From assembly GCF_014395785.1 (NCBI RefSeq), contig NZ_CP060713.1, positions 2,074,501 through 2,138,500 of the forward strand: DNA of 64,000 bases, written 5' to 3'. How positions within the stretch are numbered: the first letter of the stretch is position 1; each line of letters starts with the position of its first letter. The stretch comes from Nocardioides mesophilus. GTDB taxonomy: Bacteria > Actinomycetota > Actinomycetes > Propionibacteriales > Nocardioidaceae. This document shows, one piece after another, positions 1 through 64,000 of this stretch. A program made the position numbers and the translations under genes. Under the pieces are notes generated by a model. It worked only from the letters and a program-made list of their open reading frames with translations. It ran no database searches and was not told where the DNA came from.

Positions 1-1
1 T

Positions 2-454
2 GCCATCATCTGGTCGTTCCTGACCGTGATGTGGTTCGGCTTCGGCAACACCGGACCGATCATCACGACGTTCCTGACCGCCCTGCCCTTCGTCGTCATC
101 AACGTGGCGCAAGGAGTCCGTGGGGTCTCCCGGGACCTGCGCGACATGTCCTCCACCTACAACGTCCCGTTCGCTCGCCGGGTGAAGGACCTGGTGCTGC
201 CGGCGGTCACCGGCTACGTCGCCGCAGGGGTGCGCTTCGCGATGATCATCGGCTGGAACGGCGTGCTGCTCGCCGAGTGGTACGGCGGCTCTGGAGGTGT
301 CGGCTACCGGTCGCGCTTCTGGTACGACGCCAACCGGTTCGGCGGCTTCGCCGCCTGGGTGGTGCTCTTCGTGGGCTTCATCGTGATCCTCGACCGCTTC
401 GTCCTCGACCGGATGATCCAACGCGCCTTCCGGTGGCGCGACAGCTCCTCCTGA
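2..454 (+). CDS. ABC transporter permease, C-terminal part (5' end outside window)
   Basis: This is the inner-membrane channel subunit of an ABC importer. The reading frame is already open at the window edge, so the N-terminus is missing. The visible 150 residues contain three to four hydrophobic segments. They also contain the cytoplasmic EAA-type coupling loop (around RDMSSTYNVPFARRVKDLVLP), in which the G of the classical motif is not conserved but the trailing LP is. That places it in the BPD_transp_1 family, nearest in character to nitrate/sulfonate/taurine (SsuC/TauC-like) permeases. Its ATPase follows 44 bases downstream and the substrate-binding protein is presumably upstream of the window. 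Family assignment is firm; substrate is unknown. Confidence 0.85.
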   Translation, partial: AIIWSFLTVMWFGFGNTGPIITTFLTALPFVVINVAQGVRGVSRDLRDMSSTYNVPFARRVKDLVLPAVTGYVAAGVRFAMIIGWNGVLLAEWYGGSGGVGYRSRFWYDANRFGGFAAWVVLFVGFIVILDRFVLDRMIQRAFRWRDSSS

Positions 455-498
455 CCCCCGGCTCCTCGAGCTCGCCGTTCCGACCTAAGGAAGATCCC

Positions 499-1263
499 GT
501 GGCAGTCCTGACCGTCAACAACCTGTGCAAGACCTTCAACGTGGGGACCCCCCGCGCCAGCAGGGTCCTGAACGACATCTCCTTCGAGGTGAAGGGGCAG
601 ACCTTCGTCTCGATCGTCGGTCCGTCGGGCTGTGGCAAGAGCACCCTGCTGAACATCATCTCCGGCGTCGAGGAGCACACCTCTGGTGACATCTCGCTGA
701 CCTCCGACTCCGGGGCGCCGGCGCGGATGGGCTATGTGTTCCAGGACCCCCGGCTGCTGCCGTGGCGCAGCGTCATGAAGAACATGATGTACGTCCAGGA
801 CAGCCGCGACGAGGCGACGGTGGCCCGGGCACGGAAGTACCTCGACATGGTCGGGCTGACCAAGAACGCCGACTTCTTCCCCGGTCAGCTCTCGGGCGGC
901 ATGCAGCAGCGCGTCGGCATCGCTCGCGCGTTCGCGGTCGAGCCCGACCTCCTGCTGATGGACGAGCCGTTCAGCCACCTCGACGCGATCACGGCCCGCG
1001 GGCTCCGTGCGCAGCTGCAGGACATCTGGGCACAGTCCAAGAAGACCGTGGTGTTCGTGACGCACGACGTCGTTGAGGCAGTCGAGCTCTCAGACCGGAT
1101 CATCGTGCTGCAGCCCGGCGGCCGGATCTTCGAGGACATCACCATCGACCTCCCCAGGCCGCGGCGGCAGTCCGATCCCCGCGTCGCCACGCTCCAGGCC
1201 GAGGTGCTCGCCCGGCTGGAGACGATGAAGGCCGCCCACCACATGAGCGAGCCCGTCGCCTAG
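499..1263 (+). CDS. ABC transporter ATP-binding protein (SsuB/TauB type)
   Basis: This 254-residue cytoplasmic ATPase energises the permease just upstream. All nucleotide-binding motifs are intact: Walker A GPSGCGKST at residues 41-49, Q-loop Gln82, signature LSGGMQQR at 131-138, Walker B LLLMDEP at 151-157 and switch His189. I chose the GTG start at 499 because an AAGGAAG ribosome-binding site lies just before it and the protein then begins directly with the first beta strand; the frame is open further upstream but not protein-like there. The family transports nitrate, sulfonates, taurine or pyrimidine-like compounds. Co-location with ring-opening hydrolases hints at a small organic substrate, which is inference. 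Confidence 0.9.
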   Translation: MAVLTVNNLCKTFNVGTPRASRVLNDISFEVKGQTFVSIVGPSGCGKSTLLNIISGVEEHTSGDISLTSDSGAPARMGYVFQDPRLLPWRSVMKNMMYVQDSRDEATVARARKYLDMVGLTKNADFFPGQLSGGMQQRVGIARAFAVEPDLLLMDEPFSHLDAITARGLRAQLQDIWAQSKKTVVFVTHDVVEAVELSDRIIVLQPGGRIFEDITIDLPRPRRQSDPRVATLQAEVLARLETMKAAHHMSEPVA

Positions 1264-1346
1264 CCCACCCTCGCGTCCCTCCAGGTGGACCGGCCATGAG
1301 CCGGTCCGCCCGGTCGACCGATCCCTTTCAACGTTGTGGAGACCCC

Positions 1347-2660
1347 ATGAGCAAGCAGCTGAAGGCGGAGACACCGTCCGACTCCGTCCAGCACGACCAG
1401 AGTGCCGTGGGCGAAGCCGTCCGGTCCGTGATCGAGGACGTACGCAACCGCGGTGACGCCGCTGTGCGCCACTACTCGGAGAAGTTCGACTCCTGGTCGC
1501 CGCCGTCCTTCCTGCTCGACCGGGCGGCTGCCGAGGAGATCGTAGACGGATTGCCACCGCAGGTCGTCGCCGACATCGTCGAGGTGCAGCAGAACGTGCG
1601 GGAGTTCGCCCAGCTGCAGCTGGAGTCCATGCGCGAGTTCGAGGTGGAGACCAAGCCCGGCGTCCACCTCGGCCAGAAGCACCTGCCGATCAGCGCGACC
1701 GGCGCCTACGTGCCCGGCGGTCGCTATCCGCTGACGGCCTCGGCCCACATGACGGTGGTGACCGCCAAGGTGGCCGGCGTGGAGCGCGTGACCGCGTGCA
1801 CGCCGCCGATCCGCGGTGAGATCCCCGCCGCGACGGTGGCCGCGCTGCACCTCGCCGGGGCCGACGAGATCTATCTGCTCGGCGGCATCCAAGCTGTGGC
1901 GGCACTCGCGCTCGGCACCGAGACCATCGGTTGCGTCGACCTGATCGCCGGGCCCGGGAACGCGTACGTGGCCGAGGCCAAGCGCCAGCTCTTCGGCGAG
2001 GTGGGGATCGACCTGTTCGCCGGTCCCACCGAGATCCTGATCATCGCCGACGAGCACGCGGATCCCTTCATCGTCGCGGTGGACCTGCTGAGCCAGGCCG
2101 AGCACGGCCCGGACTCGCCGGCGATCCTGATCACCACCTCGGAGAAGCTGGGCCGCGAGGCGATGGCCCACGTCGAGCGGCTGCTGCCAGGCATGTCGAC
2201 GGCCGACATGGCCGGGCCCGCCTGGCGTGACCACGGCCAGGTCCACGTCGTCGACACCCTCGAGGAGGCCTTCTCCCTGGCGGACTCCTTCGCCAGCGAG
2301 CACGTGCAGGTGCTGACCCAGGAGCCCCGACTCGCACTCGAGCAGATGCGTCACTACGGCGCGTTGTTCCTCGGCGAAGGCACCTGCGTCTCCTACGGCG
2401 ACAAGGTGATCGGCACCAACCACGTGCTGCCCACCAGGGGTGCCGCGCGCTACACCGGTGGTCTGTGGGTGGGGAAGTACCTGCGGACCGTCACCTACCA
2501 GGAGGTCACCGACCCGGCGGCCAGCGCCCGGCTCGGTGAGCTCTGCGGCCGGACCGCGCGGGTCGAGCTCTTCGAGGGGCACGCCCGCTCCGGCGACGTC
2601 CGCGCCACCAAGTACGCCGGCGCCCCCGCGCCCTGGGCCGACGCCGTCCGCGTCGGCTGA
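1347..2660 (+). CDS. Histidinol-dehydrogenase-family NAD-dependent dehydrogenase
   Basis: This 437-residue protein has the full HisD fold and the residues known for zinc binding and catalysis in HisD: Gln250 and His253 (SQAEHG), the Glu318-His319 pair (ASEHV), Asp352 (YGDKV) and His412. HisD oxidises an alcohol to an acid in two NAD-dependent steps. No other histidine gene is nearby, and catabolic paralogues such as the sulfopropanediol dehydrogenase HpsN use the same fold, so I expect a catabolic alcohol dehydrogenase rather than histidine synthesis. The start at 1347 follows a GTGGAG motif. It lies 83 bases after the ABC ATPase, so co-transcription is plausible. The substrate is unknown. 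Confidence 0.85.
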   Translation: MSKQLKAETPSDSVQHDQSAVGEAVRSVIEDVRNRGDAAVRHYSEKFDSWSPPSFLLDRAAAEEIVDGLPPQVVADIVEVQQNVREFAQLQLESMREFEVETKPGVHLGQKHLPISATGAYVPGGRYPLTASAHMTVVTAKVAGVERVTACTPPIRGEIPAATVAALHLAGADEIYLLGGIQAVAALALGTETIGCVDLIAGPGNAYVAEAKRQLFGEVGIDLFAGPTEILIIADEHADPFIVAVDLLSQAEHGPDSPAILITTSEKLGREAMAHVERLLPGMSTADMAGPAWRDHGQVHVVDTLEEAFSLADSFASEHVQVLTQEPRLALEQMRHYGALFLGEGTCVSYGDKVIGTNHVLPTRGAARYTGGLWVGKYLRTVTYQEVTDPAASARLGELCGRTARVELFEGHARSGDVRATKYAGAPAPWADAVRVG

Positions 2661-2699
2661 GCCACTCCACCATTCCGCCACCGAGAGGACACCCTCCGC

Positions 2700-3709
2700 A
2701 TGAGCAGCCGACCCGGCCGCACCGTCGACATCCACGCCCACGTGATCACCCCGGAGTGTCAGGCTCTGGTCGAGGGGTTGATGGCACCGGAGATGGAGCC
2801 GTTCAGCTACTTCGGCGGTGACGAGACCAACGCCTACCAGGTCCAGCACGTCAAGGAGATCCTGCCCAAGGCGACGGACCCGGAGGTGCGCCTCGCCGAG
2901 ATGGACGCCATGGGCATCGACGTGCAGGCGATCTCGGTGGCTCCGGCGGGCTACTTCTACTGGACCGACCCCGAGCTCGGCCGCGAGCTCGCCCGGATCC
3001 AGAACGAGAACCTCGCCAAGATCGTCGCAGACCACCCCGACCGGTTCGTGGCGCTGGCCACCGTCCCGATGCAGGACGTGCGCGCGGCGGTCGAGGAGCT
3101 CGAGCGCACCGTGACCGAGCACGACTTCCGCGGTGTCGAGATCAACACGAACGTCATGGGCCTCGACCTGGACGACCCGAGGTTCCGGCCGTTCTTCGCC
3201 AAGGCCGAGGAGCTCGACGTGCCGGTGATGCTGCACCCCAACGGGTTCACCGGCGGTGAGCGGCTGCGCAAGTACTACTTGACCAACGTCATCGGCAACC
3301 CGCTCGACACCACCGTGGCGCTGACCCGGATCATCCACGGCGGCGTCCTGGAGGACCACCCCGACCTCAAGCTGGTCGCGGTGCACGGCGGCGGCTACCT
3401 GCCCTTCTACTCCTCGCGCATGGATCACTCCTACGACCTGCGACCCGAGGGGCGCCACCACATCAGCCGGCCCCGAGCAGCTACCTGAAGCAGGTCTACG
3501 TCGACTGCCTGGTGTTCGACTCGCCGCACCTGGAGTTCCTGGTGCAGCAGATGGGTGCCGACCAGGTGGTCGTCGGCACCGACTACCCCTTCGACATGGG
3601 TCACTACGACCCGCTCACGCAGATCGACGGAGTCACGACCCTGAGCGACGCCGACCGTGAGGCGATCCGCGGCGGCACTGCCGCCCGGTTGCTGAAGCTC
3701 GACCGCTGA
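2700..3709 (+). pseudogene. ACMSD-type amidohydrolase, interrupted by a -1 frameshift
   Basis: The N-terminal part (2700-3488) starts with the metal-binding DIHAH motif of the amidohydrolase-2 superfamily, which includes aminocarboxymuconate-semialdehyde decarboxylase and related decarboxylases/hydrolases. The C-terminal part (frame from about 3477 to 3709) carries the conserved GTDYPFDMG segment with the metal-binding/catalytic Asp. The two halves are in different frames. Restoring one C in the CCCC run at 3471-3474 gives a continuous protein of about 336 residues through PPSSYLKQVYVDCLVFDSPH, the usual family length and sequence. Without that base the protein lacks its essential Asp. I suspect a sequencing deletion, not real inactivation, because similar losses recur in this window. 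Confidence 0.8.
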
Positions 3710-3720
3710 GCGGGTATCGC

Positions 3721-4710
3721 ATGCTGGAGGTGGCGGTCGTCGGTCTCGGCTGGTGGGGTCAGAACGTCATCGGCGCGCTCGCGGACAGTGACCTCGTCCG
3801 GGTGCGGGTGGGGGTCGATCCCGACCCCCACAGCCGCGAGCGGGTCGAGAGGCATGGGACCAGGACCGTCGCCGACCTCGATGCGGCGCTCGCCGATGCC
3901 GGTGTGGACGCCGTGGTGCTGTGCACGCCGCACCGGTTGCACGTCGATCAGATGGTCGCGGCGGCGGCGGCCGGCAAGCACGTGTTCTGCGAGAAGCCGT
4001 TCAGCGACTCGGCGTCCGAGGCAGATCGGGCGTTGGAGGCACTCTCCACAGCCGGTGTGCGCGTCGGGATCGGGCACGAGCGGCGCTTCGAGCCGGCGGT
4101 GCAGGAGCTGCGGGAACGTGTGCGCAGCGGCGACCTCGGGGTGCCGCTGGTCTTCGAGGGAAACTTCAGCCAGGACAAGTTCCTCGCCCTGCCGCCCGAC
4201 AACTGGCGGCTCTCGCGCGAGCACGCCCCGGTCGGGCCGCTGTCGGCGACCGGGATCCACCTGGTGGACCTGGCCATCAGCGTGTTCGGCGCCCCCGCCA
4301 CGGTGTGGGCGCAGCTCGCGACGCGGGCGACAGGCTTCGCCAACGGGGACACGCTGACGATCACGCTCACCTTCGTCGGGGGCGGGACCGCCGTCATCAA
4401 CGCCGTGCTGACCACCCCCTTCATCGGCCGCGTCTGCGTCGTGGGGTCGCAGGGGTGGATGGAGATCCGGGACCGCAGCCATCCCGAGAGCCCGTCCGGC
4501 TGGGACGTCACGACCCATCACCGGGGCGGGACCCCGGAGGTCCGGTTCTTCCCGCCGCACCCGTCCGTGCGGGCGAACCTCGAGGCCTTCGCCCGCAGCG
4601 TCCTCGGCGAAGCCGACTATCCGGTCACCCTCGAGGAGATCCGTTCCAACGTGCGGGCGTTCGCCGCGATCACGCGGTCGGTGGAGACCGGCGCGATCGA
4701 GACGGTCTGA
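3721..4710 (+). CDS. Gfo/Idh/MocA family NAD(P)-dependent oxidoreductase
   Basis: This 329-residue protein has an N-terminal Rossmann fold (GLGWWG at residues 8-13), the family EKP motif with its catalytic Lys at 91-93, and His180 within SATGIHLVD, the typical catalytic histidine region. Family members oxidise or reduce sugars, cyclitols and other secondary alcohols, or act as dehydrogenases on ring compounds. It begins 11 bases after the amidohydrolase and is probably part of the same plus-strand operon that starts with the ABC importer. The C-terminus runs convergently into the next gene with 3 bases between stops. The exact substrate cannot be inferred. Confidence 0.88.
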   Translation: MLEVAVVGLGWWGQNVIGALADSDLVRVRVGVDPDPHSRERVERHGTRTVADLDAALADAGVDAVVLCTPHRLHVDQMVAAAAAGKHVFCEKPFSDSASEADRALEALSTAGVRVGIGHERRFEPAVQELRERVRSGDLGVPLVFEGNFSQDKFLALPPDNWRLSREHAPVGPLSATGIHLVDLAISVFGAPATVWAQLATRATGFANGDTLTITLTFVGGGTAVINAVLTTPFIGRVCVVGSQGWMEIRDRSHPESPSGWDVTTHHRGGTPEVRFFPPHPSVRANLEAFARSVLGEADYPVTLEEIRSNVRAFAAITRSVETGAIETV

Positions 4711-4713
4711 GCC

Positions 4714-5163
4714 TCACCCGTCGAGCGGACCCGCGAGTGGGTCCGGGACGAGCCCGACGTCGAGCACGGCGTCGACGGCGCACTGCTCGTCCACGTCGGA
4801 GACGTCCCCGCTGACGCCCACCGCGCCGAGCAGGGTGCCGTCGGTGTCGCGCACCAGCACGCCGCCCGGGGCGGGAGCGAAGCGGCCGTCCGCGGCAGCG
4901 GCCAGGGTGCCGAAGAACACCGGCTGCTTCTCGGCGCGCTCGGCGAGCGCACGCGAGCTCATGCCCATGCCGACCGCGCCGTACGCCTTGGCCACGGCGA
5001 TCTGCGGACGCAGGATCCCGGAGCCGTCATCGCGCTTGAGCACCACCAGGTGCCCGCCGGCATCCAGCACCGCGACGGTCAGGGGCGCCGCGTGTCGGCG
5101 CCGCCCGTGCCGGAGGGTGGCCTCCGCCAGGCGGTCGGCCGTGGGCAGGTCCAGGGTCGTCAC
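4714..5163 (-). CDS. GlcG/HbpS (DUF336) family protein
   Basis: This 149-residue protein matches the GlcG/HbpS heme-binding-like family, with the characteristic AVLDAGGHLVVLKRDDGS strand-turn and a C-terminal GAVGVSGDVSDVDEQCA segment. These proteins are small, often octameric, and recur in catabolic operons, where some bind heme or cobalamin or act as isomerase-like partners. The GTG start at 5163 overlaps the stop of the upstream dehydrogenase gene by four bases (GTGA), so the two are translationally coupled. No signal peptide is visible, so it is probably cytoplasmic. The role in this pathway is unknown. Confidence 0.8.
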   Translation of the reverse strand: MTTLDLPTADRLAEATLRHGRRRHAAPLTVAVLDAGGHLVVLKRDDGSGILRPQIAVAKAYGAVGMGMSSRALAERAEKQPVFFGTLAAAADGRFAPAPGGVLVRDTDGTLLGAVGVSGDVSDVDEQCAVDAVLDVGLVPDPLAGPLDG

Positions 5164-6026
5164 TGTGCACCTCCATCGAGCACGTCGAGCAGGGCGGCCG
5201 CGTCGGCGTCGGCGAGCCCGGCCGCGACCGCACGACGGTACAACGGCAAGGTCGCGTCCAGCACCGGCGTCTCGAGCCCTACCGAGGCGGCGAGCTCCTG
5301 GACCAGGCCGACGTCCTTGACGAACATCGAGCACCGCGCCGTCGCCGGAAGGTAGTCGCGGCTCACCATCAGCGGACCGCGTTTGTCGAAGATCACCGAC
5401 CCGCCGGCTCCGTCCCGGACGGTGTCGTAGAGCAGCTGCGGGTCCAGACCGGCGCGCACCCCGAGCGCGAACGCCTCCGCGGCCGAGGCGTTGTGGATCG
5501 AGACCAGGAGGTTGGCCACCAGCTTCATCACGGTGCCGGTGCCGAACCCGCCGAGATGGCGCACGGACCGGGAGAGGTCCTCGAGCACCGGACGGACGCT
5601 CTCGAAGGCATGCTCGTCGCCGCTTCCGAAGACGACCACGTCGCGCACCTTGGCCTGGGCGCCGGTCCCGCTGAGCGGGCAGTCGAGGAGGACCGCTCCG
5701 GAGGCCTCGATCACCTCCCGGCAACGGTGCTTCACCTCGAGCGACAGCGTCGAGGTCTCGACGACCACGAGGCCGGGACGTCCGGCGCCGGCCAGCTCGC
5801 CGCACACCTGTTCCGCGGCTTCGGCGGACGGCAGCGAGGTGATCACGCAGTCCATGGCGGTGGCCAGGGCGGCGGGCCCGTCGGCCCGATGGCCGCCGGC
5901 TGACTCGAAGGCCCGCACCCGGTCGGCCGACGTGTCGGTGCCGTGGACCTCGTGCCCGCGGGCGAGCAGGTTCTCGGCCATCGCCGATCCCATGATGCCG
6001 AGCCCGATGATTCCGACCACGCTCAT
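5160..6026 (-). CDS. NAD(P)-dependent beta-hydroxyacid dehydrogenase (3-hydroxyisobutyrate dehydrogenase family)
   Basis: This 288-residue protein has the Rossmann motif GLGIMGSAM (residues 8-16), the substrate-binding DCPLSGTG segment (115-122) and the catalytic Lys168 of GTVMKLVANLL, all diagnostic of the family that oxidises 3-hydroxyisobutyrate, tartronate semialdehyde or similar beta-hydroxyacids. It is the first gene of a two-gene minus-strand operon with the HbpS-like gene. It is divergent from the MBL hydrolase gene, and the two share a 169-base control region containing TATGCAC repeats. The substrate is probably a short hydroxyacid intermediate of the island's pathway (inference). 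Confidence 0.88.
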   Translation of the reverse strand: MSVVGIIGLGIMGSAMAENLLARGHEVHGTDTSADRVRAFESAGGHRADGPAALATAMDCVITSLPSAEAAEQVCGELAGAGRPGLVVVETSTLSLEVKHRCREVIEASGAVLLDCPLSGTGAQAKVRDVVVFGSGDEHAFESVRPVLEDLSRSVRHLGGFGTGTVMKLVANLLVSIHNASAAEAFALGVRAGLDPQLLYDTVRDGAGGSVIFDKRGPLMVSRDYLPATARCSMFVKDVGLVQELAASVGLETPVLDATLPLYRRAVAAGLADADAAALLDVLDGGAQ

Positions 6027-6040
6027 GTCGCCTGCCTTCT

Positions 6041-6168
6041 TTATGCACGGTGGATGCTCAGCACCCTAACGGATCCAGCAGCGTGATCGGCACCCCTGAG
6101 GGGCAAGAATGTCGGAGTTCGCTCTAGACCGCGGAGCATTGCGTGAATAGCCTATGCAATCTATGCAC
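6041..6168. promoter_or_regulatory. Candidate operator sites in a divergent promoter region
   Basis: The region between the minus-strand dehydrogenase (start 6026) and the plus-strand MBL gene (start 6196) contains three copies of a TATGCA core: TTATGCAC at 6041-6048 and CTATGCA at 6152-6158 and 6161-6167, the last two with a 9-base period. An inverted pair ATTGC (6138-6142) and GCAAT (6156-6160) overlaps them. Such sites at both ends of a divergent control region would fit one of the GntR/FCD or PucR regulators encoded nearby. This is inference from repeats only. Confidence 0.35.
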
Positions 6169-6195
6169 GCCCCTGACGGGCGCGGAAGGAGCGCA

Positions 6196-7182
6196 ATGTT
6201 CACCGCTGACTCAGTGGAGGTGCTCGTCCTGGTGGAGAACCAGGTCGACATGCTCCTCGCCGACCAACACCCCTCGGAGGGGGACCTGCACTGCGTCACC
6301 CGCGCCGGTCTCGTGCAGCACTTCGACCCCAAGGAGGTCCCTCCGGTCGCCGAGAACGGCCTGTCCCTCCTGGTGACGGCCCGACGGGGGCGGTACGCCA
6401 CCCGGGTGCTGTTCGACGTGGGTCTGACCGGCACGGCGCTGGCGCACAACCTGGCCGCGCTCGGCGAGGACCCGTCCACGATCGACCACGTCGTGATCAG
6501 TCACGGGCACCCGGACCACTACGGCGGCATCCACCGGTTCCTCGACCTCGTCGGGCACCCCGTCCCGGTGGCCACCCATCCGGACGCGTTCCTGCCCCGC
6601 TACGCGGTGATGGGCGACGGACGGACCTCGTCGTTCTACAACGCCGCCTTCAACGCCCCGCAGATCGAGGACGGCGGCGGCCGACTGGTGCTGAACCGGG
6701 ACGCGATCGACCTCGGCTGGGGGATCACCACCACCGGCGAGATCCCCCGCGAGGTCGCCTTCGAGGGCCCCCGTCCCCCGGCCGCGCCCGGAGCGCCCGG
6801 GCTCTACCAGGTGGCTCGTGACGGTCACTACGGCCTCGACGAGGTCTGGGACGAGCAGGGGCTGGTGATCGACGTGGCCGGGGAGGGGTTGGTCGTTCTG
6901 ACCGGCTGCGCCCACGCCGGAGTGGTCAACACCGTGCGGCAGGCGATGAGGCTCCGGCCGGACCGGCCGGTGCGTGCGGTGATGGGCGGCTTCCACCTGG
7001 GCTTCCCGACCACGCCGGGTGAGAACGTGGCGCACACCGTGCGGGCGCTCGGTGACCTCGGCGTCGGCACCATCATGCCGATGCACTGCAGTGGGCTGCG
7101 GGCGCACACCGCCTTCTCCACCGAGCTGGCGAACAGCTACGTGCAGCCCGCTGTGGGGACGGTGCTGCGCTTCGGGGCGTGA
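6196..7182 (+). CDS. MBL-fold metallo-hydrolase
   Basis: This 328-residue protein carries the metallo-beta-lactamase zinc motif as SHGHPDH (residues 102-108, His103/His105/Asp107/His108), a later GCAHAG histidine and a C-terminal MHCSG histidine. The whole resembles the 7,8-dihydropterin-6-methyl dihydropteroate-like synthase/hydrolase branch of the superfamily. I prefer the ATG at 6196 over the in-frame ATGs at 6154 and 6163 because GGAAGGAG lies directly upstream of it and the protein then begins near the first beta strand. It is transcribed away from the dehydrogenase operon. Its role in the pathway is unknown. Confidence 0.85.
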   Translation: MFTADSVEVLVLVENQVDMLLADQHPSEGDLHCVTRAGLVQHFDPKEVPPVAENGLSLLVTARRGRYATRVLFDVGLTGTALAHNLAALGEDPSTIDHVVISHGHPDHYGGIHRFLDLVGHPVPVATHPDAFLPRYAVMGDGRTSSFYNAAFNAPQIEDGGGRLVLNRDAIDLGWGITTTGEIPREVAFEGPRPPAAPGAPGLYQVARDGHYGLDEVWDEQGLVIDVAGEGLVVLTGCAHAGVVNTVRQAMRLRPDRPVRAVMGGFHLGFPTTPGENVAHTVRALGDLGVGTIMPMHCSGLRAHTAFSTELANSYVQPAVGTVLRFGA

Positions 7183-7203
7183 GCACGGCCGGCTCGGCGG
7201 CGG

Positions 7204-8826
7204 CTAGGCATCGTCGCGCCGGAGGACCAGCTCACAGGCGACGCGGACCTCGGGCTCGTCGAGCGCGAGCCCGGAGACCTCCTCGATCCGGCTGAGCCGA
7301 TGCCGCAGCGTGGTGACGTGGATGCCGAGCGCTGCGGCGGCGCGGCTGGTGGAGCCGCAGGCGCCCAGGTAGGTGCGCAGGGTCCGGACCAGGTCACCGC
7401 CGGCCCGGGCGTCGCGGTCGCGCAGCCGGTCCAGGCCGGACAGGCCGGTGCCGGCGTCGAGCCGGCCGACAACGTCGCGGACCAGGACCCGCGCCTCCAC
7501 CTCCTCGAAGCGCACCGCCCGGGCGCCGGCCCTCACGTCCAGCACGGCCAGGGCCCCGACCGCCTGGTCGCGGAGCCGGGGCAACGAGCCGAGGCCGATC
7601 CCCACGGGGCTGACCGCAGCCTGCAGCGGTGCCAGTGGACCGGCACCCGCGAGCCGCACCACCTCGTGGAGCAGGCGCACCGGAGTCCGGTCCTCGGTGC
7701 CTGCGGGGAGCCCGACCACGGCGAGCACGTTCCGCCCCAGCCGGGTGAGCGCCGCGGGGTGACGGAACGCCTCGGCGCAGAGGGTGACGTGGTCGAGGAG
7801 CCGCCGCAGGGTCTCGTCCTCGGGCAGGACCGTCCCGCCGGACCGGATCGCCAGCACGGCGAACGCCGCGGATCGGGACAGGCCGAGCTCCGCGGCGGCC
7901 GCCACCGCCGGCGCCCGTCCGTCGAGGAGCGCCCGGACCTGCCGTTCGCGGCGGTCCGTCTCGGCCTCGACCTGCTCGAGGTGGCGCAACAGCTGTGACG
8001 CCGCTCCGTCGGCAGCGCGGCGCAGGGACACCGGGGCGTCCGCGGGCAGCGGTCGGTCTCCCTCGGCGACCCACACGACCCCCAGCTGTCGGTTGCCGGC
8101 GCGGATGGCCGTGATGAGCCGGCGCCTGGCCTGCCAGGGTCCGGCGGCCAGGTCGACCACGTCGCGGCCGGACCGCAGCCGCTCCAGGCTCCCCGTGCTG
8201 GCGAGGTGCTCGAGCCACTGCTCCGGGATCCGGCGCCCCAGGATCGCCTCGGCCCGTCCCCGGTCCATCCGGCCGACGAACGCCGAGTAGGCGAGCACCC
8301 GGAACGACGCATCCTCCAAGATCACCGGTCCGCCGACGTCCGCGGCGATCTCGTCGGCGAGCGCGAACAGGTCTTCTCCGCGCCGGGGCGGGTCCGGGGC
8401 CGCCGGCCCGGCATCGGGTCCAGGGTGGTCGTCGGGGTGGCTCGCCCCCGACCCGTCACGCTCCAGCGCCGCCGCCAGCGCCCGCAGTGTCGGCCACCAG
8501 GGTTGACCCGCGGCGAGCCAGAGCAGGCCGAGACCCAGCTCTTCACAGAGCCGGGCCACGGGCTGCCGGTCCCGCTCGTCGTCGGGCGCGCGCAGCAGCA
8601 CGGCGGCGCACCCGGCGGCCGAGCAGGCGCGCAGCACGGCGCTGTCGCCGGGGGGCGGCAGGGTGATCGCGACCAGGTGGCCCTCGGCCAACGGTGCGGA
8701 GGGGTCCCACACCTGGAGCCCGAGCACCCACGCGTCCGTGACGGCGCCGGAGCGATCCGCGCCGGAGCCGTCCTGCACCCCGGGAACGGTCGGGGTCAGG
8801 TCGCCCAGCAGGATGCCGGCGCTCAC
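7204..8826 (-). CDS. PucR-family transcriptional regulator
   Basis: This 540-residue protein ends with the PucR-type helix-turn-helix (GSTSRAAAALGIHVTTLRHRLSRIEEVSG, written here with its positions about 488-516), preceded by a GGDEF-related middle domain typical of CdaR/PucR proteins and an N-terminal ligand-sensing region of about 300 residues. PucR proteins control purine, allantoin and other nitrogen-compound catabolism, often activating a divergent operon. Here the divergent gene is the cyclase at 8988, 161 bases away, so that gene and its followers are the likely targets. The ligand is unknown; the nitrogen-catabolism link is from family knowledge. Confidence 0.85.
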   Translation of the reverse strand: MSAGILLGDLTPTVPGVQDGSGADRSGAVTDAWVLGLQVWDPSAPLAEGHLVAITLPPPGDSAVLRACSAAGCAAVLLRAPDDERDRQPVARLCEELGLGLLWLAAGQPWWPTLRALAAALERDGSGASHPDDHPGPDAGPAAPDPPRRGEDLFALADEIAADVGGPVILEDASFRVLAYSAFVGRMDRGRAEAILGRRIPEQWLEHLASTGSLERLRSGRDVVDLAAGPWQARRRLITAIRAGNRQLGVVWVAEGDRPLPADAPVSLRRAADGAASQLLRHLEQVEAETDRRERQVRALLDGRAPAVAAAAELGLSRSAAFAVLAIRSGGTVLPEDETLRRLLDHVTLCAEAFRHPAALTRLGRNVLAVVGLPAGTEDRTPVRLLHEVVRLAGAGPLAPLQAAVSPVGIGLGSLPRLRDQAVGALAVLDVRAGARAVRFEEVEARVLVRDVVGRLDAGTGLSGLDRLRDRDARAGGDLVRTLRTYLGACGSTSRAAAALGIHVTTLRHRLSRIEEVSGLALDEPEVRVACELVLRRDDA

Positions 8827-8987
8827 GCGACCACCTCCTGCCTGCTCCTCCGGGCGCTCCGAAAGGAGGATGGCAGACTCCGTCCATGCTCGATGTCGAG
8901 CACGCCGAGAGGGCGGGACCGGCCTAGTCTCGGACCTGCCCCGTCACACCGGGGTCCGTGAACGCCGAGCCGACCGAGGAGCCGACC

Positions 8988-9686
8988 GTGCAGATCGTCG
9001 ACCTGTCCCAGGACATCTACCAGGGGATGCAGGTATACCCCGGACACCTGAAGACCGTGGTCTTCGACCACGCGTCGCACGAGGACACCGCACCCCGCTT
9101 CGAGGGCGGGTTCTCGTTCCAGACCAAGGGCTTCATGATCAACGACAACGGGCCGACCCACGTCGACTCCTTCTCCCACCTCGACCCGGACCCCACCGCC
9201 CAGACCATCGACCAGATGTCGCTGGACCTCTTCTACGGTCCCGCGGTCTGCCTCGACGTCTCCCACGTGGGTGCGGGAGAGGACATCACCGCCGAGCACC
9301 TGGAGGCCGCGGAGCAGGCCGTCGAGGTGAAGGTCGAGCGCGGCGACATCCTGCTGCTGCACACCGGCACGCACGGCCGCTATGCCGGCACCCGGCAGTA
9401 CCTCACTGACTTTCCCGGACTGGGCGAGACCGGCAGCCAGTGGATCTACGAGCGGGGCGTCAAGACGTTCGGGGTGGACAGCCCCACGCCGGACAACCCC
9501 ACCAGCAAGAGCTACCCCTGCCACATGATGTGCCGGGCCCACCACATCACCCACTACGAGAACCTCACCAACCTCGACCAGCTCGTCGGGCGTCGGTTCA
9601 CCTTCGCCGGCTTCCCGCTCAAGGTGATCGGTGCGCACGGCGGTCCGACGCGTGCCGTCGCGCTCCTCGACGGGGAGACCGCGTGA
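8988..9686 (+). CDS. Cyclase family protein (kynurenine formamidase / isatin hydrolase-like)
   Basis: This 232-residue enzyme belongs to the Mn/Zn-dependent cyclase superfamily, which hydrolyses N-formyl or cyclic amide bonds (kynurenine formamidase KynB, isatin hydrolase). The metal signature is GPTHVDSFSH, with His58, Asp60 and His64 as predicted ligands. I chose the GTG at 8988 because GAGGAG precedes it and the protein then opens with the conserved QIVDLSQ strand; a GTG at 8958 would add ten poorly conserved residues. The downstream SDR starts within the stop codon of this gene, so they are likely coupled. The substrate is unknown. Confidence 0.85.
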   Translation: MQIVDLSQDIYQGMQVYPGHLKTVVFDHASHEDTAPRFEGGFSFQTKGFMINDNGPTHVDSFSHLDPDPTAQTIDQMSLDLFYGPAVCLDVSHVGAGEDITAEHLEAAEQAVEVKVERGDILLLHTGTHGRYAGTRQYLTDFPGLGETGSQWIYERGVKTFGVDSPTPDNPTSKSYPCHMMCRAHHITHYENLTNLDQLVGRRFTFAGFPLKVIGAHGGPTRAVALLDGETA

Positions 9687-10485
9687 GCGAGGCCGCCGAC
9701 CCGGTCCCCTCACCGGGGACCGGGTCCGTGGTCGGACCGTCCTGGTGACCGGCGCCGGCAACGGCCTGGGCCGGGCGATCAGCCTCGCGCTCGTGGCGCG
9801 CGGCGCCCGGGTCGTGCTGGTCGCCCGGACCCGCTCCCACCTCGAGGCCGTGGCCGCCGAGGCCGCCGGACTCCCCGGATCGACCCGGGTGGCGACCGCC
9901 GACGTCGCCGATCCCGTGAGCGTGGCAGCGCTCGCGGAGGAGCTGGCCGACGAGACGGTCGAGGTGCTGGTCAACAACGCCGGTGTGCCGGGTCCCGTCG
10001 CGCCGCTGCTGGAGATCTCCCCGGAGGAGTGGGACGACGTCTTCGCGGTGAACGTGCGGGGGATGTTCTTGATGTGCCGGGCCTTCATCCCGCAGATGGT
10101 GGCGCGGGGCGCGGGCGACGTGATCAACCTGGCGTCGGTGAGCGGCAAGCGGCCGCTGACCCGGCGGACGCCGTACGCCGCGTCGAAGATGGCCGTGATC
10201 GGTCTGACCACCACGCTCGCCTTCGAGGTGGGGCCGCAGGGGGTGGCCGTCAACTCGCTCTCGCCCGGACCGGTCGATGGTCCCCGGATGGCTCGCAACT
10301 TCGAGCTCGAGGCCAAGCGCACCGGCACGACGTACGCCGAGGCGGAGGAGGCCTACGTCGCGCGCGCCGCGCTGCACCGGATGCTCACCGAGGACGAGGT
10401 CGCGGCCGCCGTGATCGCGATGCTGCACATGCCGGGGCTCTGCGCCGCCGACATCGACCTCTCGGCGGGCATGGTCGCCCGTTGA
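9683..10485 (+). CDS. Short-chain dehydrogenase/reductase, apparent frameshift near the start
   Basis: This is a classical NAD(P)-dependent SDR: TGAGNGLG cofactor motif, NNAG, catalytic Ser in INLASVSG, and the Tyr-x-x-x-Lys pair in TPYAASK. In the frame of the catalytic domain no good start exists; the only in-frame option is a GTG at 9631 deep inside the previous gene. A GTG at 9683 overlaps the cyclase stop as GTGA and begins a plausible N-terminus (SEAADPVP) but in another frame. Adding one C to the CCCC run at 9706-9709 joins the two as PVPLTGDRVRGRTVLVTGAG and gives a normal 267-residue SDR. The function is inferred as alcohol oxidation or ketone reduction in the island pathway. Confidence 0.75.
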
Positions 10486-10496
10486 CCCGGCGGGGC

Positions 10497-11852
10497 TCAC
10501 CGGAGCGCGGAGCCCGGCCCGGGCAGGAAGCGGCCGTGGCGCTCGCGGGTGGGCACCCCGTCCTCAGCGACGAGACGACCCCGCAGGTAGGTCTGCACCG
10601 CGCGGCCGGTGACCTCGCGCCCGGCGAAGGGCGTCCAGCCCGCCTTGGACAGCACGTCCTCGTCGCGCAGCACCCGCCGGGCCGTCGGGTCCACCAGGAC
10701 CAGGTCGGCGTCGGCCCCGGCGCCCACGCGGCCCTTGCGCGGCCAGAGCCCGTAGGTGCGCGCGGGGACCTCGGCGTACACGCGCACGACGTCCTCGTAG
10801 CTGAGGTGTCCGCGGGCGACCGCGTCGAGCAGCAGGGCCATCGTGCTGTCGAGGCCGGGGAGCCCGAAGTGCACGTTCCACATGTCACCGGCCCGCTTCT
10901 GCTCCAGGGTCGACGGTGCGTGGTCGCTCGAGATGTGGCTCAGCGCGCCGGAGCGGAGCAGCCGCCACATCTGTGCCTCGTCCTCGTCGGTGCGGGCACG
11001 GGCCGGTGGCGTGAACTTCCGCAGCGCACCGTGCTCGTGCACCTCGTCCTCGCGCAGCAGGAAGTACTGCGGGCAGCCCTCCGCGGCCAGGGTGCCGCCC
11101 GCCGCGCGCTCGCGACGGACCAGCTCGGCCACCTCCGGGTGGCTGACGTGGGCGATGGTGGCCCGGGCGCCGGTACGCCGGACCAGCAGCGCCGCGACCG
11201 ATGCCGCGACGACCTCGGCGTCCCGGTCGCGCCAGTCCAGCAGCAGCCCGTTGTCGCGGCGGCTCTCGGCGCGCAGCAGCTCCTCGGCCGACCGGGTGAT
11301 CGACTCGTCCTCGCAGTGGATCAGGCTGGCAGCTCCTGCCATCGCGGTGGCGCGCAGGTGGGTGCGCAGCGCGGCGGCGTCGTGGCCGGGCACGCCGTGC
11401 GTGGTGCAGGTGAAGACCTTGAAGAACGTGACGCCGGCGCGCCACAGCTCGCTGACGTCGGCGGCATGACCGGGCCACGCGTGCGCGGCCAGGGCGAAGT
11501 CGACCTCGGAGCGGTCCTGGAGGTACTCCCGCTTGCCGGCGAGGTCGTCCACCGTGCGCACCGGGGTCCCGTGGCTGTGCTCGACGATCGTGGTCACCCC
11601 GGACGCGGCCGCGGCTGCCGTGCCGGTGGGGAAGTCCTCCCGGTCGGTGCTGCCCGGATCCATCAGGTGCACGTGCGTATCGATGCCTCCGGGCAGGACC
11701 AGCAGACCTCCGGCGTCGACCGTCCGGGCGGCCTTCGGGAGGTCCTGCCCCACGGCCACCACGACCCCGTCGTGCACCCCGACGTCGAGCCGCCTGCTGC
11801 CGGTCGAGGTGACGACCGTCCCTCCCCTGATCGCCAGGTCCAGCTCGCTCAT
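10497..11852 (-). CDS. Dihydropyrimidinase/allantoinase-like cyclic amidohydrolase
   Basis: This 451-residue protein belongs to the dihydroorotase/allantoinase/hydantoinase group. Its metal ligands are visible: HVH at His60 and His62, the lysine that is carbamylated in this family at Lys145 (TFFKVF), a downstream HVSH and the Asp in SSDHAP. These enzymes open cyclic ureides or imides. The ATG at 11852 is chosen over an upstream ATG at 11894 because GAGAAGGGA precedes it at good spacing and the protein then starts on the first beta strand. It is convergent with the SDR (11 bases apart) and divergent from the asparaginase. Hydantoin-like or allantoin-like substrates are possible. Confidence 0.85.
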   Translation of the reverse strand: MSELDLAIRGGTVVTSTGSRRLDVGVHDGVVVAVGQDLPKAARTVDAGGLLVLPGGIDTHVHLMDPGSTDREDFPTGTAAAAASGVTTIVEHSHGTPVRTVDDLAGKREYLQDRSEVDFALAAHAWPGHAADVSELWRAGVTFFKVFTCTTHGVPGHDAAALRTHLRATAMAGAASLIHCEDESITRSAEELLRAESRRDNGLLLDWRDRDAEVVAASVAALLVRRTGARATIAHVSHPEVAELVRRERAAGGTLAAEGCPQYFLLREDEVHEHGALRKFTPPARARTDEDEAQMWRLLRSGALSHISSDHAPSTLEQKRAGDMWNVHFGLPGLDSTMALLLDAVARGHLSYEDVVRVYAEVPARTYGLWPRKGRVGAGADADLVLVDPTARRVLRDEDVLSKAGWTPFAGREVTGRAVQTYLRGRLVAEDGVPTRERHGRFLPGPGSALR

Positions 11853-11914
11853 CGACGCGTTCCCTTCTCTCGTCTTGTCGTTCGATCCGTCCATCCGACC
11901 CAGGAGGCACCCCT

Positions 11915-12918
11915 GTGAGGCGTTCCCGCATCAGCATCGGCTCCACCGGAGGCACCATCACGATGACCGCCCAGGCCGGCCCGGGGGAGTGCTTCCCTCG
12001 CTGGGCGCCGCGGACCTGGTGGCGGCCGTGCCCGGTCTCGCCGACGTCGCGGAGGTGGAGGCCAGCACCCTCGCCACCGTGCCGTCGGCCCACCTGCAGC
12101 CCTCGGACGTCTTGGCCTTCGGGCGGTGGGCAGCCGGTGCCGTCGAGACGTCGGCCGGGGCCGTGCTCGTGCAGGGCACGGACACCATCGAGGAGACGGC
12201 CTACCTGCTGGACCTTGTGTGGGACCGGCCCGAGCCGCTGGTGGTGACCGGCGCGATGCGCCCGGCGACCGCCGCGGGCGCGGACGGCCCGGCGAACCTG
12301 CTCGCGGCTGCGGTGGTGGCGGCCAGCCCGGACGCCCGGGGCCGAGGGGTGCTGGTCGTGCTCGACGACGACGTCCACGCGGCGGCGCGGGTCCGGAAGC
12401 GGGACTCGACGGCGCTGCACGCCTTCGCCTCCGAGCCCTTCGGTCTGGTCGGCCGCGTGCTGGAGCGGCGGGTTCACTTCGTGGCGCCTCCGTCGCGGCA
12501 CCCCTCCCTGCCGCCGCCGCTCGACGGCGCCCACCCGCGGGTGGCGCTGCTCGAGACCCATCTGGGCGATCGCGGCGAGCTGCTCCGGCTGGTGGCCGGG
12601 GACGGGTACGACGCGGTGGTGGTCGCCGGCTTCGGGGTCGGCCACCTCTCGGCCGCGATGGCCGAGGTCGTCGAGGAGGTGGCCACCCGGATGCCCGTGG
12701 TGCTGGCGTCGCGCACCGGGCGCGGTCCGGTCCTGCGCTCGACGTACGGGTTCCCGGGCTCCGAGCAGGACCTGATCGCCCGCGGAGCCCTCCCGGCGGG
12801 CTGGCTGGACGCCCGCAAGGCGCGCCTGCTGGTCTGGGCGCTGCTCGCCGCCGGCGCCGGTCCCGAGGAGTTGCGCGCCACCCTCGAGGAGCGGGGCGCC
12901 ACGCCCGGCCCGTCCTGA
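11915..12918 (+). pseudogene. Asparaginase-family amidohydrolase, interrupted by a -1 frameshift
   Basis: The gene starts with a GTG at 11915 preceded by a strong AGGAGG (11902-11907). The first segment encodes SIGSTGGTITM, the type-II asparaginase signature with its nucleophilic Thr. The remainder, with the second active-site motif QGTDTIEETAY, lies in another frame from about 11988 to 12918. Adding one G to the GGGGG run at 11983-11987 yields an unbroken protein of about 334 residues, the usual family length. As read, the nucleophile is separated from the rest, so the gene would be dead. It is divergent from the cyclic amidohydrolase and could hydrolyse a linear amide product of it (inference). 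Confidence 0.8.
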
Positions 12919-12920
12919 GC

Positions 12921-14063
12921 TCACAGGCGGCCGCCGGTGTGGGCGAGGATCTCGCGGACGCGTTGCTTGGCCAGCTCGGTGTAGCGCATGACCCCGGCGG
13001 AGGCGGCGGCTGCGTCGCGACGCTCGAGCCCTTCCGTGATCTGGCGCTGGGCGTCGATGAAGTCCTGCGAGGTGACCGGCGTGGAGCCGAAGCTGCGGGT
13101 CATCACGGTCTTGATGCTGAGGCTGCCGAACGCCGCAGTCAGGGCAGGGTTGCCGGCCAGCGAGACGAGGTGCTCGTGGAAGGCGTAGTTGGCGTCGAGG
13201 TAGCTGTCGAAGTCGAGGAACCGCTCGCCGACCAGGAGCGCCGCCATCTGCTCGAACCGGCGGCGCAGCTCGGCCAGCTGCTCGACGTCGAGGTGGTGCG
13301 CGGTCAGCGCGATCACTCCGAGCTCGATGGCGGAGCGCGCGTCGAAGGTGGCGTCGGAGGTGGTCACGTCGAACGGCGTGATCACGTAGCCACGGGACGG
13401 GTCGCGCTGCACGAGCCCGTCGGCGGCGAGCCGGGTCAGGGCGTAGAAGGCGGACGCGGCGTCCACGCCCAGCTCGTGGGCCAGGTCGTCCAGGTGCAGG
13501 ACCGCACCCGCGGCGTACTGACGCTCGAGCACCTGCGTCCGCGCCCGTCGGTAGACCGCGTCGTCGCGGGCGAACTCGAACCGGCCGAACCCGCCGCGGA
13601 AGTAGGTCAGCGGCTGGCCCTGGCCGGCGGAGGCGGACAGGACCCGGCCCACGAAGATGCTGTGCGTCCCTCCGGTGATCTCCTCGACCACCTCGCACTC
13701 GATGTGCGCGAGCGCCTCGGCGAGCAGAGGCAGGTCGTGCTCGCCGGCGGTGAGGCCGACGCCGCGGAACTTGTCCTCGCTGGGGACGGCGAACTGCTGG
13801 GCGAGGTGGGCGTGCTCCTGGCCGAGCACGTTGACGGCATACCTGCCCGACTCGGAGACCGCGTGCGCCGTCGGGGCGGCGCGGTTGAGACAGGCCAGCA
13901 TCATCGGCGGGTCCAGGGAGAGCGAGGTGACCGAGCTCGCCGTCATCCCGTGCGGTCCGGTGGCGGTCCGGGTCGTGACGACGGTGACGCCACTGGCCAG
14001 GTGGCCCACCACGTGACGGAAGTGCTGCCCGTCGAGCGCGGAGCTCACCGAGTTGCTGCTCAT
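12921..14063 (-). CDS. Flavin reductase fused to a GntR/FCD regulatory module
   Basis: This 380-residue protein has two parts. Residues 15-165 are a flavin-reductase-like FMN-binding domain (HFRHVVGHLASGVTVVTT start and a FRGGFGRFE end), which normally supplies reduced flavin to a two-component monooxygenase. Residues 172-232 form a winged helix like GntR (LDDLAHELGVDAASAFYALTRL), and 240-370 an FCD ligand-binding domain. The FCD metal histidines are partly lost: FHEHL keeps one, but the later EH is DA (347-348) and the final MRxH is MRYT. GGAGG precedes the ATG at 14063. It may be a ligand-controlled reductase, or an enzyme that also binds DNA. Confidence 0.82.
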   Translation of the reverse strand: MSSNSVSSALDGQHFRHVVGHLASGVTVVTTRTATGPHGMTASSVTSLSLDPPMMLACLNRAAPTAHAVSESGRYAVNVLGQEHAHLAQQFAVPSEDKFRGVGLTAGEHDLPLLAEALAHIECEVVEEITGGTHSIFVGRVLSASAGQGQPLTYFRGGFGRFEFARDDAVYRRARTQVLERQYAAGAVLHLDDLAHELGVDAASAFYALTRLAADGLVQRDPSRGYVITPFDVTTSDATFDARSAIELGVIALTAHHLDVEQLAELRRRFEQMAALLVGERFLDFDSYLDANYAFHEHLVSLAGNPALTAAFGSLSIKTVMTRSFGSTPVTSQDFIDAQRQITEGLERRDAAAASAGVMRYTELAKQRVREILAHTGGRL

Positions 14064-14205
14064 CCGTGGACCTCCGGGCGCGGCGTACGTGTGGGGCGAC
14101 CCCCTCAGTGAACCGTCCGGCACGCGGCAGCGTGGATGGCGCCGGACGTCATGGTGGCCGTGCCCCGCTCACGGGTCCGGCCACTGGACGCCGGTCGCTC
14201 GGCGG

Positions 14206-14856
14206 TCAGGTGCGGGAGCCGTCGTCCCGGAGCAGGTAGCGCAGCACCACGTCGTGGGAGGACACCAGATGCACCCGGGTGAGCTCGGCGGCGAGCCGGG
14301 CGTCCTGGTCGCGCACCGCGGCGAGGATCTGCCGGTGCTCGTCCTGCAGGTGCGCGACGTCGCCGACGACGTCGAGGTGGAAGTAGACGTACCTGTCGGT
14401 CAGCCGGCGGAGGTGGTCGACCAGCGCGATCGTGCGTGGCCTCCCGGCCAGGGAGTAGACGACGGCGTGGAAGGCGGCGTTGGTCGCGATCCAGTCCGAG
14501 GGTGAGGTCGCGGGGTCCTCCATCACCCCGAGCAGGTGCACCATCCGCGCCACCTCGGCGCGGCCGACCCGCGGGACGGCGAGCCGCGTGGCCAGCGGCT
14601 CGACGGCCTCCCGCAGCTCGTAGAGCTCCTGGAGGTCCTCGATCGAGAGCGGGGTGACGACCGCGCTCGTGCCCTGAAGGTCGACCAGTCCATCGGTCGC
14701 GAGCAGCTGGAGGGCGTCGCGGACGGGGATCCGGCTGACGCCGTACTCGGCGGCGATGGCGGTCTGGGACAAGCTGGAGCCGGGGGCCAGGGCCCCGCTG
14801 ACGACGCGCTCCCTCAGTCCCTGGGCGACCCGCCCGGCCGCTGAGTCCCGGTTCAC
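14206..14856 (-). CDS. GntR family transcriptional regulator with FCD domain
   Basis: This 216-residue regulator has an N-terminal GntR winged helix (LSQTAIAAEYGVSRIPVRDALQLL region, about residues 28-52) and an FCD effector domain. In contrast to the fused FCD module next door, its metal-binding residues look intact: Asp and FH in the first half, DEH around residue 173, and His in RVHLVSSH. FCD proteins bind carboxylate ligands. The start is GTG at 14856. It lies between the reductase fusion and the hydratase/aldehyde dehydrogenase operon, and the paired GTATAC sites upstream of the latter are its best candidate targets. Confidence 0.88.
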   Translation of the reverse strand: MNRDSAAGRVAQGLRERVVSGALAPGSSLSQTAIAAEYGVSRIPVRDALQLLATDGLVDLQGTSAVVTPLSIEDLQELYELREAVEPLATRLAVPRVGRAEVARMVHLLGVMEDPATSPSDWIATNAAFHAVVYSLAGRPRTIALVDHLRRLTDRYVYFHLDVVGDVAHLQDEHRQILAAVRDQDARLAAELTRVHLVSSHDVVLRYLLRDDGSRT

Positions 14857-14883
14857 GGCTCCAGTGTCCCCGACCGGGTCGGG

Positions 14884-15591
14884 CTAGCCCTCACCGCGTC
14901 GCATCGAGCCGACCACCAGCCGGTCGATGCTGACGTCGAGGGCGGCATCGTCGCCGACCTCGGCGAACACACGCAGCATGTCGCGGATGTCGGCGTGCAC
15001 CCGCGGGCTGCGGGCCCGCAACGCCGCGATCCGGTCGTCCACCTCGGCGACGAGCTCCTCGGGGGAGCCGGCCGTGGCGTTGACCAGTCCGAGCTCGACG
15101 GCCCGGGCCGCGCTCACGGCCTCACCGGTCGCGGTGAGCCAGAAGGCCTCCCGCTCGCCGACGACCCGCGGCAACCAGGCCAGGACCAGCGCCGGGGCGA
15201 GCCCGATGCCCACCTCCGGGAAGGAGAAGCGGGCCGAGGACACGGCGACCGAGACGTTGCACGCGGCCACCAGCCCGACGCCGAACCCGGCGGCGTCGCC
15301 CTGCACCTCGCAGACCGTCACCAGCCGGGTGCGCCGCAGCGCGCGCATCACGTCGACGAGCACCTGGGACTCGGCGCGCAGCTCGGCGGCCGTCGCGCCC
15401 TCACGCTCGCGGCCCAGGCAGAAGGCCTCGCCGACGGCCCGCAGCCGGAGGACGTGCACGCCCTCGGCCGGGCTCTCCAGCAGGGAGACCAGGCGCTTGC
15501 ACAGGTCGATCGTGAAGAGGTTGCCCGGAGGGCGGTTCACCTCCACCAGCACCACACCGTCGACGGGGTCGTGGATCGTCATTCCGCTCAT
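14884..15591 (-). CDS. Enoyl-CoA hydratase/isomerase family protein
   Basis: This 235-residue crotonase-fold protein shows the oxyanion-hole segments (the REREGAT turn and GDAAGFGVGLVAAC) and the catalytic-region motif FSFPEVGIGLAPA. It is slightly shorter than typical hydratases of about 260 residues at the C-terminus. The start codon overlaps the aldehyde dehydrogenase stop by one base (TGATG), so the two form a coupled operon. The family hydrates or isomerises unsaturated acyl-CoAs; here it probably works on an acid released by the aldehyde dehydrogenase after CoA activation, although no CoA ligase is visible in the window. Confidence 0.82.
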   Translation of the reverse strand: MSGMTIHDPVDGVVLVEVNRPPGNLFTIDLCKRLVSLLESPAEGVHVLRLRAVGEAFCLGREREGATAAELRAESQVLVDVMRALRRTRLVTVCEVQGDAAGFGVGLVAACNVSVAVSSARFSFPEVGIGLAPALVLAWLPRVVGEREAFWLTATGEAVSAARAVELGLVNATAGSPEELVAEVDDRIAALRARSPRVHADIRDMLRVFAEVGDDAALDVSIDRLVVGSMRRGEG

Positions 15592-17126
15592 CAGTTCAAC
15601 CTCCCGGTTGCTTGTCCGCCGTACCAGTCGACGTCGTCGGTCGCCGTGCGGATCGTCACCGCACGCACGTGGGTGAACTCGTGGAACGACTCCCAGCCGC
15701 CCTCGCGGCCGACTCCGCTGTCCTTCAGACCGCCCCAGGGTGAGGAGGGGTCGAGGCGGTGGTGGTCGTTGACCCAGACCATGCCGGCCTCCAGCCGGTG
15801 GGCCACCCGGTGGGCGCGGGCCACGTCACGGGTCCAGATCGCCGATCCGAGCGCGAACGGCGAGTCGTTCGCGATGGCGACGGCCTCGTCCTCGTCGCCG
15901 AACGGGATCACCACCACGACCGGCCCGAAGATCTCCTCCCGGGCGACAGCCATGTCGTTGGTGACGTCGGCGAGGACCGTGGGCTGCACGAAGTAGCCGT
16001 CCTCGAAGCCCTCGACCTGGGCGGTGGCACCGCCGGTGACCAGCCGGGCGCCGTCCTCGACGCCCTGCTGCACGCAGGAGAGGATCCGCTGCCGCGCCCG
16101 CTGGGAGATCACCGGGCCCACCTGGGTGGAGGCCTCGGCGGGGTCGCCGATCCGGATCCCTCTGGCGATGTCGGCCAGCGACTCGACGAATGGCTCGTAG
16201 ATGTCGCGGTGCACGATCAGCCGGCTGCCGGCGATGCAGGTCTGGCCGGCGCCGATGAAGCCGGCGAACGCGGCGCCGCGGGCCGCGACGTCCACCGGGG
16301 TGTCCGGGAAGACCAGCACCGGCGACTTGCCGCCAAGCTCGAGCGTCGAGCGCGCGAACCGGCGGGCGGTGGCGACGGCGATCGAGCGTCCGGGCTCGGT
16401 CCCGCCGGTGAACGTGACCTTGCGGACCAGCTCGTGCTCGGTCAGGGCGGCACCGGCGGTCGGTCCGAGCCCGTTGACCACGTTGAGGACGCCGGCCGGG
16501 ATCCCCGCCTCGTGGGCGATGTCGGCGAGCAGCATCGCGGTGAGGGGGGTCTGCTCGGACGGCTTGAGCACCACGGAGTTGCCGGTCGCCAGAGCGGGGG
16601 CCAGTGCCTTCGAGGCGATCATCATCGGATGGTTGAACGAAGCCAGGATCGCCACCACGCCCAGCGGCATCCGGCTCGTGTAGGAGTGGTAGTCACCTCG
16701 CATCGGCACGACGGCGTCGCGGTCCGCCAGCAGCAGCGACGCGTTGTAGCGGTACCACTCCGAGAGGCGGCTGATCTGGGCCTTCGTCTCGGTGATCGGC
16801 CGGCCGTTGTTGGCCGTCTCCAACCGGTAGAGGTCTTCCATCCGGTGCTCGATGCCGTCGGCGAACCGGTGGATCAGCGCCGCGCGCTCGTGGATCGGCA
16901 TCGCGCTCCAGACGCCCGACCTGAACGCGGCGTCCGCGACGCGCACCGCCCGGTCGATGTCGGCGAGGTCGGCGTTCTCCGCCACGGCGAGCACCGCCCC
17001 GGTCGCGGGGTTCCGCACCTCGAGGCGCGGCGCGCCGCCCGGCACGATCTCGCCCCCGATGCGCAGCCCGGTGGGCAGCGGGCCGGAGGGCAGGTCGAGC
17101 GACGGCGATGATTCGGAGACGGTCAC
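15591..17126 (-). CDS. NAD(P)-dependent aldehyde dehydrogenase
   Basis: This 511-residue protein is a canonical aldehyde dehydrogenase with Asn165 (SFNHP), general-base Glu263 (LELGGKSP) and catalytic Cys297 (GAGQTCIAG), plus the C-terminal GREGG segment. It oxidises an aldehyde to a carboxylate. The frame is open upstream to 17186, but the GTG at 17126 has a GGCGGAG site and gives a normal N-terminus; the extra stretch would read through the operator region. It is the first gene of a two-gene operon with the enoyl-CoA hydratase. Two GTATAC sites lie 15-40 bases before the start, so repression by a GntR-type protein is likely. Confidence 0.9.
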   Translation of the reverse strand: MTVSESSPSLDLPSGPLPTGLRIGGEIVPGGAPRLEVRNPATGAVLAVAENADLADIDRAVRVADAAFRSGVWSAMPIHERAALIHRFADGIEHRMEDLYRLETANNGRPITETKAQISRLSEWYRYNASLLLADRDAVVPMRGDYHSYTSRMPLGVVAILASFNHPMMIASKALAPALATGNSVVLKPSEQTPLTAMLLADIAHEAGIPAGVLNVVNGLGPTAGAALTEHELVRKVTFTGGTEPGRSIAVATARRFARSTLELGGKSPVLVFPDTPVDVAARGAAFAGFIGAGQTCIAGSRLIVHRDIYEPFVESLADIARGIRIGDPAEASTQVGPVISQRARQRILSCVQQGVEDGARLVTGGATAQVEGFEDGYFVQPTVLADVTNDMAVAREEIFGPVVVVIPFGDEDEAVAIANDSPFALGSAIWTRDVARAHRVAHRLEAGMVWVNDHHRLDPSSPWGGLKDSGVGREGGWESFHEFTHVRAVTIRTATDDVDWYGGQATGRLN

Positions 17127-17140
17127 GCTCTCCGCCTTTC

Positions 17141-17166
17141 GTATACGGAAGGAGTCAAACGTATAC
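17141..17166. promoter_or_regulatory. Twin GTATAC operator-like palindromes
   Basis: Perfect 6-bp palindromes GTATAC occur at 17141-17146 and 17161-17166, exactly 20 bases apart, which is about two helical turns, immediately upstream of the aldehyde dehydrogenase start at 17126. TA-centred short palindromes with conserved flanks are typical GntR/FCD operators. The FCD regulator at 14206-14856 and the reductase-FCD fusion are the obvious candidates to bind here. Spacing and position support an operator; binding itself is inference. Confidence 0.55.
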
Positions 17167-17219
17167 AGCAAGGCGGTGGTCGTCAACAGCGGGCCGACGG
17201 GGGGCGGCGCGCGTGGAGG

Positions 17220-17603
17220 TCAGGGGCGGGCGGTGAGCCGGGCTGCGCGCCGGTCCTGCAGCAGCGCGAGCGCGTTGAGCGCGCCCCAGCCGAACGTGAC
17301 GCCCAGCACCTTCGTGCGGGTCTGCTCGTCCTCGGCCCGGGCGGCGAGCAGCAGGCCGTCGGAGACGTCGCAGGCGATCCGGATCAGCATCGCGGTGGTC
17401 ACCGTGCGCGGCGAGCGGCCGAGCAGCCCGAGCGCGCTGACGGTCAGGTCGCGCGCGCCGTAGGTCCGGGCCAGCAGGTCGAAGCCGGCCTGCTCCGGCT
17501 CGTTGTCGGTCAGCGCCCGGCCGAGGTGACGGGGGTCGGCCAGGGCGTAGACGCCGTACGAGGCGGTGGCTGCGGACATCAGGCGACTCCAGGTGAACGT
17601 CAT
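17220..17603 (-). CDS. Small membrane protein, DUF4267-like
   Basis: This 127-residue protein has a hydrophobic N-terminal segment, a central helix pair containing the TYGARDLTVSALGLLGRSP motif and a last hydrophobic stretch (VLGVTFGWGALNALALLQD), suggesting three or four membrane helices. The GARD-type motif resembles DUF4267 membrane proteins, but I am not certain of the family. It stands alone between the catabolic island and the aldo/keto reductase and starts divergently from the latter, 82 bases apart. No function can be assigned. Confidence 0.7.
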   Translation of the reverse strand: MTFTWSRLMSAATASYGVYALADPRHLGRALTDNEPEQAGFDLLARTYGARDLTVSALGLLGRSPRTVTTAMLIRIACDVSDGLLLAARAEDEQTRTKVLGVTFGWGALNALALLQDRRAARLTARP

Positions 17604-17685
17604 GCACCAGTCCTACCCGGGAATCGTGCGTGAGTACCGCCGGTTGGGGGAAGGGAAGACAAAGCACCCCAGACGAAGGAGAAGC

Positions 17686-18519
17686 ATGACGGTCCCGACC
17701 ATCACCTTGAACAACGGCGTGGAGATCCCCCAGCTCGGCTTCGGGGTCTTCCAGATCGACCCCTCCGAGACCCGCGAGGCGACGTTGACCGCCTTCGAGG
17801 TGGGCTACCGGCACATCGACACCGCGCAGATGTACGGCAACGAGAAGGGCGTCGGCGAGGCCGTCCGGGAGTCGGGCCTCGACCGTGGTGAGGTCTTCGT
17901 CACCAGCAAGCTCAACAACGGCTTCCACGCCTACGACGACGCCCTCGCGGCGTTCGACCGGTCGCTGGAGGAGCTCGGCTTCGACTACCTCGACCTGTTC
18001 CTCGTGCACTGGCCGCTGCCCGGCGTCGGCGACTTCGTCGAGACCTGGACCGCGATGGAGAAGATCTACGAGTCCGGCCGCGCCAAGGCGATCGGTGTCT
18101 CGAACTTCCAGCCGCACCACCTGAACCGGCTCGCGAACGAGACCACCGTCACGCCCGCGGTGAACCAGATCGAGGTGCACCCCTACCTCGCCAACGACAC
18201 CGTCCGCGCCTACGACAGCGAGCACGGCATCGCCACCGAGGCCTGGTCGCCGATCGCCCAGGGCAGGGTGCTCGACGACCCGACCATCGTCCGGATCGCC
18301 GGGAACCTCGGCAGGACCCCGGCGCAGGTGACCCTCCGCTGGCACCTGCAGCGCGGCGACATCGTCTTCCCCAAGTCGGTCACGCGCAGCCGTGTCCAGG
18401 AGAACTTCGAGGTCTTCGACTTCGAGCTCTCCGGGACCGACATGGCCGACATCACCGGGCTGGACCGCGAAGAGCGCACCGGGCCGGACCCGGACACCTT
18501 CAACTACATCCCCTCCTGA
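17686..18519 (+). CDS. Aldo/keto reductase
   Basis: This 277-residue NADPH-dependent (beta/alpha)8 reductase shows the complete AKR tetrad: Asp45 and Tyr50 (HIDTAQMY), Lys75 (VTSKLNN) and His108 (LVHWPLP). The C-terminal FPKSVTRSRVQEN segment is the NADPH-binding signature. It resembles the 2,5-diketo-gluconate reductase type (AKR5), which reduces ketones and aldehydes broadly. The ATG at 17686 follows GAAGGAG. A HAD hydrolase gene begins 4 bases after its stop, probably co-transcribed. Confidence 0.9.
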   Translation: MTVPTITLNNGVEIPQLGFGVFQIDPSETREATLTAFEVGYRHIDTAQMYGNEKGVGEAVRESGLDRGEVFVTSKLNNGFHAYDDALAAFDRSLEELGFDYLDLFLVHWPLPGVGDFVETWTAMEKIYESGRAKAIGVSNFQPHHLNRLANETTVTPAVNQIEVHPYLANDTVRAYDSEHGIATEAWSPIAQGRVLDDPTIVRIAGNLGRTPAQVTLRWHLQRGDIVFPKSVTRSRVQENFEVFDFELSGTDMADITGLDREERTGPDPDTFNYIPS

Positions 18520-18523
18520 CCTG

Positions 18524-19195
18524 ATGGCCGCCACGCCCCGCCTCGTCGTGCTGGACGTCAACGAGACGCTCTCGGACCTCGGTCCGCTGCGCGACCGCTT
18601 CGAGGACGTCGGCGCGCCGGGGACGCTGGCGGCCACCTGGTTCGCCGGGGTCCTGCGGGACGGGTTCGCGCTGACCGCCGTCGGGCAGCAGGCCGACTTC
18701 GCCGCCCTCGGTACGGCGGGGCTCCGCACGCTGCTGGACCCGGCGGTGCTGGACCGGCCGCTGGGCGCAGCGGTCGAGCACGTGATGTCCGGCTTCTCGA
18801 GCCTGCCGGTCCACGCCGACGTCGGTCCGGGCCTGCGGGCGCTGGCCGACGCCGGCATCCGGTTGGTGACGCTGAGCAACGGCTCGGCCGCGGTCGGGCG
18901 GTCGCTGCTTGAGCGGGCCGGCCTCGACCACCTGGTCGAGGCATGCCTCTCAGTCGACGACGCGGGGATCTGGAAGCCGCATGCCCGGGCCTACCGCTAC
19001 GCCCTCGACCACTGCGGTGTCGCGGCCGCCGAGGCGATGCTGGTCGCGGTGCACCCGTGGGACGTCGACGGGGCGCACCGGGCCGGGCTGCGGACCGGCT
19101 GGGTGGACCGCGCCGGAGGCGACTACCCGGCGCTTTTCAGCCGGCCCGACGTCACCGGCCGCGACCTCGTGGACCTGGCCGCCCGGCTGCACTGA
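18524..19195 (+). CDS. HAD superfamily hydrolase (haloacid dehalogenase type II-like)
   Basis: This 223-residue protein has HAD motif I as LDVNETLSD (nucleophile Asp11; the second position, Asp in phosphatases, is Asn13), motif II TLSNGS, the motif III lysine in GIWKPHARAY and motif IV as a single Asp in VHPWDVDGA. The Asn at the general-acid position favours a dehalogenase-type rather than a phosphatase-type active site, but the annotation by homology is loose. It is tightly linked to the aldo/keto reductase. The substrate is unknown. Confidence 0.82.
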   Translation: MAATPRLVVLDVNETLSDLGPLRDRFEDVGAPGTLAATWFAGVLRDGFALTAVGQQADFAALGTAGLRTLLDPAVLDRPLGAAVEHVMSGFSSLPVHADVGPGLRALADAGIRLVTLSNGSAAVGRSLLERAGLDHLVEACLSVDDAGIWKPHARAYRYALDHCGVAAAEAMLVAVHPWDVDGAHRAGLRTGWVDRAGGDYPALFSRPDVTGRDLVDLAARLH

Positions 19196-19267
19196 CGTCG
19201 TACGTCGACGGAAGCGGGCGCGGTTGACGCCACCCCTGCCGGAGTCGGCCGGCGCTAGCATCCGGAG

Positions 19268-19573
19268 ATGGGGACCGACGCAGCTGCGGACGAGAACGAC
19301 CCGGAGGTGCTCGGCGTCGATCCGATGACCGTGCAGGGCATCCGGGGGGCACTCCGCGCGCTGCCGGCGCCGCTGCGCGGTGCCGTCATCGGGGCAGTCG
19401 TCCTCGGCGTGACCGGTGGGCTGGTCGGGCTGGTTCTCGGCCTGAGGGCCTACGCGCCGACCGCCTGGGCCGCGGTCCTCGAGGTGGGCGTGCCGGCGGC
19501 GTGCCTCGGGGCCGTGCTCGGCCTGGTCGTCGGCTCGCTCGTCGGCGGCCGGCACCGGGCTCGCGGCCGCTGA
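19268..19573 (+). CDS. Small two-helix membrane protein of unknown function
   Basis: This 101-residue protein has a short acidic N-terminus and two strongly hydrophobic glycine-rich segments at about residues 38-60 (AVIGAVVLGVTGGLVGLVLGL) and 68-93, ending in a basic tail (GRHRARGR), so it is probably an integral membrane protein with both ends inside. I do not recognise a named family. It lies convergent to the L,D-transpeptidase gene, 40 bases apart. Its codon use matches the surrounding genome. Confidence 0.65.
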   Translation: MGTDAAADENDPEVLGVDPMTVQGIRGALRALPAPLRGAVIGAVVLGVTGGLVGLVLGLRAYAPTAWAAVLEVGVPAACLGAVLGLVVGSLVGGRHRARGR

Positions 19574-19613
19574 GAGGCTGGCGGCGGCGCCGGTCGGCGC
19601 GGGTGGCTGTGCG

Positions 19614-20408
19614 TCAGCGGACGACGACGCGCGTGCCGCCCCCGGCGAAGTCCCACAGCCGGGCGGCGAGCCGACGGCTCAGCCGGATGCAGCCGTGCGA
19701 CTCCTGCAGGTCGGTGCCGAGCATCCAGTCCGGGTGGATCTGGGTGCCGCCTGCCTTGGAGACCGGCACCCGGTGGAAGCCGACCCCGCAGGGCGCGAAG
19801 CGGGTGAAGTACGGCAGCCACAGGCTGCCGCCCAGGTCGCTGTTCATCCGGATCTTCGCCGCGCGCCCGCAGGCGCTGCCCACGGCGTACCGGCCCGCGT
19901 CCAGGACACCGGGGTTGTCGACCATGCCCCCTTCGGCGACCACGCGGTTCTTGGCGTCGACCAGCCACACGTAGTTCTGGTGCTGGCTGATGACCACCCG
20001 ACGGCCGGTGCCGGACCGGACCACCGGGCGGCGGTCGCAGGGGACCTGCTGGTCGGCGTAGAGCCGCTGGCGGGTGGCCTGGCTCAGGGTGCCGCTCTGG
20101 GAGAGGTCGTTGGCGGCCTGGAAGCGGGTGAGGGCGGCCCGGGTGTGGGTCCCGATGCGGCCGTCGACGGGGCCGGCGTCGCAGCCGAGATCGTTGAGCC
20201 TGAGCTGGGCCCGCTCGGCACTGGTCGTCGCGGTGGCCGAGCCCCTGACCCAGCTCCCGGCCGGGCCGGCCGCCGGCCCCGGCACCGAGGTCTCCGCCCC
20301 GGTCACGGAGGGCGCGCGCCCGGGGGCCGCGGCGGCCTGCGCCGGGACGAGCGGCGCGGCGAGCAGGGCGGCGGCCGCGGCGACCAGCAGGCGGAGCGGA
20401 CGGTTCAC
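19614..20408 (-). CDS. Secreted L,D-transpeptidase with peptidoglycan-binding domain
   Basis: This 264-residue protein has an N-terminal signal peptide (hydrophobic alanine/leucine stretch to about residue 28, AQAAAAP cleavage region), a PG_binding_1 domain at about 66-118 (LRLNDLGCDAGPVDGRIG, TRAALTRFQ) and a C-terminal YkuD catalytic domain with the active-site SHGCIRL (His238, Cys240). The enzyme forms 3-3 cross-links in peptidoglycan or attaches proteins to it outside the membrane. Extra cysteines in both domains could form disulfides. Start ATG at 20408; it is monocistronic. Confidence 0.9.
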   Translation of the reverse strand: MNRPLRLLVAAAAALLAAPLVPAQAAAAPGRAPSVTGAETSVPGPAAGPAGSWVRGSATATTSAERAQLRLNDLGCDAGPVDGRIGTHTRAALTRFQAANDLSQSGTLSQATRQRLYADQQVPCDRRPVVRSGTGRRVVISQHQNYVWLVDAKNRVVAEGGMVDNPGVLDAGRYAVGSACGRAAKIRMNSDLGGSLWLPYFTRFAPCGVGFHRVPVSKAGGTQIHPDWMLGTDLQESHGCIRLSRRLAARLWDFAGGGTRVVVR

Positions 20409-20550
20409 CAGGGGTCTCCCATCAGGACGACACGGACGCCGCTCCCATGACGAGGGCCGGCGGGCCGCCGGCGCCTCTCCCGGGAAGGAGCCACTCTCCT
20501 GGCATTCTCACGCGAGAAGCAGCCGGAGCGCCACGGTCGGCCGCGGGCGG

Positions 20551-21168
20551 TCAGGCCAGCGAGGCGGCCGCGCTCGCGAGCCGAGTGATCTCCGCCCAGT
20601 CGCCGCGGCGTACGGCGTCCGCCGGGGTGATCCACGAGCCGCCGACGCAGCCGACGTTCGGCAGCTCCAGGTAGGAACCCGCCGTCGCCGCGGTGATGCC
20701 GCCGGTCGGGCAGAACCGGGCCTGCGGCACCGGGGCGGCGACCGACTTCAGGAAGTCGGCGCCGCCCGAGGCCACCGCCGGGAACAGCTTGAGGTCGCTG
20801 TGGCCGAGCTCCAGCAGCCGCAGCACCTCCGAGACGGTGGCCGCGCCGGGCAGGAACGGCAGCCCGGTGTCCTGCATCGCCGCGGCCAGGGTTGTGGTGG
20901 TGCCGGGGGAGACCAGGAACTGCGCGCCGGCGTCCGCGGCCTCCTGGGCCTGTGCGGGGGCGACGATCGTCCCGGCGCCGACCAGGATCTCCGGCACCTC
21001 CGCGGCGATCGCCCGGACCGCGTCCAGGGCGGCCGGGGTGCGCAGGGTCAGCTCGATCACCGGCAGCCCGCCCTCGACCAGGGCCCGGGCCAGCGGCACG
21101 GCGTCCGCGGCGTCGTGCAGGACGACCACCGGGATCACCGGGACGCGGTCGAGCAGCGAGTCACTCAT
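20551..21168 (-). CDS. eda: 2-keto-3-deoxy-6-phosphogluconate (KDPG) aldolase
   Basis: This 205-residue (beta/alpha)8 aldolase has the Glu39/Arg43 pair in ELTLRTP and the Schiff-base Lys127 in DLKLFPA, the signatures of bifunctional KDPG/KHG aldolase. It splits KDPG to pyruvate and glyceraldehyde-3-phosphate, the last Entner-Doudoroff step. Its ATG at 21168 overlaps the end of edd by 8 bases, so it is translated with the two upstream genes zwf and edd. Confidence 0.93.
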
Positions 21169-23023
21169 CGATGTCCTCCTGGGTGGCGGGCGCGGCGGGC
21201 GCGGTGGGGCCGAAGACGCTGGCGCCCTGGTCGGCCGGGCCGACCGCGGCGCGGAACGACGCGAACAGCTCGCGGCCGGTGCCGGCCACCGGGCTGTCGT
21301 CGGGACAGGCGGCCTCGCGCGCCTCGAGCTCGTAGTCGGCGACGTGCAGCTCGAGGATCCCGGCGTCGGCGTCCAGCGTGACGAGGTCGCCGTCCCGGAC
21401 CCGGGCGAGCGGGCCGCCCACCGCGGCCTCGGGGGTGAGGTGGATCGCGGCCGGGACCTTGCCGGAGGCCCCGGACATCCGGCCGTCGGTGACCAGGGCG
21501 ACCCGCTGACCGCGGTCCTGGAGCACCCCGAGCGCCGGGGTCAGCTTGTGCAGCTCGGGCATGCCGTTGGCGGCCGGCCCCTGGAAACGCAGCACCGCGA
21601 CGAAGTCGCCCTCGAGCACGCCGTCCGCGAACGCGGTGAGGAAGTCGTTCTGGTCGTCGAAGACCCGCACGGGCGCCTTGACCTGCCGGTGCTCGGGCTT
21701 GACCGCGGAGGTCTTGATCACCGAGCGGCCGAGGTTGCCCTCGAGCATCCGCAGGCCACCGTCGGGGGAGAACGGCGCGTCCGCGCCGCGCAGCACCTCG
21801 GTGTCATGGCTGGCCTTGGGCCCCTCCTCCCAGGTGACGCCGGCACCGTCGAGCCGCGCCTCGCTGGTGTAGCGCCACAAGCCGTGGCCCGCCGCGGTCT
21901 TCACGTCGTCGTGCAGCAGCCCCGCCTTGAGCAGCGAGTGCACGGTGAACGCCAGCCCGCCGGCGGCGTGGAAGTGGTTCACGTCGGCCTTGCCGTTCGG
22001 GTAGACCCGGGCCAGCAGCGGAACCACCGCGGAGAGGTCGGAGAGGTCGTCCCAGGTGAGGGTGATCCCCGCGGCCCGGGCGATCGCGACCAGGTGCAGC
22101 GTGTGGTTGGTGGAGCCGCCGGTGGACAGCAGCGCCACGCAGCCGTTGACGATCGCCTTCTCGTCGACGACCTCGCCGACCGGCGTGTACTCCTCGCCGA
22201 ACGACGTCAGGTCGACGACCCGGGAGCCGGCGGCGGCGGTCAGGGCGTCGCGCAGCGGCGTGCCGGGGTTGACGAAGCTGGCGCCGGGCAGGTGCAGCCC
22301 CATGACCTCCATCAGCATCTGGTTGGAGTTCGCGGTGCCGTAGAACGTGCAGGTGCCGGCCGAGTGGTACGACGCGGCCTCCGCCTCGAGGAGCTCCTCG
22401 CGGCCGACCTCGCCGGCGGCGTACGCCTGCCGGATCCGGGCCTTCTCGTCGTTGGGCAGGCCGCTGGTCATCGGGCCGGCGGGCACGAAGATGGTCGGCA
22501 GGTGGCCGAAGGAGAGCGCGCCGATCAGCATGCCCGGCACGATCTTGTCGCAGACGCCGAGCATCAACGCGGCGTCGAACATGTCGTGGGAGAGCGCGAT
22601 CGCGGTCGACATGGCGATCACGTCGCGGCTGAACAGCGAGAGCTGCATGCCGTCCCGGCCCTGGGTGATCCCGTCGCACATCGCGGGCACACCGCCGGCG
22701 AACTGCGCGAGGCCGCCGGCGCGGAGCACGGACTGCTTGAGCCGCGCGGGGAAGCTCTCGAACGGCTGGTGCGCGGAGAGCATGTCGTTGTAGGCCGACA
22801 CGATCGCCACGTTGGGCTTGGTGTGCCGGCGCAGCGCGGCTTTGTCGGCCGGGTTCGAGGCGGCGAAGCCGTGGGCGAGGTTGGCGCAGGCGAGCCGGCC
22901 GCGGGCCGGCCCCTTGTCAGCCGCGGCGCGGATCCGGGCGAGATAGCCCTCGCGCTCGGGCCGGCTGCGTTCGGTGACACGGCGGGTGACCGCGTCGACC
23001 ACCGGGTGCAGGGAAGGGGACAT
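21161..23023 (-). CDS. edd: 6-Phosphogluconate dehydratase
   Basis: This 620-residue protein is a full-length IlvD/Edd-family Fe-S dehydratase with the conserved segments [35 protein letters not shown] and the C-terminal [11 protein letters not shown]. The Edd rather than IlvD identity follows from sequence character and from its position between zwf and eda. It converts 6-phosphogluconate to KDPG. The ATG at 23023 overlaps the zwf stop as TGATG, giving translational coupling; an in-frame extension further upstream would lie inside zwf and is not used. Confidence 0.93.
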
Positions 23024-24513
23024 CACAGACTGCTCTCGTGCCAGGAGCGACCGTCGCGCTCGATGAGGGTGGTCGCGGCGCTGGGACCACTGGTGCCGGC
23101 GGGGTAGGGACGGGGGTGGTGGCGCGGGTCGGTCCAGGCCTGCAGGATCGGCTCGGTCCACTCCCAGGCGGCCTCGACCTCGTCGCGGCGCATGAACAGC
23201 GTCGGGTTGCCCCGGACCACGTCCATCAGCAGCCGCTCGTAGGCGTCGGGCGAGGAGGTCTGGAAGGCCTGCGCGTAGTTGAGGTCGAGCGAGACCGGTC
23301 GCAACCGGATGCCGCCGGGGCCCGGCTCCTTCGCGGTCAGGTGCAGCCGCATGCCCTCGTCGGGCTGGAGCCGGATCACCAGCCGGTTCGGCTCCTCGGT
23401 GCCCTCGCTGCCGGGGAACATCGGGTGCGGCACGTTCTTGAACGTCACCACGATCTCCGAGCAGCGCCGGTCCATGCGCTTGCCGGTGCGCAGGTAGAAC
23501 GGGACGCCGGCCCAGCGCCAGTTGTCGACGTGGGCCTTGATCGCGGCGAAGGTCTCGGTGCGGCTCTCCGGGAGGCCGACCTCCTCGACGTACGACGCGC
23601 CGGCCGCGCCGTCGACCAGGCCGGCGGCGTACTGCCCGGCGACGGTCAACGCGGTGACGTCCGCGCCGGTGATCGGCCGGAGCGCGCGCAGCACCTTGAG
23701 CTTCTCGTCGCGCACGTCCTCACGGTTGACGTACGTCGGCGGCTCCATGGCCACCAGGCAGAGCAGCTGCAGCAGGTGGTTCTGCACCATGTCGCGCAGG
23801 GCGCCGGAGCCGTCGTAGTACTCCCCGCGGCCGGCGACGCCCAGGGACTCCGCGACGGTGATCTGGACGTGGTCGATCCAGTGCGCGTTCCAGATCGGCT
23901 CGAGGAAGACGTTGGCGAAGCGCGTCACCAGCAGGTTCTGGACGCTCTCCTTGCCGAGGTAGTGGTCGATCCGGAAGATCTGCCGCTCCTCGAAGACCGC
24001 GCCCACGGCGTCGTGGATCGCCTCCGCGGAGGCGAGGTCGGTGCCGAGCGGCTTCTCGAGCACCACGCGCGAGTGCTCGCTGACCAGGCCCTGCTCGTGC
24101 AGCCGGTGGGAGACGGGACCGAACAGCGAGGGCGCGCAGGCCAGGTAGAAGACCCGGATGCGCTCGGGGTCGCAGCCGAGCAGCTCGACGACCGGGGGCC
24201 AGTCGGCGGGCTCGTCGAAGTCGAGGCTGATGTGGTGCAGCCGCTCGAGGAAGCGGTCGACGGAGCGCTCCTCGTGGGCGGAGGAGTCGACGAACCGGGC
24301 GAGCTCGCCGCGCACCTTGGCGCGGAAGCCCTGGTCGTCGAGGCCGGCCCGGGACAGCGCGACGACCCGGGTGTCGTCGGTGAGCTGGCCGGCCCGGTCG
24401 CGGAGGTAGAGGGAGGGTAGGAGCTTGCGCATCGCCAGGTCACCGGTGCCGCCGAGGACGACGAAGTCGCACGGGCTCACGGGCTGGGGAGCGGTGGTGG
24501 GTCGGGGGGTCAC
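23023..24513 (-). CDS. zwf: Glucose-6-phosphate 1-dehydrogenase
   Basis: This 496-residue protein has the N-terminal nucleotide-binding GGTGDLA (residues 21-27), the active-site RIDHYLGKE (181-189) and the conserved RTGKRMDRR segment. It oxidises glucose-6-phosphate to 6-phosphogluconolactone with NAD(P). The GTG at 24513 follows GGAGAAGCTC at ideal spacing; the open frame continues to 24660 but without protein-like sequence. It is the first gene of zwf-edd-eda. A 6-phosphogluconolactonase gene is not present in the operon and must be elsewhere or be bypassed by spontaneous hydrolysis. Confidence 0.93.
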
Positions 24514-24585
24514 GAGCTTCTCCAGGTGCGGCCAGGTGCGGAAGGTGTGCCGAGGGTCGGATCGCGACCGCGTCGGGCACTGAGT

Positions 24586-24623
24586 GGTCCACGCTAGGGG
24601 ACCTTCTGTGCTCTGGCAAGCAC
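24586..24623. promoter_or_regulatory. Candidate operator region between zwf operon and ROK gene
   Basis: The divergent control region holds two short perfect inverted repeats: GGTCC (24586-24590) with GGACC (24599-24603), and GTGCT (24608-24612) with AGCAC (24619-24623). Either could be bound by the ROK regulator encoded immediately to the right. The arms are only 5 bp, so chance is not excluded. Confidence 0.25.
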
Positions 24624-24695
24624 CACTTAGGTATGTTGGAAAGCATAAGATCTCCTTCACCTGCCCTTCACGCGGCGGATTGGTTGAATGACCCG

Positions 24696-25892
24696 ATGAG
24701 CTCCCCTCCGTACGCCGGTACGCCGCCGGTCGTGGCCGGCCCCGGCGACCTGCTGGACCTGATCCGGTCCGGCCGGGCCGGCACCCGCGCCGACCTGCGC
24801 CGGCTCACCGGGCTGTCCCGCACCGCGGTGTCCGCCCGGCTCGACGCCCTGGCCGGCCTTGGGCTCGTCCAGGAGGGCGGGACCGCGGAGTCCACCGGCG
24901 GCCGGCCCCCCGCCCGGCTCTCGTTCCACCGGCAGGCCGGGGTGGTGCTCGCCGTGGCGATCGGCCGGAGCCGGGTCCAGCTCGCCGTCTGCGACCTCAG
25001 CGGCGCGGTGCTCGCCGCCGCCGACGTCGACCAGGAGGTGGGAGCCGGCCCGGACCAGGTGATGCCCCGGGTGGTGGCGGTGCTCCGCGACCTGCTCGAC
25101 GAGGCCGGCCGCGGGGCCGGCGACGTCCGGGCCTTCGGGGTCAGCATCCCCGGCACGGTGGACCGCGACCGCGGCGTGAGCCACGACTCCCAGCTGATGA
25201 CGGGCTGGGACGGCGTACCGCTCTCGCGCTGGCTCACCGACCTGGCCGCGGCACCGGTGCTGGTCGACAACGACGCCGCCGTGCTGGCCCTCTCCGAGCA
25301 GGTCGACGGCCAGGAGGGGCGGGAGAACCTGCTGGCCCTCAAGGTCTCCACCGGTCTGGGGGCCGGGATCGTCGCGGACGGACGGCTGGTGCGCGGCGGT
25401 CGCGGGGCCGCCGGCGAGATCGGTCACGTGAAGACCGTCGCCGCCGAGGGACGGACCTGCCGCTGCGGCGAGGTCGGCTGCCTGGAGGCCGTCGCCGGGG
25501 GCTGGGCGCTGGTCGAGGCGATGCGCGAGCAGGGCCGCGAGGTCGGCCACATCCGGGACCTGGTGGCGCTGGCCGTCGAGGGGGACGCGGAGGCCCGCCG
25601 GCTGATCCGGGAGAGCGGCCGCCGCTACGGCGAGGTGCTCGGTGCAGTGGTGACGATCCTGAACCCCGACGTGCTGGTCATCGGCGGCGACGTGCTGCCG
25701 GCCTACGAGACGTTCGTGGCGGGGATGCGCGAGACGGTCTACGCCCAGGGCACCGCGCTGGCCACCAAGGACCTGCGGATCGAGCCGGCGCGGCACGGCG
25801 AGCAGGCCGGGCTGGTGGGCTGTGCCGCGATGGCGCTCGAGGAGATCCTCAACCCCCGCGCCGTGGACCTCGCCGTCTCCCGGGCGGACTGA
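24696..25892 (+). CDS. ROK family transcriptional regulator
   Basis: This 398-residue protein has an N-terminal winged helix (residues about 28-60, TRADLRRLTGLSRTAVSARLDAL) followed by a ROK sugar-kinase-like domain with the zinc motif CRCGEVGC (Cys255, Cys257, Cys262 with His244). ROK repressors sense sugars or sugar phosphates. It is transcribed divergently from zwf-edd-eda, and control of that operon by a glucose or gluconate metabolite is the natural reading (inference). I chose the ATG at 24696; an in-frame TTG/ATG upstream at 24633 would overlap the control region. Confidence 0.87.
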   Translation: MSSPPYAGTPPVVAGPGDLLDLIRSGRAGTRADLRRLTGLSRTAVSARLDALAGLGLVQEGGTAESTGGRPPARLSFHRQAGVVLAVAIGRSRVQLAVCDLSGAVLAAADVDQEVGAGPDQVMPRVVAVLRDLLDEAGRGAGDVRAFGVSIPGTVDRDRGVSHDSQLMTGWDGVPLSRWLTDLAAAPVLVDNDAAVLALSEQVDGQEGRENLLALKVSTGLGAGIVADGRLVRGGRGAAGEIGHVKTVAAEGRTCRCGEVGCLEAVAGGWALVEAMREQGREVGHIRDLVALAVEGDAEARRLIRESGRRYGEVLGAVVTILNPDVLVIGGDVLPAYETFVAGMRETVYAQGTALATKDLRIEPARHGEQAGLVGCAAMALEEILNPRAVDLAVSRAD

Positions 25893-25963
25893 GCCCTTCA
25901 CTCCGCCGACCCGCTGGGTCGGTCTCCTTCCCGACGGCGCTCCCCGCGGGTAGCGTCGAGGGG

Positions 25964-26560
25964 GTGCGGATGTTCGTGGCGCTGCCGCTCTCCGAGGCGG
26001 CGGTCGAGCACCTCCAGGAGTTCCTGGCCCCGCGCCAGGAGGCCGGCGCCGACCTGCGTTGGACCGTGACCGAGCAGTGGCACCTGACGCTGGCGTTCCT
26101 GCCCGACGTCGCCGATCGGCACCTCGACGAGCTCGAGGAGCGGCTGACCCGGGCGGCGCGCCGCCGTACCGCGGTCGAGGTGGCGCTCGCCGGAGGCGGT
26201 GCCTTCCCCGGCCCGTCGCGCGGGCGGGTGCTCTTCGCCGCCGTCGACGCGGGGGAGCGGACCGGGAGCCGGGCCGAGGAGCTGCGCCGGATGGCGACCG
26301 GGGCGCGGGCCGCCGCCGTGAAGTCCGGCATCGAGGTCGAGGGCGCCCGGTTCCACCCGCACGTCACGCTGGCCCGGGCCAGGCGTCCGACCGAGATGAC
26401 CCGCTGGATCCGGGTGCTGGAGGGCTACCGCGGACCCACCTGGTGCACCGAGCGCCTGGTGCTGGTCGAGTCCCACCTGGGGGAGGGGCCGCGGCGGCGT
26501 CCCCGCTACGAGATCCGGGCGGACTTCCCGCTGGGGGCCGGCGCCGAAACGCGGGCGTAA
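25964..26560 (+). CDS. thpR: RNA 2',3'-cyclic phosphodiesterase (2H superfamily)
   Basis: This 198-residue protein carries both HxT motifs of the 2H phosphoesterases: HLTL at residues 40-43 and HVTL near residue 133. The N-terminal RMFVALPLSEAAVEHL is typical of ThpR/LigT. It hydrolyses 2',3'-cyclic phosphate RNA ends and can ligate tRNA halves in vitro. The start is a GTG at 25964. It is preceded by the ROK gene and followed by an ACT-domain gene with 73 bases between them, so it probably has its own transcript. Confidence 0.88.
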   Translation: MRMFVALPLSEAAVEHLQEFLAPRQEAGADLRWTVTEQWHLTLAFLPDVADRHLDELEERLTRAARRRTAVEVALAGGGAFPGPSRGRVLFAAVDAGERTGSRAEELRRMATGARAAAVKSGIEVEGARFHPHVTLARARRPTEMTRWIRVLEGYRGPTWCTERLVLVESHLGEGPRRRPRYEIRADFPLGAGAETRA

Positions 26561-26633
26561 CCCCGCCGTGAGACGGTCTGACCGATAGGGTCCGGACCAG
26601 GACGACCCTCGTGCTGTGAAGGGAATGGGTGGC

Positions 26634-27278
26634 ATGCCGTTCTTGCTCCGTGTGGAGCTGCCGGACGTGCCCGGTTCGCTGGGTCGGGTGGCGACCGCGA
26701 TCGGTGAGGCCGGCGGTGACATCGAGGCCATCGAGATCGTCGAGCACCGTCGCGACGGCACCGCGGTCGACGACGTGCTCCTCGAGACCGCGCCCGGGAT
26801 CATGCCCGACTCGATCGTCTCGGCCTGCAACCAGCTCGACGGGGTGCAGGTGGTCTGGATCTCGCGGTACGCCGCCGGCGGCAACCTGTTCCTGGACCTC
26901 GAGGCCGTCGAGCAGCTGACCGAGTCGCCGGCCACGGCGCTCGACGAGCTCGTCGACCTGCTGCCGATCACGTTCCGCGCGGACTGGGCCATGCGGCTGC
27001 GGGCCGACGGCACCGGGGCGACCGTGCTGCACCGCACCTCCGCGGCCCCCGAGGTCGTGGTCGGGCTTCCGCAGTGGTTCGAGCTGGCGCAGGCCGCGCG
27101 CCTGGACCTGCCGCATGAGTGGACCCACCTCGACGGCACGCTGCTGGCCGGGGCACCGCTCGGCGACGACGCGCTGGTTCTGTTCGGCCGCCGCGGCGGT
27201 CCCGACGTGCTGGACTCCGAGCTGGCCCGGCTGCAGCACCTCGCCGCCCTGGCCGTCTCGATCGCCCGCGCCGGCTGA
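26634..27278 (+). CDS. ACT-domain-containing protein
   Basis: This 214-residue protein begins with an ACT domain (FLLRVELPDVPGSLGRVATAIGEAGGDIEAIEI, positions about 3-35), the fold that binds amino acids and regulates enzymes. The remaining 140 residues show no catalytic motif I recognise and could be a GAF-like or kinase-like sensor module. I chose the ATG at 26634, nine bases after a GAAGGGA site, over GTG 26616 and ATG 26625. No partner gene is adjacent. It is probably a metabolic sensor protein. Confidence 0.8.
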   Translation: MPFLLRVELPDVPGSLGRVATAIGEAGGDIEAIEIVEHRRDGTAVDDVLLETAPGIMPDSIVSACNQLDGVQVVWISRYAAGGNLFLDLEAVEQLTESPATALDELVDLLPITFRADWAMRLRADGTGATVLHRTSAAPEVVVGLPQWFELAQAARLDLPHEWTHLDGTLLAGAPLGDDALVLFGRRGGPDVLDSELARLQHLAALAVSIARAG

Positions 27279-27317
27279 GCCGGACCGCCGGGCACCGGGC
27301 CGGCGCGACGGGATGGG

Positions 27318-27758
27318 TCAGCGCGGCTCGGCGACGAAGACCGGGATCTCCCGGTCGGTCCGGCGCTGGTAGTCGGCGTAGTTGGGGAAGGCCGCGACCG
27401 CGCGCTCCCACCACTGCGCCTTCTCCTCGCCGGTCACGAGACGGACGGTCATGTCCTGGCGGACCGGACCGTCCTGGAGCTCGATCAGCGGGTGCGCCAC
27501 CAGGTTGTGGTACCAGGTCGGGTGCTTCGGCGCACCGCCCTGGGAGGCCACCAGGGCGTAGGCACCGTCGTGCTCGACCCGCATCAACGGGGTCTTGCGG
27601 ATCTTCCCGCTGCGGGCACCGAGCGAGGTCACCACCACCACGGGCAACCCGGTGTCGCGCAGCGTCGTGCCCGCGGTGCCACCGGAGCTCTCGTAGAGCT
27701 CGACCTGGTCGCGGACCCACTGCTCGGAGCTGGGGACGTACTCACCGGTGAGAGGCAT
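27318..27758 (-). CDS. Nitroreductase/deazaflavin (F420)-dependent oxidoreductase, Ddn family
   Basis: This 146-residue split-barrel protein shows the family hallmarks: [49 protein letters not shown] and the C-terminal [16 protein letters not shown]. Relatives use reduced coenzyme F420 to reduce quinones, nitroimidazoles or enones. F420 use is consistent with an actinobacterium. The ATG at 27758 gives the typical N-terminus. It is divergent from menB, 57 bases apart, and convergent with the ACT-domain gene. Confidence 0.9.
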
Positions 27759-27815
27759 AGCAGGACAACGACCTCCGGGCCCGGCTTGTTCCGCCTCTCG
27801 CCTAGATTGAGCGCC

Positions 27816-28745
27816 ATGTCCGACGACTCCGCCACCGCCCGGCCCGTGTCCGAGACCTTCGACCCCGCCGCCTGGCGGCAGGTCCCGGGCTTCGAGGACC
27901 TGACCGACCTGACCTACCACCGGGCGGTCGAGCACGGCACCGTGCGGATCGCCTTCGACCGGCCCGAGGTCCGCAACGCGTTCCGGCCGCACACGGTCGA
28001 CGAGCTGCTCCGGGTCCTCGAGCACGCGCGGACGACGAGCGACGTCGGCTGCGTGATCCTCACCGGCAACGGGCCCTCGGCCAAGGACGGCGGCTGGGCG
28101 TTCTGCTCGGGCGGGGACCAGCGGATCCGCGGCCGCGCCGGCTACCAGTACGCCGACGGTGAGACCGCGGACACGGTGGACAAGGCGAAGCTCGGCCGGC
28201 TGCACATCCTGGAGTGCCAGCGGCTGATCCGGTTCATGCCCAAGGTGGTGCTGTGCGTGGTGCCCGGCTGGGCGGCGGGCGGCGGCCACTCGCTGCACGT
28301 GGTCTCGGACCTGACGATCGCCTCCCGCGAGCACGCCCGGTTCAAGCAGACCGACGCCGACGTCGGCTCCTTCGACGGCGGGTTCGGCTCTGCGTACCTC
28401 GCCCGCCAGGTCGGCCAGAAGTTCGCCCGGGAGATCTTCTTCCTCGGTGACGAGTACACCGCGGAGGAGGCGCACCGGATGGGCATGGTGAACGCGGTCG
28501 TGGACCACGCCGACCTCGAGCGCACGGCGCTGGAGTGGGGCCGCAAGATCAACGGCAAGTCACCGACCGCGCAGCGGATGCTGAAGTACTCCTTCAACCT
28601 GATCGACGACGGGCTCGTCGGCCAGCAGCTCTTCGCCGGCGAGACGACCCGGCTCGCCTACATGACCGACGAGGCAGTCGAGGGGCGCGACGCGTTCCTG
28701 GAGAAGCGCGAGCCCGACTGGTCCGAGTTCCCCTGGTACTACTGA
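27816..28745 (+). CDS. menB: 1,4-Dihydroxy-2-naphthoyl-CoA synthase
   Basis: This 309-residue crotonase-family enzyme closes the second ring in menaquinone synthesis. Diagnostic MenB segments are present: the AFCSGGDQ oxyanion loop, the [23 protein letters not shown] core, [24 protein letters not shown] and the C-terminal [14 protein letters not shown]. No other men gene is in the window. The last 19 coding bases and the stop are repeated 2.56 kb downstream and form the left attachment site of an inserted element; the coding sequence itself is intact. Confidence 0.93.
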
Positions 28746-28746
28746 C
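28727..28746 (+). repeat. attL-like copy of the 20-bp direct repeat
   Basis: The repeat GTTCCCCTGGTACTACTGAC covers the last codons and stop of menB. It is identical to 31283-31302. Flanking bases differ on both sides, so 20 bp is the maximum identity. Confidence 0.8.
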
Positions 28747-28812
28747 GGACGCTCGGACGCGTCCACACCGCCCTAGGTGCACGCGCAGGCAAGTCTCCGC
28801 ACACCGGCGCAC

Positions 28813-28831
28813 TGTGACACCTCTGTGACAC
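28813..28831 (+). repeat. Candidate left arm-type integrase site
   Basis: The motif TGTGACACCT-CT-GTGACAC contains two GTGACAC half-sites in direct orientation. A near-identical motif occurs at 31215-31233 close to the other end of the element. Direct GTGACAC pairs near both attachment sites suggest arm-type binding sites for the lost integrase. Confidence 0.5.
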
Positions 28832-28933
28832 GGGCGGGGGGCGGTCCTGACCTCTCTTGCGAGAGGGTTGCAGGTGTCGATGGCGACGGAAATTTCCTCT
28901 GAATCGGGCAGATGGCCAATAGGGTCGCGTCGT

Positions 28934-29191
28934 ATGAAGGGAAATGTCCTCGCCGTTGCGTTAGCCATTCCGTTTTCGTTTTTCGCGGGGTGCTCGTCCG
29001 CGGACACCGCTGATCTCCCTGAGGTCGACTGGGGCGAATACGCGTCAGACGTGCAGGACCGGATCGACGGACTAGCCAACTCTGCTGACTGTGCGGGGCT
29101 TCAAACACAGTTCGACAACGCCGACGCGAACGGCAGTGTGGACCTGATGAGCTACATCGATGTCAAGCTCCGCGATGCAGGCTGCTACTGA
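28934..29191 (+). CDS. Small putative lipoprotein
   Basis: This 85-residue product has a basic start (MKGN), a hydrophobic core (VLAVALAIPFSFF) and a lipobox FAGC with the predicted lipidated Cys at about 20, followed by a short acidic domain with two further cysteines near the end (SADCAGL and DAGCY) that could pair. It is probably exported and membrane-anchored. I chose the ATG at 28934 since an upstream ATG (28880) adds non-signal sequence. It is the first gene in the integrated element. No function can be assigned. Confidence 0.65.
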   Translation: MKGNVLAVALAIPFSFFAGCSSADTADLPEVDWGEYASDVQDRIDGLANSADCAGLQTQFDNADANGSVDLMSYIDVKLRDAGCY

Positions 29192-29298
29192 CAGGGTGCG
29201 CCGCATCTTCCGCCGACGGCGATTCGGGGTACCGCGTCTGCGAATCTCGGCGGCTCAAAACGTCTCCCTCGGTCAGGCACATCCGTAATCTGGCGAAC

Positions 29299-29958
29299 GT
29301 GACGAGCGAACTTGGACGGCTGGTTGTCAGTGATCTGCGGTATTTGCAGAGGCAGTGGTCCAGCGTCGACCGGTTGGAGGAGGACAACCTGCGGCGAGAT
29401 TCGGCGACGCTGCGGCGACTATTGATCGACAACGGAAATGGTTTGCTTACGAATTACTGGAAGTCGCTCGGGCACAAGGGCCAGATCAAGGTCACCACGG
29501 TAGACATGAGGGCCTACCTCGAAGGCGTTGACTTGAAGGCGTTGCAGTTCGCAGGGGCAGGTGGCGCGAGGAATGGCGGGGCGCAAGTCTCAGCAACCTT
29601 GGTGAGCTCGAAGGTGCTGACCGAGGAGGAGATTAGAAATCGCTACGAGCGGGCGACCGATGGTCCACCGACGAGGACCTCAACCCTGTCAACGTTCCTC
29701 GATTCGACGGGTATTCGAGTCGCCGGCGTAGCAGTAAGCCGCCGTAACATCATTCAGTTCGTGGGCAATCGCCTTGGTGGGGTCCACTTCGACGAGACGC
29801 GCGGTCACGCGAAGGCGCACGTGGCAGAGCAGTTCGCCGCCTTGGATTCGGCAGTTGAGATGAAGGTGGCTGACTTGAATGCGATCTACTTCGAGTTGCT
29901 TTCAATCGGCCAGTCAGTGCTGGATTCGGAGCAGGTCCAAGAGTTGATGCTCGACTGA
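29299..29958 (+). CDS. Hypothetical protein in the integrated element
   Basis: This 219-residue protein starts with GTG at 29299. It has an Arg/Asp-rich helical N-terminus (SDLRYLQRQWSSVDRLEEDNLRRDSATLRRLL), a middle region with hydrophobic strands and a C-terminal segment with KAHVAEQFAALD. No transmembrane segment or catalytic motif is recognisable. The codon use is less GC-biased than neighbouring chromosome genes, consistent with foreign origin. The last 13 bases before its stop overlap the region where the integrase remnant reading frame is open. Function unknown; as cargo of a small element, a defence or regulatory role is possible but unsupported. Confidence 0.65.
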   Translation: MTSELGRLVVSDLRYLQRQWSSVDRLEEDNLRRDSATLRRLLIDNGNGLLTNYWKSLGHKGQIKVTTVDMRAYLEGVDLKALQFAGAGGARNGGAQVSATLVSSKVLTEEEIRNRYERATDGPPTRTSTLSTFLDSTGIRVAGVAVSRRNIIQFVGNRLGGVHFDETRGHAKAHVAEQFAALDSAVEMKVADLNAIYFELLSIGQSVLDSEQVQELMLD

Positions 29959-29971
29959 CCACCGGGCAGCG

Positions 29972-30310
29972 ACTCGGCCTGGCGCACAGTCGGCCGACGG
30001 CACCGTCTTCACAGGGCAGACGACTCGCAGGCGGCCGTACGCGCATGAGGTGTATTACCGCGCCATCGCCGCGGCTGTCGTCAAGGCGGGGCTGCCCGTC
30101 GGAACCTCATCGCACGACTTGCGCCACCATTACGTCTCCGTGCTGCTGGACGCTGGCGAGTCCGTCGTGACCGTTGCCGAGCGAATTGGCGACACACCCG
30201 CGATGGTGTTGGCCGTATACGGTCACATGATGCCGAACACGGAGGATCGCACCCGGCGCGCGGTCGATTACGCGTGGACCAAAGCAAGCAGGAGTCTCGT
30301 CACCCAGTAA
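29972..30310 (+). pseudogene. Tyrosine-family integrase, C-terminal remnant
   Basis: The translated frame contains the C-terminal half of a phage-type integrase: ADGTVFTGQTTRRRPYAHEVYYRA, then the second catalytic box SSHDLRHHY (His-x-x-Arg) and the last box AVYGHMMP, with the nucleophilic Tyr of YGHMM. Only about 112 residues remain of a protein normally near 380; the N-terminal arm-binding domain and the first catalytic Arg are absent. The nearest in-frame GTG is at 30050. The left boundary is uncertain because the frame stays open into the preceding gene. It is the likely source of the element's integration, now inactive. Confidence 0.8.
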
Positions 30311-30355
30311 ATCGACCCACCCATGCTTCGCCGGGCGCGGGAAATGCCTGGCAAG

Positions 30356-31081
30356 ATGACGCTCGTGTTGCTCTGCTATGTCGACGAATCCAACCACGGT
30401 GACTTCCATGGTTTTGCTGCCCTGCTCGCGGACGAGCACGCGACTAAGGCTCTCACCGACGACTTGAACCGGATTATGAGCCAGGCGTCAGTCGACTTCG
30501 GCATACCAAGGACGACCGAATTCCACGCGCATCCGATGTTCCACGGCAAGGACGAGTGGAGCAACGTCGGTGCACGGGCGCGAGTTGGCCTCTTCTTCAA
30601 GGTGGTCAACGCCATCACCTCAGCGGATGTCACGATGATTCTTCGGTCGGTTGACAACCGCCTGCTTAAGGCGCGGCAGGCGCGCGAGAACTACCGCGTT
30701 CATTTTCCGGCTGAGCAGGTCTGCTTTCAGCACATCCTCCAGCGGGCGAATCGAGTGGCAAAGCGGCAAGACACCTACGCCCTCATGATCGCGGACAACC
30801 GTAGCGATCGCGAGCGGCACAGAGAGCGCTTTGCCACTTACCAAACGTCTGGCACACCTGGCGTCTACATGCATACGACTCTCGAGCGCCTACTCGATAC
30901 CGTGCACTTCGCTCCCAGCCATCAATCCCGCATGCTTCAGGCCGCTGACATGCTCGCGTTCATCTACCGAAGGCGTATGACGGTCTTCGAGCAGGACATC
31001 CGGTCCGAGCAAGCCATGGCGAAGTTATGGGGGCGCATCATCGACTGCGGGAAGCTCTGTGACGTGGGTTCTTGGCCGTAG
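30356..31081 (+). CDS. DUF3800 domain-containing protein
   Basis: This protein of about 241 residues opens with the DUF3800 signature LLCYVDESNHGDF and later has MIADNRSDRERHRERF and QAADMLAFIYRRR, where the first and last acidic residues match the RNase H-like acidic set of the family. DUF3800 proteins are predicted nucleases that turn up in mobile elements and near defence genes. In-frame ATGs at 30323 and 30344 are alternatives; none has a clear ribosome-binding site, and I prefer 30356 because the domain begins within a few residues. It sits between the integrase remnant and the right attachment site. The function is predicted only. Confidence 0.78.
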   Translation: MTLVLLCYVDESNHGDFHGFAALLADEHATKALTDDLNRIMSQASVDFGIPRTTEFHAHPMFHGKDEWSNVGARARVGLFFKVVNAITSADVTMILRSVDNRLLKARQARENYRVHFPAEQVCFQHILQRANRVAKRQDTYALMIADNRSDRERHRERFATYQTSGTPGVYMHTTLERLLDTVHFAPSHQSRMLQAADMLAFIYRRRMTVFEQDIRSEQAMAKLWGRIIDCGKLCDVGSWP

Positions 31082-31089
31082 CGCACGAC

Positions 31090-31110
31090 AGCCCCGTCAT
31101 GGACGGGGCT
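31090..31110 (+). terminator. Hairpin after the DUF3800 gene
   Basis: AGCCCCGTC and GACGGGGCT form a perfect 9-bp stem with a 3-base loop, starting nine bases after the DUF3800 stop. There is no T-rich tail, as is common in high-GC actinobacteria. It is a likely terminator. Confidence 0.6.
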
Positions 31111-31214
31111 GAAGGCGGTGCGGGCGGCGCTTGCGCTGCGGCCTGCAATCCTGAATGTAGCAGCGATGCCCGACAGAATCACGAGCCCCCTCCCCGGAGC
31201 CTTTAGTGAGTTGT

Positions 31215-31233
31215 TGTGACACCTGGGTGACAC
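31215..31233 (+). repeat. Candidate right arm-type integrase site
   Basis: TGTGACACCT-GG-GTGACAC repeats the left-end motif at 28813-28831 with only the two central bases changed. It lies 50 bases inside the right 20-bp repeat. Confidence 0.5.
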
Positions 31234-31282
31234 AGGGCCGCCCTACACCGTCCCGTGAGTGCGGATCTGCCTGGTTGTCGCC

Positions 31283-31302
31283 GTTCCCCTGGTACTACTG
31301 AC
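31283..31302 (+). repeat. attR-like copy of the 20-bp direct repeat
   Basis: This second copy of GTTCCCCTGGTACTACTGAC, identical to the menB end, marks the right boundary of the inserted element. No menB coding sequence is present upstream of it, as expected for a duplicated attachment core. Confidence 0.8.
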
Positions 31303-31405
31303 CTGACGCGTTGCGCAGGTCGCCGCCACGGAGCAAGGAACCGTTGTGCTCGCCAGCTGGTGGAGACATCGGCGAGACAGGGAGCCGTGGTGTGTGTATC
31401 GTTCT

Positions 31406-31425
31406 TCGATAACATCGATTATCGA
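31406..31425. promoter_or_regulatory. Inverted-repeat operator upstream of the DUF2975 gene
   Basis: TCGATAA (31406-31412) and TTATCGA (31419-31425) form a perfect 7-bp inverted repeat around CATCGA, ending 15 bases before the ATG at 31441. The AT-rich content stands out in this genome. The XRE regulator encoded in the same operon is the likely binder, giving autoregulation (inference). Confidence 0.6.
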
Positions 31426-31440
31426 TAAACCGAGGGCGAC

Positions 31441-32136
31441 ATGACCACTTCCAGCGTCGATAGAAGAGCCCGCATGCGTGTGGTCGAGGGGGTGATCCTC
31501 GTCGTCGTGCTGATCAGTCTTGGCGCGGGGTTGTCGATGCTCCTGGGGCCGAACGGCCTCCGACTGCTCAACTTCGAGCCGCAGTGGCCGGTGGTCGGGG
31601 CGAGCCAGTACGAGATGTCGGTGGAGACGCAGTTCGCAGAAGGTGCTGGGGTCCTGGTGCGGGGTGCGCCGACGTGGCGCGACACGGAGACGGGAACCGT
31701 GGACGCCCGCACCGGCGGCAGGCCGGTGGAGGTGACCGGGCCGTTCTTCGGCCAGGTCGGCTTCCCGGCTCCCTCGCTGGCGCAACGGCTGCTGTGGGTG
31801 TCGTGGCGTGCCTCGGCCCCGTTGCTTGCCGCCGGAGCGCTGTGGTTGGTCCTGCTCATCGTTCGCTCTGTGCGAGAGGGTGATCCGTTCACGGAGGCCA
31901 ACGCACGCCGGTTTCGCTTGCTCGCGGGGGTGGTGGCGGTCGGCGGCACGCTCATCTCCGTCCTGGGAGCCGTGCTGCGCCGCTGGCTGCTGGACAGCTC
32001 CGGCGCGAGCAACATCGTGGCGCGGGACTGGTCGATCTCCTGGGTGCCGGTGCTGGCCGGCCTGCTGATCGCTGTCCTCGCCCAGGTGTGGGGCCACGGG
32101 GTGGCGATGAGGGACGAGCTAGAGGACGTGGTGTAG
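31441..32136 (+). CDS. DUF2975-like membrane protein
   Basis: This 231-residue protein has four predicted membrane helices: about 15-37, 118-143, 157-177 and 200-220. An extracytoplasmic loop of 80 residues lies between the first two. A conserved-looking EGDPFTEANARRFRLLAGV stretch before helix three is typical of DUF2975 proteins. The next gene, two bases after its stop, is a small XRE regulator, the arrangement usually found with DUF2975. The pair is probably a membrane component with its own repressor. The role is unknown. Confidence 0.82.
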   Translation: MTTSSVDRRARMRVVEGVILVVVLISLGAGLSMLLGPNGLRLLNFEPQWPVVGASQYEMSVETQFAEGAGVLVRGAPTWRDTETGTVDARTGGRPVEVTGPFFGQVGFPAPSLAQRLLWVSWRASAPLLAAGALWLVLLIVRSVREGDPFTEANARRFRLLAGVVAVGGTLISVLGAVLRRWLLDSSGASNIVARDWSISWVPVLAGLLIAVLAQVWGHGVAMRDELEDVV

Positions 32137-32138
32137 GC

Positions 32139-32360
32139 GTGCCGGTCGAGGAGCCGCACCGCATCGTGTGCCGGCTGGACAGCCTCCTGGAGACGCGCGG
32201 GATGACCCTGACAGAGCTCGCCCGCCGGGTGGACGTGACTCTCGCGAACCTCTCCAAGCTCAAGAACAACCGAGCAAAGGCGGTTCGCTTCTCCACGCTG
32301 ACCGCGATCTGCCGCGAGCTCCAGTGCCAACCCGGCGACCTCCTCAACCTGGAGGAATGA
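32139..32360 (+). CDS. XRE family (HTH_26) transcriptional regulator
   Basis: This 73-residue single-domain Cro/CI-type helix-turn-helix protein contains LTELARRVDVTLANLSKLKNNRAKAVRFSTLTAICRELQCQPGDLL, the YozG-like HTH_26 pattern. The GTG at 32139 lies two bases after the DUF2975 stop, so the two are co-translated. It probably binds the TCGATAA inverted repeat in front of the operon and represses it. Confidence 0.85.
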   Translation: MPVEEPHRIVCRLDSLLETRGMTLTELARRVDVTLANLSKLKNNRAKAVRFSTLTAICRELQCQPGDLLNLEE

Positions 32361-32427
32361 AGCAGGGGAGCCGGTCTCGACCTGCAATCGGAGCCTCCGG
32401 GTGGCGTCGCTCAGGTACCTTGCGCCG

Positions 32428-32724
32428 ATGAGCGGATCATCGGAGGACGCCGGCCTGACCACCACCCAGCTGTTTCGCCTGGCGTGGGTTCTCGGTCTGG
32501 CCGCCGTCGTCTCCTGCGGAGTTCTCGGCCGGCACGCCGCGGACCACGATCGGGTGCAGTCGGTGCAGCTCGTCTGGCTCGCCGTCGGTGTCGTCGCGGC
32601 TGTCTTCTCGGGCTGCTGCGCTGTGCTCGTGGGGGTGAGGTCCGCGGAGGCGCGCCTCAACTCGAGTCCGGCTCCTCCGAGCGCGGCGCAATCCCCAGTA
32701 TCTCGTCGATCTCAGCCTGAGTGA
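32428..32724 (+). CDS. Small two-helix membrane protein of unknown function
   Basis: This 98-residue protein has two hydrophobic segments (LAWVLGLAAVVSCGVLG at about 16-32 and VQLVWLAVGVVAAVFSGCCAVLVGV at about 45-70) separated by a His/Asp-containing loop, with a proline/serine-rich C-terminal tail. The ATG at 32428 is favoured over a GTG at 32401. Its 3' end overlaps the 3' end of a minus-strand gene by 68 bases. No family is recognised. Confidence 0.6.
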   Translation: MSGSSEDAGLTTTQLFRLAWVLGLAAVVSCGVLGRHAADHDRVQSVQLVWLAVGVVAAVFSGCCAVLVGVRSAEARLNSSPAPPSAAQSPVSRRSQPE

Positions 32725-32842
32725 GCGGTCCGGCTGCCGCGGACGCCCGCAGGACCAGCTCGATGGTGAGGTCGGCCTCGTCGAGCCGCTCGGCGTCGAA
32801 CGGCAGCTCAGCGAGGTCGAAGTCGAACGGATCGAGATCCAT
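32657..32842 (-). CDS. Small acidic hypothetical protein
   Basis: This 61-residue highly acidic protein (MDLDPFDFDLAELPFD start; LTQAEIDEILGI near the end) has real-protein composition, with a helix that looks like a short binding motif, and an ATG start. It overlaps the end of the plus-strand membrane-protein gene tail to tail. Both frames look coding in the overlap. It stands alone, and no family is recognised. Confidence 0.55.
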   Translation of the reverse strand: MDLDPFDFDLAELPFDAERLDEADLTIELVLRASAAAGPLTQAEIDEILGIAPRSEEPDSS

Positions 32843-32963
32843 GTCGTTTCACCAGCCAAGGTGCGCAGGAATCGTGGCGGTCCCGTGACTGGAAGCCCGA
32901 TACAACCAGCACTCTTTCCCGGTGCCGCGTATCGAAACGTGCGGGGCCGGCTCTTCTGTCAGG

Positions 32964-33698
32964 ATGAAGACCGTGACCCCGTCCGGCCTCCGGCCCGCTC
33001 TCGGCCGGATCTCGAGCATATGGCGCTACCCGGTCAAATCGCTCGTCGGTGAGGAAATCTTGTCCGTGCACGTCGACGAGCGGGGCCTGCAGGGCGACCG
33101 GCTGTGGGCGGTGCGCGACCCGGACGGCAGGCTCGGCAGCGGCAAGTCCACGCGCCGGTTCAGCAAGATGGACGGCCTCCTCCAGCTCGCGGCGCGGGCG
33201 GACGGCGACGTACCCGCCCTCTCGTTCCCCGACGGACGGGTGCTGCGCGGCGACGACCCGGCGGTCCACGCGGCGCTCTCCGCGCACCTCGGGCGCCCGG
33301 TCGCCCTCGCCCGCGAGCAGGATCTCTCGCACTTCGACGAGGGGCCAGTGCACCTGGTGACGACCGCCAGCCTGCGGGCCCTGGAGCAGGGACAGGGTGC
33401 GGTCGTGGAGCCGCGCCGGCTGCGCCCCAACCTGGTGCTCGAGACCGACGCCGGTCCGGCCTTCCTGGAGGACGACTGGGTGGGACGCCAGGTGGAGATC
33501 GGCGAGCGGCTGGTCCTGGCGATCCGGGCGCCGATGCCGCGCTGCGTGATGATCACGCTCCCGCAGGCCGAGCTCGCGGCCGAGCCGCACCTGCTCAAGA
33601 CGCTCGGCGAGCTCAACGACGCGCAGATCGGGGTGGTCGCCGACGTCGTCGTGCCCGGCCCGGTCGCAGTCGGCGACCAGGCGCGCCTCGTGGGCTGA
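32964..33698 (+). CDS. MOSC domain-containing protein
   Basis: This 244-residue protein has an N-terminal MOSC beta-barrel domain (GRISSIWRYPVKSLVGEEI, GLQGDRLWAVRDPDG) and a C-terminal MOSC domain with LRPNLVLETD and MPRCVMITLPQ, where the conserved Cys (about 194) is the family's predicted metal/sulfur-binding residue. Relatives handle molybdenum-cofactor sulfur or reduce N-hydroxylated compounds (YcbX, mARC). The ATG at 32964 is the best start. No molybdopterin genes are nearby. Confidence 0.85.
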   Translation: MKTVTPSGLRPALGRISSIWRYPVKSLVGEEILSVHVDERGLQGDRLWAVRDPDGRLGSGKSTRRFSKMDGLLQLAARADGDVPALSFPDGRVLRGDDPAVHAALSAHLGRPVALAREQDLSHFDEGPVHLVTTASLRALEQGQGAVVEPRRLRPNLVLETDAGPAFLEDDWVGRQVEIGERLVLAIRAPMPRCVMITLPQAELAAEPHLLKTLGELNDAQIGVVADVVVPGPVAVGDQARLVG

Positions 33699-33713
33699 GT
33701 GTCGTGGTCGGGA

Positions 33714-34592
33714 TCAGGCGCCGGCGGCGTCGGAGCACTGGTCGCCCCGGGTGCTGGCGACGAAGTCCCTGACCACGTCGGCGAACCGGTCCGGCTCGTC
33801 GAGGTGCGGGAAGTGACCGGCGCCCTGGAAGAGCTCGACGCGACACTGCGACATCGCCTGCTGGGCGCTGATCGCGTGCCAGGCCGGGATCATCCGGTCC
33901 CGGGAGCCCCAGACGATCAAGGTCGGGACCGGGCACGCGTCGGGCAGGTAGTCGTGGGCGCTGACGCTCTGGCCGCCCGGGTCGATGACCGAGCGGGTGG
34001 TGGCCAGGAAGGCACGCCGGCTCTCCCCGTCACCCAGCGAGGTGAAGCCCTGCCAGATCGCGGTGATGTCGGAGCCGGGCTTCCAGCCGACCTTGGACAG
34101 CAACCGTCCGGCGCTCTCCGCGCGGCCCCGCACCCAGCGCGACGCGATCACCGGAAGGACGTACTCCGCGCCCGGGAGGGTCGCGGAGCGCAGGATCGGG
34201 TTCACCTCGCGGCCCAGGCCCCCGCTGGCCACGAGGACGAGGCGCTCCACCCGCTCGGGGAAGAGGTAGTAGAACTCCATCGCGATGCCGCCGCCCAAGG
34301 AGTGCCCGACCAGGGTGACCCGGTCGATGCCCAGCCGGTCCAGCAGGTCGCGGAGCGTGGCGGCGTGGCCGCCGAGCGAGTAGTCGCCCATCGGCTTGGC
34401 CGAGTGTCCGTGACCGAACAGGTCCGGCACCAGCACCCGGTGGTTGTCGTCGAGCCGGTCGATGAGGTGCGACCAGTTGCGGTGCGAGCCGAGGATCCCG
34501 TGGATGAACAGCAGCACCTCGCCCTTGCCGCTGTCGAGGTAGGAGAGCTCGTGGCCGTGCAGCGTCACGTGACGGACGGTGAACGGCTCCAT
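33714..34592 (-). CDS. Alpha/beta fold hydrolase
   Basis: This 292-residue protein has the oxyanion region FIHGILGSHRNW, nucleophile elbow GHSLGGG (Ser about 97), acid residue in WGSRDRMIP and the catalytic His in GAGHFPHLDEP. It is an esterase or C-C-bond hydrolase of the common single-domain alpha/beta family. The ATG at 34592, preceded by GAGGAGAGG, is favoured over an upstream ATG at 34619. It is convergent with the MOSC gene. The substrate cannot be inferred. Confidence 0.87.
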   Translation of the reverse strand: MEPFTVRHVTLHGHELSYLDSGKGEVLLFIHGILGSHRNWSHLIDRLDDNHRVLVPDLFGHGHSAKPMGDYSLGGHAATLRDLLDRLGIDRVTLVGHSLGGGIAMEFYYLFPERVERLVLVASGGLGREVNPILRSATLPGAEYVLPVIASRWVRGRAESAGRLLSKVGWKPGSDITAIWQGFTSLGDGESRRAFLATTRSVIDPGGQSVSAHDYLPDACPVPTLIVWGSRDRMIPAWHAISAQQAMSQCRVELFQGAGHFPHLDEPDRFADVVRDFVASTRGDQCSDAAGA

Positions 34593-34751
34593 GACCTCTC
34601 CTCGACCAGCCTCGGACAACCTCGGACACCTCGGCCCACGTGGTGTCGCCGGACTCGCTCGACTACCAACTTACCCGACAGTAGCCTGCCCGTCCCTCCG
34701 TCGACGAGTCCGTCCGGGCCCCGCTGCCGGGCACCTGGCAGAGTCGACCTC

Positions 34752-35381
34752 ATGACCGACGAGCCGCTCACCCGCTGGCAGCAGCTCTCCCAGGGCCTCA
34801 CCGGCGACGACTACCAGGCCCGCTTCGCCGAGCTCGCGGCCCGCGGCGAGGACGTGCACGGCGAGGCGTCCTTCGTGTCCACCCTGGTCGGGCCGGGCGC
34901 CCGGCTGCTGGACGCCGGCTGCGGCACCGGCCGGGTCGCCATCCGGCTGGCCGAGCTCGGCTACGACGTGGTCGGCGTCGACGTGGAGGAGTCGATGCTC
35001 GCGGTGGCCCGCCGTGAGCGGCCGGCCACCACCTGGCTGCGCGGTGATCTCGCCGACCTGCCCGCCGGGGTGGTCGAGCGGGCGCCGTACGACCTGGTGC
35101 TGATGGCCGGCAACGTCGTCCCGCTGCTCGCGCCCGGCACCCTGCCGGCGGCGGTCGCCGGCCTGGTCGCCACGCTGCGCCCCGACGGCCTGCTGGTGGC
35201 GGGCTTCGGTCTGGACCGCCTGCACCTGCCCCAGGGCTGCCCGGTGACCCCTCTGGAGGAGTACGACGAGGCCGCGGAGGCCTCCGGCCTGCGCCCGGTG
35301 GACCGGTTCTCGACGTGGCAGGCGGCGCCGTACGCCGAGCGTGGCGGCTATGTCGTCCGGGTGCACCGGCGCGACCGCTGA
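34752..35381 (+). CDS. Class I SAM-dependent methyltransferase
   Basis: This 209-residue protein has the SAM-binding motif I LLDAGCGTGRVAIRLAELGYDVVGVD (Rossmann glycine loop at about 53-64 and acidic residue at 75) and the motif DLVLMAGNVVPLL. The N-terminal EPLTRWQQLSQG is found in small actinobacterial methyltransferases. The substrate is unknown. It lies 66 bases before pntAA and might share its transcript only weakly. Confidence 0.85.
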   Translation: MTDEPLTRWQQLSQGLTGDDYQARFAELAARGEDVHGEASFVSTLVGPGARLLDAGCGTGRVAIRLAELGYDVVGVDVEESMLAVARRERPATTWLRGDLADLPAGVVERAPYDLVLMAGNVVPLLAPGTLPAAVAGLVATLRPDGLLVAGFGLDRLHLPQGCPVTPLEEYDEAAEASGLRPVDRFSTWQAAPYAERGGYVVRVHRRDR

Positions 35382-35447
35382 CCTTCGGCCTGTGACGCGC
35401 GTCGCAAATGACGCGCGTCCCCGGCCCGGTGCCCTACGTTGCCAAGC

Positions 35448-36575
35448 GTGAGGATCGCAGTCGCCAAGGAGACCCGCGCGGGGGAGACCCGCGTCGCGCT
35501 CGTGCCCGAGCTGGTCGGCAAGCTGACCGCCCTGGGCTACAGCGTCGTCGTCGAGCCGGGTGCCGGGGCGGGTGCGCTGCACGCCGACGAGCAGTACGTC
35601 GCGGCCGGGGCGGAGGTCTCCGAGCAGGCGCTCGAGGGCGCCGCGCTCGTCGTCTCGGTGAACCCGCTCGACCCGGGCCGCGTGCGGATGCTCCCACCGG
35701 GCACCGCCACGGTCTCCTTCCTGCCGGTCAACCAGAGCCTGGACCTGGTGGCCGACCTGCGCGACTGCGGCGTCACCGCCTTCGCGATGGAGCTGGTGCC
35801 GCGGATCTCCCGCGCCCAGTCGATGGACGCGCTCTCCTCGCAGTCGCTGGTCTCCGGCTACCGCTGCGCGATCGTCGCCGCCGGGCTGCTGCACCGGTTC
35901 TTCCCGCTCAACATGACCGCCGCCGGCACCATCCCGCCCGCGCAGGTCGTCGTGCTCGGCGCCGGCGTCGCCGGGCTGCAGGCGATCGCGACCGCGAAGC
36001 GACTGGGCGCGGTGGTGAAGGCCTACGACGTCCGCGCCGCCGCCGCCGAGGAGATCCGGTCGATGGGCGCCCAGTCCATCGACCTGGAGCTGGAGACCCT
36101 CGAGGGGACGGGCGGCTACGCCCGCGAGATGACCGAGGACCGCGCGGCACGCCAGCGCGACCTGCTGACGCCGTACATCGCGGCCGCCGACGCGCTGATC
36201 ACCACCGCCGCCGTCCCCGGCCGGCAGGCCCCGATGCTGGTCACCGCCGAGATGGTCGAGCAGATGTCCCCCGGCTCGGTGGTCGTCGACCTCGCCGCCG
36301 AGAGCGGCGGGAACGTCGAGGGGTCGCTGCCCGGCCAGGTGGTCCGGATCGGTCACGCGCAGGTGTGGGGCGGCGCCAACGTCCCGGCCCAGATGCCCGG
36401 CCCCGCCTCGCGGCTCTACGCCCAGAACGTCGTGAACCTGGTGACCCTGATGACCCGCGACGGCGGGTTCGCCCCCGACTTCGAGGACGAGATCGTCCTC
36501 GGCTCGTGCGTCACGCACGGCGGCGTGGTGCGACACGAACCCACCCGGCTCGCCCTGGAAGGAGGACCGGCATGA
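35448..36575 (+). CDS. pntA: Proton-translocating NAD(P) transhydrogenase, alpha subunit (domain I)
   Basis: This 375-residue protein is the soluble NAD(H)-binding subunit alpha-1 (PntAA). Its alanine-dehydrogenase-like N-terminus starts RIAVAKETRAGETRVALVPE; the nucleotide motif VLGAGVAGLQAIATAKRLGA and the mobile-loop region RAAAAEEIRSMGA follow. Transhydrogenase uses the proton gradient to make NADPH from NADH. The start is GTG at 35448. It overlaps the small membrane subunit gene by four bases (ATGA), and that gene overlaps pntB in the same way, so all three are translationally coupled. Confidence 0.92.
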   Translation: MRIAVAKETRAGETRVALVPELVGKLTALGYSVVVEPGAGAGALHADEQYVAAGAEVSEQALEGAALVVSVNPLDPGRVRMLPPGTATVSFLPVNQSLDLVADLRDCGVTAFAMELVPRISRAQSMDALSSQSLVSGYRCAIVAAGLLHRFFPLNMTAAGTIPPAQVVVLGAGVAGLQAIATAKRLGAVVKAYDVRAAAAEEIRSMGAQSIDLELETLEGTGGYAREMTEDRAARQRDLLTPYIAAADALITTAAVPGRQAPMLVTAEMVEQMSPGSVVVDLAAESGGNVEGSLPGQVVRIGHAQVWGGANVPAQMPGPASRLYAQNVVNLVTLMTRDGGFAPDFEDEIVLGSCVTHGGVVRHEPTRLALEGGPA

Positions 36576-36880
36576 GCGAGGAAGTCGTCTGGCTCACCAT
36601 CTTCGTGCTCAGCGTCTTCGTCGGCATCGAGGTCATCTCCAAGGTCTCCTCGACGCTGCACACCCCGCTGATGTCCGGGGCGAACGCGATCCACGGGATC
36701 ATCCTGCTCGGCGCGATCATCGTCGCCGGCACCGCCGACTCGACGCTCGCGCTCGTGGTCGGCCTGGTCGCGGTGGTGCTCGCCGCGGTCAACATGGTCG
36801 GCGGCTTCGTGGTCACCGACCGGATGCTGCAGATGTTCACCCGCAAGAAGCCGGCGCAGCCGCGGGGGGAGGGCCGATGA
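36572..36880 (+). CDS. pntAB: NAD(P) transhydrogenase, alpha-2 membrane subunit
   Basis: This 102-residue protein has three membrane helices (LTIFVLSVFVGIEVI, IHGIILLGAIIVAGT, TLALVVGLVAVVLAAVNMVGGFVV). It contains the conserved TPLMSGANAIHGI segment of the proton-channel domain II. Splitting the alpha subunit into two polypeptides is usual in actinobacteria. It overlaps both neighbours by ATGA. Confidence 0.92.
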   Translation: MSEEVVWLTIFVLSVFVGIEVISKVSSTLHTPLMSGANAIHGIILLGAIIVAGTADSTLALVVGLVAVVLAAVNMVGGFVVTDRMLQMFTRKKPAQPRGEGR

Positions 36881-38256
36881 CGACGCCGACCTGGGTCCAG
36901 CTGGTCTACCTGGCCTGCGCGGTCTGCTTCATCCTGGCGCTCAAGGGCCTCTCCGGCCCGCGCACCGCCCGCGGCGGCAACCTGATCGGCGCCGCGGCCG
37001 CGGTCGTCGGCTGCGCGGTGGTCTTCTTCTACCTCGACCTGGACCACGTCGGCTGGATCCTCGGCGCGATCGCGGTCGGCACGGCGATCGGCTTCGTCGG
37101 CGCGCAACGGGTGCAGATGACGCAGATGCCGCAGATGGTGGCGCTGTTCAACGGCGTCGGTGGCGGGGCCGCCTCGCTGGTGGCGCTGCTCGAGCTCGAG
37201 CACATGACCGGCCGCGAGGCAGGCTGGTTCGAGCTCGCCGCGACTGCGTTCACCATCGTGGTCGGCGCCATCTCGTTCTCCGGCTCGGTGATCACCTTCC
37301 TCAAGCTGCAGGAGCTGATGACCTCCCGGCCGGTGGTCTTCCCCGGGCTGCCGGTGCTCTTCGCCGCCGGCCTGCTCGGCGCGGTCGTGCTCGCGGTGCT
37401 CACCGTCGCCGACCCGTCCACGGCCACCGGTGTGGTGCTCGGCCTGCTCGGCCTGCTGGTCGGGGTGCTGCTCGTGCTGCCGGTCGGCGGCGCCGACGTA
37501 CCCATCGTGATCTCGCTGCTCAACGCGTTCACCGGCCTGACCGTCGCGGCCGGCGGCTACGTGCTGGGCAACACCCTGCTGCTCGTGGCCGGCACCCTGG
37601 TCGGGGCGTCGGGTTCCTTCCTCACCAAGCTGATGGCCGCGGCGATGGGCCGCTCGGTCGTCAACATCCTGTTCGGGGCGCTCAAGGGCGGCTCGACGCT
37701 CGGCGCCGGCGAGGCCTCGGACCGGCCGGTGCGCTCGGCCAGCGCCGAGGACGTCGCGATCCTGCTCGGCTACGCCTCCAAGGTGATCGTCGTGCCGGGC
37801 TACGGCCTCGCGGTGGCCCAGGCGCAGCACACCCTGCGCGAGCTCGTCGACGTGCTCGGTGAGCGCGGCACCACCGTCGACTACGCCATCCACCCGGTCG
37901 CCGGCCGGATGCCCGGCCACATGAACGTGCTGCTCGCCGAGGCCCAGGTGCCCTACGAGCAGCTCAAGGAGATGGACGACATCAACGGGGAGTTCCGGCA
38001 GACCGACGTCGTCCTCGTCGTCGGCGCCAACGACGTGGTCAACCCGGCCGCGAAGACCTCCCCCGGGGCGCCGATCTACGGCATGCCGATCCTGAACGCC
38101 GACGAGGCCAAGCAGATCGTCTTCCTCAAGCGCTCCATGCGACCGGGCTTCGCCGGCATCGAGAACGAGCTGCTCTTCGACCCCAAGACCACGCTGCTGT
38201 TCGGCGACGCCAAGGACACCCTGGGCAAGCTGCTGTCCGCGGTGAAGTCGCTCTGA
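36877..38256 (+). CDS. pntB: NAD(P) transhydrogenase, beta subunit
   Basis: This 459-residue subunit has about 270 residues of membrane helices (LIGAAAAVVGCAVVFF onward) with the channel residues in PQMVALFNGVGGGA, followed by the NADP(H)-binding domain III (GYGLAVAQAQHTLRELVDVL, VHPVAGRMPGHMNVLLAEAQVPYEQL, GANDVVNPAA). It completes the pntAA-pntAB-pntB complex that supplies NADPH. Confidence 0.93.
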   Translation: MTTPTWVQLVYLACAVCFILALKGLSGPRTARGGNLIGAAAAVVGCAVVFFYLDLDHVGWILGAIAVGTAIGFVGAQRVQMTQMPQMVALFNGVGGGAASLVALLELEHMTGREAGWFELAATAFTIVVGAISFSGSVITFLKLQELMTSRPVVFPGLPVLFAAGLLGAVVLAVLTVADPSTATGVVLGLLGLLVGVLLVLPVGGADVPIVISLLNAFTGLTVAAGGYVLGNTLLLVAGTLVGASGSFLTKLMAAAMGRSVVNILFGALKGGSTLGAGEASDRPVRSASAEDVAILLGYASKVIVVPGYGLAVAQAQHTLRELVDVLGERGTTVDYAIHPVAGRMPGHMNVLLAEAQVPYEQLKEMDDINGEFRQTDVVLVVGANDVVNPAAKTSPGAPIYGMPILNADEAKQIVFLKRSMRPGFAGIENELLFDPKTTLLFGDAKDTLGKLLSAVKSL

Positions 38257-38330
38257 GCGCTCGCGCCTGGCTAGACTCCCGGCCGGGAGGGACCCCGATC
38301 CGCGACTGATGTTTGCTGGAGGTCCTGCAG

Positions 38331-38501
38331 ATGGCTGACGACGACGACCGGCTGGCGCGCCCCGACGGCCACCGCTACGACGCACCCGAGTCGCAGGACG
38401 AGACCCGCTCCAAGAGCTGGGACTACCTCGTCCTGGGCCTCCTGGTGGTGGTGATCATGCTGCTGGTCGCCACCGGCAAGGTGCCGGTCTTCAACTTCTG
38501 A
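38331..38501 (+). CDS. Small single-helix membrane protein of unknown function
   Basis: This 56-residue protein has an acidic, Arg-rich N-terminal half (MADDDDRLARPDGHRYD) and one C-terminal membrane helix (SWDYLVLGLLVVVIMLLVATGKVP), so it is probably a tail-anchored inner-membrane protein. GGAGG lies well placed before the ATG at 38331. It lies between pntB and the minus-strand upp gene and is not recognisable by family. Confidence 0.6.
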   Translation: MADDDDRLARPDGHRYDAPESQDETRSKSWDYLVLGLLVVVIMLLVATGKVPVFNF

Positions 38502-38564
38502 GCGGCCGGCGCGGGTTGCGGCTCGCCGGCTCCCGGGTCGGCTGCTGGGTTGGTTCTTGGGCGG

Positions 38565-39206
38565 CTACTGGGCGACGCCGTACAACCGGTCGCCGGCGTC
38601 GCCGAGCCCGGGAACGATGTAGCCCTTCTCGTTCAGCCGCTCGTCCATGCCCGCGGTCACCACGCTGACCGGTACGCCGATCCCGTCGAGATCGCGCTCC
38701 AGGCGCTCGCAACCCTCGGGGGCGGACAACAGGCAGATCGCGGTGATGTGGTCGGCGCCGCGGTCGGTGAGGAACCTGATCGCGGCGGCGAGCGTGCCGC
38801 CGGTGGCCAGCATCGGGTCGAGCACGTAGCACTGGCGCCCGGACAGGTCCTCGGGCAGCCGCTCGGCGTACGTCGCCGCCTCGAGCGTCTCCTCGTTGCG
38901 CACCATGCCGAGGAAGCCGACCTCGGCCGTGGGCATGAGGCGCATGAAGCCCTCCAGCATGCCGAGCCCGGCCCGCAGGATCGGCACCACCAGCGGCTTC
39001 GGCGAGGCCAGCCGGACCCCCTCGGCCTCGGCCACGGGGGTGCGCACGGTGACCGGCTCGACCCGCACGTCACGCGTCGCCTCGTAGGCCAGCAGCGCCA
39101 CCAGCTCGTCGGCGAGCCTGCGGAAGGTCGGCGAATCCGTGCGCTCGTCGCGCAGCGTGGTGAGCTTGTGGGCGATCAGGGGGTGGTCAGCCACGTGGAT
39201 GCGCAT
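38565..39206 (-). CDS. upp: Uracil phosphoribosyltransferase
   Basis: This 213-residue enzyme salvages uracil with PRPP to give UMP. The conserved Upp segments are present: [12 protein letters not shown]-type N-terminus (here [19 protein letters not shown]), [13 protein letters not shown], the PRPP motif [13 protein letters not shown] and the C-terminal [23 protein letters not shown] uracil-binding region. The ATG at 39206 gives the normal length. Divergent from the tadA-partner gene. Confidence 0.93.
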
Positions 39207-39305
39207 GGGGCTCAACCTACTGCCCGGACTCTCCCTGGTGCGACGACGGGCAGCGTGCCACCATCAGGGTTGGTAGGCAGCGTGTCCACCAGCCGAGGAG
39301 GCCGC

Positions 39306-39803
39306 ATGAGCGCCGAGTTCGACGCCAACGCAGAGGGTGTCGACTTCGCCCTGGTCGCCTATCGCGAGGAGGGTGTCTGGCAGGTCCAGGAGCTCGCCGC
39401 GGAGGACGCCGCCGACCTGGACCGCTTCGCCCAGGAGCTGCGTCGGTTCCCGGGGGACGGCGGTGCGCTCGGGCTGGTCTCGATCGACGAGGACTTCTTC
39501 CTCCTGGTGCGCGTGCTCGGCCCGCAGGTCAAGATCCTGCTCAGCGACGTCACCGCCGCCACCGACTGGCCGATCGCCCGCGCCGCCGTGGACGCGCTCG
39601 AGCTGCCGGTGCCCGACGACGACGACGAGCAGCTGCCGGGTGGTGACGTCTCGATCGTCGCCGACCTCGGCATGGGGCCCATGGACATGGGCGCGCTGCT
39701 CGACGACGTGGGCCTCTACCCCGACGAGATGCTCGGCGACATCGCCGCCCGGCTCGGCTTCGGGTCGCTCTTCGACGAGACCATCGGGGTCAGCGCCGGC
39801 TGA
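39306..39803 (+). CDS. tRNA adenosine deaminase-associated protein
   Basis: This 165-residue acidic protein is the conserved actinobacterial gene found directly before tadA (its start is VDFALVAYREEGVWQVQEL, with a very acidic stretch ELPVPDDDDEQ and a C-terminal DDVGLYPDEMLGDIAARLGFGSLFDE). Its biochemical role is unknown; the name comes from its fixed position. tadA begins two bases after its stop. Confidence 0.82.
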   Translation: MSAEFDANAEGVDFALVAYREEGVWQVQELAAEDAADLDRFAQELRRFPGDGGALGLVSIDEDFFLLVRVLGPQVKILLSDVTAATDWPIARAAVDALELPVPDDDDEQLPGGDVSIVADLGMGPMDMGALLDDVGLYPDEMLGDIAARLGFGSLFDETIGVSAG

Positions 39804-39805
39804 CG

Positions 39806-40279
39806 ATGGGAACCTCCGACCTCTGGGCCGCCCCGATGCAGGAGGCCCTCGCCGAGGCGCGTGCGGCGCTGGCCACCTCCGACGTACCCATCGGCGCCGT
39901 CGTGCTCGACCCCGTCGGCGCGGTGATCGGGCGCGGCCGCAACGAGCGCGAGGCGTACGCCGACCCGACCGCGCACGCGGAGGTCGTGGCGCTGCGCGAG
40001 GCCGCGCGGTCGCGGGGCGAGTGGCGGCTCGACGGTTGCACGCTGGTGGTCACGCTCGAGCCGTGCACGATGTGCGCCGGTGCGCTGGTGCTCGCCCGGG
40101 TGCAGCGGCTCGTGTTCGGCGCGTTCGACGACAAGGCCGGCGCGGTTGGGTCGCTCTGGGACGTGGTCCGCGACCGGCGGCTCAACCACCGGCCCGAGGT
40201 GATCAGCGGCGTGCTGGCCCACGAGTCGACCGACCTGCTGCTGGACTTCTTCGCCGGTCACCGTGGTGACCGGGCCTGA
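39806..40279 (+). CDS. tadA: tRNA-specific adenosine deaminase
   Basis: This 157-residue zinc enzyme has the deaminase motifs HAEV (His57, catalytic Glu59) and PCTMC (Cys87, Cys90). It makes inosine at position 34 of tRNA-Arg(ACG), allowing wobble decoding. The N-terminal MQEALAEARAALATSDVPIGAVV is standard. It ends 37 bases before a tRNA-Ser gene. Confidence 0.9.
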   Translation: MGTSDLWAAPMQEALAEARAALATSDVPIGAVVLDPVGAVIGRGRNEREAYADPTAHAEVVALREAARSRGEWRLDGCTLVVTLEPCTMCAGALVLARVQRLVFGAFDDKAGAVGSLWDVVRDRRLNHRPEVISGVLAHESTDLLLDFFAGHRGDRA

Positions 40280-40316
40280 TTTCGACCGAACGCCCGGTTC
40301 CGGTACCCTCGTCGGC

Positions 40317-40406
40317 GGTGGCGTGTCCGAGCGGCCTAAGGAGCACGCCTCGAAAGCGTGTGTGGGTGCAAGCCCACCGTGGGTTCAAATCCCACCGCCA
40401 CCGCCA
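40317..40406 (+). tRNA. tRNA-Ser (anticodon CGA, reads UCG)
   Basis: The cloverleaf reads clearly: acceptor GGTGGCG with CGCCACC, anticodon stem CACGC/GCGTG around loop CTCGAAA, a long serine-type variable arm, T arm GTGGG/CCCAC with TTCAAAT, discriminator G and an encoded CCA at the end. The 90-base length with its long variable arm marks a serine tRNA. Confidence 0.93.
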
Positions 40407-40552
40407 TGGGCTACAGACGAGAAATCTGTACCCGAGCAGACGAAAGTCCGAGGAGCGCCGCTCCGGAGTCCCGCACACGGGGTCGCCGGGGCGGCGTTCT
40501 CCGTTTCTGGGCGTGGTTGGGGTCCGAGCGATCGACAGAGTCGCCCTGCTTG

Positions 40553-41113
40553 TCACGAGGCGGATTCGGCAAGGTGGAGCAGGTACCGCATGCCGGGAGC
40601 GTAGGAACCGTCTCCCATTCGATACTCAGCGTGCGTCTCGGCGACGACGAACCCGGCGCGCTCGAGCACGGATCGGGAGGCCCGGTTGTCCCTGGCGACA
40701 TTCGCTCGAACGGTCGAGAGCCCAGGGCCGGAGGACGTGAAGGCCCAGGTGGTTACCGCCGTGACTGCGGTGGTCATCCAGCCCCGCCCACGACCCTCCG
40801 GGTGCAGCCAGTAGGAGAGGCTCATCGTGGCGTCTTCCCGGTCCGACAGGGCCACTTTGCCCACCAGCCGGTCCTGCGCGTCAGCCATGGCCCACGCCCA
40901 GTAGGGGTCGAGGTCTCCGACCGCGGTGTCATCCGGACCGGACAGATCCCGAAGCGCGTCAGCCTCGGTGTAAGGGTCGGGAACCCCGTGCATCCAGTAG
41001 CGGACATGGTCGTCGTTGAGCGCCTCCGCGAACCGTGCCGCATCGTCAGGGTGCAGAGGACGCAGGCTGAACCCGCAGTCCTCCGGCAACCCTGCTCCTG
41101 AGCGGAGAGTCAT
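40553..41113 (-). CDS. GNAT family N-acetyltransferase
   Basis: This 186-residue protein resembles RimJ/RimL-type GNAT enzymes: FSLRPLHPDDAARFAEALND at the start, a glycine-rich acetyl-CoA-binding loop in HPEGRGRGWMTTAVTAVTTWAF, and the C-terminal NRASRSVLERAGFVVAE. It transfers an acetyl group from acetyl-CoA to an amine, often a ribosomal-protein or antibiotic N-terminus. The ATG at 41113 is favoured over longer starts. Confidence 0.85.
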   Translation of the reverse strand: MTLRSGAGLPEDCGFSLRPLHPDDAARFAEALNDDHVRYWMHGVPDPYTEADALRDLSGPDDTAVGDLDPYWAWAMADAQDRLVGKVALSDREDATMSLSYWLHPEGRGRGWMTTAVTAVTTWAFTSSGPGLSTVRANVARDNRASRSVLERAGFVVAETHAEYRMGDGSYAPGMRYLLHLAESAS

Positions 41114-41123
41114 GACGGCCATC

Positions 41124-41930
41124 TCAGGGCCGCAGGCGGAGCGTGCCGCTGCTGAAGTCGACGACCGCCCCCTCCTGGACCAGCAGTTCGCAGCCGAGGA
41201 AGCCGTCGATCGCGCCGGACGGCCGCGGACGGTTGGCATACGCGTAGAGGTCCCAGCTGACGGCACCCGGGACGGGTCGCGGCCGGCCGTCCAGATCCAC
41301 GGTCCACGAGCCCTCGACCGGCCGGACGTCCACGACGCTGCCCGTCGGTCCGCCATCGCTGTCGACCACCGGGCCGAGCCCGAGCCCGAGGCGGTCGGCG
41401 GCGACGGTGTCGACGACGACGCCGGCGACTGTCGACACCACGAAGCGCACGGGCTGACCGGCGGCGGTGCTCACGACGACGTACGCCTGCCAGTCCTCGT
41501 CCCACACCAGGCTCGTGCCGGCTGCGGGCGGACCGTCGAAGTGCAGGCGGCCACGGCCCAGGTCGACGACGGCACCGCGCTCGCGCAGCCAGCCGACGCC
41601 GAGCATGCCGTCGACCGGCTCGTCCTGCGGTACGTCGAACACCGCGATCTCGACGCCGTCGGCAACGTCGTTGCCGACCCGGAGGCTCGCCGTCGCGGTG
41701 GTCCGGCCCCGGCTGCCGAGCTTGCCGACCTCCTCGATGCCGTAGTCCGCGCGCTCGACCGGCGCGAGCCACAGGCCGGTGCGGGCCGCGACGTCGTGGG
41801 TCACCATCGCCCGGAAACCCGCGTTGGAGTGCACCATGAGGCTGACGGCATGGCCGTCGACCTCGGCGGCCACGAACGGTCGCAGTCCCGAGACCTGCCG
41901 GAAGGTCAGCTCGACGCCGTCTCGGTGCAC
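41124..41930 (-). CDS. Retropepsin-fold tandem-domain protein with degenerate active sites
   Basis: This 268-residue protein has two aspartyl-protease-like lobes, with matching repeat segments VDGMLGVGWLRERGAVVDLGRGRLHF and IDGFLGCELLVQEGAVVDFSSGTLRL at their ends. In catalytic members each lobe starts with Asp-Thr/Ser-Gly. Here the first lobe reads MVHSNAG (34-36 HSN) and the second FVVSTVAG (166-168 STV), so both catalytic aspartates are absent. The start is GTG at 41930. No signal peptide is present. I expect a non-catalytic binding protein. It is ten bases from the GNAT gene and is probably co-transcribed upstream of it. Confidence 0.72.
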   Translation of the reverse strand: MHRDGVELTFRQVSGLRPFVAAEVDGHAVSLMVHSNAGFRAMVTHDVAARTGLWLAPVERADYGIEEVGKLGSRGRTTATASLRVGNDVADGVEIAVFDVPQDEPVDGMLGVGWLRERGAVVDLGRGRLHFDGPPAAGTSLVWDEDWQAYVVVSTAAGQPVRFVVSTVAGVVVDTVAADRLGLGLGPVVDSDGGPTGSVVDVRPVEGSWTVDLDGRPRPVPGAVSWDLYAYANRPRPSGAIDGFLGCELLVQEGAVVDFSSGTLRLRP

Positions 41931-42237
41931 GGCGCGACCCTACTGGTCCCCCACCCCGCGAAGCGGTCACCACCCGCCGGCGATGAGGGCGGGGGCGCCT
42001 GCGGGGACGCGGCGCGGAGGGCGCCGTACCGCCGGACAGGCACTTCCCATGGAGTTCTGACGCTTCCCTGGGGCCTCAACCCATGGGAAGCATCAGATCT
42101 CCTGCATACCGTGGTAATCGGGAGGCGGCAGGGGCCCGTGGGGCGGAGGGGGCGGAGGGGGCCGGGGGCAGGTTCGGGGGTCTGGACCAATACAGGCGCT
42201 TTGCTTCACGGCCCCGGGTTCGGGGTAAAACTGAGGG
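41931..42237. other. Intergenic region with a palindrome
   Basis: These 307 bases carry no convincing gene. CTTCCCATGG (42043-42052) and CCATGGGAAG (42081-42090) form a perfect 10-bp inverted repeat with a 28-base loop, and a shifted pairing GCTTCCC (42062-42068) with GGGAAGC (42085-42091) competes with it. The remainder is G-rich sequence leading to the PAQR gene start. Confidence 0.55.
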
Positions 42238-42936
42238 GTGGATTACTCAGGCAGCGCCGCGGCGCACCGCGTCACCGAGCAGGTGGCCGAGGTGGTCGCG
42301 GAGGTGCGTCCGCGGATGCGCGGCTGGCTGCACGCGGCCGCCGCCCCGCTCGCGCTGATCGGCGGGATCCTGCTGGTCGCGCTCTCCCCGCCGGGCAGCG
42401 TCCGGATCGGGTCGGCCATCTTCACCGGCTGCGCGCTGCTGCTGTTCAGCGTCTCGGCGACGATGCACCGCGGTGGCTGGTCGCCGCGCACGAACCTGGT
42501 GCTCACCCGGATCGACCACGCCAGCATCTTCCTGCTGATCGCGGGCAGCTACACACCGTTCAGCCTGATGCTGCTGGAGGGGACCGACCGCGTGGTGCTG
42601 CTCTGCATCGCCTGGGGCGGCGCCGCCATCGGGATCGCGTTCCGGCTGTTCGTCCCGGACGCGCCGCGCTGGGTCTACACCCCCGTCTACATCGCGCTCG
42701 GCTGGGCGTCGGTCTTCTTCGCCGGCGACTTCGCCCGCTACCCCGGCACGGCGGTCGTCGTGCTGCTGGCCCTGGGCGGCTTCCTCTACACCCTCGGTGC
42801 GGTGGTCTACGGGTTCCGCCGGCCCAACCCGGTGCCGCAGTGGTTCGGTTTCCACGAGGTCTTCCACTTCCTCACCGTCGTCGCGTTCGCCGCGCACTAC
42901 GCCGGTGTCTCCATCGCCGCGTACTCCCTGCGCTGA
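42238..42936 (+). CDS. PAQR/hemolysin III family membrane protein
   Basis: This 232-residue protein has seven hydrophobic helices and the family metal signature: SATMHRGGW in helix two, DHASIFLLIAGSYTPF, and the C-terminal HEVFHFLTVVAFAAHY, whose histidines would form the zinc site. Such proteins, annotated YqfA/hemolysin III, are membrane hydrolase-like proteins of uncertain function. The start is GTG at 42238. No operon partner is visible. Confidence 0.85.
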   Translation: MDYSGSAAAHRVTEQVAEVVAEVRPRMRGWLHAAAAPLALIGGILLVALSPPGSVRIGSAIFTGCALLLFSVSATMHRGGWSPRTNLVLTRIDHASIFLLIAGSYTPFSLMLLEGTDRVVLLCIAWGGAAIGIAFRLFVPDAPRWVYTPVYIALGWASVFFAGDFARYPGTAVVVLLALGGFLYTLGAVVYGFRRPNPVPQWFGFHEVFHFLTVVAFAAHYAGVSIAAYSLR

Positions 42937-43009
42937 CCGGTCCGCATGCGGATCGCGTTGACGGGTATGGCGTGAGCCTTGCCCACGACGCGACACGAGG
43001 AGACCGACG

Positions 43010-44197
43010 ATGAAGGCAGTGACCTGGCAGGGCGTCCACGACATGCGGGTGATCGAGGTCCCGGACCCGCGCATCGAGGAGCCCACCGACGCGGTTATCA
43101 AGGTGACCTCCTCGGGGCTGTGCGGCTCCGACCTGCACCTCTACGAGACCCTGGCGCCGTTCATGGAGGCCGGCGACATCGTCGGTCACGAGCCGATGGG
43201 CATCGTCGAGGGGGTGGGTAGCGCCGTCACCTCGCTGAAGGTCGGGGACCGGGTGGTCGTCCCGTTCAACGTCTGCTGCGGGTCGTGCTGGATGTGTGAG
43301 CGCAAGCTCTACAGCCAGTGCGAGACCACGCAGAACCACGAGCACGGCACGGGAGCCAGCTTCTTCGGCTACAGCAAGCTCTACGGGCAGGTGCCCGGCG
43401 GTCAGGCGGAGTACCTCCGCGTGCCGTTCGCCGACTTCCTCCCGGTCAAGGTGCCGCAGGGGCCCTCGGACGATCGCTTCCTCTTCCTCTCCGACGTGCT
43501 GCCGACCGCCTGGCAGGCGCTGCAGTACGCCGACGTCCCCGACGGCGGCACCCTGCTCGTGCTCGGCGCCGGCCCGATCGGCGACATGGCGGCCCGGATG
43601 GGCGTCCGCGCGGGCCACCGCGTCATCTCGGTCGACCGTGTCCCCGAGCGGCTGGCGCGCGTGGAGCAGTACGGCGCCGAGATCCTCGACCTCGACGAGG
43701 CGGAGAAGGTCTCGGGAGTGGCCGAGGTGGTCCGGGAGTGCACCGGTGGCCGCGGCGCCGACGCGGTCATCGACGCGGTGGGGATGGAGGCACACGGCTC
43801 GCCGGCCGCGGCGACGCTGCAGAAGTTCGTCGGGATGCTTCCCGACGCGCTCGCCGAGCCGATGCTGAAGCAGGCCGGCGTGGACCGGATGGCCGCGCTG
43901 TACACCGCGATCGACTCGGTGCGCCGCGGCGGCACCATCTCGGTCGCCGGTGTCTACGGCGGCGCCCTGGACCCGATGCCGATGTTCCAGATGTTCGACA
44001 AGCAAGTGCAACTGCGGATGGGGCAGGCGAACGTACGGGCCTGGACCGACCAGCTGCTGGGCATGCTGACCGAGGAGGACGTCTTCGGCGTCGAGTCCTT
44101 CGCCACCCACCACCTCCCGCTGGACGAGGCGCCGAACGCCTACGAGCACTTCCAGAAGAAGGAGGAGGGCATGGTCAAGGTGGTCTTCCGACCCTGA
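43010..44197 (+). CDS. Zinc-dependent alcohol dehydrogenase (glutathione-independent formaldehyde dehydrogenase-like)
   Basis: This 395-residue medium-chain dehydrogenase has catalytic zinc ligands Cys38, His60 and Glu61 (GLCGSD and VGHEP), the structural-zinc cysteines around 89-104 (NVCCGSCWMCERKLYSQC), and the cofactor motif VLGAGPIGDMA. The insert around ASFFGYSKLYGQVPGGQAEYLRVP and overall length fit the FdhA-like formaldehyde or alcohol dehydrogenases. It oxidises an alcohol or aldehyde with NAD. Downstream is a secreted basic protein 141 bases away. Confidence 0.87.
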   Translation: MKAVTWQGVHDMRVIEVPDPRIEEPTDAVIKVTSSGLCGSDLHLYETLAPFMEAGDIVGHEPMGIVEGVGSAVTSLKVGDRVVVPFNVCCGSCWMCERKLYSQCETTQNHEHGTGASFFGYSKLYGQVPGGQAEYLRVPFADFLPVKVPQGPSDDRFLFLSDVLPTAWQALQYADVPDGGTLLVLGAGPIGDMAARMGVRAGHRVISVDRVPERLARVEQYGAEILDLDEAEKVSGVAEVVRECTGGRGADAVIDAVGMEAHGSPAAATLQKFVGMLPDALAEPMLKQAGVDRMAALYTAIDSVRRGGTISVAGVYGGALDPMPMFQMFDKQVQLRMGQANVRAWTDQLLGMLTEEDVFGVESFATHHLPLDEAPNAYEHFQKKEEGMVKVVFRP

Positions 44198-44338
44198 CCC
44201 GCACCCTCCAGCGGTTCCGGGCGGTTGGCCCGGCTCGGGACGTCCGCCGCCCGGTCACGGCTCAAGGGCCCTGTGGCCGGGCGGCGGCTTCGTCCCAGGG
44301 TGGAGTCAGCAACGACACCAGTCCGGGAGGGATCCGAG

Positions 44339-44797
44339 ATGAGCCACACCACCCGCAGCAGGATCGCCGGGGCCGCGCTCGCGCTGGCGACGGCAACGAC
44401 GGGGCTGCTCGCGCTGCCGGGTCAGGCGGCCCAGGCCTCGGGAGAGCGCGAGCTCGACACCGCGCTGCACAGCACCCGGGCCTACCCCCGGGCGGCCGGG
44501 CACGCGGAGTACGAGTCCGGCGGCGGCCACCGCGAGCTGTCGGTCCATCTCAGGGGTGTGCGCGCGCTGGCCGGCAAGACCGTGCGCGTCTCGGTCCACG
44601 GCGACTTCGTCGGCCGGATGCGGGTCTCGCAGTACGGCCGTGCCCACCTCGAACGGCACTCCGGGGTGCCCCGCTGCTTCGCCGGGACGCGCGTGAAGGT
44701 GACCCGGTCCGGCACGGTGGTCGCCTACGGCAGGTTCCACCGCGAGCGGCACCACGACGACGACATGGGCTACGGCATGGGGTACCGCATGCGGTAG
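44339..44797 (+). CDS. Secreted His/Arg-rich protein of unknown function
   Basis: This 152-residue protein has a clear signal peptide (RIAGAALALATATTGLLALPGQAAQAS, cleavage near residue 33). The mature part is basic and has a beta-rich stretch (RELSVHLRGVRALAGKTVRVSVHGDFVG), a lone Cys in VPRCFAGT and a C-terminal HRERHHDDDMGYGMGYRM tail that could bind metal. It is exported. The region upstream (44198-44338) has GGGAGG before the ATG. No family is recognised. Confidence 0.65.
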   Translation: MSHTTRSRIAGAALALATATTGLLALPGQAAQASGERELDTALHSTRAYPRAAGHAEYESGGGHRELSVHLRGVRALAGKTVRVSVHGDFVGRMRVSQYGRAHLERHSGVPRCFAGTRVKVTRSGTVVAYGRFHRERHHDDDMGYGMGYRMR

Positions 44798-44816
44798 CGA
44801 CCTACGTCCGGCTGCG

Positions 44817-45326
44817 TCACCGGGAGCGGCTGGCGGACCTGTGGCCGCGCTCAGACCTCGGTCGGTCGTCGGTGAGCAGGCGCAGCGAGCCGCGGTCCTG
44901 CGAGCCGCCCGACGCGGTCCGGGCGAACGACTGCTGGGCGGTCGAGATCACGGCCCAGAGCCGGCGGCCGTCCGGCAGCTCGTCGACGCCCCACCCGGTG
45001 GTGAGCCGGTCGATGAGCAGCTTGGAGAGGTACTGCCGCTGAGGGTCGACGTCGACCTCCGAGGTGCTGCGGTCCTCGAGGGCGATCAGCAGGCTGTCCT
45101 GCCAGCACTCGAGGCTCACCGCCAGCGACGCCGGGCCGGAGCTGCGGGCATCGGTGACAAGCTCGGTGGCGACCACGCACGCATCGAGCTCGAGATGGCC
45201 TGCGTGGCTGCGGCACAGGTTCTGACGCACCAGCTGGCGGATCTGCCAGGTTCCTGGCGTCTCCGTGGTCATCACCAGGTGAAGTCCCGGTGTCTTGTCG
45301 CACATGCCGCACCCCCGTGCCTGCAT
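44817..45326 (-). CDS. HATPase_c-type anti-sigma factor-like protein
   Basis: This protein of about 169 residues resembles the GHKL ATP-binding anti-sigma factors (SpoIIAB/RsbW-like): RQLVRQNLCRSHAGHLELDACVVATELVTDARSSGP, then VSLECWQDSLLIALEDRSTSE and GWGVDELPDGRRLWAVI. In typical members the N-box reads ELVTNA; here it is ELVTDA, so the Mg-binding Asn is changed to Asp and ATP binding is doubtful. A GTG at 45329 and an ATG at 45305 are other start options. It is an orphan with no sigma factor nearby; a STAS protein lies 9 kb away. Confidence 0.72.
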   Translation of the reverse strand: MQARGCGMCDKTPGLHLVMTTETPGTWQIRQLVRQNLCRSHAGHLELDACVVATELVTDARSSGPASLAVSLECWQDSLLIALEDRSTSEVDVDPQRQYLSKLLIDRLTTGWGVDELPDGRRLWAVISTAQQSFARTASGGSQDRGSLRLLTDDRPRSERGHRSASRSR

Positions 45327-45433
45327 CACTCCCCGTCGCCCCGATTGCCCGAGACGCTCTCCGCCTCACGATCCTGCTCGTGTTCGGCCGCCCTGACCAG
45401 GGGTTCTGGAGTATTTCACCTTCGTGCGTGTCG

Positions 45434-45643
45434 TCAGGTCTTGTGACGTTCGTCCGCTTCGTCCGGATTGGCGCGCTGCCACGCGGCGAACTCCGCGGCC
45501 GGCAGCGTCACCCGTGACATCTCCTCGCCGCCGTCGCAGCGCAGCAGCGCCAGCGTGACCCCGGCGGCGTCCCGGTGCGCGACCTCCCAGGAGCCGCCGA
45601 AGGCGAGCCAGCGCTCCAGGACGCCGCGAGGATCCTCGCTCAT
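45434..45643 (-). CDS. Small conserved hypothetical protein
   Basis: This 69-residue protein (RGVLERWLAFGGSWEVAHRDAAGVTLALLRCDGGEEMSRV, then TLPAAEFAAWQRANP) shows an alpha/beta pattern. Its ATG overlaps the stop of the flavoprotein gene by four bases (ATGA), so it is expressed with that gene. No catalytic motif is visible. A role tied to the flavoprotein is suggested only by coupling. Confidence 0.7.
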   Translation of the reverse strand: MSEDPRGVLERWLAFGGSWEVAHRDAAGVTLALLRCDGGEEMSRVTLPAAEFAAWQRANPDEADERHKT

Positions 45644-46875
45644 GCCCCGTCGGCCAGCTCTGAGAGCGGCACCGAGGTGTCCTGCAGCGAGGGCACGTCG
45701 ACCGACCGGCCGACCAGGGCTCGGATCGCGTCGGTGGCGTCCCAGTCGTTGGCCTGCATCCCGGCCAGCACCCGGCCCTCGCGCAGCCAGAACGCGGTGA
45801 ACGGGTCGCTGCCCGCGCTCGGCTCGCCGCGCACCACCACGGCGTCGTACCCCTGGGCGCCGACGTGCCCGACGTACTCCATGCCGAGGTCGTACTGGTC
45901 GGTGAAGAAGTACGGCATCCGGTCGTAGGCGACACTCTCGCCGGCCAGGTTGCGTCCGGCCGCGGTGCCCTGCTCGACGGCGTTGTCCCAGTGCTCGACG
46001 CGGACCCGCTGACGCAGCAGCGGGTGCCAGGCGGAGGCCACGTCGCCGGCGGCGAAGACGTCGGGGTGCGAGGTCCGCAGGTGCTCGTCGACGACGATCC
46101 CGTTGTCGACCTCGAGCCCGGCCTCGGAGGCCAGCGCGGTGTCCGGGACGACGCCGATCCCGACGACCACCAGGTCGGCCTCCAGCGTGGACCCGTCCCC
46201 GAGGCGTACGGCGGCGCCCGCACCGGCCGCTGCGACGCCCTCCATCGAGGTGGCCAACCGCAGGTCGACGCCCTGGCTGCGGTGCAGGGCCGCGAAGATC
46301 CGGGCGACCTCGGGACCGAGCACCCGCAGCAGCGGCAGCTCCAGCGGCTCCACCACCGTGACCTGGGCACCGGCGTTGCGGGCGGCGGCGGCGACCTCCA
46401 GGCCGATCCAGCCGCCGCCGACGACGACGATCCGGGCCTCGGGGCGCAGCGCGGCGCGGAGCCGGTCGCTGTCGTCGACCGAGCGGAGGTAGGCCACCGG
46501 GGCGCCCGAGGAGTCGGCCATCGCGAGCCGCCGGGGGACCGCGCCGGTGGCCAGCAGCAGCCGCTCGTAGCGCAGCGACTCCGCACCGATCCGCACCTCG
46601 TGGCGCTCGAGGTCGAGGGCGGTCACCGTGACCCCCCGGCGCAGGTCGACCTGGTGCGCGGCGTACCAGCCCTCGTCGTGCACGACCGCGTCCTCGAAGG
46701 GCGCCTTGCCCATCAGGTAGTCCTTGGACAGCGGCGGCCGCTCGTAGGGCAGGTGCGGCTCCGCGCCCACCAGCACCACCTCGCCGCCGAACCCGGCGGC
46801 CCGGGCGGCCTCGACGGCCTTGGCGCCGGCGAGCCCGCCGCCGACGACGACGAGGGGACCTGTGTCAGCGCTCAT
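45640..46875 (-). CDS. FAD-dependent ferredoxin reductase-like oxidoreductase
   Basis: This 411-residue flavoprotein has an N-terminal FAD motif (VVVGGGLAGAKAVEAARAAGF), an NAD motif in the middle (IVVVGGGWIGLEVAAAAR), the FAD-binding DVFAAGDVAS motif (about 285-295) and a C-terminal reductase domain. It belongs to the rhodocoxin/putidaredoxin reductase group that passes electrons from NADH to a [2Fe-2S] ferredoxin. No ferredoxin or P450 is adjacent. It is translationally coupled to the small gene downstream. Confidence 0.87.
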   Translation of the reverse strand: MSADTGPLVVVGGGLAGAKAVEAARAAGFGGEVVLVGAEPHLPYERPPLSKDYLMGKAPFEDAVVHDEGWYAAHQVDLRRGVTVTALDLERHEVRIGAESLRYERLLLATGAVPRRLAMADSSGAPVAYLRSVDDSDRLRAALRPEARIVVVGGGWIGLEVAAAARNAGAQVTVVEPLELPLLRVLGPEVARIFAALHRSQGVDLRLATSMEGVAAAGAGAAVRLGDGSTLEADLVVVGIGVVPDTALASEAGLEVDNGIVVDEHLRTSHPDVFAAGDVASAWHPLLRQRVRVEHWDNAVEQGTAAGRNLAGESVAYDRMPYFFTDQYDLGMEYVGHVGAQGYDAVVVRGEPSAGSDPFTAFWLREGRVLAGMQANDWDATDAIRALVGRSVDVPSLQDTSVPLSELADGA

Positions 46876-46900
46876 GGTTCCAACCTAGCCGTCGGCCCCC

Positions 46901-48079
46901 TCACAGCGCGCCGGGCAGCCACTTCTCTAGCCGCTCCAGGGCCTCGGCCACCTCGGCGGTGCTGCCGGCGAAGGAGAAGCGCAGGAAGCGGTTCCCCGCC
47001 TCGGTGTCGAAGTCGATGCCCGGAGCCGTCGCCACGCCGGTCTCGGCGAGCAGCCGGTGGCAGAGCGCCATCGAGTCCTCGGTGAGGTGGCCGACGTCGG
47101 CGTAGGCGTAGAACGCCCCATCGGCCGGGGCCAGCCGGTCGATCCCCAGCCGGGGCAGACCCTCGAGCAGCAGCGCCCGGTTCTCGGCGTACCGGGTCAC
47201 GTGGCCGTCGCACTCGGCGTAGGACTCCTCGGTGAACGCCGCGACCGCCGCGTGCTGGGAGAGCACCGGCGGGCAGATCGTGAAGTTGCCGGTCAGCACG
47301 TCGACCGGTCGGCGCAGCCGCTCCGGCACCAGCATCCAGCCGATCCGCCACCCGGTCATCGAGAAGTACTTGGAGAACGAGTCGAAGACCACCGCCTCCC
47401 GGGAGGTCTCCCAGGCCGAGGAGCCGAGCCGCGGGGTGGCGTACTCGATCCCGTGGTAGATCTCGTCGCTGATCAGCTGGACGCCGTTGCCCTCGCACCA
47501 GCGGGCCAGCCCGGCCAGCTCCTCGGGGCGCAGCATGGTGCCGGTGGGGTTGGCCGGGCTGGCCACCACCAGCCCCTGCACGGGACGGTCGGCCTGCAGC
47601 TCCTCCAGCATCGCCACGGTCGGCTGGTAGCGGGACCCGGGGCCGGTCGGCAGCTCCACGACCTCGCAGCCGAGGGCGGTCAGGACGTTGCGGTAGCAGG
47701 GGTAGCCCGGCCGCGCGATCGCCACCCGGTCCCCGGCCTCGAAGGCGGCGAGGAACGCCAGCAGGAACCCTCCGGAGGAGCCGGTGGTGACCACGACGTC
47801 AGCGGGGTCGACGTCGATGCCGTGCCGGCGTGCGTGGTGGCCCGCGATCGCCTCGCGCAGCTCGGGGATCCCGGAGGCCACGGTGTAGCCGAGCACGTGC
47901 TGGTCCAGCGCACGCCGGGCTGCCTCGCGCACCGGCCCCGGAGCCGGGGTGGAGGGCTGGCCCGCGACCAGGTTCAGCAGGTCGCCGTGGCTGCGCTGCC
48001 GCTCGGCGGCGGCGGCGAGCAGGTCCATGACGTGGAAGGGGGGTACGGCGGCGCGGGCGGCCACCTGCAAGGTCTGCAC
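46901..48079 (-). CDS. PLP-dependent aminotransferase class I/II
   Basis: This 392-residue fold-type I aminotransferase has the PLP-binding lysine in DSFSKYFSMTGWRIGW, the ASPANPTGT loop, DEIYHGIEY and the C-terminal LRFSFAGS arginine. It transfers amino groups between amino acids and 2-oxoacids. I chose the GTG at 48079, which leaves only 23 bases to the divergent gene; an internal ATG at 48028 would leave 74 and is an alternative. The substrate class is not clear from sequence. Confidence 0.87.
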   Translation of the reverse strand: MQTLQVAARAAVPPFHVMDLLAAAAERQRSHGDLLNLVAGQPSTPAPGPVREAARRALDQHVLGYTVASGIPELREAIAGHHARRHGIDVDPADVVVTTGSSGGFLLAFLAAFEAGDRVAIARPGYPCYRNVLTALGCEVVELPTGPGSRYQPTVAMLEELQADRPVQGLVVASPANPTGTMLRPEELAGLARWCEGNGVQLISDEIYHGIEYATPRLGSSAWETSREAVVFDSFSKYFSMTGWRIGWMLVPERLRRPVDVLTGNFTICPPVLSQHAAVAAFTEESYAECDGHVTRYAENRALLLEGLPRLGIDRLAPADGAFYAYADVGHLTEDSMALCHRLLAETGVATAPGIDFDTEAGNRFLRFSFAGSTAEVAEALERLEKWLPGAL

Positions 48080-48102
48080 TCGGTCACGGTATCCGTGCAA
48101 GC

Positions 48103-49173
48103 ATGAGCGCCATGCCCGACCGCTTCGCGCCGGTGCGCCAGGTCTTCGCCGAGATCGTCGCCGCCTCGTCCGGCACCGGCTCGGCCTTCGCCGCGTGGCA
48201 CGACGGCCACTGGGTCGTCGACGTCTGGGGCGGCTTCGCCGACGCGGCCCGCACCCGCCCCTGGCAGCGGGACACGCTGGTGATGCCGTACTCGGTGACC
48301 AAGCCGTTCGCCGCCCTCTGCGTGCTGCTCCTCGTCGATCGCGGGAAGGTCGACCTGGACGCGCCGATGACGACGTACTGGCCGGCCCTGCCCGGCGGCG
48401 CCACCGTCCGGCAGGTGCTCGACCACACCGCGGGACACGTGCTGCTCGAGGCGCCCGCACCGACGGAGGCCTTCTACGACTGGCACCTGATGTGCCGGCT
48501 GCTCGAGCGGCAGCAGCCGGCCTGGCCGCCCGGGGACGGCGTCGGCGAGTCGGCGCTGTTCTACGGCCACCTTCTCGGCGAGGTGGTGCACCGCGTCGAC
48601 GGCCGCACCCTCGGCGGGTTCCTGCGCGAGGAGGTCTGCGGGCCGCTCGGGCTGGACTTCCACGTCGGGGTCCCCGAGCAGGACCTGGGCCGGGTGGCGG
48701 ACCTGACCGGCTACGGCGAGGAGTTCCGGCGGCGCGGCGAGTCCGGCGACGGGTTCATGATGCGGGCGCGGGCCAACCCACCGGGGGCGTACGACCCGGC
48801 GGTGGTGAACGGTGCGGCGTGGCGACGTGCGGAGGTGGCCGCGGTCAACGGGCACGGGACCGCGCGGGCGGTGGCCGGGCTCTACGCCGCGCTGGCCACC
48901 GGCCGGCTGCTCTCGTCGACCTTGCTCGCGGAGATGACCGCGGTCTCGGCGCACGGCGAGGACCGGGTCGTCGGCGAGGTCCGCGACTGGGGCCTCGGCG
49001 TCGCCGTCGACGCCGACGGGTTCGGGATGGGCGGCACCGGTGGGAGCGTCGGCTGGTGGAGCGACGTCGGTCAGTACGCCCTCTCCTTCGTCACCGGTGA
49101 CGTGGCCGGACACGACCGCGTCGACCGCCTGGAGAACACGCTGCGCGAGGTCCTCGGGCTGCCGCCGCTGTGA
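48103..49173 (+). CDS. Serine hydrolase of the beta-lactamase/esterase EstB family
   Basis: This 356-residue protein has the active-site SVTK (Ser64, Lys67), a YGH motif near 171 in place of the YxN of penicillin-binding enzymes and a C-terminal GGTGG that corresponds to the KTG box. The family comprises carboxylesterases and class-C-like hydrolases. No signal peptide is visible, so it is likely cytosolic. It is divergent from the aminotransferase with very little space between; ATG 48112 is an alternative start. Confidence 0.85.
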   Translation: MSAMPDRFAPVRQVFAEIVAASSGTGSAFAAWHDGHWVVDVWGGFADAARTRPWQRDTLVMPYSVTKPFAALCVLLLVDRGKVDLDAPMTTYWPALPGGATVRQVLDHTAGHVLLEAPAPTEAFYDWHLMCRLLERQQPAWPPGDGVGESALFYGHLLGEVVHRVDGRTLGGFLREEVCGPLGLDFHVGVPEQDLGRVADLTGYGEEFRRRGESGDGFMMRARANPPGAYDPAVVNGAAWRRAEVAAVNGHGTARAVAGLYAALATGRLLSSTLLAEMTAVSAHGEDRVVGEVRDWGLGVAVDADGFGMGGTGGSVGWWSDVGQYALSFVTGDVAGHDRVDRLENTLREVLGLPPL

Positions 49174-49381
49174 GCGCGACCGGTCACCCGTTCGGGCTAT
49201 GGCGTGCGTGCGCGACCCCGGGCGACGCTTCTCCGCAGGGGCGGTCGGTGCGTATGCCCTGGGTGCACTGCGCTTCCTCTCGGTCGCGGCCGCCCTCGTC
49301 CATCCCCCGACGAGGGCGGTCGCTCCGCCTTCCCCCACCCCTACACTGAGGCCGCCTGCCCCGACTGATGGCGAGGTGCCA

Positions 49382-50878
49382 GTGAGCTTCGACGTGCATC
49401 AGCTGGACATGGTCCTCCTGATCGGCGCCGTCGTCATGCTCGTGGCGATCCTCGCGGTGCGGCTCTCGGTCGGTGTCGGCCTGCCGAGCCTGCTGGTCTA
49501 CCTCTTCATGGGCGTGCTGCTCGGTGAGGCCGGAGCGGGGATCCGCTTCGAGGACGCCAACGTCGCGCACGCGTTGGGCTTCGCCGCGCTGGTGCTGATC
49601 CTGGCCGAGGGCGGCCTGACCACGAGCTGGTCGGAGATCCGGCCGGCCATGAAGCTCGGGGTGTCCCTGGCCACGCTCGGCGTCACGGTCAGCGTCGGCA
49701 TCATGGCGCTGGGAGGGCACTACCTGTTCGGCCTGGAGTGGCAGCTCGCGATCCTGCTCGGGGCGGTCACCTCGCCGACAGACGCCGCGGCGGTGTTCTC
49801 GGTGCTGCGTCGGGTGCCCCTGCCGCGCCGCCTGACCGGCGCCCTCGAGGCGGAGTCCGGCCTCAACGACGCGCCGACCGTCCTGCTGGTCACCCTCGTC
49901 AGCTCCGGGACCGCCCTGGACCACGGGGTGCTCGGCTTCGCCGGCATCGTCGTCTACGAGCTCGTGCTCGGCGTGGTCGCCGGGCTGGCGGTCGGCTTCG
50001 GCGGCGCCTGGGTGATGCGCCGCGTGGCGCTCCCGTCCTCGGGCCTCTACCCGCTGGCGGTGCTGGCACTGACGGTGCTGGCGTACGCCGGCACCGCGGC
50101 GCTGCACGCCTCGGGGTTCGCCGCCGTCTACGTCGCGGCACTCGTGCTGGGCAACAGCGAGCTGCCGCACCGCGCCGCCACCCGGTCCTTCGCCGAGGGG
50201 GTCGCCTGGCTGGCCCAGATCGGCCTGTTCGTGATGCTCGGGCTGCTGCTCTCGCCCGGCCGGATCTCGTGGAGCCACGTGCTCCTGGCGGTGCTGGCCG
50301 GGCTGCTGCTGACCTACGTCGCCCGACCGCTCTCGGTCTTCGCCTGCTGGTTCGCGCTGCCGCTGTCGCTGCGCGAACGGCTCTTCGTCTCCTGGGCGGG
50401 GCTGCGCGGCGCCGTACCCATCGTGCTCACCACGATCCCGCTGGCCGCCGACGTGGAGGGCTCGCAGGAGCTGTTCGACATCGTCTTCGTGATGGTCGTG
50501 ATCTACACGCTGCTGACCGGCCCGACGCTGCCGCTGGTGGCGCGGCTGCTCGGCGTCGCGCAGCGCGACGAGCCGCGGGACCTCGAGGTGGAGGCGGCGC
50601 CGCTCGAGCGGATCGCCGCCGACCTGCTCCAGGTGAGCATCACGCGACGCTCACGGCTGCACGGCGTCGAGGTCGGGGAGCTCCGGCTGCCCCTCGGCTC
50701 GTCGGTCTCCCTGGTGGTCCGCGAGGGACACACGCTGGTCCCGGACACCCGGACGGTGCTGCGACAGGGGGACGAGTTGCTGGTGGTGACCCCGCGCAAG
50801 CTGCGGGAGCAGACCGAGGAGCGGCTCCGGGCGGTGTCGCGCCGGGGCAGGCTCGCGCACTGGCTCCAGGAGCCCTAG
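49382..50878 (+). CDS. Potassium/proton antiporter, CvrA/NhaP2-type (CPA1 family)
   Basis: This 498-residue protein has about twelve membrane helices (residues 10-400) with the ion-binding region VTSPTDAAAVFSVLRRVPL and ESGLNDAPTVLLV, followed by a cytoplasmic TrkA_C domain at about 425-490 (RLHGVEVGELRLPLGSSVSLVVREG). It exchanges K+ or Na+ for protons; the TrkA_C part probably senses nucleotides. I chose GTG 49382, which has GCGAGG in front. Its stop overlaps the convergent LytR_C gene by four bases. Confidence 0.87.
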   Translation: MSFDVHQLDMVLLIGAVVMLVAILAVRLSVGVGLPSLLVYLFMGVLLGEAGAGIRFEDANVAHALGFAALVLILAEGGLTTSWSEIRPAMKLGVSLATLGVTVSVGIMALGGHYLFGLEWQLAILLGAVTSPTDAAAVFSVLRRVPLPRRLTGALEAESGLNDAPTVLLVTLVSSGTALDHGVLGFAGIVVYELVLGVVAGLAVGFGGAWVMRRVALPSSGLYPLAVLALTVLAYAGTAALHASGFAAVYVAALVLGNSELPHRAATRSFAEGVAWLAQIGLFVMLGLLLSPGRISWSHVLLAVLAGLLLTYVARPLSVFACWFALPLSLRERLFVSWAGLRGAVPIVLTTIPLAADVEGSQELFDIVFVMVVIYTLLTGPTLPLVARLLGVAQRDEPRDLEVEAAPLERIAADLLQVSITRRSRLHGVEVGELRLPLGSSVSLVVREGHTLVPDTRTVLRQGDELLVVTPRKLREQTEERLRAVSRRGRLAHWLQEP

Positions 50879-51398
50879 CCGGCGGCGGCGCTGGGCGGGC
50901 ACACCTCGAGCGGCTCGGCGACCCTGACCGTGCGGTTCGCGCGGGCCAGCTTGCCGAGGTCGTCGCCGACGACCACGTCGACGCCGTCGGGGGCGAAGTC
51001 CCTCTTGAGCGTGCGCACCACGGTCCGGGGGCCGAAGTTGCTGGCGACCAGCCGGCCGGCGGCCTCTTCGCCCTTGATGATCCACACCTGCACCCGCGCC
51101 ACCTTGGCGCGGGGGTGTTGTCGACCTCGCCCGCGAGGAAGCCACGGTTGGTCAGCGCGTTGAGCGTCTTGCCGGCCAGGCCCTCCTTGTCGCCGGCGTT
51201 GAACACGTTGACCACGACGTCCTCGGAGCGCAGCCGCTGGCCCTTGTCCAGCGTGCGGCAGCTCGTCGACGGCTCGGCGCTCGGGTTCTCCGTGCTGATC
51301 GGCGCGAACAGACGGTTCACCCCGACGACGAGGCCGAGCACCAGGATGCCGAGCAGCACCAGGAGGGTCACCCCGGTGGTGACGTGACGGGAGGTCAT
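50875..51398 (-). pseudogene. LytR_C (LytR/CpsA/Psr C-terminal) membrane-anchored protein, apparent -1 frameshift
   Basis: The first part starts at 51398 with a membrane anchor (TGVTLLVLLGILVLGLVVGVNRLF), then the LytR_C-type segment VVVNVFNAGDKEGLAGKTLNALTNRGFLAGEVDNTP. The second part, in another frame, continues AKVARVQVWIIKGEEAAGRLVASNFGP to the stop at 50875. One C added to the five-base run at 51111-51115 (minus strand) joins them as DNTPRAKVARVQ, giving about 174 residues. LytR_C domains accompany wall-polymer transferases. As read, the C-terminus would be lost; a sequencing deletion is my preferred explanation. Confidence 0.72.
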
Positions 51399-51404
51399 GA
51401 CCGG

Positions 51405-51713
51405 TCAGCCTGCCATGACGTAGACGCGAGCGTGAAGCACCTGCCGCTGCTGCAGCGCTGCTCGCAGGGCGCGGTGCAGACCGTCCTCGAGGTAGAGCTC
51501 GTCGCGCCACTCGACCACGTGCGCGAACAGGTCGCCGAAGAAGGTCGAGTCCTCGTCGAGCAGCGCGACCAGGTGGAGCGTGTCCTTGGTGGTGACCAGC
51601 TCGTCGAGCCGCACCTGTCGTGGCGGTAGCGAGGCCCAGTCCTTGGCCGTCAACCCGTGCTCGGGGTACGGCTTGCCGGAGCCCACGCGCTTGAAGATCA
51701 CGCACGCCAGCAT
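51405..51713 (-). CDS. Conserved actinobacterial small protein (VapB-like name in databases)
   Basis: This 102-residue protein (LACVIFKRVGSGKPYPEHGLTAKDW start, then VRLDELVTTKDTLHLVALLDEDSTFFGDLFAHVVEWRDELYLEDGLHRALRAAL) belongs to a conserved actinobacterial family sometimes labelled a VapB-type antitoxin, although no toxin is adjacent. It lies six bases before the LytR_C gene in the direction of transcription and is probably its operon partner. Function unknown; the antitoxin label should be treated with caution. Confidence 0.75.
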   Translation of the reverse strand: MLACVIFKRVGSGKPYPEHGLTAKDWASLPPRQVRLDELVTTKDTLHLVALLDEDSTFFGDLFAHVVEWRDELYLEDGLHRALRAALQQRQVLHARVYVMAG

Positions 51714-51730
51714 AGGTCTAGGGTCACGTC

Positions 51731-53311
51731 ATGACCGAGCACCCGATCGAAGCAGCGGTGGCAGCCGGCTATGCCTTCGAGGGCCCGGCCCTCGAGCTGG
51801 GCGGCCTGATGATCGACGCGAGCACGCTCACCGACGTCGCGGTGCGGATCCCGCTCGGCATGCTGAACCGGCACGGTCTGGTGGCCGGAGCCACCGGCAC
51901 CGGCAAGACCAAGACGCTGCAGCTGCTCGCCGAGCAGCTCGCCACCCAGGGCGTGCCGGTCTTCGCCGCGGACATCAAGGGCGACCTCTCCGGGCTCGCG
52001 GCGCCGGGCCAGGAGAGCCCCCGGATCAGCGAGCGGGCCGCCTCGGTCGGGCAGACCTGGACCGCCCGCGGCTTCCCGGTGGAGTACTACGCCCTCGGCG
52101 GCCAGGGCACCGGGGTCCCGCTACGGGCCACGATGACCGCCTTCGGCCCGACCCTGCTGGCCAAGGTGCTCGGGCTCAACGACACCCAGGAGTCGTCGCT
52201 GGGGCTGGTCTTCCACTACGCCGACAAGGCGGGTCTGCCGCTGCTGGACCTCGCCGACCTGCGCGCGGTGGTGCAGTACCTCGTCTCCGACGAGGGCAAG
52301 GCCGACCTCAAGGGGCTCGGCGGACTCTCCTCCTCGACCGCGGGCGTGATCCTGCGCGAGCTGATCGCGTTCAGCGACCAGGGCGCCGACGCGTTCTTCG
52401 GCGAGCCGGAGTTCGAGTCCGCCGACCTGCTGCGGACCACCGCCGACGGACTCGGCGTGATCTCGCTGGTCGAGCTGCCGAACCTGCAGGACCGGCCGGC
52501 AGTCTTCTCCACCTTCTTGATGTGGCTGCTCGCGGACCTCTTCCACGACCTGCCCGAGGTCGGCGACGTGGACAAGCCGAAGCTGGTGTTCTTCTTCGAC
52601 GAGGCGCACCTGCTCTTCCACGACGCCTCCAAGGACTTCCTCTCCGCCATCGCGCAGACGGTCCGGCTGATCCGGTCCAAGGGGGTCGGTGTCTTCTTCG
52701 TGACCCAGTCGCCCACCGACGTCCCGGACGACGTCCTCGGGCAGCTCGGCTCCCGCGTGCAGCACCAGCTCCGGGCGCACACCCCCAACGACGCCAAGGC
52801 GTTGAAGCAGACGGTGAGCACCTACCCGGTCTCGGCCTACCACGACCTCGGGGCGGTGCTCACCTCATTGGGCATCGGCGAGGCGGTGGTCACGGTGATG
52901 AACGAGCGCGGGGCGCCGACCCCGGTGGCGTGGACCCGGCTCCGGGCACCCGAGTCCTTGATGGCCCCGGCCGACCCGGCCGCGATGCAGGCCGCGGTGC
53001 TCGCCTCGCCGCTGCAGGCGAAGTACGCCGAGACGATCGACCGTGACTCCGCGCACGAGCGTCTCGCCGCCAAGGTGGAGGCCGGCGCCGCGAAGGCCGA
53101 GGCGGAGGCCGCCGCCTCGCCGAACGCGCCGGACGCGCGCGTGAGGAGGCCGCGCAAGCGGGCCAAGGTCGACTACCCCGCCCCGGCTCGTCGGCAGGAG
53201 GGGCCGGGCGACGTGCTCGCCGACGTCATCAGCTCACCGATCGCCAAGGACCTGATGCGCACGGCGGCGCGCGAGATCCTGCGCGGGGTGTTCCGCACCG
53301 GCCGACGCTGA
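51731..53311 (+). CDS. HerA-like ATPase (DUF853 family)
   Basis: This 526-residue protein has Walker A GATGTGKT at 53-60, Walker B LVFFFDEAHLLF near 290 and a FFVTQSPTDVPDDVL arginine-finger-like region. The family (YjgR, DUF853) are HerA/FtsK-like motor ATPases of uncertain role, possibly in DNA processing. The C-terminal 60 residues are basic and low-complexity (VRRPRKRAKVDYPAP). It is divergent from the small conserved protein. Confidence 0.87.
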   Translation: MTEHPIEAAVAAGYAFEGPALELGGLMIDASTLTDVAVRIPLGMLNRHGLVAGATGTGKTKTLQLLAEQLATQGVPVFAADIKGDLSGLAAPGQESPRISERAASVGQTWTARGFPVEYYALGGQGTGVPLRATMTAFGPTLLAKVLGLNDTQESSLGLVFHYADKAGLPLLDLADLRAVVQYLVSDEGKADLKGLGGLSSSTAGVILRELIAFSDQGADAFFGEPEFESADLLRTTADGLGVISLVELPNLQDRPAVFSTFLMWLLADLFHDLPEVGDVDKPKLVFFFDEAHLLFHDASKDFLSAIAQTVRLIRSKGVGVFFVTQSPTDVPDDVLGQLGSRVQHQLRAHTPNDAKALKQTVSTYPVSAYHDLGAVLTSLGIGEAVVTVMNERGAPTPVAWTRLRAPESLMAPADPAAMQAAVLASPLQAKYAETIDRDSAHERLAAKVEAGAAKAEAEAAASPNAPDARVRRPRKRAKVDYPAPARRQEGPGDVLADVISSPIAKDLMRTAAREILRGVFRTGRR

Positions 53312-53435
53312 CCCGGGCCTCACCAGATCGTGCATTCGGGCTCCGTCCCCGGCCCGGCGGCGTCATCATCGGGGTCGGGCCAGGCCTCGTCCACGAGCCG
53401 CCCGCCACGACGACGTACGACGCGAGGGGACGTTC

Positions 53436-53945
53436 ATGAGCGAGACCTGGCTGCCCGGCGACTTCGTCCACCCCAAGCGGGTGGAGCTGCCCAGCGGACA
53501 GCACCTGCGGCCGATCCGCGCCGACGACACCGAACTGGACCTGGTCGCGGTGATGGGCTCGCGGGAGCGGCTGTGGTCGATGTACGGCGAGGCCTGGGGC
53601 TGGCCGCCCGCGACGATGACCGCCGAGCAGGATCGCGAGGACCTGCAGCACCACGCCGACGAGATGGAGCGCAACGAGTCGTTCAACTACGCCCTGTTCG
53701 ACGAGCAGGAGAGCGAGCTGCTCGGCTGCGTCTACATCGAGCCGACCGACAAGCCGGGGGCCGACGCGGACGTCATGTGGTGGGTCGTCGACCCGCTGGT
53801 CGGCTCCGAGGTGGAGCAGGCGCTCGACGACCTGGTCCCGCTGTGGATCGCCTCGGACTGGCCCTTCGAGCAGCCGCGTTACGTCGGTCACGACCTGTCG
53901 TTCGAGGAGTGGCTGGCGATCCCACGCGAGGGCCGTTCCACCTGA
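53436..53945 (+). CDS. GNAT-like acetyltransferase
   Basis: This 169-residue protein has a GNAT-like core: LRPIRADDTELDLVAVMGSRERLW near the start, then LFDEQESELLGCVYIEP. The glycine-rich acetyl-CoA loop is not obvious, so catalytic activity is uncertain. The ATG at 53436 follows GAGGGGA. It is followed by the STAS protein gene 72 bases away. Confidence 0.7.
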   Translation: MSETWLPGDFVHPKRVELPSGQHLRPIRADDTELDLVAVMGSRERLWSMYGEAWGWPPATMTAEQDREDLQHHADEMERNESFNYALFDEQESELLGCVYIEPTDKPGADADVMWWVVDPLVGSEVEQALDDLVPLWIASDWPFEQPRYVGHDLSFEEWLAIPREGRST

Positions 53946-54017
53946 GCCGGGCTCAGGGGTAGAGTCGCGAGGCGGTCAAGACCCGGCCGGACGACGCTCA
54001 GCACCGAGGAGCTCTGC

Positions 54018-54383
54018 GTGTACGCCGAGAACGACCTGCTCGACATCGCCGTGACCGATCACGGCGACCAGACCCTCGTGACCCTCCGCGGCGAGCTCGA
54101 CCTCGCCACCCAGGGCACCTTCCGCACGCAGGTCATCGACCTGCTGGTCTCCGGCTCCAACCGTCTCGTGATCGACCTCTCGGAGCTGGACTTCCTGGAC
54201 TCCACCGGGCTCGGCGCGCTGATCGGGATCCGCCGCCGGGCGCACGCCCTGCAGGGCTCGATGACGCTGGTCTGCCCGACCCACGCCGTGATGGAGCTGT
54301 TCAGCATCGCCGGCCTGGAGAAGGTCTTCGACATCCGGCCGAGCCTCGACGTCGCGCTCGACTCCGGCGTGCCGCAGGCCTGA
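54018..54383 (+). CDS. STAS-domain anti-sigma factor antagonist
   Basis: This 121-residue single STAS domain (TLVTLRGELDLATQGTFRTQVIDLL, LSELDFLDSTGLGALIGIRRR) resembles SpoIIAA/RsbV. Ser62 in LDSTGLGAL is the phosphorylated residue of the family; its unphosphorylated form binds an anti-sigma kinase. The start is GTG at 54018 after GAGGAGC. No kinase or sigma gene lies next to it; an HATPase-like protein at 44817-45326 is a distant possible partner. Confidence 0.87.
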   Translation: MYAENDLLDIAVTDHGDQTLVTLRGELDLATQGTFRTQVIDLLVSGSNRLVIDLSELDFLDSTGLGALIGIRRRAHALQGSMTLVCPTHAVMELFSIAGLEKVFDIRPSLDVALDSGVPQA

Positions 54384-54415
54384 ACCGGCCGGCCCGCCGG
54401 ACGATCAGAGGTTGC

Positions 54416-54649
54416 TCACACGCACCAGGTGAGCGCCTCGACGGCCAGGTCCGCGGGGGCGTAGGTCCCCCGCAGGTCGGGCCTGCCCTCGAGCAGCGCG
54501 GCCAGGCTGCAGAGGTGGGCCGCAGCGCGCCGCTGGGAGGCCAGCACCAGCCGGTCCGGCGAGGGGCCGGCGGAACGCTCCGTCGAGCCGGCGGCGCGCG
54601 CCGCGGGAACCGGGCGTGCGCTGACTCGCTCCGGGAGGAGTGCGGTCAT
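54416..54649 (-). CDS. Small hypothetical protein
   Basis: This 77-residue protein has an Ala/Arg-rich N-terminus and a helical second half (LASQRRAAAHLCSLAALLEGRPDLRG, DLAVEALTWCV). The start is the ATG at 54649. It is convergent with the STAS gene. I recognise no family; coding potential is plausible but not certain. Confidence 0.5.
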   Translation of the reverse strand: MTALLPERVSARPVPAARAAGSTERSAGPSPDRLVLASQRRAAAHLCSLAALLEGRPDLRGTYAPADLAVEALTWCV

Positions 54650-54776
54650 GGTCGGCCCCCTTGGGGTCGGGCGGAAGAGCGGGTGGCGCTCACGTACCCC
54701 AAGGGTGGCGGATTCATTTGTCGGGATCGTTACGCCATGTGTCGGCCGGTTGAACTCTTCGCCACGCCCGGATGGC

Positions 54777-54810
54777 GAGAGCCCCGCCGGTGGGCACCGG
54801 CGGGGCTCTC
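54777..54810 (-). terminator. Strong terminator after tRNA-Ser(GGA)
   Basis: GAGAGCCCCGCCGGTG pairs perfectly with CACCGGCGGGGCTCTC in a 16-bp stem around two bases. It begins five bases after the tRNA 3' end on the minus strand. A tract of U is lacking. Confidence 0.8.
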
Positions 54811-54814
54811 GTCG

Positions 54815-54903
54815 TGGCGGAGGATAGGGGATTCGAACCCCTGAGGGCTATTAACCCAACCCGCTTTCCAAGCGAGCGCCATAGGCCACTAGGCGAATCC
54901 TCC
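54815..54903 (-). tRNA. tRNA-Ser (anticodon GGA, reads UCC/UCU)
   Basis: On the minus strand, acceptor GGAGGAT pairs with ATCCTCC, anticodon stem CTCGC/GCGGG encloses loop TTGGAAA (anticodon GGA), a long variable arm (GGGTTAATAGCCC region) and T arm with GGTTCGAATCC follow, and discriminator G and CCA are encoded. Length 89. Confidence 0.93.
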
Positions 54904-54983
54904 GCCGGAGAGGCTACCGGCCGCCGCGCGTGCGCGGAAATCGCGCCCGGCTTGGGGCAGCGGAGCGCCGTCGCCTAGACTCG

Positions 54984-55077
54984 GGCCAACCCCCCGTGCG
55001 GCGGCACCTCGCCCAACTCCCCCAGGGCCGGAAGGCAGCAAGGGCAAGTGAGCTCTGTCGGGTGCGCGGGGGCCTTT
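54984..55077 (+). ncRNA. ffs: Signal recognition particle RNA (small, bacterial 4.5S type)
   Basis: The conserved SRP domain IV tip is present as GGCCGGAAGGCAGCAAGGGCA (GGAAG and AGCA internal loops, about 55026-55046). Outer strands GGCC...CCCCC at the 5' end and GGGGGCC at the 3' end pair to form the long hairpin of about 95 bases. It binds Ffh for membrane-protein targeting. The location upstream of dnaX is the standard actinobacterial arrangement. Confidence 0.9.
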
Positions 55078-55118
55078 TCGTCTCACGATGGTGAGTGTCG
55101 GCCGGGGTGGTTAGGGTC

Positions 55119-57392
55119 ATGGACGTGGAAGCACCGCTCGCCCTCTACCGCCGCTACCGGCCCGAGACCTTCGCCGAGGTCATCGGCCAGGATCACGTGA
55201 CCACGCCGCTGCGGGCGGCGCTGAAGAACAACCGGGTCCACCACGCCTACCTGTTCTCCGGACCCCGTGGCTGCGGCAAGACCACGAGCGCCCGCATCCT
55301 CGCGCGCTGCCTCAACTGCGAGCAGGGACCGACCGACACCCCCTGCGGGGTCTGCCAGTCCTGCGTGGACCTGGCGCGCGGCGGCCCGGGCTCCATCGAC
55401 GTCATCGAGATCGACGCGGCCAGCCACGGCGGTGTCGACGACGCCCGGGACCTGCGCGAGCGCGCCTTCTTCGCCCCGGTCAGCAGCCGCTACAAGATCT
55501 ACATCATCGACGAGGCCCACATGGTCTCGCCGGCCGGCTTCAACGCGCTGCTGAAGCTGGTCGAGGAGCCCCCCGAGCACATCAAGTTCGTCTTCGCCAC
55601 GACCGAGCCGGAGAAGGTCATCGGCACGATCCGTTCGCGGACCCACCACTACCCGTTCCGGCTGATCCCGCCGCGCACCCTGTCGGACTACCTCCAGGAG
55701 CTGTGCGACCAGGAGCAGGTGCAGGTGGAGCCGGCCGCACTGCCGCTGGTCGTGCGCGCGGGCGGCGGGTCCGCCCGGGACACGCTCTCGGTGCTCGACC
55801 AGCTGATCGGCGGCGCCGGTCCCGAGGGCGTCACCTACGAGCTCACCACCGGGCTGCTGGGCTTCACCCCCGAGACCCTGCTCGACGAGGTCGTCGACGC
55901 GTTCGCGGCCGACGACGCAGGCACCGTCTTCGGCGTGGTCGACAAGGTGATCGAGACCGGCCAGGATCCCCGCCGGTTCACCGAGGACCTGCTGCGCCGG
56001 CTGCGCGACCTCCTGATCATCGCCGCGGTGCCGGACGCCCCGGCCACCGGCCTGATCGACCTGCCGCAGGACCAGGCCGAGCGGCTCGTCGCCCAGGCCG
56101 CCCGCTTCGGCCGCGCCGACCTCAGCCGCGCCGCCGACCTGGTCGCGGCCGGGCTCACCGAGCTCAAGGGCGCGACCGCGCCGCGGCTGCTGCTCGAGCT
56201 CATCTGCGCCCGCGTGCTGCTGCCGGGCGCCGACCACGGCACCGCCGGGGTGATGGCCCGCCTGGACCGGATCGAGAAGCGGATGGCGATCGAGGGCACC
56301 CCCTCGGCGGCGCTGCCCGCGTCGGGTGCGGCCGCTCCGGCACCGGCCCGGCGCGAGGATGCCGGCGCCGGCAGCGAGGGTCGCTCCGCCGCCGCCGCCA
56401 CCCGTCGGCCGGAGGCCCCGACCCGGGAGGCCACGCAGTCGCCGGCCGCCGCGCACCAGCCGGCGCCGCAGGCGCCGGCGGCCTCGCCTGCGGTCTCTGC
56501 GGCCCCGCAGGAGGCCTGGCCGACCGCCACGACTCCCGGGGCCGACCGCCAGGCCGCGGAGGGCCGCCAGCAGACCGAGGAGGACCGTCCGCAGACCGAG
56601 GAGGACCGTCCGCAGACCGAGGAGGACCGTCCGCAGGCCCAGGACCAGGCGCCGGCCGCGGTCCCGCCGGCCGCGGAGCCTGCTCCGACGTCCGACCGGC
56701 CCGCCGCCGAGGCGGTCCAGCCGGCGGGACACCCCGCGCAGCCCGCTCCGCAGGGGCAGGCCGCTGCGCACGGTCTCGGCCTGGTCGAGGTGCGCCGGCT
56801 GTGGCCGGACATCCTCGACGCGGTCAAGCTCAAGCGGCGCTACACCTGGATCCTGCTCAGCCAGAACGGCCAGGTGACCGCCGTCGACGAGAAGACGCTG
56901 ACCGTCGCGCTCGTGAACGCCGGCGCCCGCAACTCCTTCAGCAGCGGCGGCAGCGAGGAGATCCTGCGCCAGGCCTGCATCGACGTGGTCGGCCACGACT
57001 GGCGGATCGAGGCGATCGTCGACCCGACCGCGGAGCCGGGCGCCGGCGGGCCGATGACGATCCGCACCCATGACACCCGGCCGGTGGAGAGTGCCGCCCC
57101 GCAGCCGGGAGCCCCCGCGTCGGCCGGCCCCCCGCCGCCGGGTGACCAGGTCCCTGCCGCCGAGCCGGAGCCGCCGCAGCGCAGGCCCGTCGACCCGTCC
57201 GCCGTCGCGTCGGCCCGCGAGGCGATCCAGGACACCCGTCACCCCGGGGAGCAGCGCGCTGCCGCCACCCCCTCGGTCTCCGACGACGACGCCCACCGCG
57301 ACGACCCCGACGCCGACGACGACCTCGGCGGGACCCAGCTCCTGCAGCGCGAGCTCGGGGCGAGCATCATCGAAGAGATCCCGCACAGCTGA
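55119..57392 (+). CDS. dnaX: DNA polymerase III subunits gamma and tau
   Basis: This 757-residue clamp-loader protein has Walker A GPRGCGKTT (48-56), a four-cysteine zinc module (Cys64, Cys67, Cys76, Cys79, plus Cys82), DEAH in YIIDEAHM, the sensor-1 FATTEPEK and SRTHHYPFRL. A long Ala/Pro/Glu-rich linker (about 400-560) precedes the C-terminal tau region (GLVEVRRLWPDILDAVKLKRRYTWILL). The linker has a 21-bp triplicate repeat at 56571-56633 encoding QTEEDRP. The ATG at 55119 is chosen; a GTG at 55095 and one at 55125 are alternatives. No A-rich slippery site for a gamma frameshift is visible. Confidence 0.93.
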   Translation: MDVEAPLALYRRYRPETFAEVIGQDHVTTPLRAALKNNRVHHAYLFSGPRGCGKTTSARILARCLNCEQGPTDTPCGVCQSCVDLARGGPGSIDVIEIDAASHGGVDDARDLRERAFFAPVSSRYKIYIIDEAHMVSPAGFNALLKLVEEPPEHIKFVFATTEPEKVIGTIRSRTHHYPFRLIPPRTLSDYLQELCDQEQVQVEPAALPLVVRAGGGSARDTLSVLDQLIGGAGPEGVTYELTTGLLGFTPETLLDEVVDAFAADDAGTVFGVVDKVIETGQDPRRFTEDLLRRLRDLLIIAAVPDAPATGLIDLPQDQAERLVAQAARFGRADLSRAADLVAAGLTELKGATAPRLLLELICARVLLPGADHGTAGVMARLDRIEKRMAIEGTPSAALPASGAAAPAPARREDAGAGSEGRSAAAATRRPEAPTREATQSPAAAHQPAPQAPAASPAVSAAPQEAWPTATTPGADRQAAEGRQQTEEDRPQTEEDRPQTEEDRPQAQDQAPAAVPPAAEPAPTSDRPAAEAVQPAGHPAQPAPQGQAAAHGLGLVEVRRLWPDILDAVKLKRRYTWILLSQNGQVTAVDEKTLTVALVNAGARNSFSSGGSEEILRQACIDVVGHDWRIEAIVDPTAEPGAGGPMTIRTHDTRPVESAAPQPGAPASAGPPPPGDQVPAAEPEPPQRRPVDPSAVASAREAIQDTRHPGEQRAAATPSVSDDDAHRDDPDADDDLGGTQLLQRELGASIIEEIPHS
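56571..56633 (+). repeat. 21-bp tandem repeat in the dnaX linker
   Basis: Three perfect consecutive copies of a 21-bp unit beginning CAGACCGAGGAGGACC occupy 56571-56591, 56592-56612 and 56613-56633, encoding QTEEDRP each time. It is in frame and extends the acidic linker of DnaX. Confidence 0.9.
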
Positions 57393-57421
57393 CCCCCACC
57401 CGGTTCAGCTGACCCCCACCC
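57386..57421 (+). repeat. Direct repeat at the dnaX stop
   Basis: CAGCTGACCCCCACCC occurs at 57386-57401 and again at 57406-57421, 20 bases apart. The first copy contains the dnaX stop codon TGA. It looks like a small tandem duplication of the 3' end of dnaX in front of ybaB. Confidence 0.75.
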
Positions 57422-57440
57422 CGGAAGAGAGCGACACCAG

Positions 57441-57827
57441 ATGACCCAGGGCACCCCCGACAACCCGTTCGGCGAGGGCGGCTTCGACATGAACGCCCTG
57501 CTCCAGCAGGCGCAGGCCATGCAGGAGCAGATGATGAGCGCCCAGGCGGAGCTCGCCTCCGCCGAGGTCGACGGCACCGTCGGCGACGGCCTGGTGACCG
57601 TGAAGGTGAACGGCACCGGCGAGCTGATCGGCGTCAAGATCCGTTCCGGGTCGTTCGACCCCGACGACACCGAGGACCTCGAGGACCTGATCGTGGCCGC
57701 CTACCGCGACGCCCGCGCCCGGGCCGACGCGCTGGCCGGCGAGAAGCTCGGGCCGCTCACCAGCGGCCTCGGCGAGCTCGGCGGCCCGGCCGGTGGACCC
57801 TCCGGCGGCTCTCCCGTCGGATTCTGA
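57441..57827 (+). CDS. YbaB/EbfC family nucleoid-associated protein
   Basis: This 128-residue protein has the coiled YbaB core (FDMNALLQQAQAMQEQMMSAQAELASAEVDG, DGLVTVKVNGTGELIGVKI) with a Gly/Pro-rich C-terminal tail. It binds DNA and sits between dnaX and recR in most bacteria. The ATG at 57441 follows GGAAGAG. It is probably co-expressed with recR, 18 bases downstream. Confidence 0.92.
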   Translation: MTQGTPDNPFGEGGFDMNALLQQAQAMQEQMMSAQAELASAEVDGTVGDGLVTVKVNGTGELIGVKIRSGSFDPDDTEDLEDLIVAAYRDARARADALAGEKLGPLTSGLGELGGPAGGPSGGSPVGF

Positions 57828-57845
57828 GCGGAGCCACACCCCTTC

Positions 57846-58445
57846 ATGTACGAAGGCGTCGTCCAGGACCTCATCGACGAGCTCGGCCGGCTCCCGGGCG
57901 TGGGACCGAAGAGCGCGCAGCGCATCGCGTTCCACCTGCTGGCGGCCGACCCGGTCGACGTACGCCGGCTCGCGGACGTGCTCGTGGAGGTCAAGCAACG
58001 GGTCAAGTTCTGCTCGATCTGCGGCAACGTGGCCGAGGAGGAGACCTGCCGGATCTGCCGGGACCCGCGCCGGGACCTCAGCTGCATCTGCGTCGTGGAG
58101 GAGCCCAAGGACGTGGTGGCGATCGAGCGCACCCGGGAGTTCCGGGGGCGCTACCACGTGCTGGGCGGTGCGATCTCGCCGATCGAGGGCATCGGGCCGG
58201 ACGAGCTGAGGATCCGCGAGCTGATGGTCCGGCTCGCCGACGGAGCGGTCACCGAGGTCATCCTGGCGACCGACCCGAACCTCGAGGGAGAGGCCACCGC
58301 GACGTACCTCACCCGCATGTTGCGCCCGATGGGCTTGCGTGTGACGCGACTTGCGAGTGGACTGCCCGTAGGAGGTGACCTCGAGTACGCCGATGAGGTC
58401 ACGCTCGGCCGTGCATTCGAAGGGAGACGTGCTGTCGATGAGTGA
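57846..58445 (+). CDS. recR: Recombination mediator protein RecR
   Basis: This 199-residue protein has the N-terminal helix-hairpin-helix ([20 protein letters not shown]), a four-cysteine zinc finger (Cys56, Cys59, Cys68, Cys71: [16 protein letters not shown]), a Toprim domain ([15 protein letters not shown]) and the C-terminal Walker-B-like part. With RecO and RecF it loads RecA on gapped DNA. The 3' end overlaps the next start by eight bases. Confidence 0.93.
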
Positions 58446-59049
58446 GCAGACACCTGCTGGGGCCGTGGGACTCGACAGCGAGCTCGAGGACTTCGCCCAG
58501 CAGATCGCCGACCAGGTGGAGAGCTTCCTGCTCGCGCTGCGGGCGATCGCGCGCGGCGACGCCACCGGAGGTCAGGCCGTCTCGCTGCTGCTGCTCGAGG
58601 TGAGCCAGGTGCTGCTCGCCGGCGGCCGTCTCGGGGTGCACACCGACTTCCTGCCCGCCGACGAGTACGAACCCGACGCCGGGCCCGACCCCGACCTCGA
58701 CGCGATGCGGCTGCGGCTCGCCGTGCTGCTCGAGGGCATCGACGTCTACACCGAGGTGTTCGACCCCTACGTCGACCCGCCCGAGGTGCTGACCTCGCTG
58801 CTCTCCGACGACCTGACCAGCATCGCCGCCGCCCTGGCGCACGGCCTGCGGCACTTCCGTGCCGGCCGGGTCAGCGAGGCGCTGTGGTGGTGGCAGTTCT
58901 CCTACATGTCCGCCTGGGGGAGCGAGGCCAGCGGGGTGCTCCGCGCGCTGCAGTCGGTGGTCTCGCACGACCGCTTCGACGCGGACTTCGAGGGCGAGCA
59001 GGACCGGGTCGAGGCAGCTGACGAGATGCTCGAGGCCGTAAATCCTTGA
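58438..59049 (+). CDS. DUF5063 family protein
   Basis: This 203-residue helical protein ([41 protein letters not shown], then [25 protein letters not shown]) is a conserved actinobacterial family located between recR and the aspartokinase gene. It has no catalytic motif that I can see. The ATG at 58438 lies ten bases after AGGGAG, and the start overlaps recR by eight bases. Its function is unknown; fixed linkage to recR suggests a DNA-related role. Confidence 0.85.
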
Positions 59050-59054
59050 TCCTC

Positions 59055-59069
59055 GCGGGGTGACCCCGC
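59055..59069 (+). terminator. Hairpin between the DUF5063 gene and lysC
   Basis: GCGGGG and CCCCGC form a 6-bp stem with a 3-base loop six bases after the DUF5063 stop. It would separate the recR group from the lysine pair. No T tract is present. Confidence 0.4.
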
Positions 59070-59196
59070 CCTGGCGGCAGGAGATCTTCCTGTGGCCTGC
59101 GGTGTCCGGCATGCGTCGGGCCCGACGACGGTCGCGGCCGGCTCGGTAGGATCATCGGCGTTGCCGACCAGCGGACCAGAGTCGAGGAGTGCACCT

Positions 59197-61487
<2,291 letters not shown>

Positions 61488-61510
61488 CCGGCCGCGCACG
61501 ACTGCTTGCC

Positions 61511-62158
61511 TCAGACGGGGTCGGTGCCGCGGGAGGTCTCGGGTGCCGTGTCGAACCGGCTGGTCACCCAGTGCGCGAGCGCGTACGACGCCAGCCCGAT
61601 CAGCGGGACCACCACGAACATCCACCCGCTCGTCCACGCGTCCGACAGCACCAGCAGCGCCATCACGCACAGCACGCCGACGCCCAGGACGCTCGTGCTG
61701 CGCGGCTCCGGCACCCGGAGCATCGCGAGCAGCACCGCGCCGGCCAGCACCATCACGGCAAGGATCGCCAGCAGCAGCGCCAGTCCCGCCCCGCCGCCGC
61801 AGGAGCTCGTGCCGCGGACCGCGTCGCACCCGGCGAGGCCACCCCAGGTCAGGAACGTGCCCAGCAGGCCGACCAGCAGGCCGGTCAGCGCTGCGGCCAC
61901 CACCGCGGGCACCGGGAGCCGCCGGCGCTCCCGCGTGCGCTCCGGGGCCGGTGCAGGCGGCCGGGACGCCTGCTCGGTGGCCAGGCTCGTGCCCCGGGGC
62001 TGAGCGGCGGCGGCGACCGGTCCGGACTCCACCTCGGGCTCCGGCTCGAAGGTCGGCTCGGAGGTCGGCTGGGGGTGGCGACGGCGCCGACGGCGGAACA
62101 GCGAAGGCAGCTCGAGATCCGGCTCCCGGGGCCCCTCGCCGGTTTCCTTGTCCGCCAT
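61511..62158 (-). CDS. Membrane protein of unknown function
   Basis: This 215-residue protein has a long charged, proline-rich cytoplasmic N-terminus (LFRRRRRRHPQPTSEPTFEPEPEVES) and four membrane helices (about 80-102, 123-147, 157-172 and 178-197). A short loop with paired cysteines (GCDAVRGTSSCGG) lies between the first two. No family is recognised. It is the last gene before the PAS/GGDEF gene on the same strand, 51 bases apart. Confidence 0.7.
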   Translation of the reverse strand: MADKETGEGPREPDLELPSLFRRRRRRHPQPTSEPTFEPEPEVESGPVAAAAQPRGTSLATEQASRPPAPAPERTRERRRLPVPAVVAAALTGLLVGLLGTFLTWGGLAGCDAVRGTSSCGGGAGLALLLAILAVMVLAGAVLLAMLRVPEPRSTSVLGVGVLCVMALLVLSDAWTSGWMFVVVPLIGLASYALAHWVTSRFDTAPETSRGTDPV

Positions 62159-62209
62159 GGCCGCAGTCTGCCAGACCTGCGGACGACGGCCGTGCCCGTG
62201 CGAGCGGTT

Positions 62210-63646
62210 TCAGAGGGCCTCTGCCGCGACGTGGTTGCGGCGCCCGGCCACCTTCGAGGCATAGGCCCGCTCGCCGGCGACACGCATCGCCTCGTTGACG
62301 TCTCCGTTCGGTTGCACGGCCACGCCGATGGTGACGGTCACGATCGGCACGTCGGGTACGCCGCCGTGCTCGAGCGCCAGAGCCTCGACAGCTCCACGGA
62401 TCCGCTCGGCGGCGTCGCGGGCGACGATGCCGTCGGCTTCGGGCAGCACCGCCACGAACTCCTCGCCGCCCTTGCGGAACACGCGGTCCGAGTCACGACA
62501 GTTGCCGGTCAAGGTCTGAGCGAGCTGCTGGAGAGCGCCGTCGCCCCGCTGGTCTCCGTGTCGATGGTTGTAGGCACTGAACCGGTCCACGTCGACGAAG
62601 AGGACGGATGCCGGCTTCCCCGCGTGGGAGGCGACGAACTCGTCGAGGGCGCGTCTGTTCGGCAAGCACGTGAGGGGGTCGGTGCGCGCCTCGGCGTGAA
62701 GCCTGTCCCGCTCAGCACGAAGGGCCGACACGGATACGGCACCGTGCACGTCCTCGCGCAGTGATCGCTCCAGCGCCAGGTCGTAGCGAACGACTCCGTC
62801 ACCCCCGGCGGCCTTCACGGCGTACATCGCCAGGTCGGCCTGCCGCAGGGACTCCTCGAGGTCGGTCACCTCGGTCACGCCGACCGAGGCGGTCACCGGA
62901 TACTCGACGCCCAGGAACGGTCGGGAGATGTCCTGGCAGACGGCGGCTGCCAGCTTGGTCGCGACGTCGACGGCCGACTCCGGGACGAGCACTGCGAACT
63001 CGTCACCACCAAGTCGCGCGATCGTGGCCGACGAGGGCAACGCCTGCCGAAGCCGTTGCGCGACCTCGAACAGCAGTGTGTCGCCGATCTGGTGCCCGAG
63101 CCGGTCGTTGACCTGCTTGAAGCCATCCATGTCGACCATCATCAGCGCGCCGGACGGCGAGTCCTCGGTGCACACCTGCCGGAGTCGTTCCAGCAGCAGG
63201 GCCCTGTTGGGCAGGCCGGTCAGGGAGTCGTACAGCGCCTGGTGCTCGAGGTCGTTCTCCCGCTGCCGGGCCTCAGTGCTGTCGATCACGGTGAGGACCA
63301 ACAAGCCGGACGGCTGCTGAGGCAGACGGGCGTGGCTGCCGTGCACGTGAACGAAGCGAGCGGCCTCGCCGGGCACCGGGGCGACGTCGGCGGTGAAGAA
63401 CATGCTGGTCGACGTCGTCGACTGCGCCAGCCCGGCGACGTATCCGCAGGCACGCTGTCGGTCGGGCGGGGTGAACAAGGCCTCGAACCGAGATCCGACG
63501 ACGTCCCTCGCAAGGAGGACGTGCGCCTTCTCGTTGGCGAATCGGATCAGCCCCTCCATGTCCAGCACGACGATCGCGGTGGGGCTCCACTCCACCACGG
63601 TCCGGTAGAAGCCCTGCTCGCCGGACACGTCCCCCTGACAGCTCAC
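62210..63646 (-). CDS. PAS protein with tandem GGDEF diguanylate cyclase domains
   Basis: This 478-residue protein has a PAS domain (about 10-128, FYRTVVEWSPTAIVVLDMEGLIRFANEKA), a first GGDEF domain with GGDEF at 213-217 and a second with GGEEF at 393-397. Both have the upstream DPLTGLPN/DSLTGLPN and metal-binding VDMD/VDVD motifs. The second domain has an inhibitory RxxD site (RDSD, 384-387); the first does not. It is predicted to make cyclic di-GMP. There is no EAL domain, transmembrane helix or signal peptide, so it is a soluble cytoplasmic protein. The start is GTG at 63646. Confidence 0.85.
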   Translation of the reverse strand: MSCQGDVSGEQGFYRTVVEWSPTAIVVLDMEGLIRFANEKAHVLLARDVVGSRFEALFTPPDRQRACGYVAGLAQSTTSTSMFFTADVAPVPGEAARFVHVHGSHARLPQQPSGLLVLTVIDSTEARQRENDLEHQALYDSLTGLPNRALLLERLRQVCTEDSPSGALMMVDMDGFKQVNDRLGHQIGDTLLFEVAQRLRQALPSSATIARLGGDEFAVLVPESAVDVATKLAAAVCQDISRPFLGVEYPVTASVGVTEVTDLEESLRQADLAMYAVKAAGGDGVVRYDLALERSLREDVHGAVSVSALRAERDRLHAEARTDPLTCLPNRRALDEFVASHAGKPASVLFVDVDRFSAYNHRHGDQRGDGALQQLAQTLTGNCRDSDRVFRKGGEEFVAVLPEADGIVARDAAERIRGAVEALALEHGGVPDVPIVTVTIGVAVQPNGDVNEAMRVAGERAYASKVAGRRNHVAAEAL

Positions 63647-63716
63647 CCGCTCATTGTCCGCACCTTGTGTCGGCGTTGGGGGAGATTGTGAACTCCCGAG
63701 GGGTCGGAACGCAGCA

Positions 63717-63742
63717 GACCCCCACCCGGATGGATGGGGGTC
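63717..63742 (-). terminator. Terminator after tRNA-Pro
   Basis: GACCCCCA (63717-63724) and TGGGGGTC (63735-63742) form a perfect 8-bp stem 20 bases after the tRNA-Pro 3' end on the minus strand. Confidence 0.65.
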
Positions 63743-63762
63743 GCTTCCCTGCGTTTACTCGG

Positions 63763-63836
<74 letters not shown>

Positions 63837-63881
63837 AGAGCCCTTGATCGGCGCGGTGAGTCTACCCGAGCGACGCCCCGG

Positions 63882-64000
63882 CTACGAATCCGGCCCGGCG
63901 GTCAACGTCAGCAAGGTCGCTTCGGGCCGGCAGCAGAACCGCAGCGGCACGTAGGGCGACGTGCCGAGACCGGCGGACACGTGCAGCCACGAGCTGCCGG
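63882..64000 (-). CDS. Metallophosphoesterase, C-terminal fragment (5' part beyond the window)
   Basis: The minus strand carries the end of a coding sequence: GSSWLHVSAGLGTSPYVPLRFCCRPEATLLTLT to the stop at 63884-63882. The GLGTSPYVPLRF and CRPEATLLTL strings match the C-terminus of YkuE-like metallophosphoesterases, which are membrane-associated hydrolases with a dimetal site. The catalytic motifs lie beyond the window edge, so identification rests on the tail only. Confidence 0.6.
   Translation of the reverse strand, partial: GSSWLHVSAGLGTSPYVPLRFCCRPEATLLTLTAGPDS

Follow-up and report, generated by a model that had tools for sequence, protein, structure and literature searches.

The 3′ end of menB in Nocardioides mesophilus recurs a short distance behind the gene, and this raises the question of whether the DNA between the two copies is a mobile element that entered at menB and, if so, of what kind. 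A first-pass annotation had proposed a small integrated element with menB as its integration site, bounded by a 20-bp repeat 2.56 kb apart. The window, which is the whole 64,000-nucleotide stretch analysed, does contain two exact copies of the direct repeat GTTCCCCTGGTACTACTGAC, at 28727-28746 and 31283-31302 (spacing 2556), and the left copy corresponds to the last codons and the stop of menB. This gene was assigned by matches to NF006186 (585.8 bits, cut-off 378) and TIGR01929 (420 bits, cut-off 342.7). The annotated drop in GC content (0.612 inside the repeats versus 0.735 for 24000-28700) and gene content were also recovered, namely a C-terminal tyrosine-integrase piece, a DUF3800 gene and two genes of unknown function. 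The DNA between the repeats is referred to here as element A, and the features of the locus are as follows.

27816..28745, + strand: menB (1,4-dihydroxy-2-naphthoyl-CoA synthase), target gene, intact
28727..28746, + strand: left att core (attL), the native menB tail, exact repeat
28747..31302, no strand: element A, 2.56-kb CIME-like element, flanked by cores, with the crossover somewhere inside the core; GC 0.612
28813..28831, + strand: candidate left arm-type site (class III), TGTGACACCTCTGTGACAC, exact motif
28934..29191, + strand: small ORF, lipobox-like N-terminus (by inspection), no family
29299..29958, + strand: ORF with a weak match to phrog_7805 (4.1e-5; PHROG of unknown function)
29960..30310, + strand: tyrosine-integrase remnant, C-terminal, part of the catalytic domain only (phrog_1, 1.7e-8)
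30323..31081, + strand: DUF3800 gene, cargo (PF12686, 50.8 bits, cut-off 21, 4e-13)
31215..31233, + strand: candidate right arm-type site (class III), TGTGACACCTGGGTGACAC, exact motif
31283..31302, + strand: second att core, exact repeat, where element A meets its neighbour
31290..31321, + strand: core and left-end (P′) motif of a putative second, older menB element, TGGTACTACTGA-N11-GCGCAGGTC
31303..34751, no strand: DNA without a blastn match in the menB loci of kin
31441-32136: DUF2975 gene, protein absent from all 6 genus kin
32139-32360: HTH_26 regulator
32922-33698: MOSC gene, in 2 of 6 genus kin at 56-58 % identity
33714-34619: alpha/beta hydrolase
34752..35381, + strand: SAM methyltransferase, homologue directly behind menB in G326 (empty-site order)

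When the 4.49-Mb genome was searched at ≤3 mismatches in 20 bp, no third copy of the menB-tail repeat was found (the reversed-pattern control gave 1), and an 18-bp version of the tail gave two extra sites with 3 mismatches each. The window holds 22 repeated 20-mers, and the first 10 of these 22 are the menB-tail repeat and nine in a tandem array at 56570. An arm-like motif, TGTGACACCTNNGTGACAC, is present in exact form near both ends of element A. At ≤3 mismatches it has 3 matches in the 64 kb versus 0.11 expected, the third overlapping the second on the opposite strand, and at ≤1 mismatch the copies at 28813 and 31215 are the only two in the genome.

The four ORFs of element A are poorly connected to known families. 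At a threshold of 0.001, the 28934..29191 ORF matched nothing in PHROGs, Pfam, NCBIfam or PADLOC. The 29299 protein had no close relative in phages or the 341 genomes of the family; relatives at 28-32 % identity were found in 2 of the 340 other genomes (G248 and G173), the one in G248 lying 1.6 Mb from the menB tail of that genome. The integrase remnant scores 22.7 bits with PF00589, under the cut-off of 27.1, and includes neither an arm-binding nor a core-binding domain. By inspection it retains HDLRH and the Tyr in AVYGHM, with IGD in place of the usual LGH. Among the matches listed for it in the 341 genomes, none exceeded 52 % identity. No toxin-antitoxin (TA) pair was recognised in element A.

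The menB loci of six members of the genus were used to establish what lies behind an uninterrupted menB, and element A had no blastn match in any of them. As expected if the repeats flank an insertion, menB has a single tail in five of the six (G325, G326, G327, G329 and G330), and the left-end motif is absent there. However, the predicted empty site, in which menB would run directly into the DNA that starts at 31303, was not borne out; the next of the window's genes behind menB in kin is either the methyltransferase found at 34752 or the gene found at ~35415-35424. The methyltransferase homologue begins 17 bp after the menB stop in G326, which is the only one of the genus kin with this gene directly behind menB. 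In G325, 2.4 kb of other DNA separates the two, in G329 and G330 menB is followed by the gene of window ~35415-35424 and the methyltransferase is missing there, and in G327 the contig stops 1.6 kb past menB. From this gene order, the native sequence resumes near 34752 and the DNA from 31303 is not the native flank of menB. The TGGTACTACTGA-N11-GCGCAGGTC pattern was found in 47 of the 341 family genomes, counted genome-wide (reversed control 0). Because the left-end motif seen in other menB elements stands at 31303, the locus appears to be an array made up of element A and an older, decayed neighbour. No core at ≤4 mismatches that could mark the right end of this neighbour was found further right within the window.

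Repeated menB tails are not confined to this genome. In 41 of the 341 family genomes, a single contig has at least two tails on the same strand within a span of ~110 kb, a count taken from the site list up to G167 and, for later genomes, from a renewed search of those with at least two same-strand matches (29 genomes). The DNA of 36 multi-tail genomes was examined (all but G169, G212, G222, G227 and G282), and in 35 of these the first tail belongs to menB. The named finds are mostly Nocardioides, with one case from the Intrasporangiaceae (Nostocoides jenkinsii) and one MAG labelled Propionibacterium. Sixty stretches were fetched for repeated tails, exact or near-exact tails, or genus kinship, and frequencies among them are not population values; only the counts over the 341 genomes are used in that sense. 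Genes in the fetched loci were called with a GC-frame heuristic, and 67 of 73 ORFs entered the family scan. The part of the att core common to the relatives is CCCCTGGTACTACTGA. Integrase matches were found in 11 of the 16 core-bounded elements >4 kb, and the relatives include elements that end in the same menB tail and carry full-length integrases inside the same cores, which the annotation had named as a check. Taken with the single tails in kin, this argues for the repeats being att cores and the menB 3′ end the attachment site. Judged from the sequences, mobile DNA appears to have docked at menB repeatedly. The annotation had considered integration into a protein-gene 3′ end less common than integration into a tRNA gene, and had named no described element using menB. 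What stands is that the site is a protein-gene 3′ end and that a literature search, which included menB and naphthoate synthase, found no paper presenting menB as an integration site (the passages of PMC2909200 that mention menB concern biosynthesis, not integration), but recurrence in 41 of 341 genomes means that the site is not exceptional within the family.

Paired motifs at nearly fixed places also occur in the relatives, and these fall into two further classes, which supports the view that the pair in element A represents candidate arm sites. Class I arms are at core+58 to +60 on the left and core-120 to -127 on the right (13 of 18 at -125), and class II arms at core+58 to +70 on the left (7 of 10 at +59) and core-138 to -148 on the right. 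The geometry of the class III pair in element A differs from both (core+83 and core-71). Using a looser single-motif rule on 38 elements (3 duplicates dropped), 23 had the same class at both ends, 0 were mixed, 11 had an arm at one end and 4 had none. As this rule also fires on single motifs behind elements (e.g. L057 at 4270), a strict paired-motif recount was made for the 38 distinct core-bounded elements, giving 16 with the same class at both ends, 0 with different classes, 15 with one end only and 7 with none; none of the 15 sites regarded as empty was positive. The class III pair was absent from all others of the 341 family genomes. Two of these have one single 1-mismatch match each, and neither match has a menB tail closer than 1.5 kb; the pattern had 2 matches in viral contigs, in neither of which menB or three integrase queries were found.

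Arm class goes with integrase lineage: 13 class II elements have an integrase of the L065 type and 8 class I elements one of the L074 type, with 1 exception (Fisher p 2.8e-5). The exception, L073, was kept in the count; it is L074 by the bit-score rule, yet identity favours the L065 type (71-86 % versus 57-73 %). L158 has a class I right arm but lacks a left one; by score its integrase pieces fit the L065 type best, and by identity they are nearer to L074. When four class II integrases were compared with one class I integrase, identity was 29-38 % in the N-terminal domain, 60-67 % in the core-binding domain and 62 % in the catalytic domain. The AlphaFold model (5 sequences) has a mean pLDDT of 52.8 overall, and the N-terminal 40 residues alone were used; this domain is predicted to consist of three strands and a helix (pLDDT ~80). 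There are, by these comparisons, two integrase lineages with two putative arm classes and one common core. The link between arms and integrase is supported for classes I and II only, since no intact relative of the class III arms and the remnant was found in the 341 genomes. With one core, several apparent arm codes and the most divergence in the arm-binding domain, the family offers a natural experiment on integrase modularity.

The distinct bounded elements ≤4 kb number 22, and by the looser rule 11 have arms at both ends, 7 on the right only, 1 on the left only and 3 at neither end. TA and Abi families are frequent in their cargo; in a control of 62 ORFs behind 14 menB sites taken as empty, these were absent among the best 25 of 85 families. 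Pieces of integrase persist in L056, L062, L158 and L159. In 9 of the 18 class I elements with an arm found (22 examined), the last gene before the right arm ends 8-23 bp from it, and in the remaining 9 it ends 36-200 bp away. The last gene is mostly toxin-like in appearance. Three large elements were annotated, and each has a TrwC relaxase (a partial model match in L156). L065 also has a Phage_integrase family protein and an HTH_17 protein, L156 and L165 have integrase matches, and restriction-modification cargo is present in L065 and L156. No mating-pair apparatus was found among 10 proteins scanned from the large elements. When the proteins of element A (minus the remnant) and those of 31441-34619 were compared with the fetched loci, no match was found in any menB element; the sole matches were the two relatives of the 29299 protein and an Abhydrolase in L086, whose site was taken as empty.

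Element A is therefore very probably a decayed, non-autonomous CIME-type element, placed at the menB 3′ end by a tyrosine integrase. The sequence basis for this is the att cores, the paired candidate arms, the integrase remnant, the site without the element in kin and the family elements on the same core. It has att sites at both ends (identical 20-bp cores, paired arms), its integration genes have been lost apart from the C-terminal integrase remnant, and no relaxase or coupling-protein family, nor a relaxase remnant that would favour descent from an IME over a phage or another island, was found among its 4 ORFs. Recombination would have joined a menB-tail core on a circle to the native menB 3′ end, leaving menB whole because the element carried its own copy of the tail. 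The N-terminal domain of the integrase would have bound the TGTGACAC arms and its other domains the core. Element A may have entered the menB-proximal core of a site that already held the older element, whose left end would still be legible at 31303, and the tandem layout is compatible with accretion and cis-mobilization. If the older element came first, strains without element A are expected to have menB followed by CCTGACGCGTTGCGCAGGTC. Having lost its integrase, element A would move only with one from another element, in trans or from a newcomer accreting at menB. The window genome has 8 Phage_integrase matches (6 above the cut-off) and one TrwC, and over long stretches none of its integrases exceeds 28 % identity to the menB types, so no helper was found there. 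A search of the 341 genomes, viral contigs and phages for an intact sibling found no close relative; no intact class III parent was present in the genomes, where the class I and II relatives are IME-like.

Alternatively, the small elements, including element A, may be maintained att-bounded cassettes that move in trans, in arrays guarded by TA pairs. The both-ended arms of half of the small elements, the mostly toxin-like last gene within 23 bp of the right arm in 9 of 18 class I elements and the TA/Abi cargo are consistent with this, but the integrase pieces in four small elements are what simple deletion predicts, the left arm is lost in many, the last gene lies farther off in the other half and element A has no recognised TA pair; we consider it unlikely. 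A related proposal, that the menB tail is a shared dock for several arm systems where integrase-less cassettes are collected, exchanged and kept as an integron-like array on classical att sites, is similarly unlikely; its cassettes would often have an addiction or defence gene against one arm site, with element A a member using a private arm code.

Descent of element A from a prophage, or from a phage satellite integrating at menB, would account for the PHROG matches of the integrase remnant and one ORF, and the best phage match of the remnant is the integrase of Rhodococcus phage Sleepyhead (36.5 %). However, none of the 4 ORFs belongs to a phage structural or packaging family, the L065-type integrase has no relative at ≥60 % identity in phages (or in plasmids), the 15 viral contigs with the 16-bp core have neither menB nor a menB-type integrase and are probably chance matches, and the annotated large relatives encode relaxases. 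A phage origin is thus highly improbable. The view that the repeats arose by chance or as a duplication artefact, with the genes belonging to ordinary low-GC chromosome, draws on nothing beyond the general occurrence of short repeats. It is contradicted by the missing third copy, the paired arms, the insert-free site in kin and the repeated tails in 40 other family genomes, and we give it practically no weight. Two further identities were considered and found no support. An AICE (actinomycete ICE) is defined by an FtsK-like TraB and a replication initiator, and neither was found among the 4 ORFs. An integron cassette would go with an IntI-type integrase, and the remnant scores 30 bits against the integron-integrase cut-off of 265, though this test is weak as the remnant is a fragment.

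The menB tail can be added to the known protein-gene attachment sites as one in recurrent use within a single actinobacterial family. As many of the small elements carry TA or Abi genes, it also offers a predictable target in searches for defence and addiction genes, and the full-length integrases, cores and arms are possible tools for site-specific insertion in poorly tractable actinobacteria.

By sequence, the closest solved structures to the menB integrases include the Int proteins 6emy/6emz/6en0 and 2kiw, which we take to be Tn1549 and Tn916 Int; unlike integrases of that type, those found here seem to be specific for the menB tail. Integron gene cassettes accumulate at a single site as arrays of small units bearing TA genes. 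The menB arrays resemble them in this respect, but differ in that their core duplicates the tail of a host gene and paired arm repeats are present at both ends. The large elements L065, L165 and L156 resemble canonical IMEs in combining a tyrosine integrase with a TrwC relaxase, presumably of the MobF type, and also in the HTH_17 protein (L065) and the restriction-modification cargo (L065 and L156). In its passages on canonical IMEs, a 2017 review (PMC5704250) states that MobF and MobH are absent from all those known, and a single actinobacterial IME is named in it. The large menB elements differ from the IMEs described there in their TrwC relaxase and, if they are IMEs, would have a relaxase type unseen in canonical IMEs by that account. 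In Streptococcus salivarius, as described in sections of PMC7563491 and PMC5704250, CIMEs have accreted with ICEs and IMEs at the 3′ ends of fda, rpsI, rpmG and rplL. These remnants, 1.2-13 kb long and bounded by att sites, have cargo but no integration or transfer genes, and they lie in tandem at the protein-gene 3′ end with the most decayed farthest from the target gene. The locus studied here shares with those CIMEs an att-bounded remnant with cargo and a tandem array at a protein-gene 3′ end, with the most decayed element farthest out. It is unlike them, as described there, in the menB target, the actinobacterial host, the occurrence of classes I and II and the window's class III on one core, and the short distance between the last gene and the right arm in 50 % of the class I elements measured.

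The 20-bp 3′ end of menB (the tail, or core) at 28727-28746 of the window is repeated exactly at 31283-31302, with no third copy anywhere in the 4.49-Mb genome when up to 3 mismatches are allowed. An 18-bp version of the tail matches two additional genomic places, with 3 mismatches each. The first-pass annotation had described a menB-tail repeat spaced by 2.56 kb, bounding lower-GC DNA with an integrase remnant, a DUF3800 gene and two unknown genes and with motifs near both ends, and this description was borne out. The insert, element A (28747-31302), has a GC content of 0.612, versus 0.735 for 24000-28700, and carries four ORFs: one small and lipoprotein-like, one with no known function, one that is a remnant of the C-terminal part of a tyrosine integrase, and a DUF3800 gene. 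The arm-type motif TGTGACACCTNNGTGACAC occurs at both ends and, allowing up to 1 mismatch, nowhere else in the genome; with up to 3 mismatches allowed, the number of matches expected in the window is 0.11. The two copies are:

28813-28831, left copy of the motif, 66 bp inside the left repeat
31215-31233, right copy of the motif, 49 bp inside the right repeat

Element A retains the two cores and the two arm sites, while its integrase is dead; judged on sequence, it fits the description of a cis-mobilizable element (CIME) in PMC7563491 and PMC5704250, except that no intact parent was found among 341 family genomes and that its mobility is putative. The other repeated 20-mers listed for the window come from a tandem array of a 21-bp unit at 56570-56636.

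The tail was searched at up to 3 mismatches in six genomes of the same genus. Five (G325, G326, G327, G329 and G330, the last with two mismatches in the tail) have menB with a single tail, not both copies, and lack the left-end motif, the conserved DNA found directly behind the core at many occupied sites. An empty site in which menB is followed directly by the sequence from 31303 had been predicted, but the kin show other arrangements. In G326, 17 bp separate the menB stop from a methyltransferase gene; its homologue in the window begins at 34752, so that, relative to G326, the window has about 6 kb rather than 2.56 kb of DNA between these two genes. In G329 and G330, the methyltransferase is absent from this position and a homologue of window 35415-35424 is found within about 0.2-0.6 kb behind menB. 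In G325, menB and the methyltransferase are separated by 2.4 kb of other DNA, and in G327 the contig stops 1.6 kb past menB, with no match in that stretch. G328 has a variant tail with no menB before it and the same downstream gene as G329 and G330 about 0.5 kb behind; this arrangement would fit the right end of an element that has its menB side on another contig. In the G329 locus (L054), the DNA from menB to the following conserved gene also contains several nearly identical repeats (GGTTTCGAGGCCTCGGCTAGCGCCTCGGCACCTCAACCAGCG...), at about 2150-2520 in menB orientation.

The DNA from 31303 starts with CCTGACGCGTTGCGCAGGTC, the left-end motif of other menB element classes, with no recognisable arms behind it. 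A DUF2975 membrane protein and then a one-domain HTH_26 regulator follow (31441-32360); the former has no match in the six genus kin. Our reading is that this DNA is an older menB element, more decayed and farther from menB, and that element A arrived later, on the menB side. A right end for the older element was looked for right of 31302 and not found. The MOSC gene (present in 2 of the 6 kin, at 56-58 %) and the hydrolase gene may be ordinary chromosome; the GC content of 32900-34751 is 0.717.

Among 341 Nocardioidaceae genomes, 269 have at least one tail match at up to 3 mismatches, and 41, including this one, have at least two on the same strand of one contig within about 110 kb (counted from match rows). 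In 36 of these 41 the position of menB was examined; in 35 of them it coincides with the first tail. Neighbouring tails are spaced by 86 bp to over 50 kb. The exception, G277, includes a locus (L163, contig C288) with two menB-like tails 86 bp apart and no menB within the 7.5 kb examined, which recalls the microCIMEs of 130-220 bp reported for Streptococcus salivarius in PMC7563491. Most copies on the element side read GCTTCCCC, whereas those on the menB side are variable in the first codon and at the base preceding it, which would place the crossover inside CCCCTGGTACTACTGA.

At many occupied sites, TCTGGCGCGTTTGCGCAGGTCAG or a variant lies directly behind the core. The left-end pattern TGGTACTACTGA-N(8-16)-GCAGGTC was found in 47 of the 341 genomes, and its reversed control in none, on both strands. 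In named records, the exact pattern occurs in 20 stretches, mostly from Nocardioides and Marmoricola (two from one N. ferulae contig). Also among them are Nostocoides jenkinsii, with an integrase of the L074 type (one of two menB-integrase lineages) at 82 %, and a MAG that carries the label Propionibacterium; the contig of this MAG begins at the tail and therefore does not show menB itself. In N. jenkinsii Ben 74 (Intrasporangiaceae, outside the family of the window), 3750-6597 in menB orientation is an occupied menB site with class-I-like arms.

Farther in, both ends carry paired direct repeats whose distance from the core hardly varies: GTGGCA...GTGGCA in class I and GTCCGC...GTCCGC in class II. 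Under a strict test of 38 distinct bounded elements, 16 carry matching classes at their two ends, none carries two different classes, 15 have arms at a single end and 7 have none (23, 0, 11 and 4 under a looser rule); none of 15 sites taken as empty matched the strict test. Array neighbours can differ in class (L061, L165, L167 and L171). Class II left arms accompany an integrase of the other lineage, the L065 type, at 13 of 14 distinct loci, and class I left arms an L074-type integrase at 8 of 8 (Fisher p 2.8e-5; both query loci included; L056, L168 and the ambiguous L158, which lack a left arm, excluded). The two types share a core but use different arms and, correspondingly, the N-terminal domain is the most divergent: with domain limits set from the alignment, a class I integrase compared with four of class II shows 29-38 % identity over the N-terminal ~50 residues, 60-67 % over the core-binding part and 62 % over the catalytic part. 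The N-terminal domain is predicted to form three strands and a helix, which is the arm-binding fold of such integrases. This pairing is the best support for reading the TGTGACAC pairs of the window as a candidate third arm code, class III, whose integrase is absent from the set.

Elements ending in the menB tail and having an intact integrase, which the first-pass annotation had proposed to look for, do exist: an integrase match was found in 11 of the 16 bounded elements longer than 4 kb, and the integrase is full-length in L065, L066, L068, L156 and L165. All three annotated large elements (L065, L156 and L165) encode a TrwC relaxase-helicase, and from this gene content appear like integrative and mobilizable elements (IMEs); L065 also carries an HTH_17 protein and type I restriction, and L156 an MmeI-like enzyme. 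Among 67 ORFs in 20 small elements, we found Unstab_antitox (9), ParE (6), Fic (4), DUF3885 (4), AbiEii (3), AbiEi (3), integrase pieces (3), PIN (2) and Phd/YefM (2). None of these families was seen in the first 25 of 85 listed for 62 control ORFs behind menB sites taken as empty. The right arm was found in 18 of 22 class I elements examined; the last gene ends 8-23 bp before it in nine and 36-200 bp from it in the other nine. Outside the window, the same genome has a tyrosine integrase split across two frames (G000:C1:2198684-2199219) and, at a distance of 36 kb, an open frame of 1266 aa with a TrwC relaxase (G000:C1:2235294-2236427), possibly a separate ICE or IME.

A full-text search of open-licence literature yielded no paper that describes menB as an attachment site, in line with the earlier remark that no described element using it was known; island databases such as TIGER may hold cases unnamed. 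The word menB is absent from the main text of PMC5704250 and PMC12884075. CIME and IME accretion at the 3′ end of a protein gene is of a known kind. What is new is menB as the site, the combination of several arm codes with a single core, the TrwC relaxase in IME-like elements and the genes set against the right arm. For canonical IMEs, PMC5704250 states that none with MobF or MobH was known in 2017. In the S. salivarius arrays, as described in PMC7563491, the most decayed elements are farthest from the target gene, and the same order is proposed for the window, with the decayed element distal and the newer one proximal.
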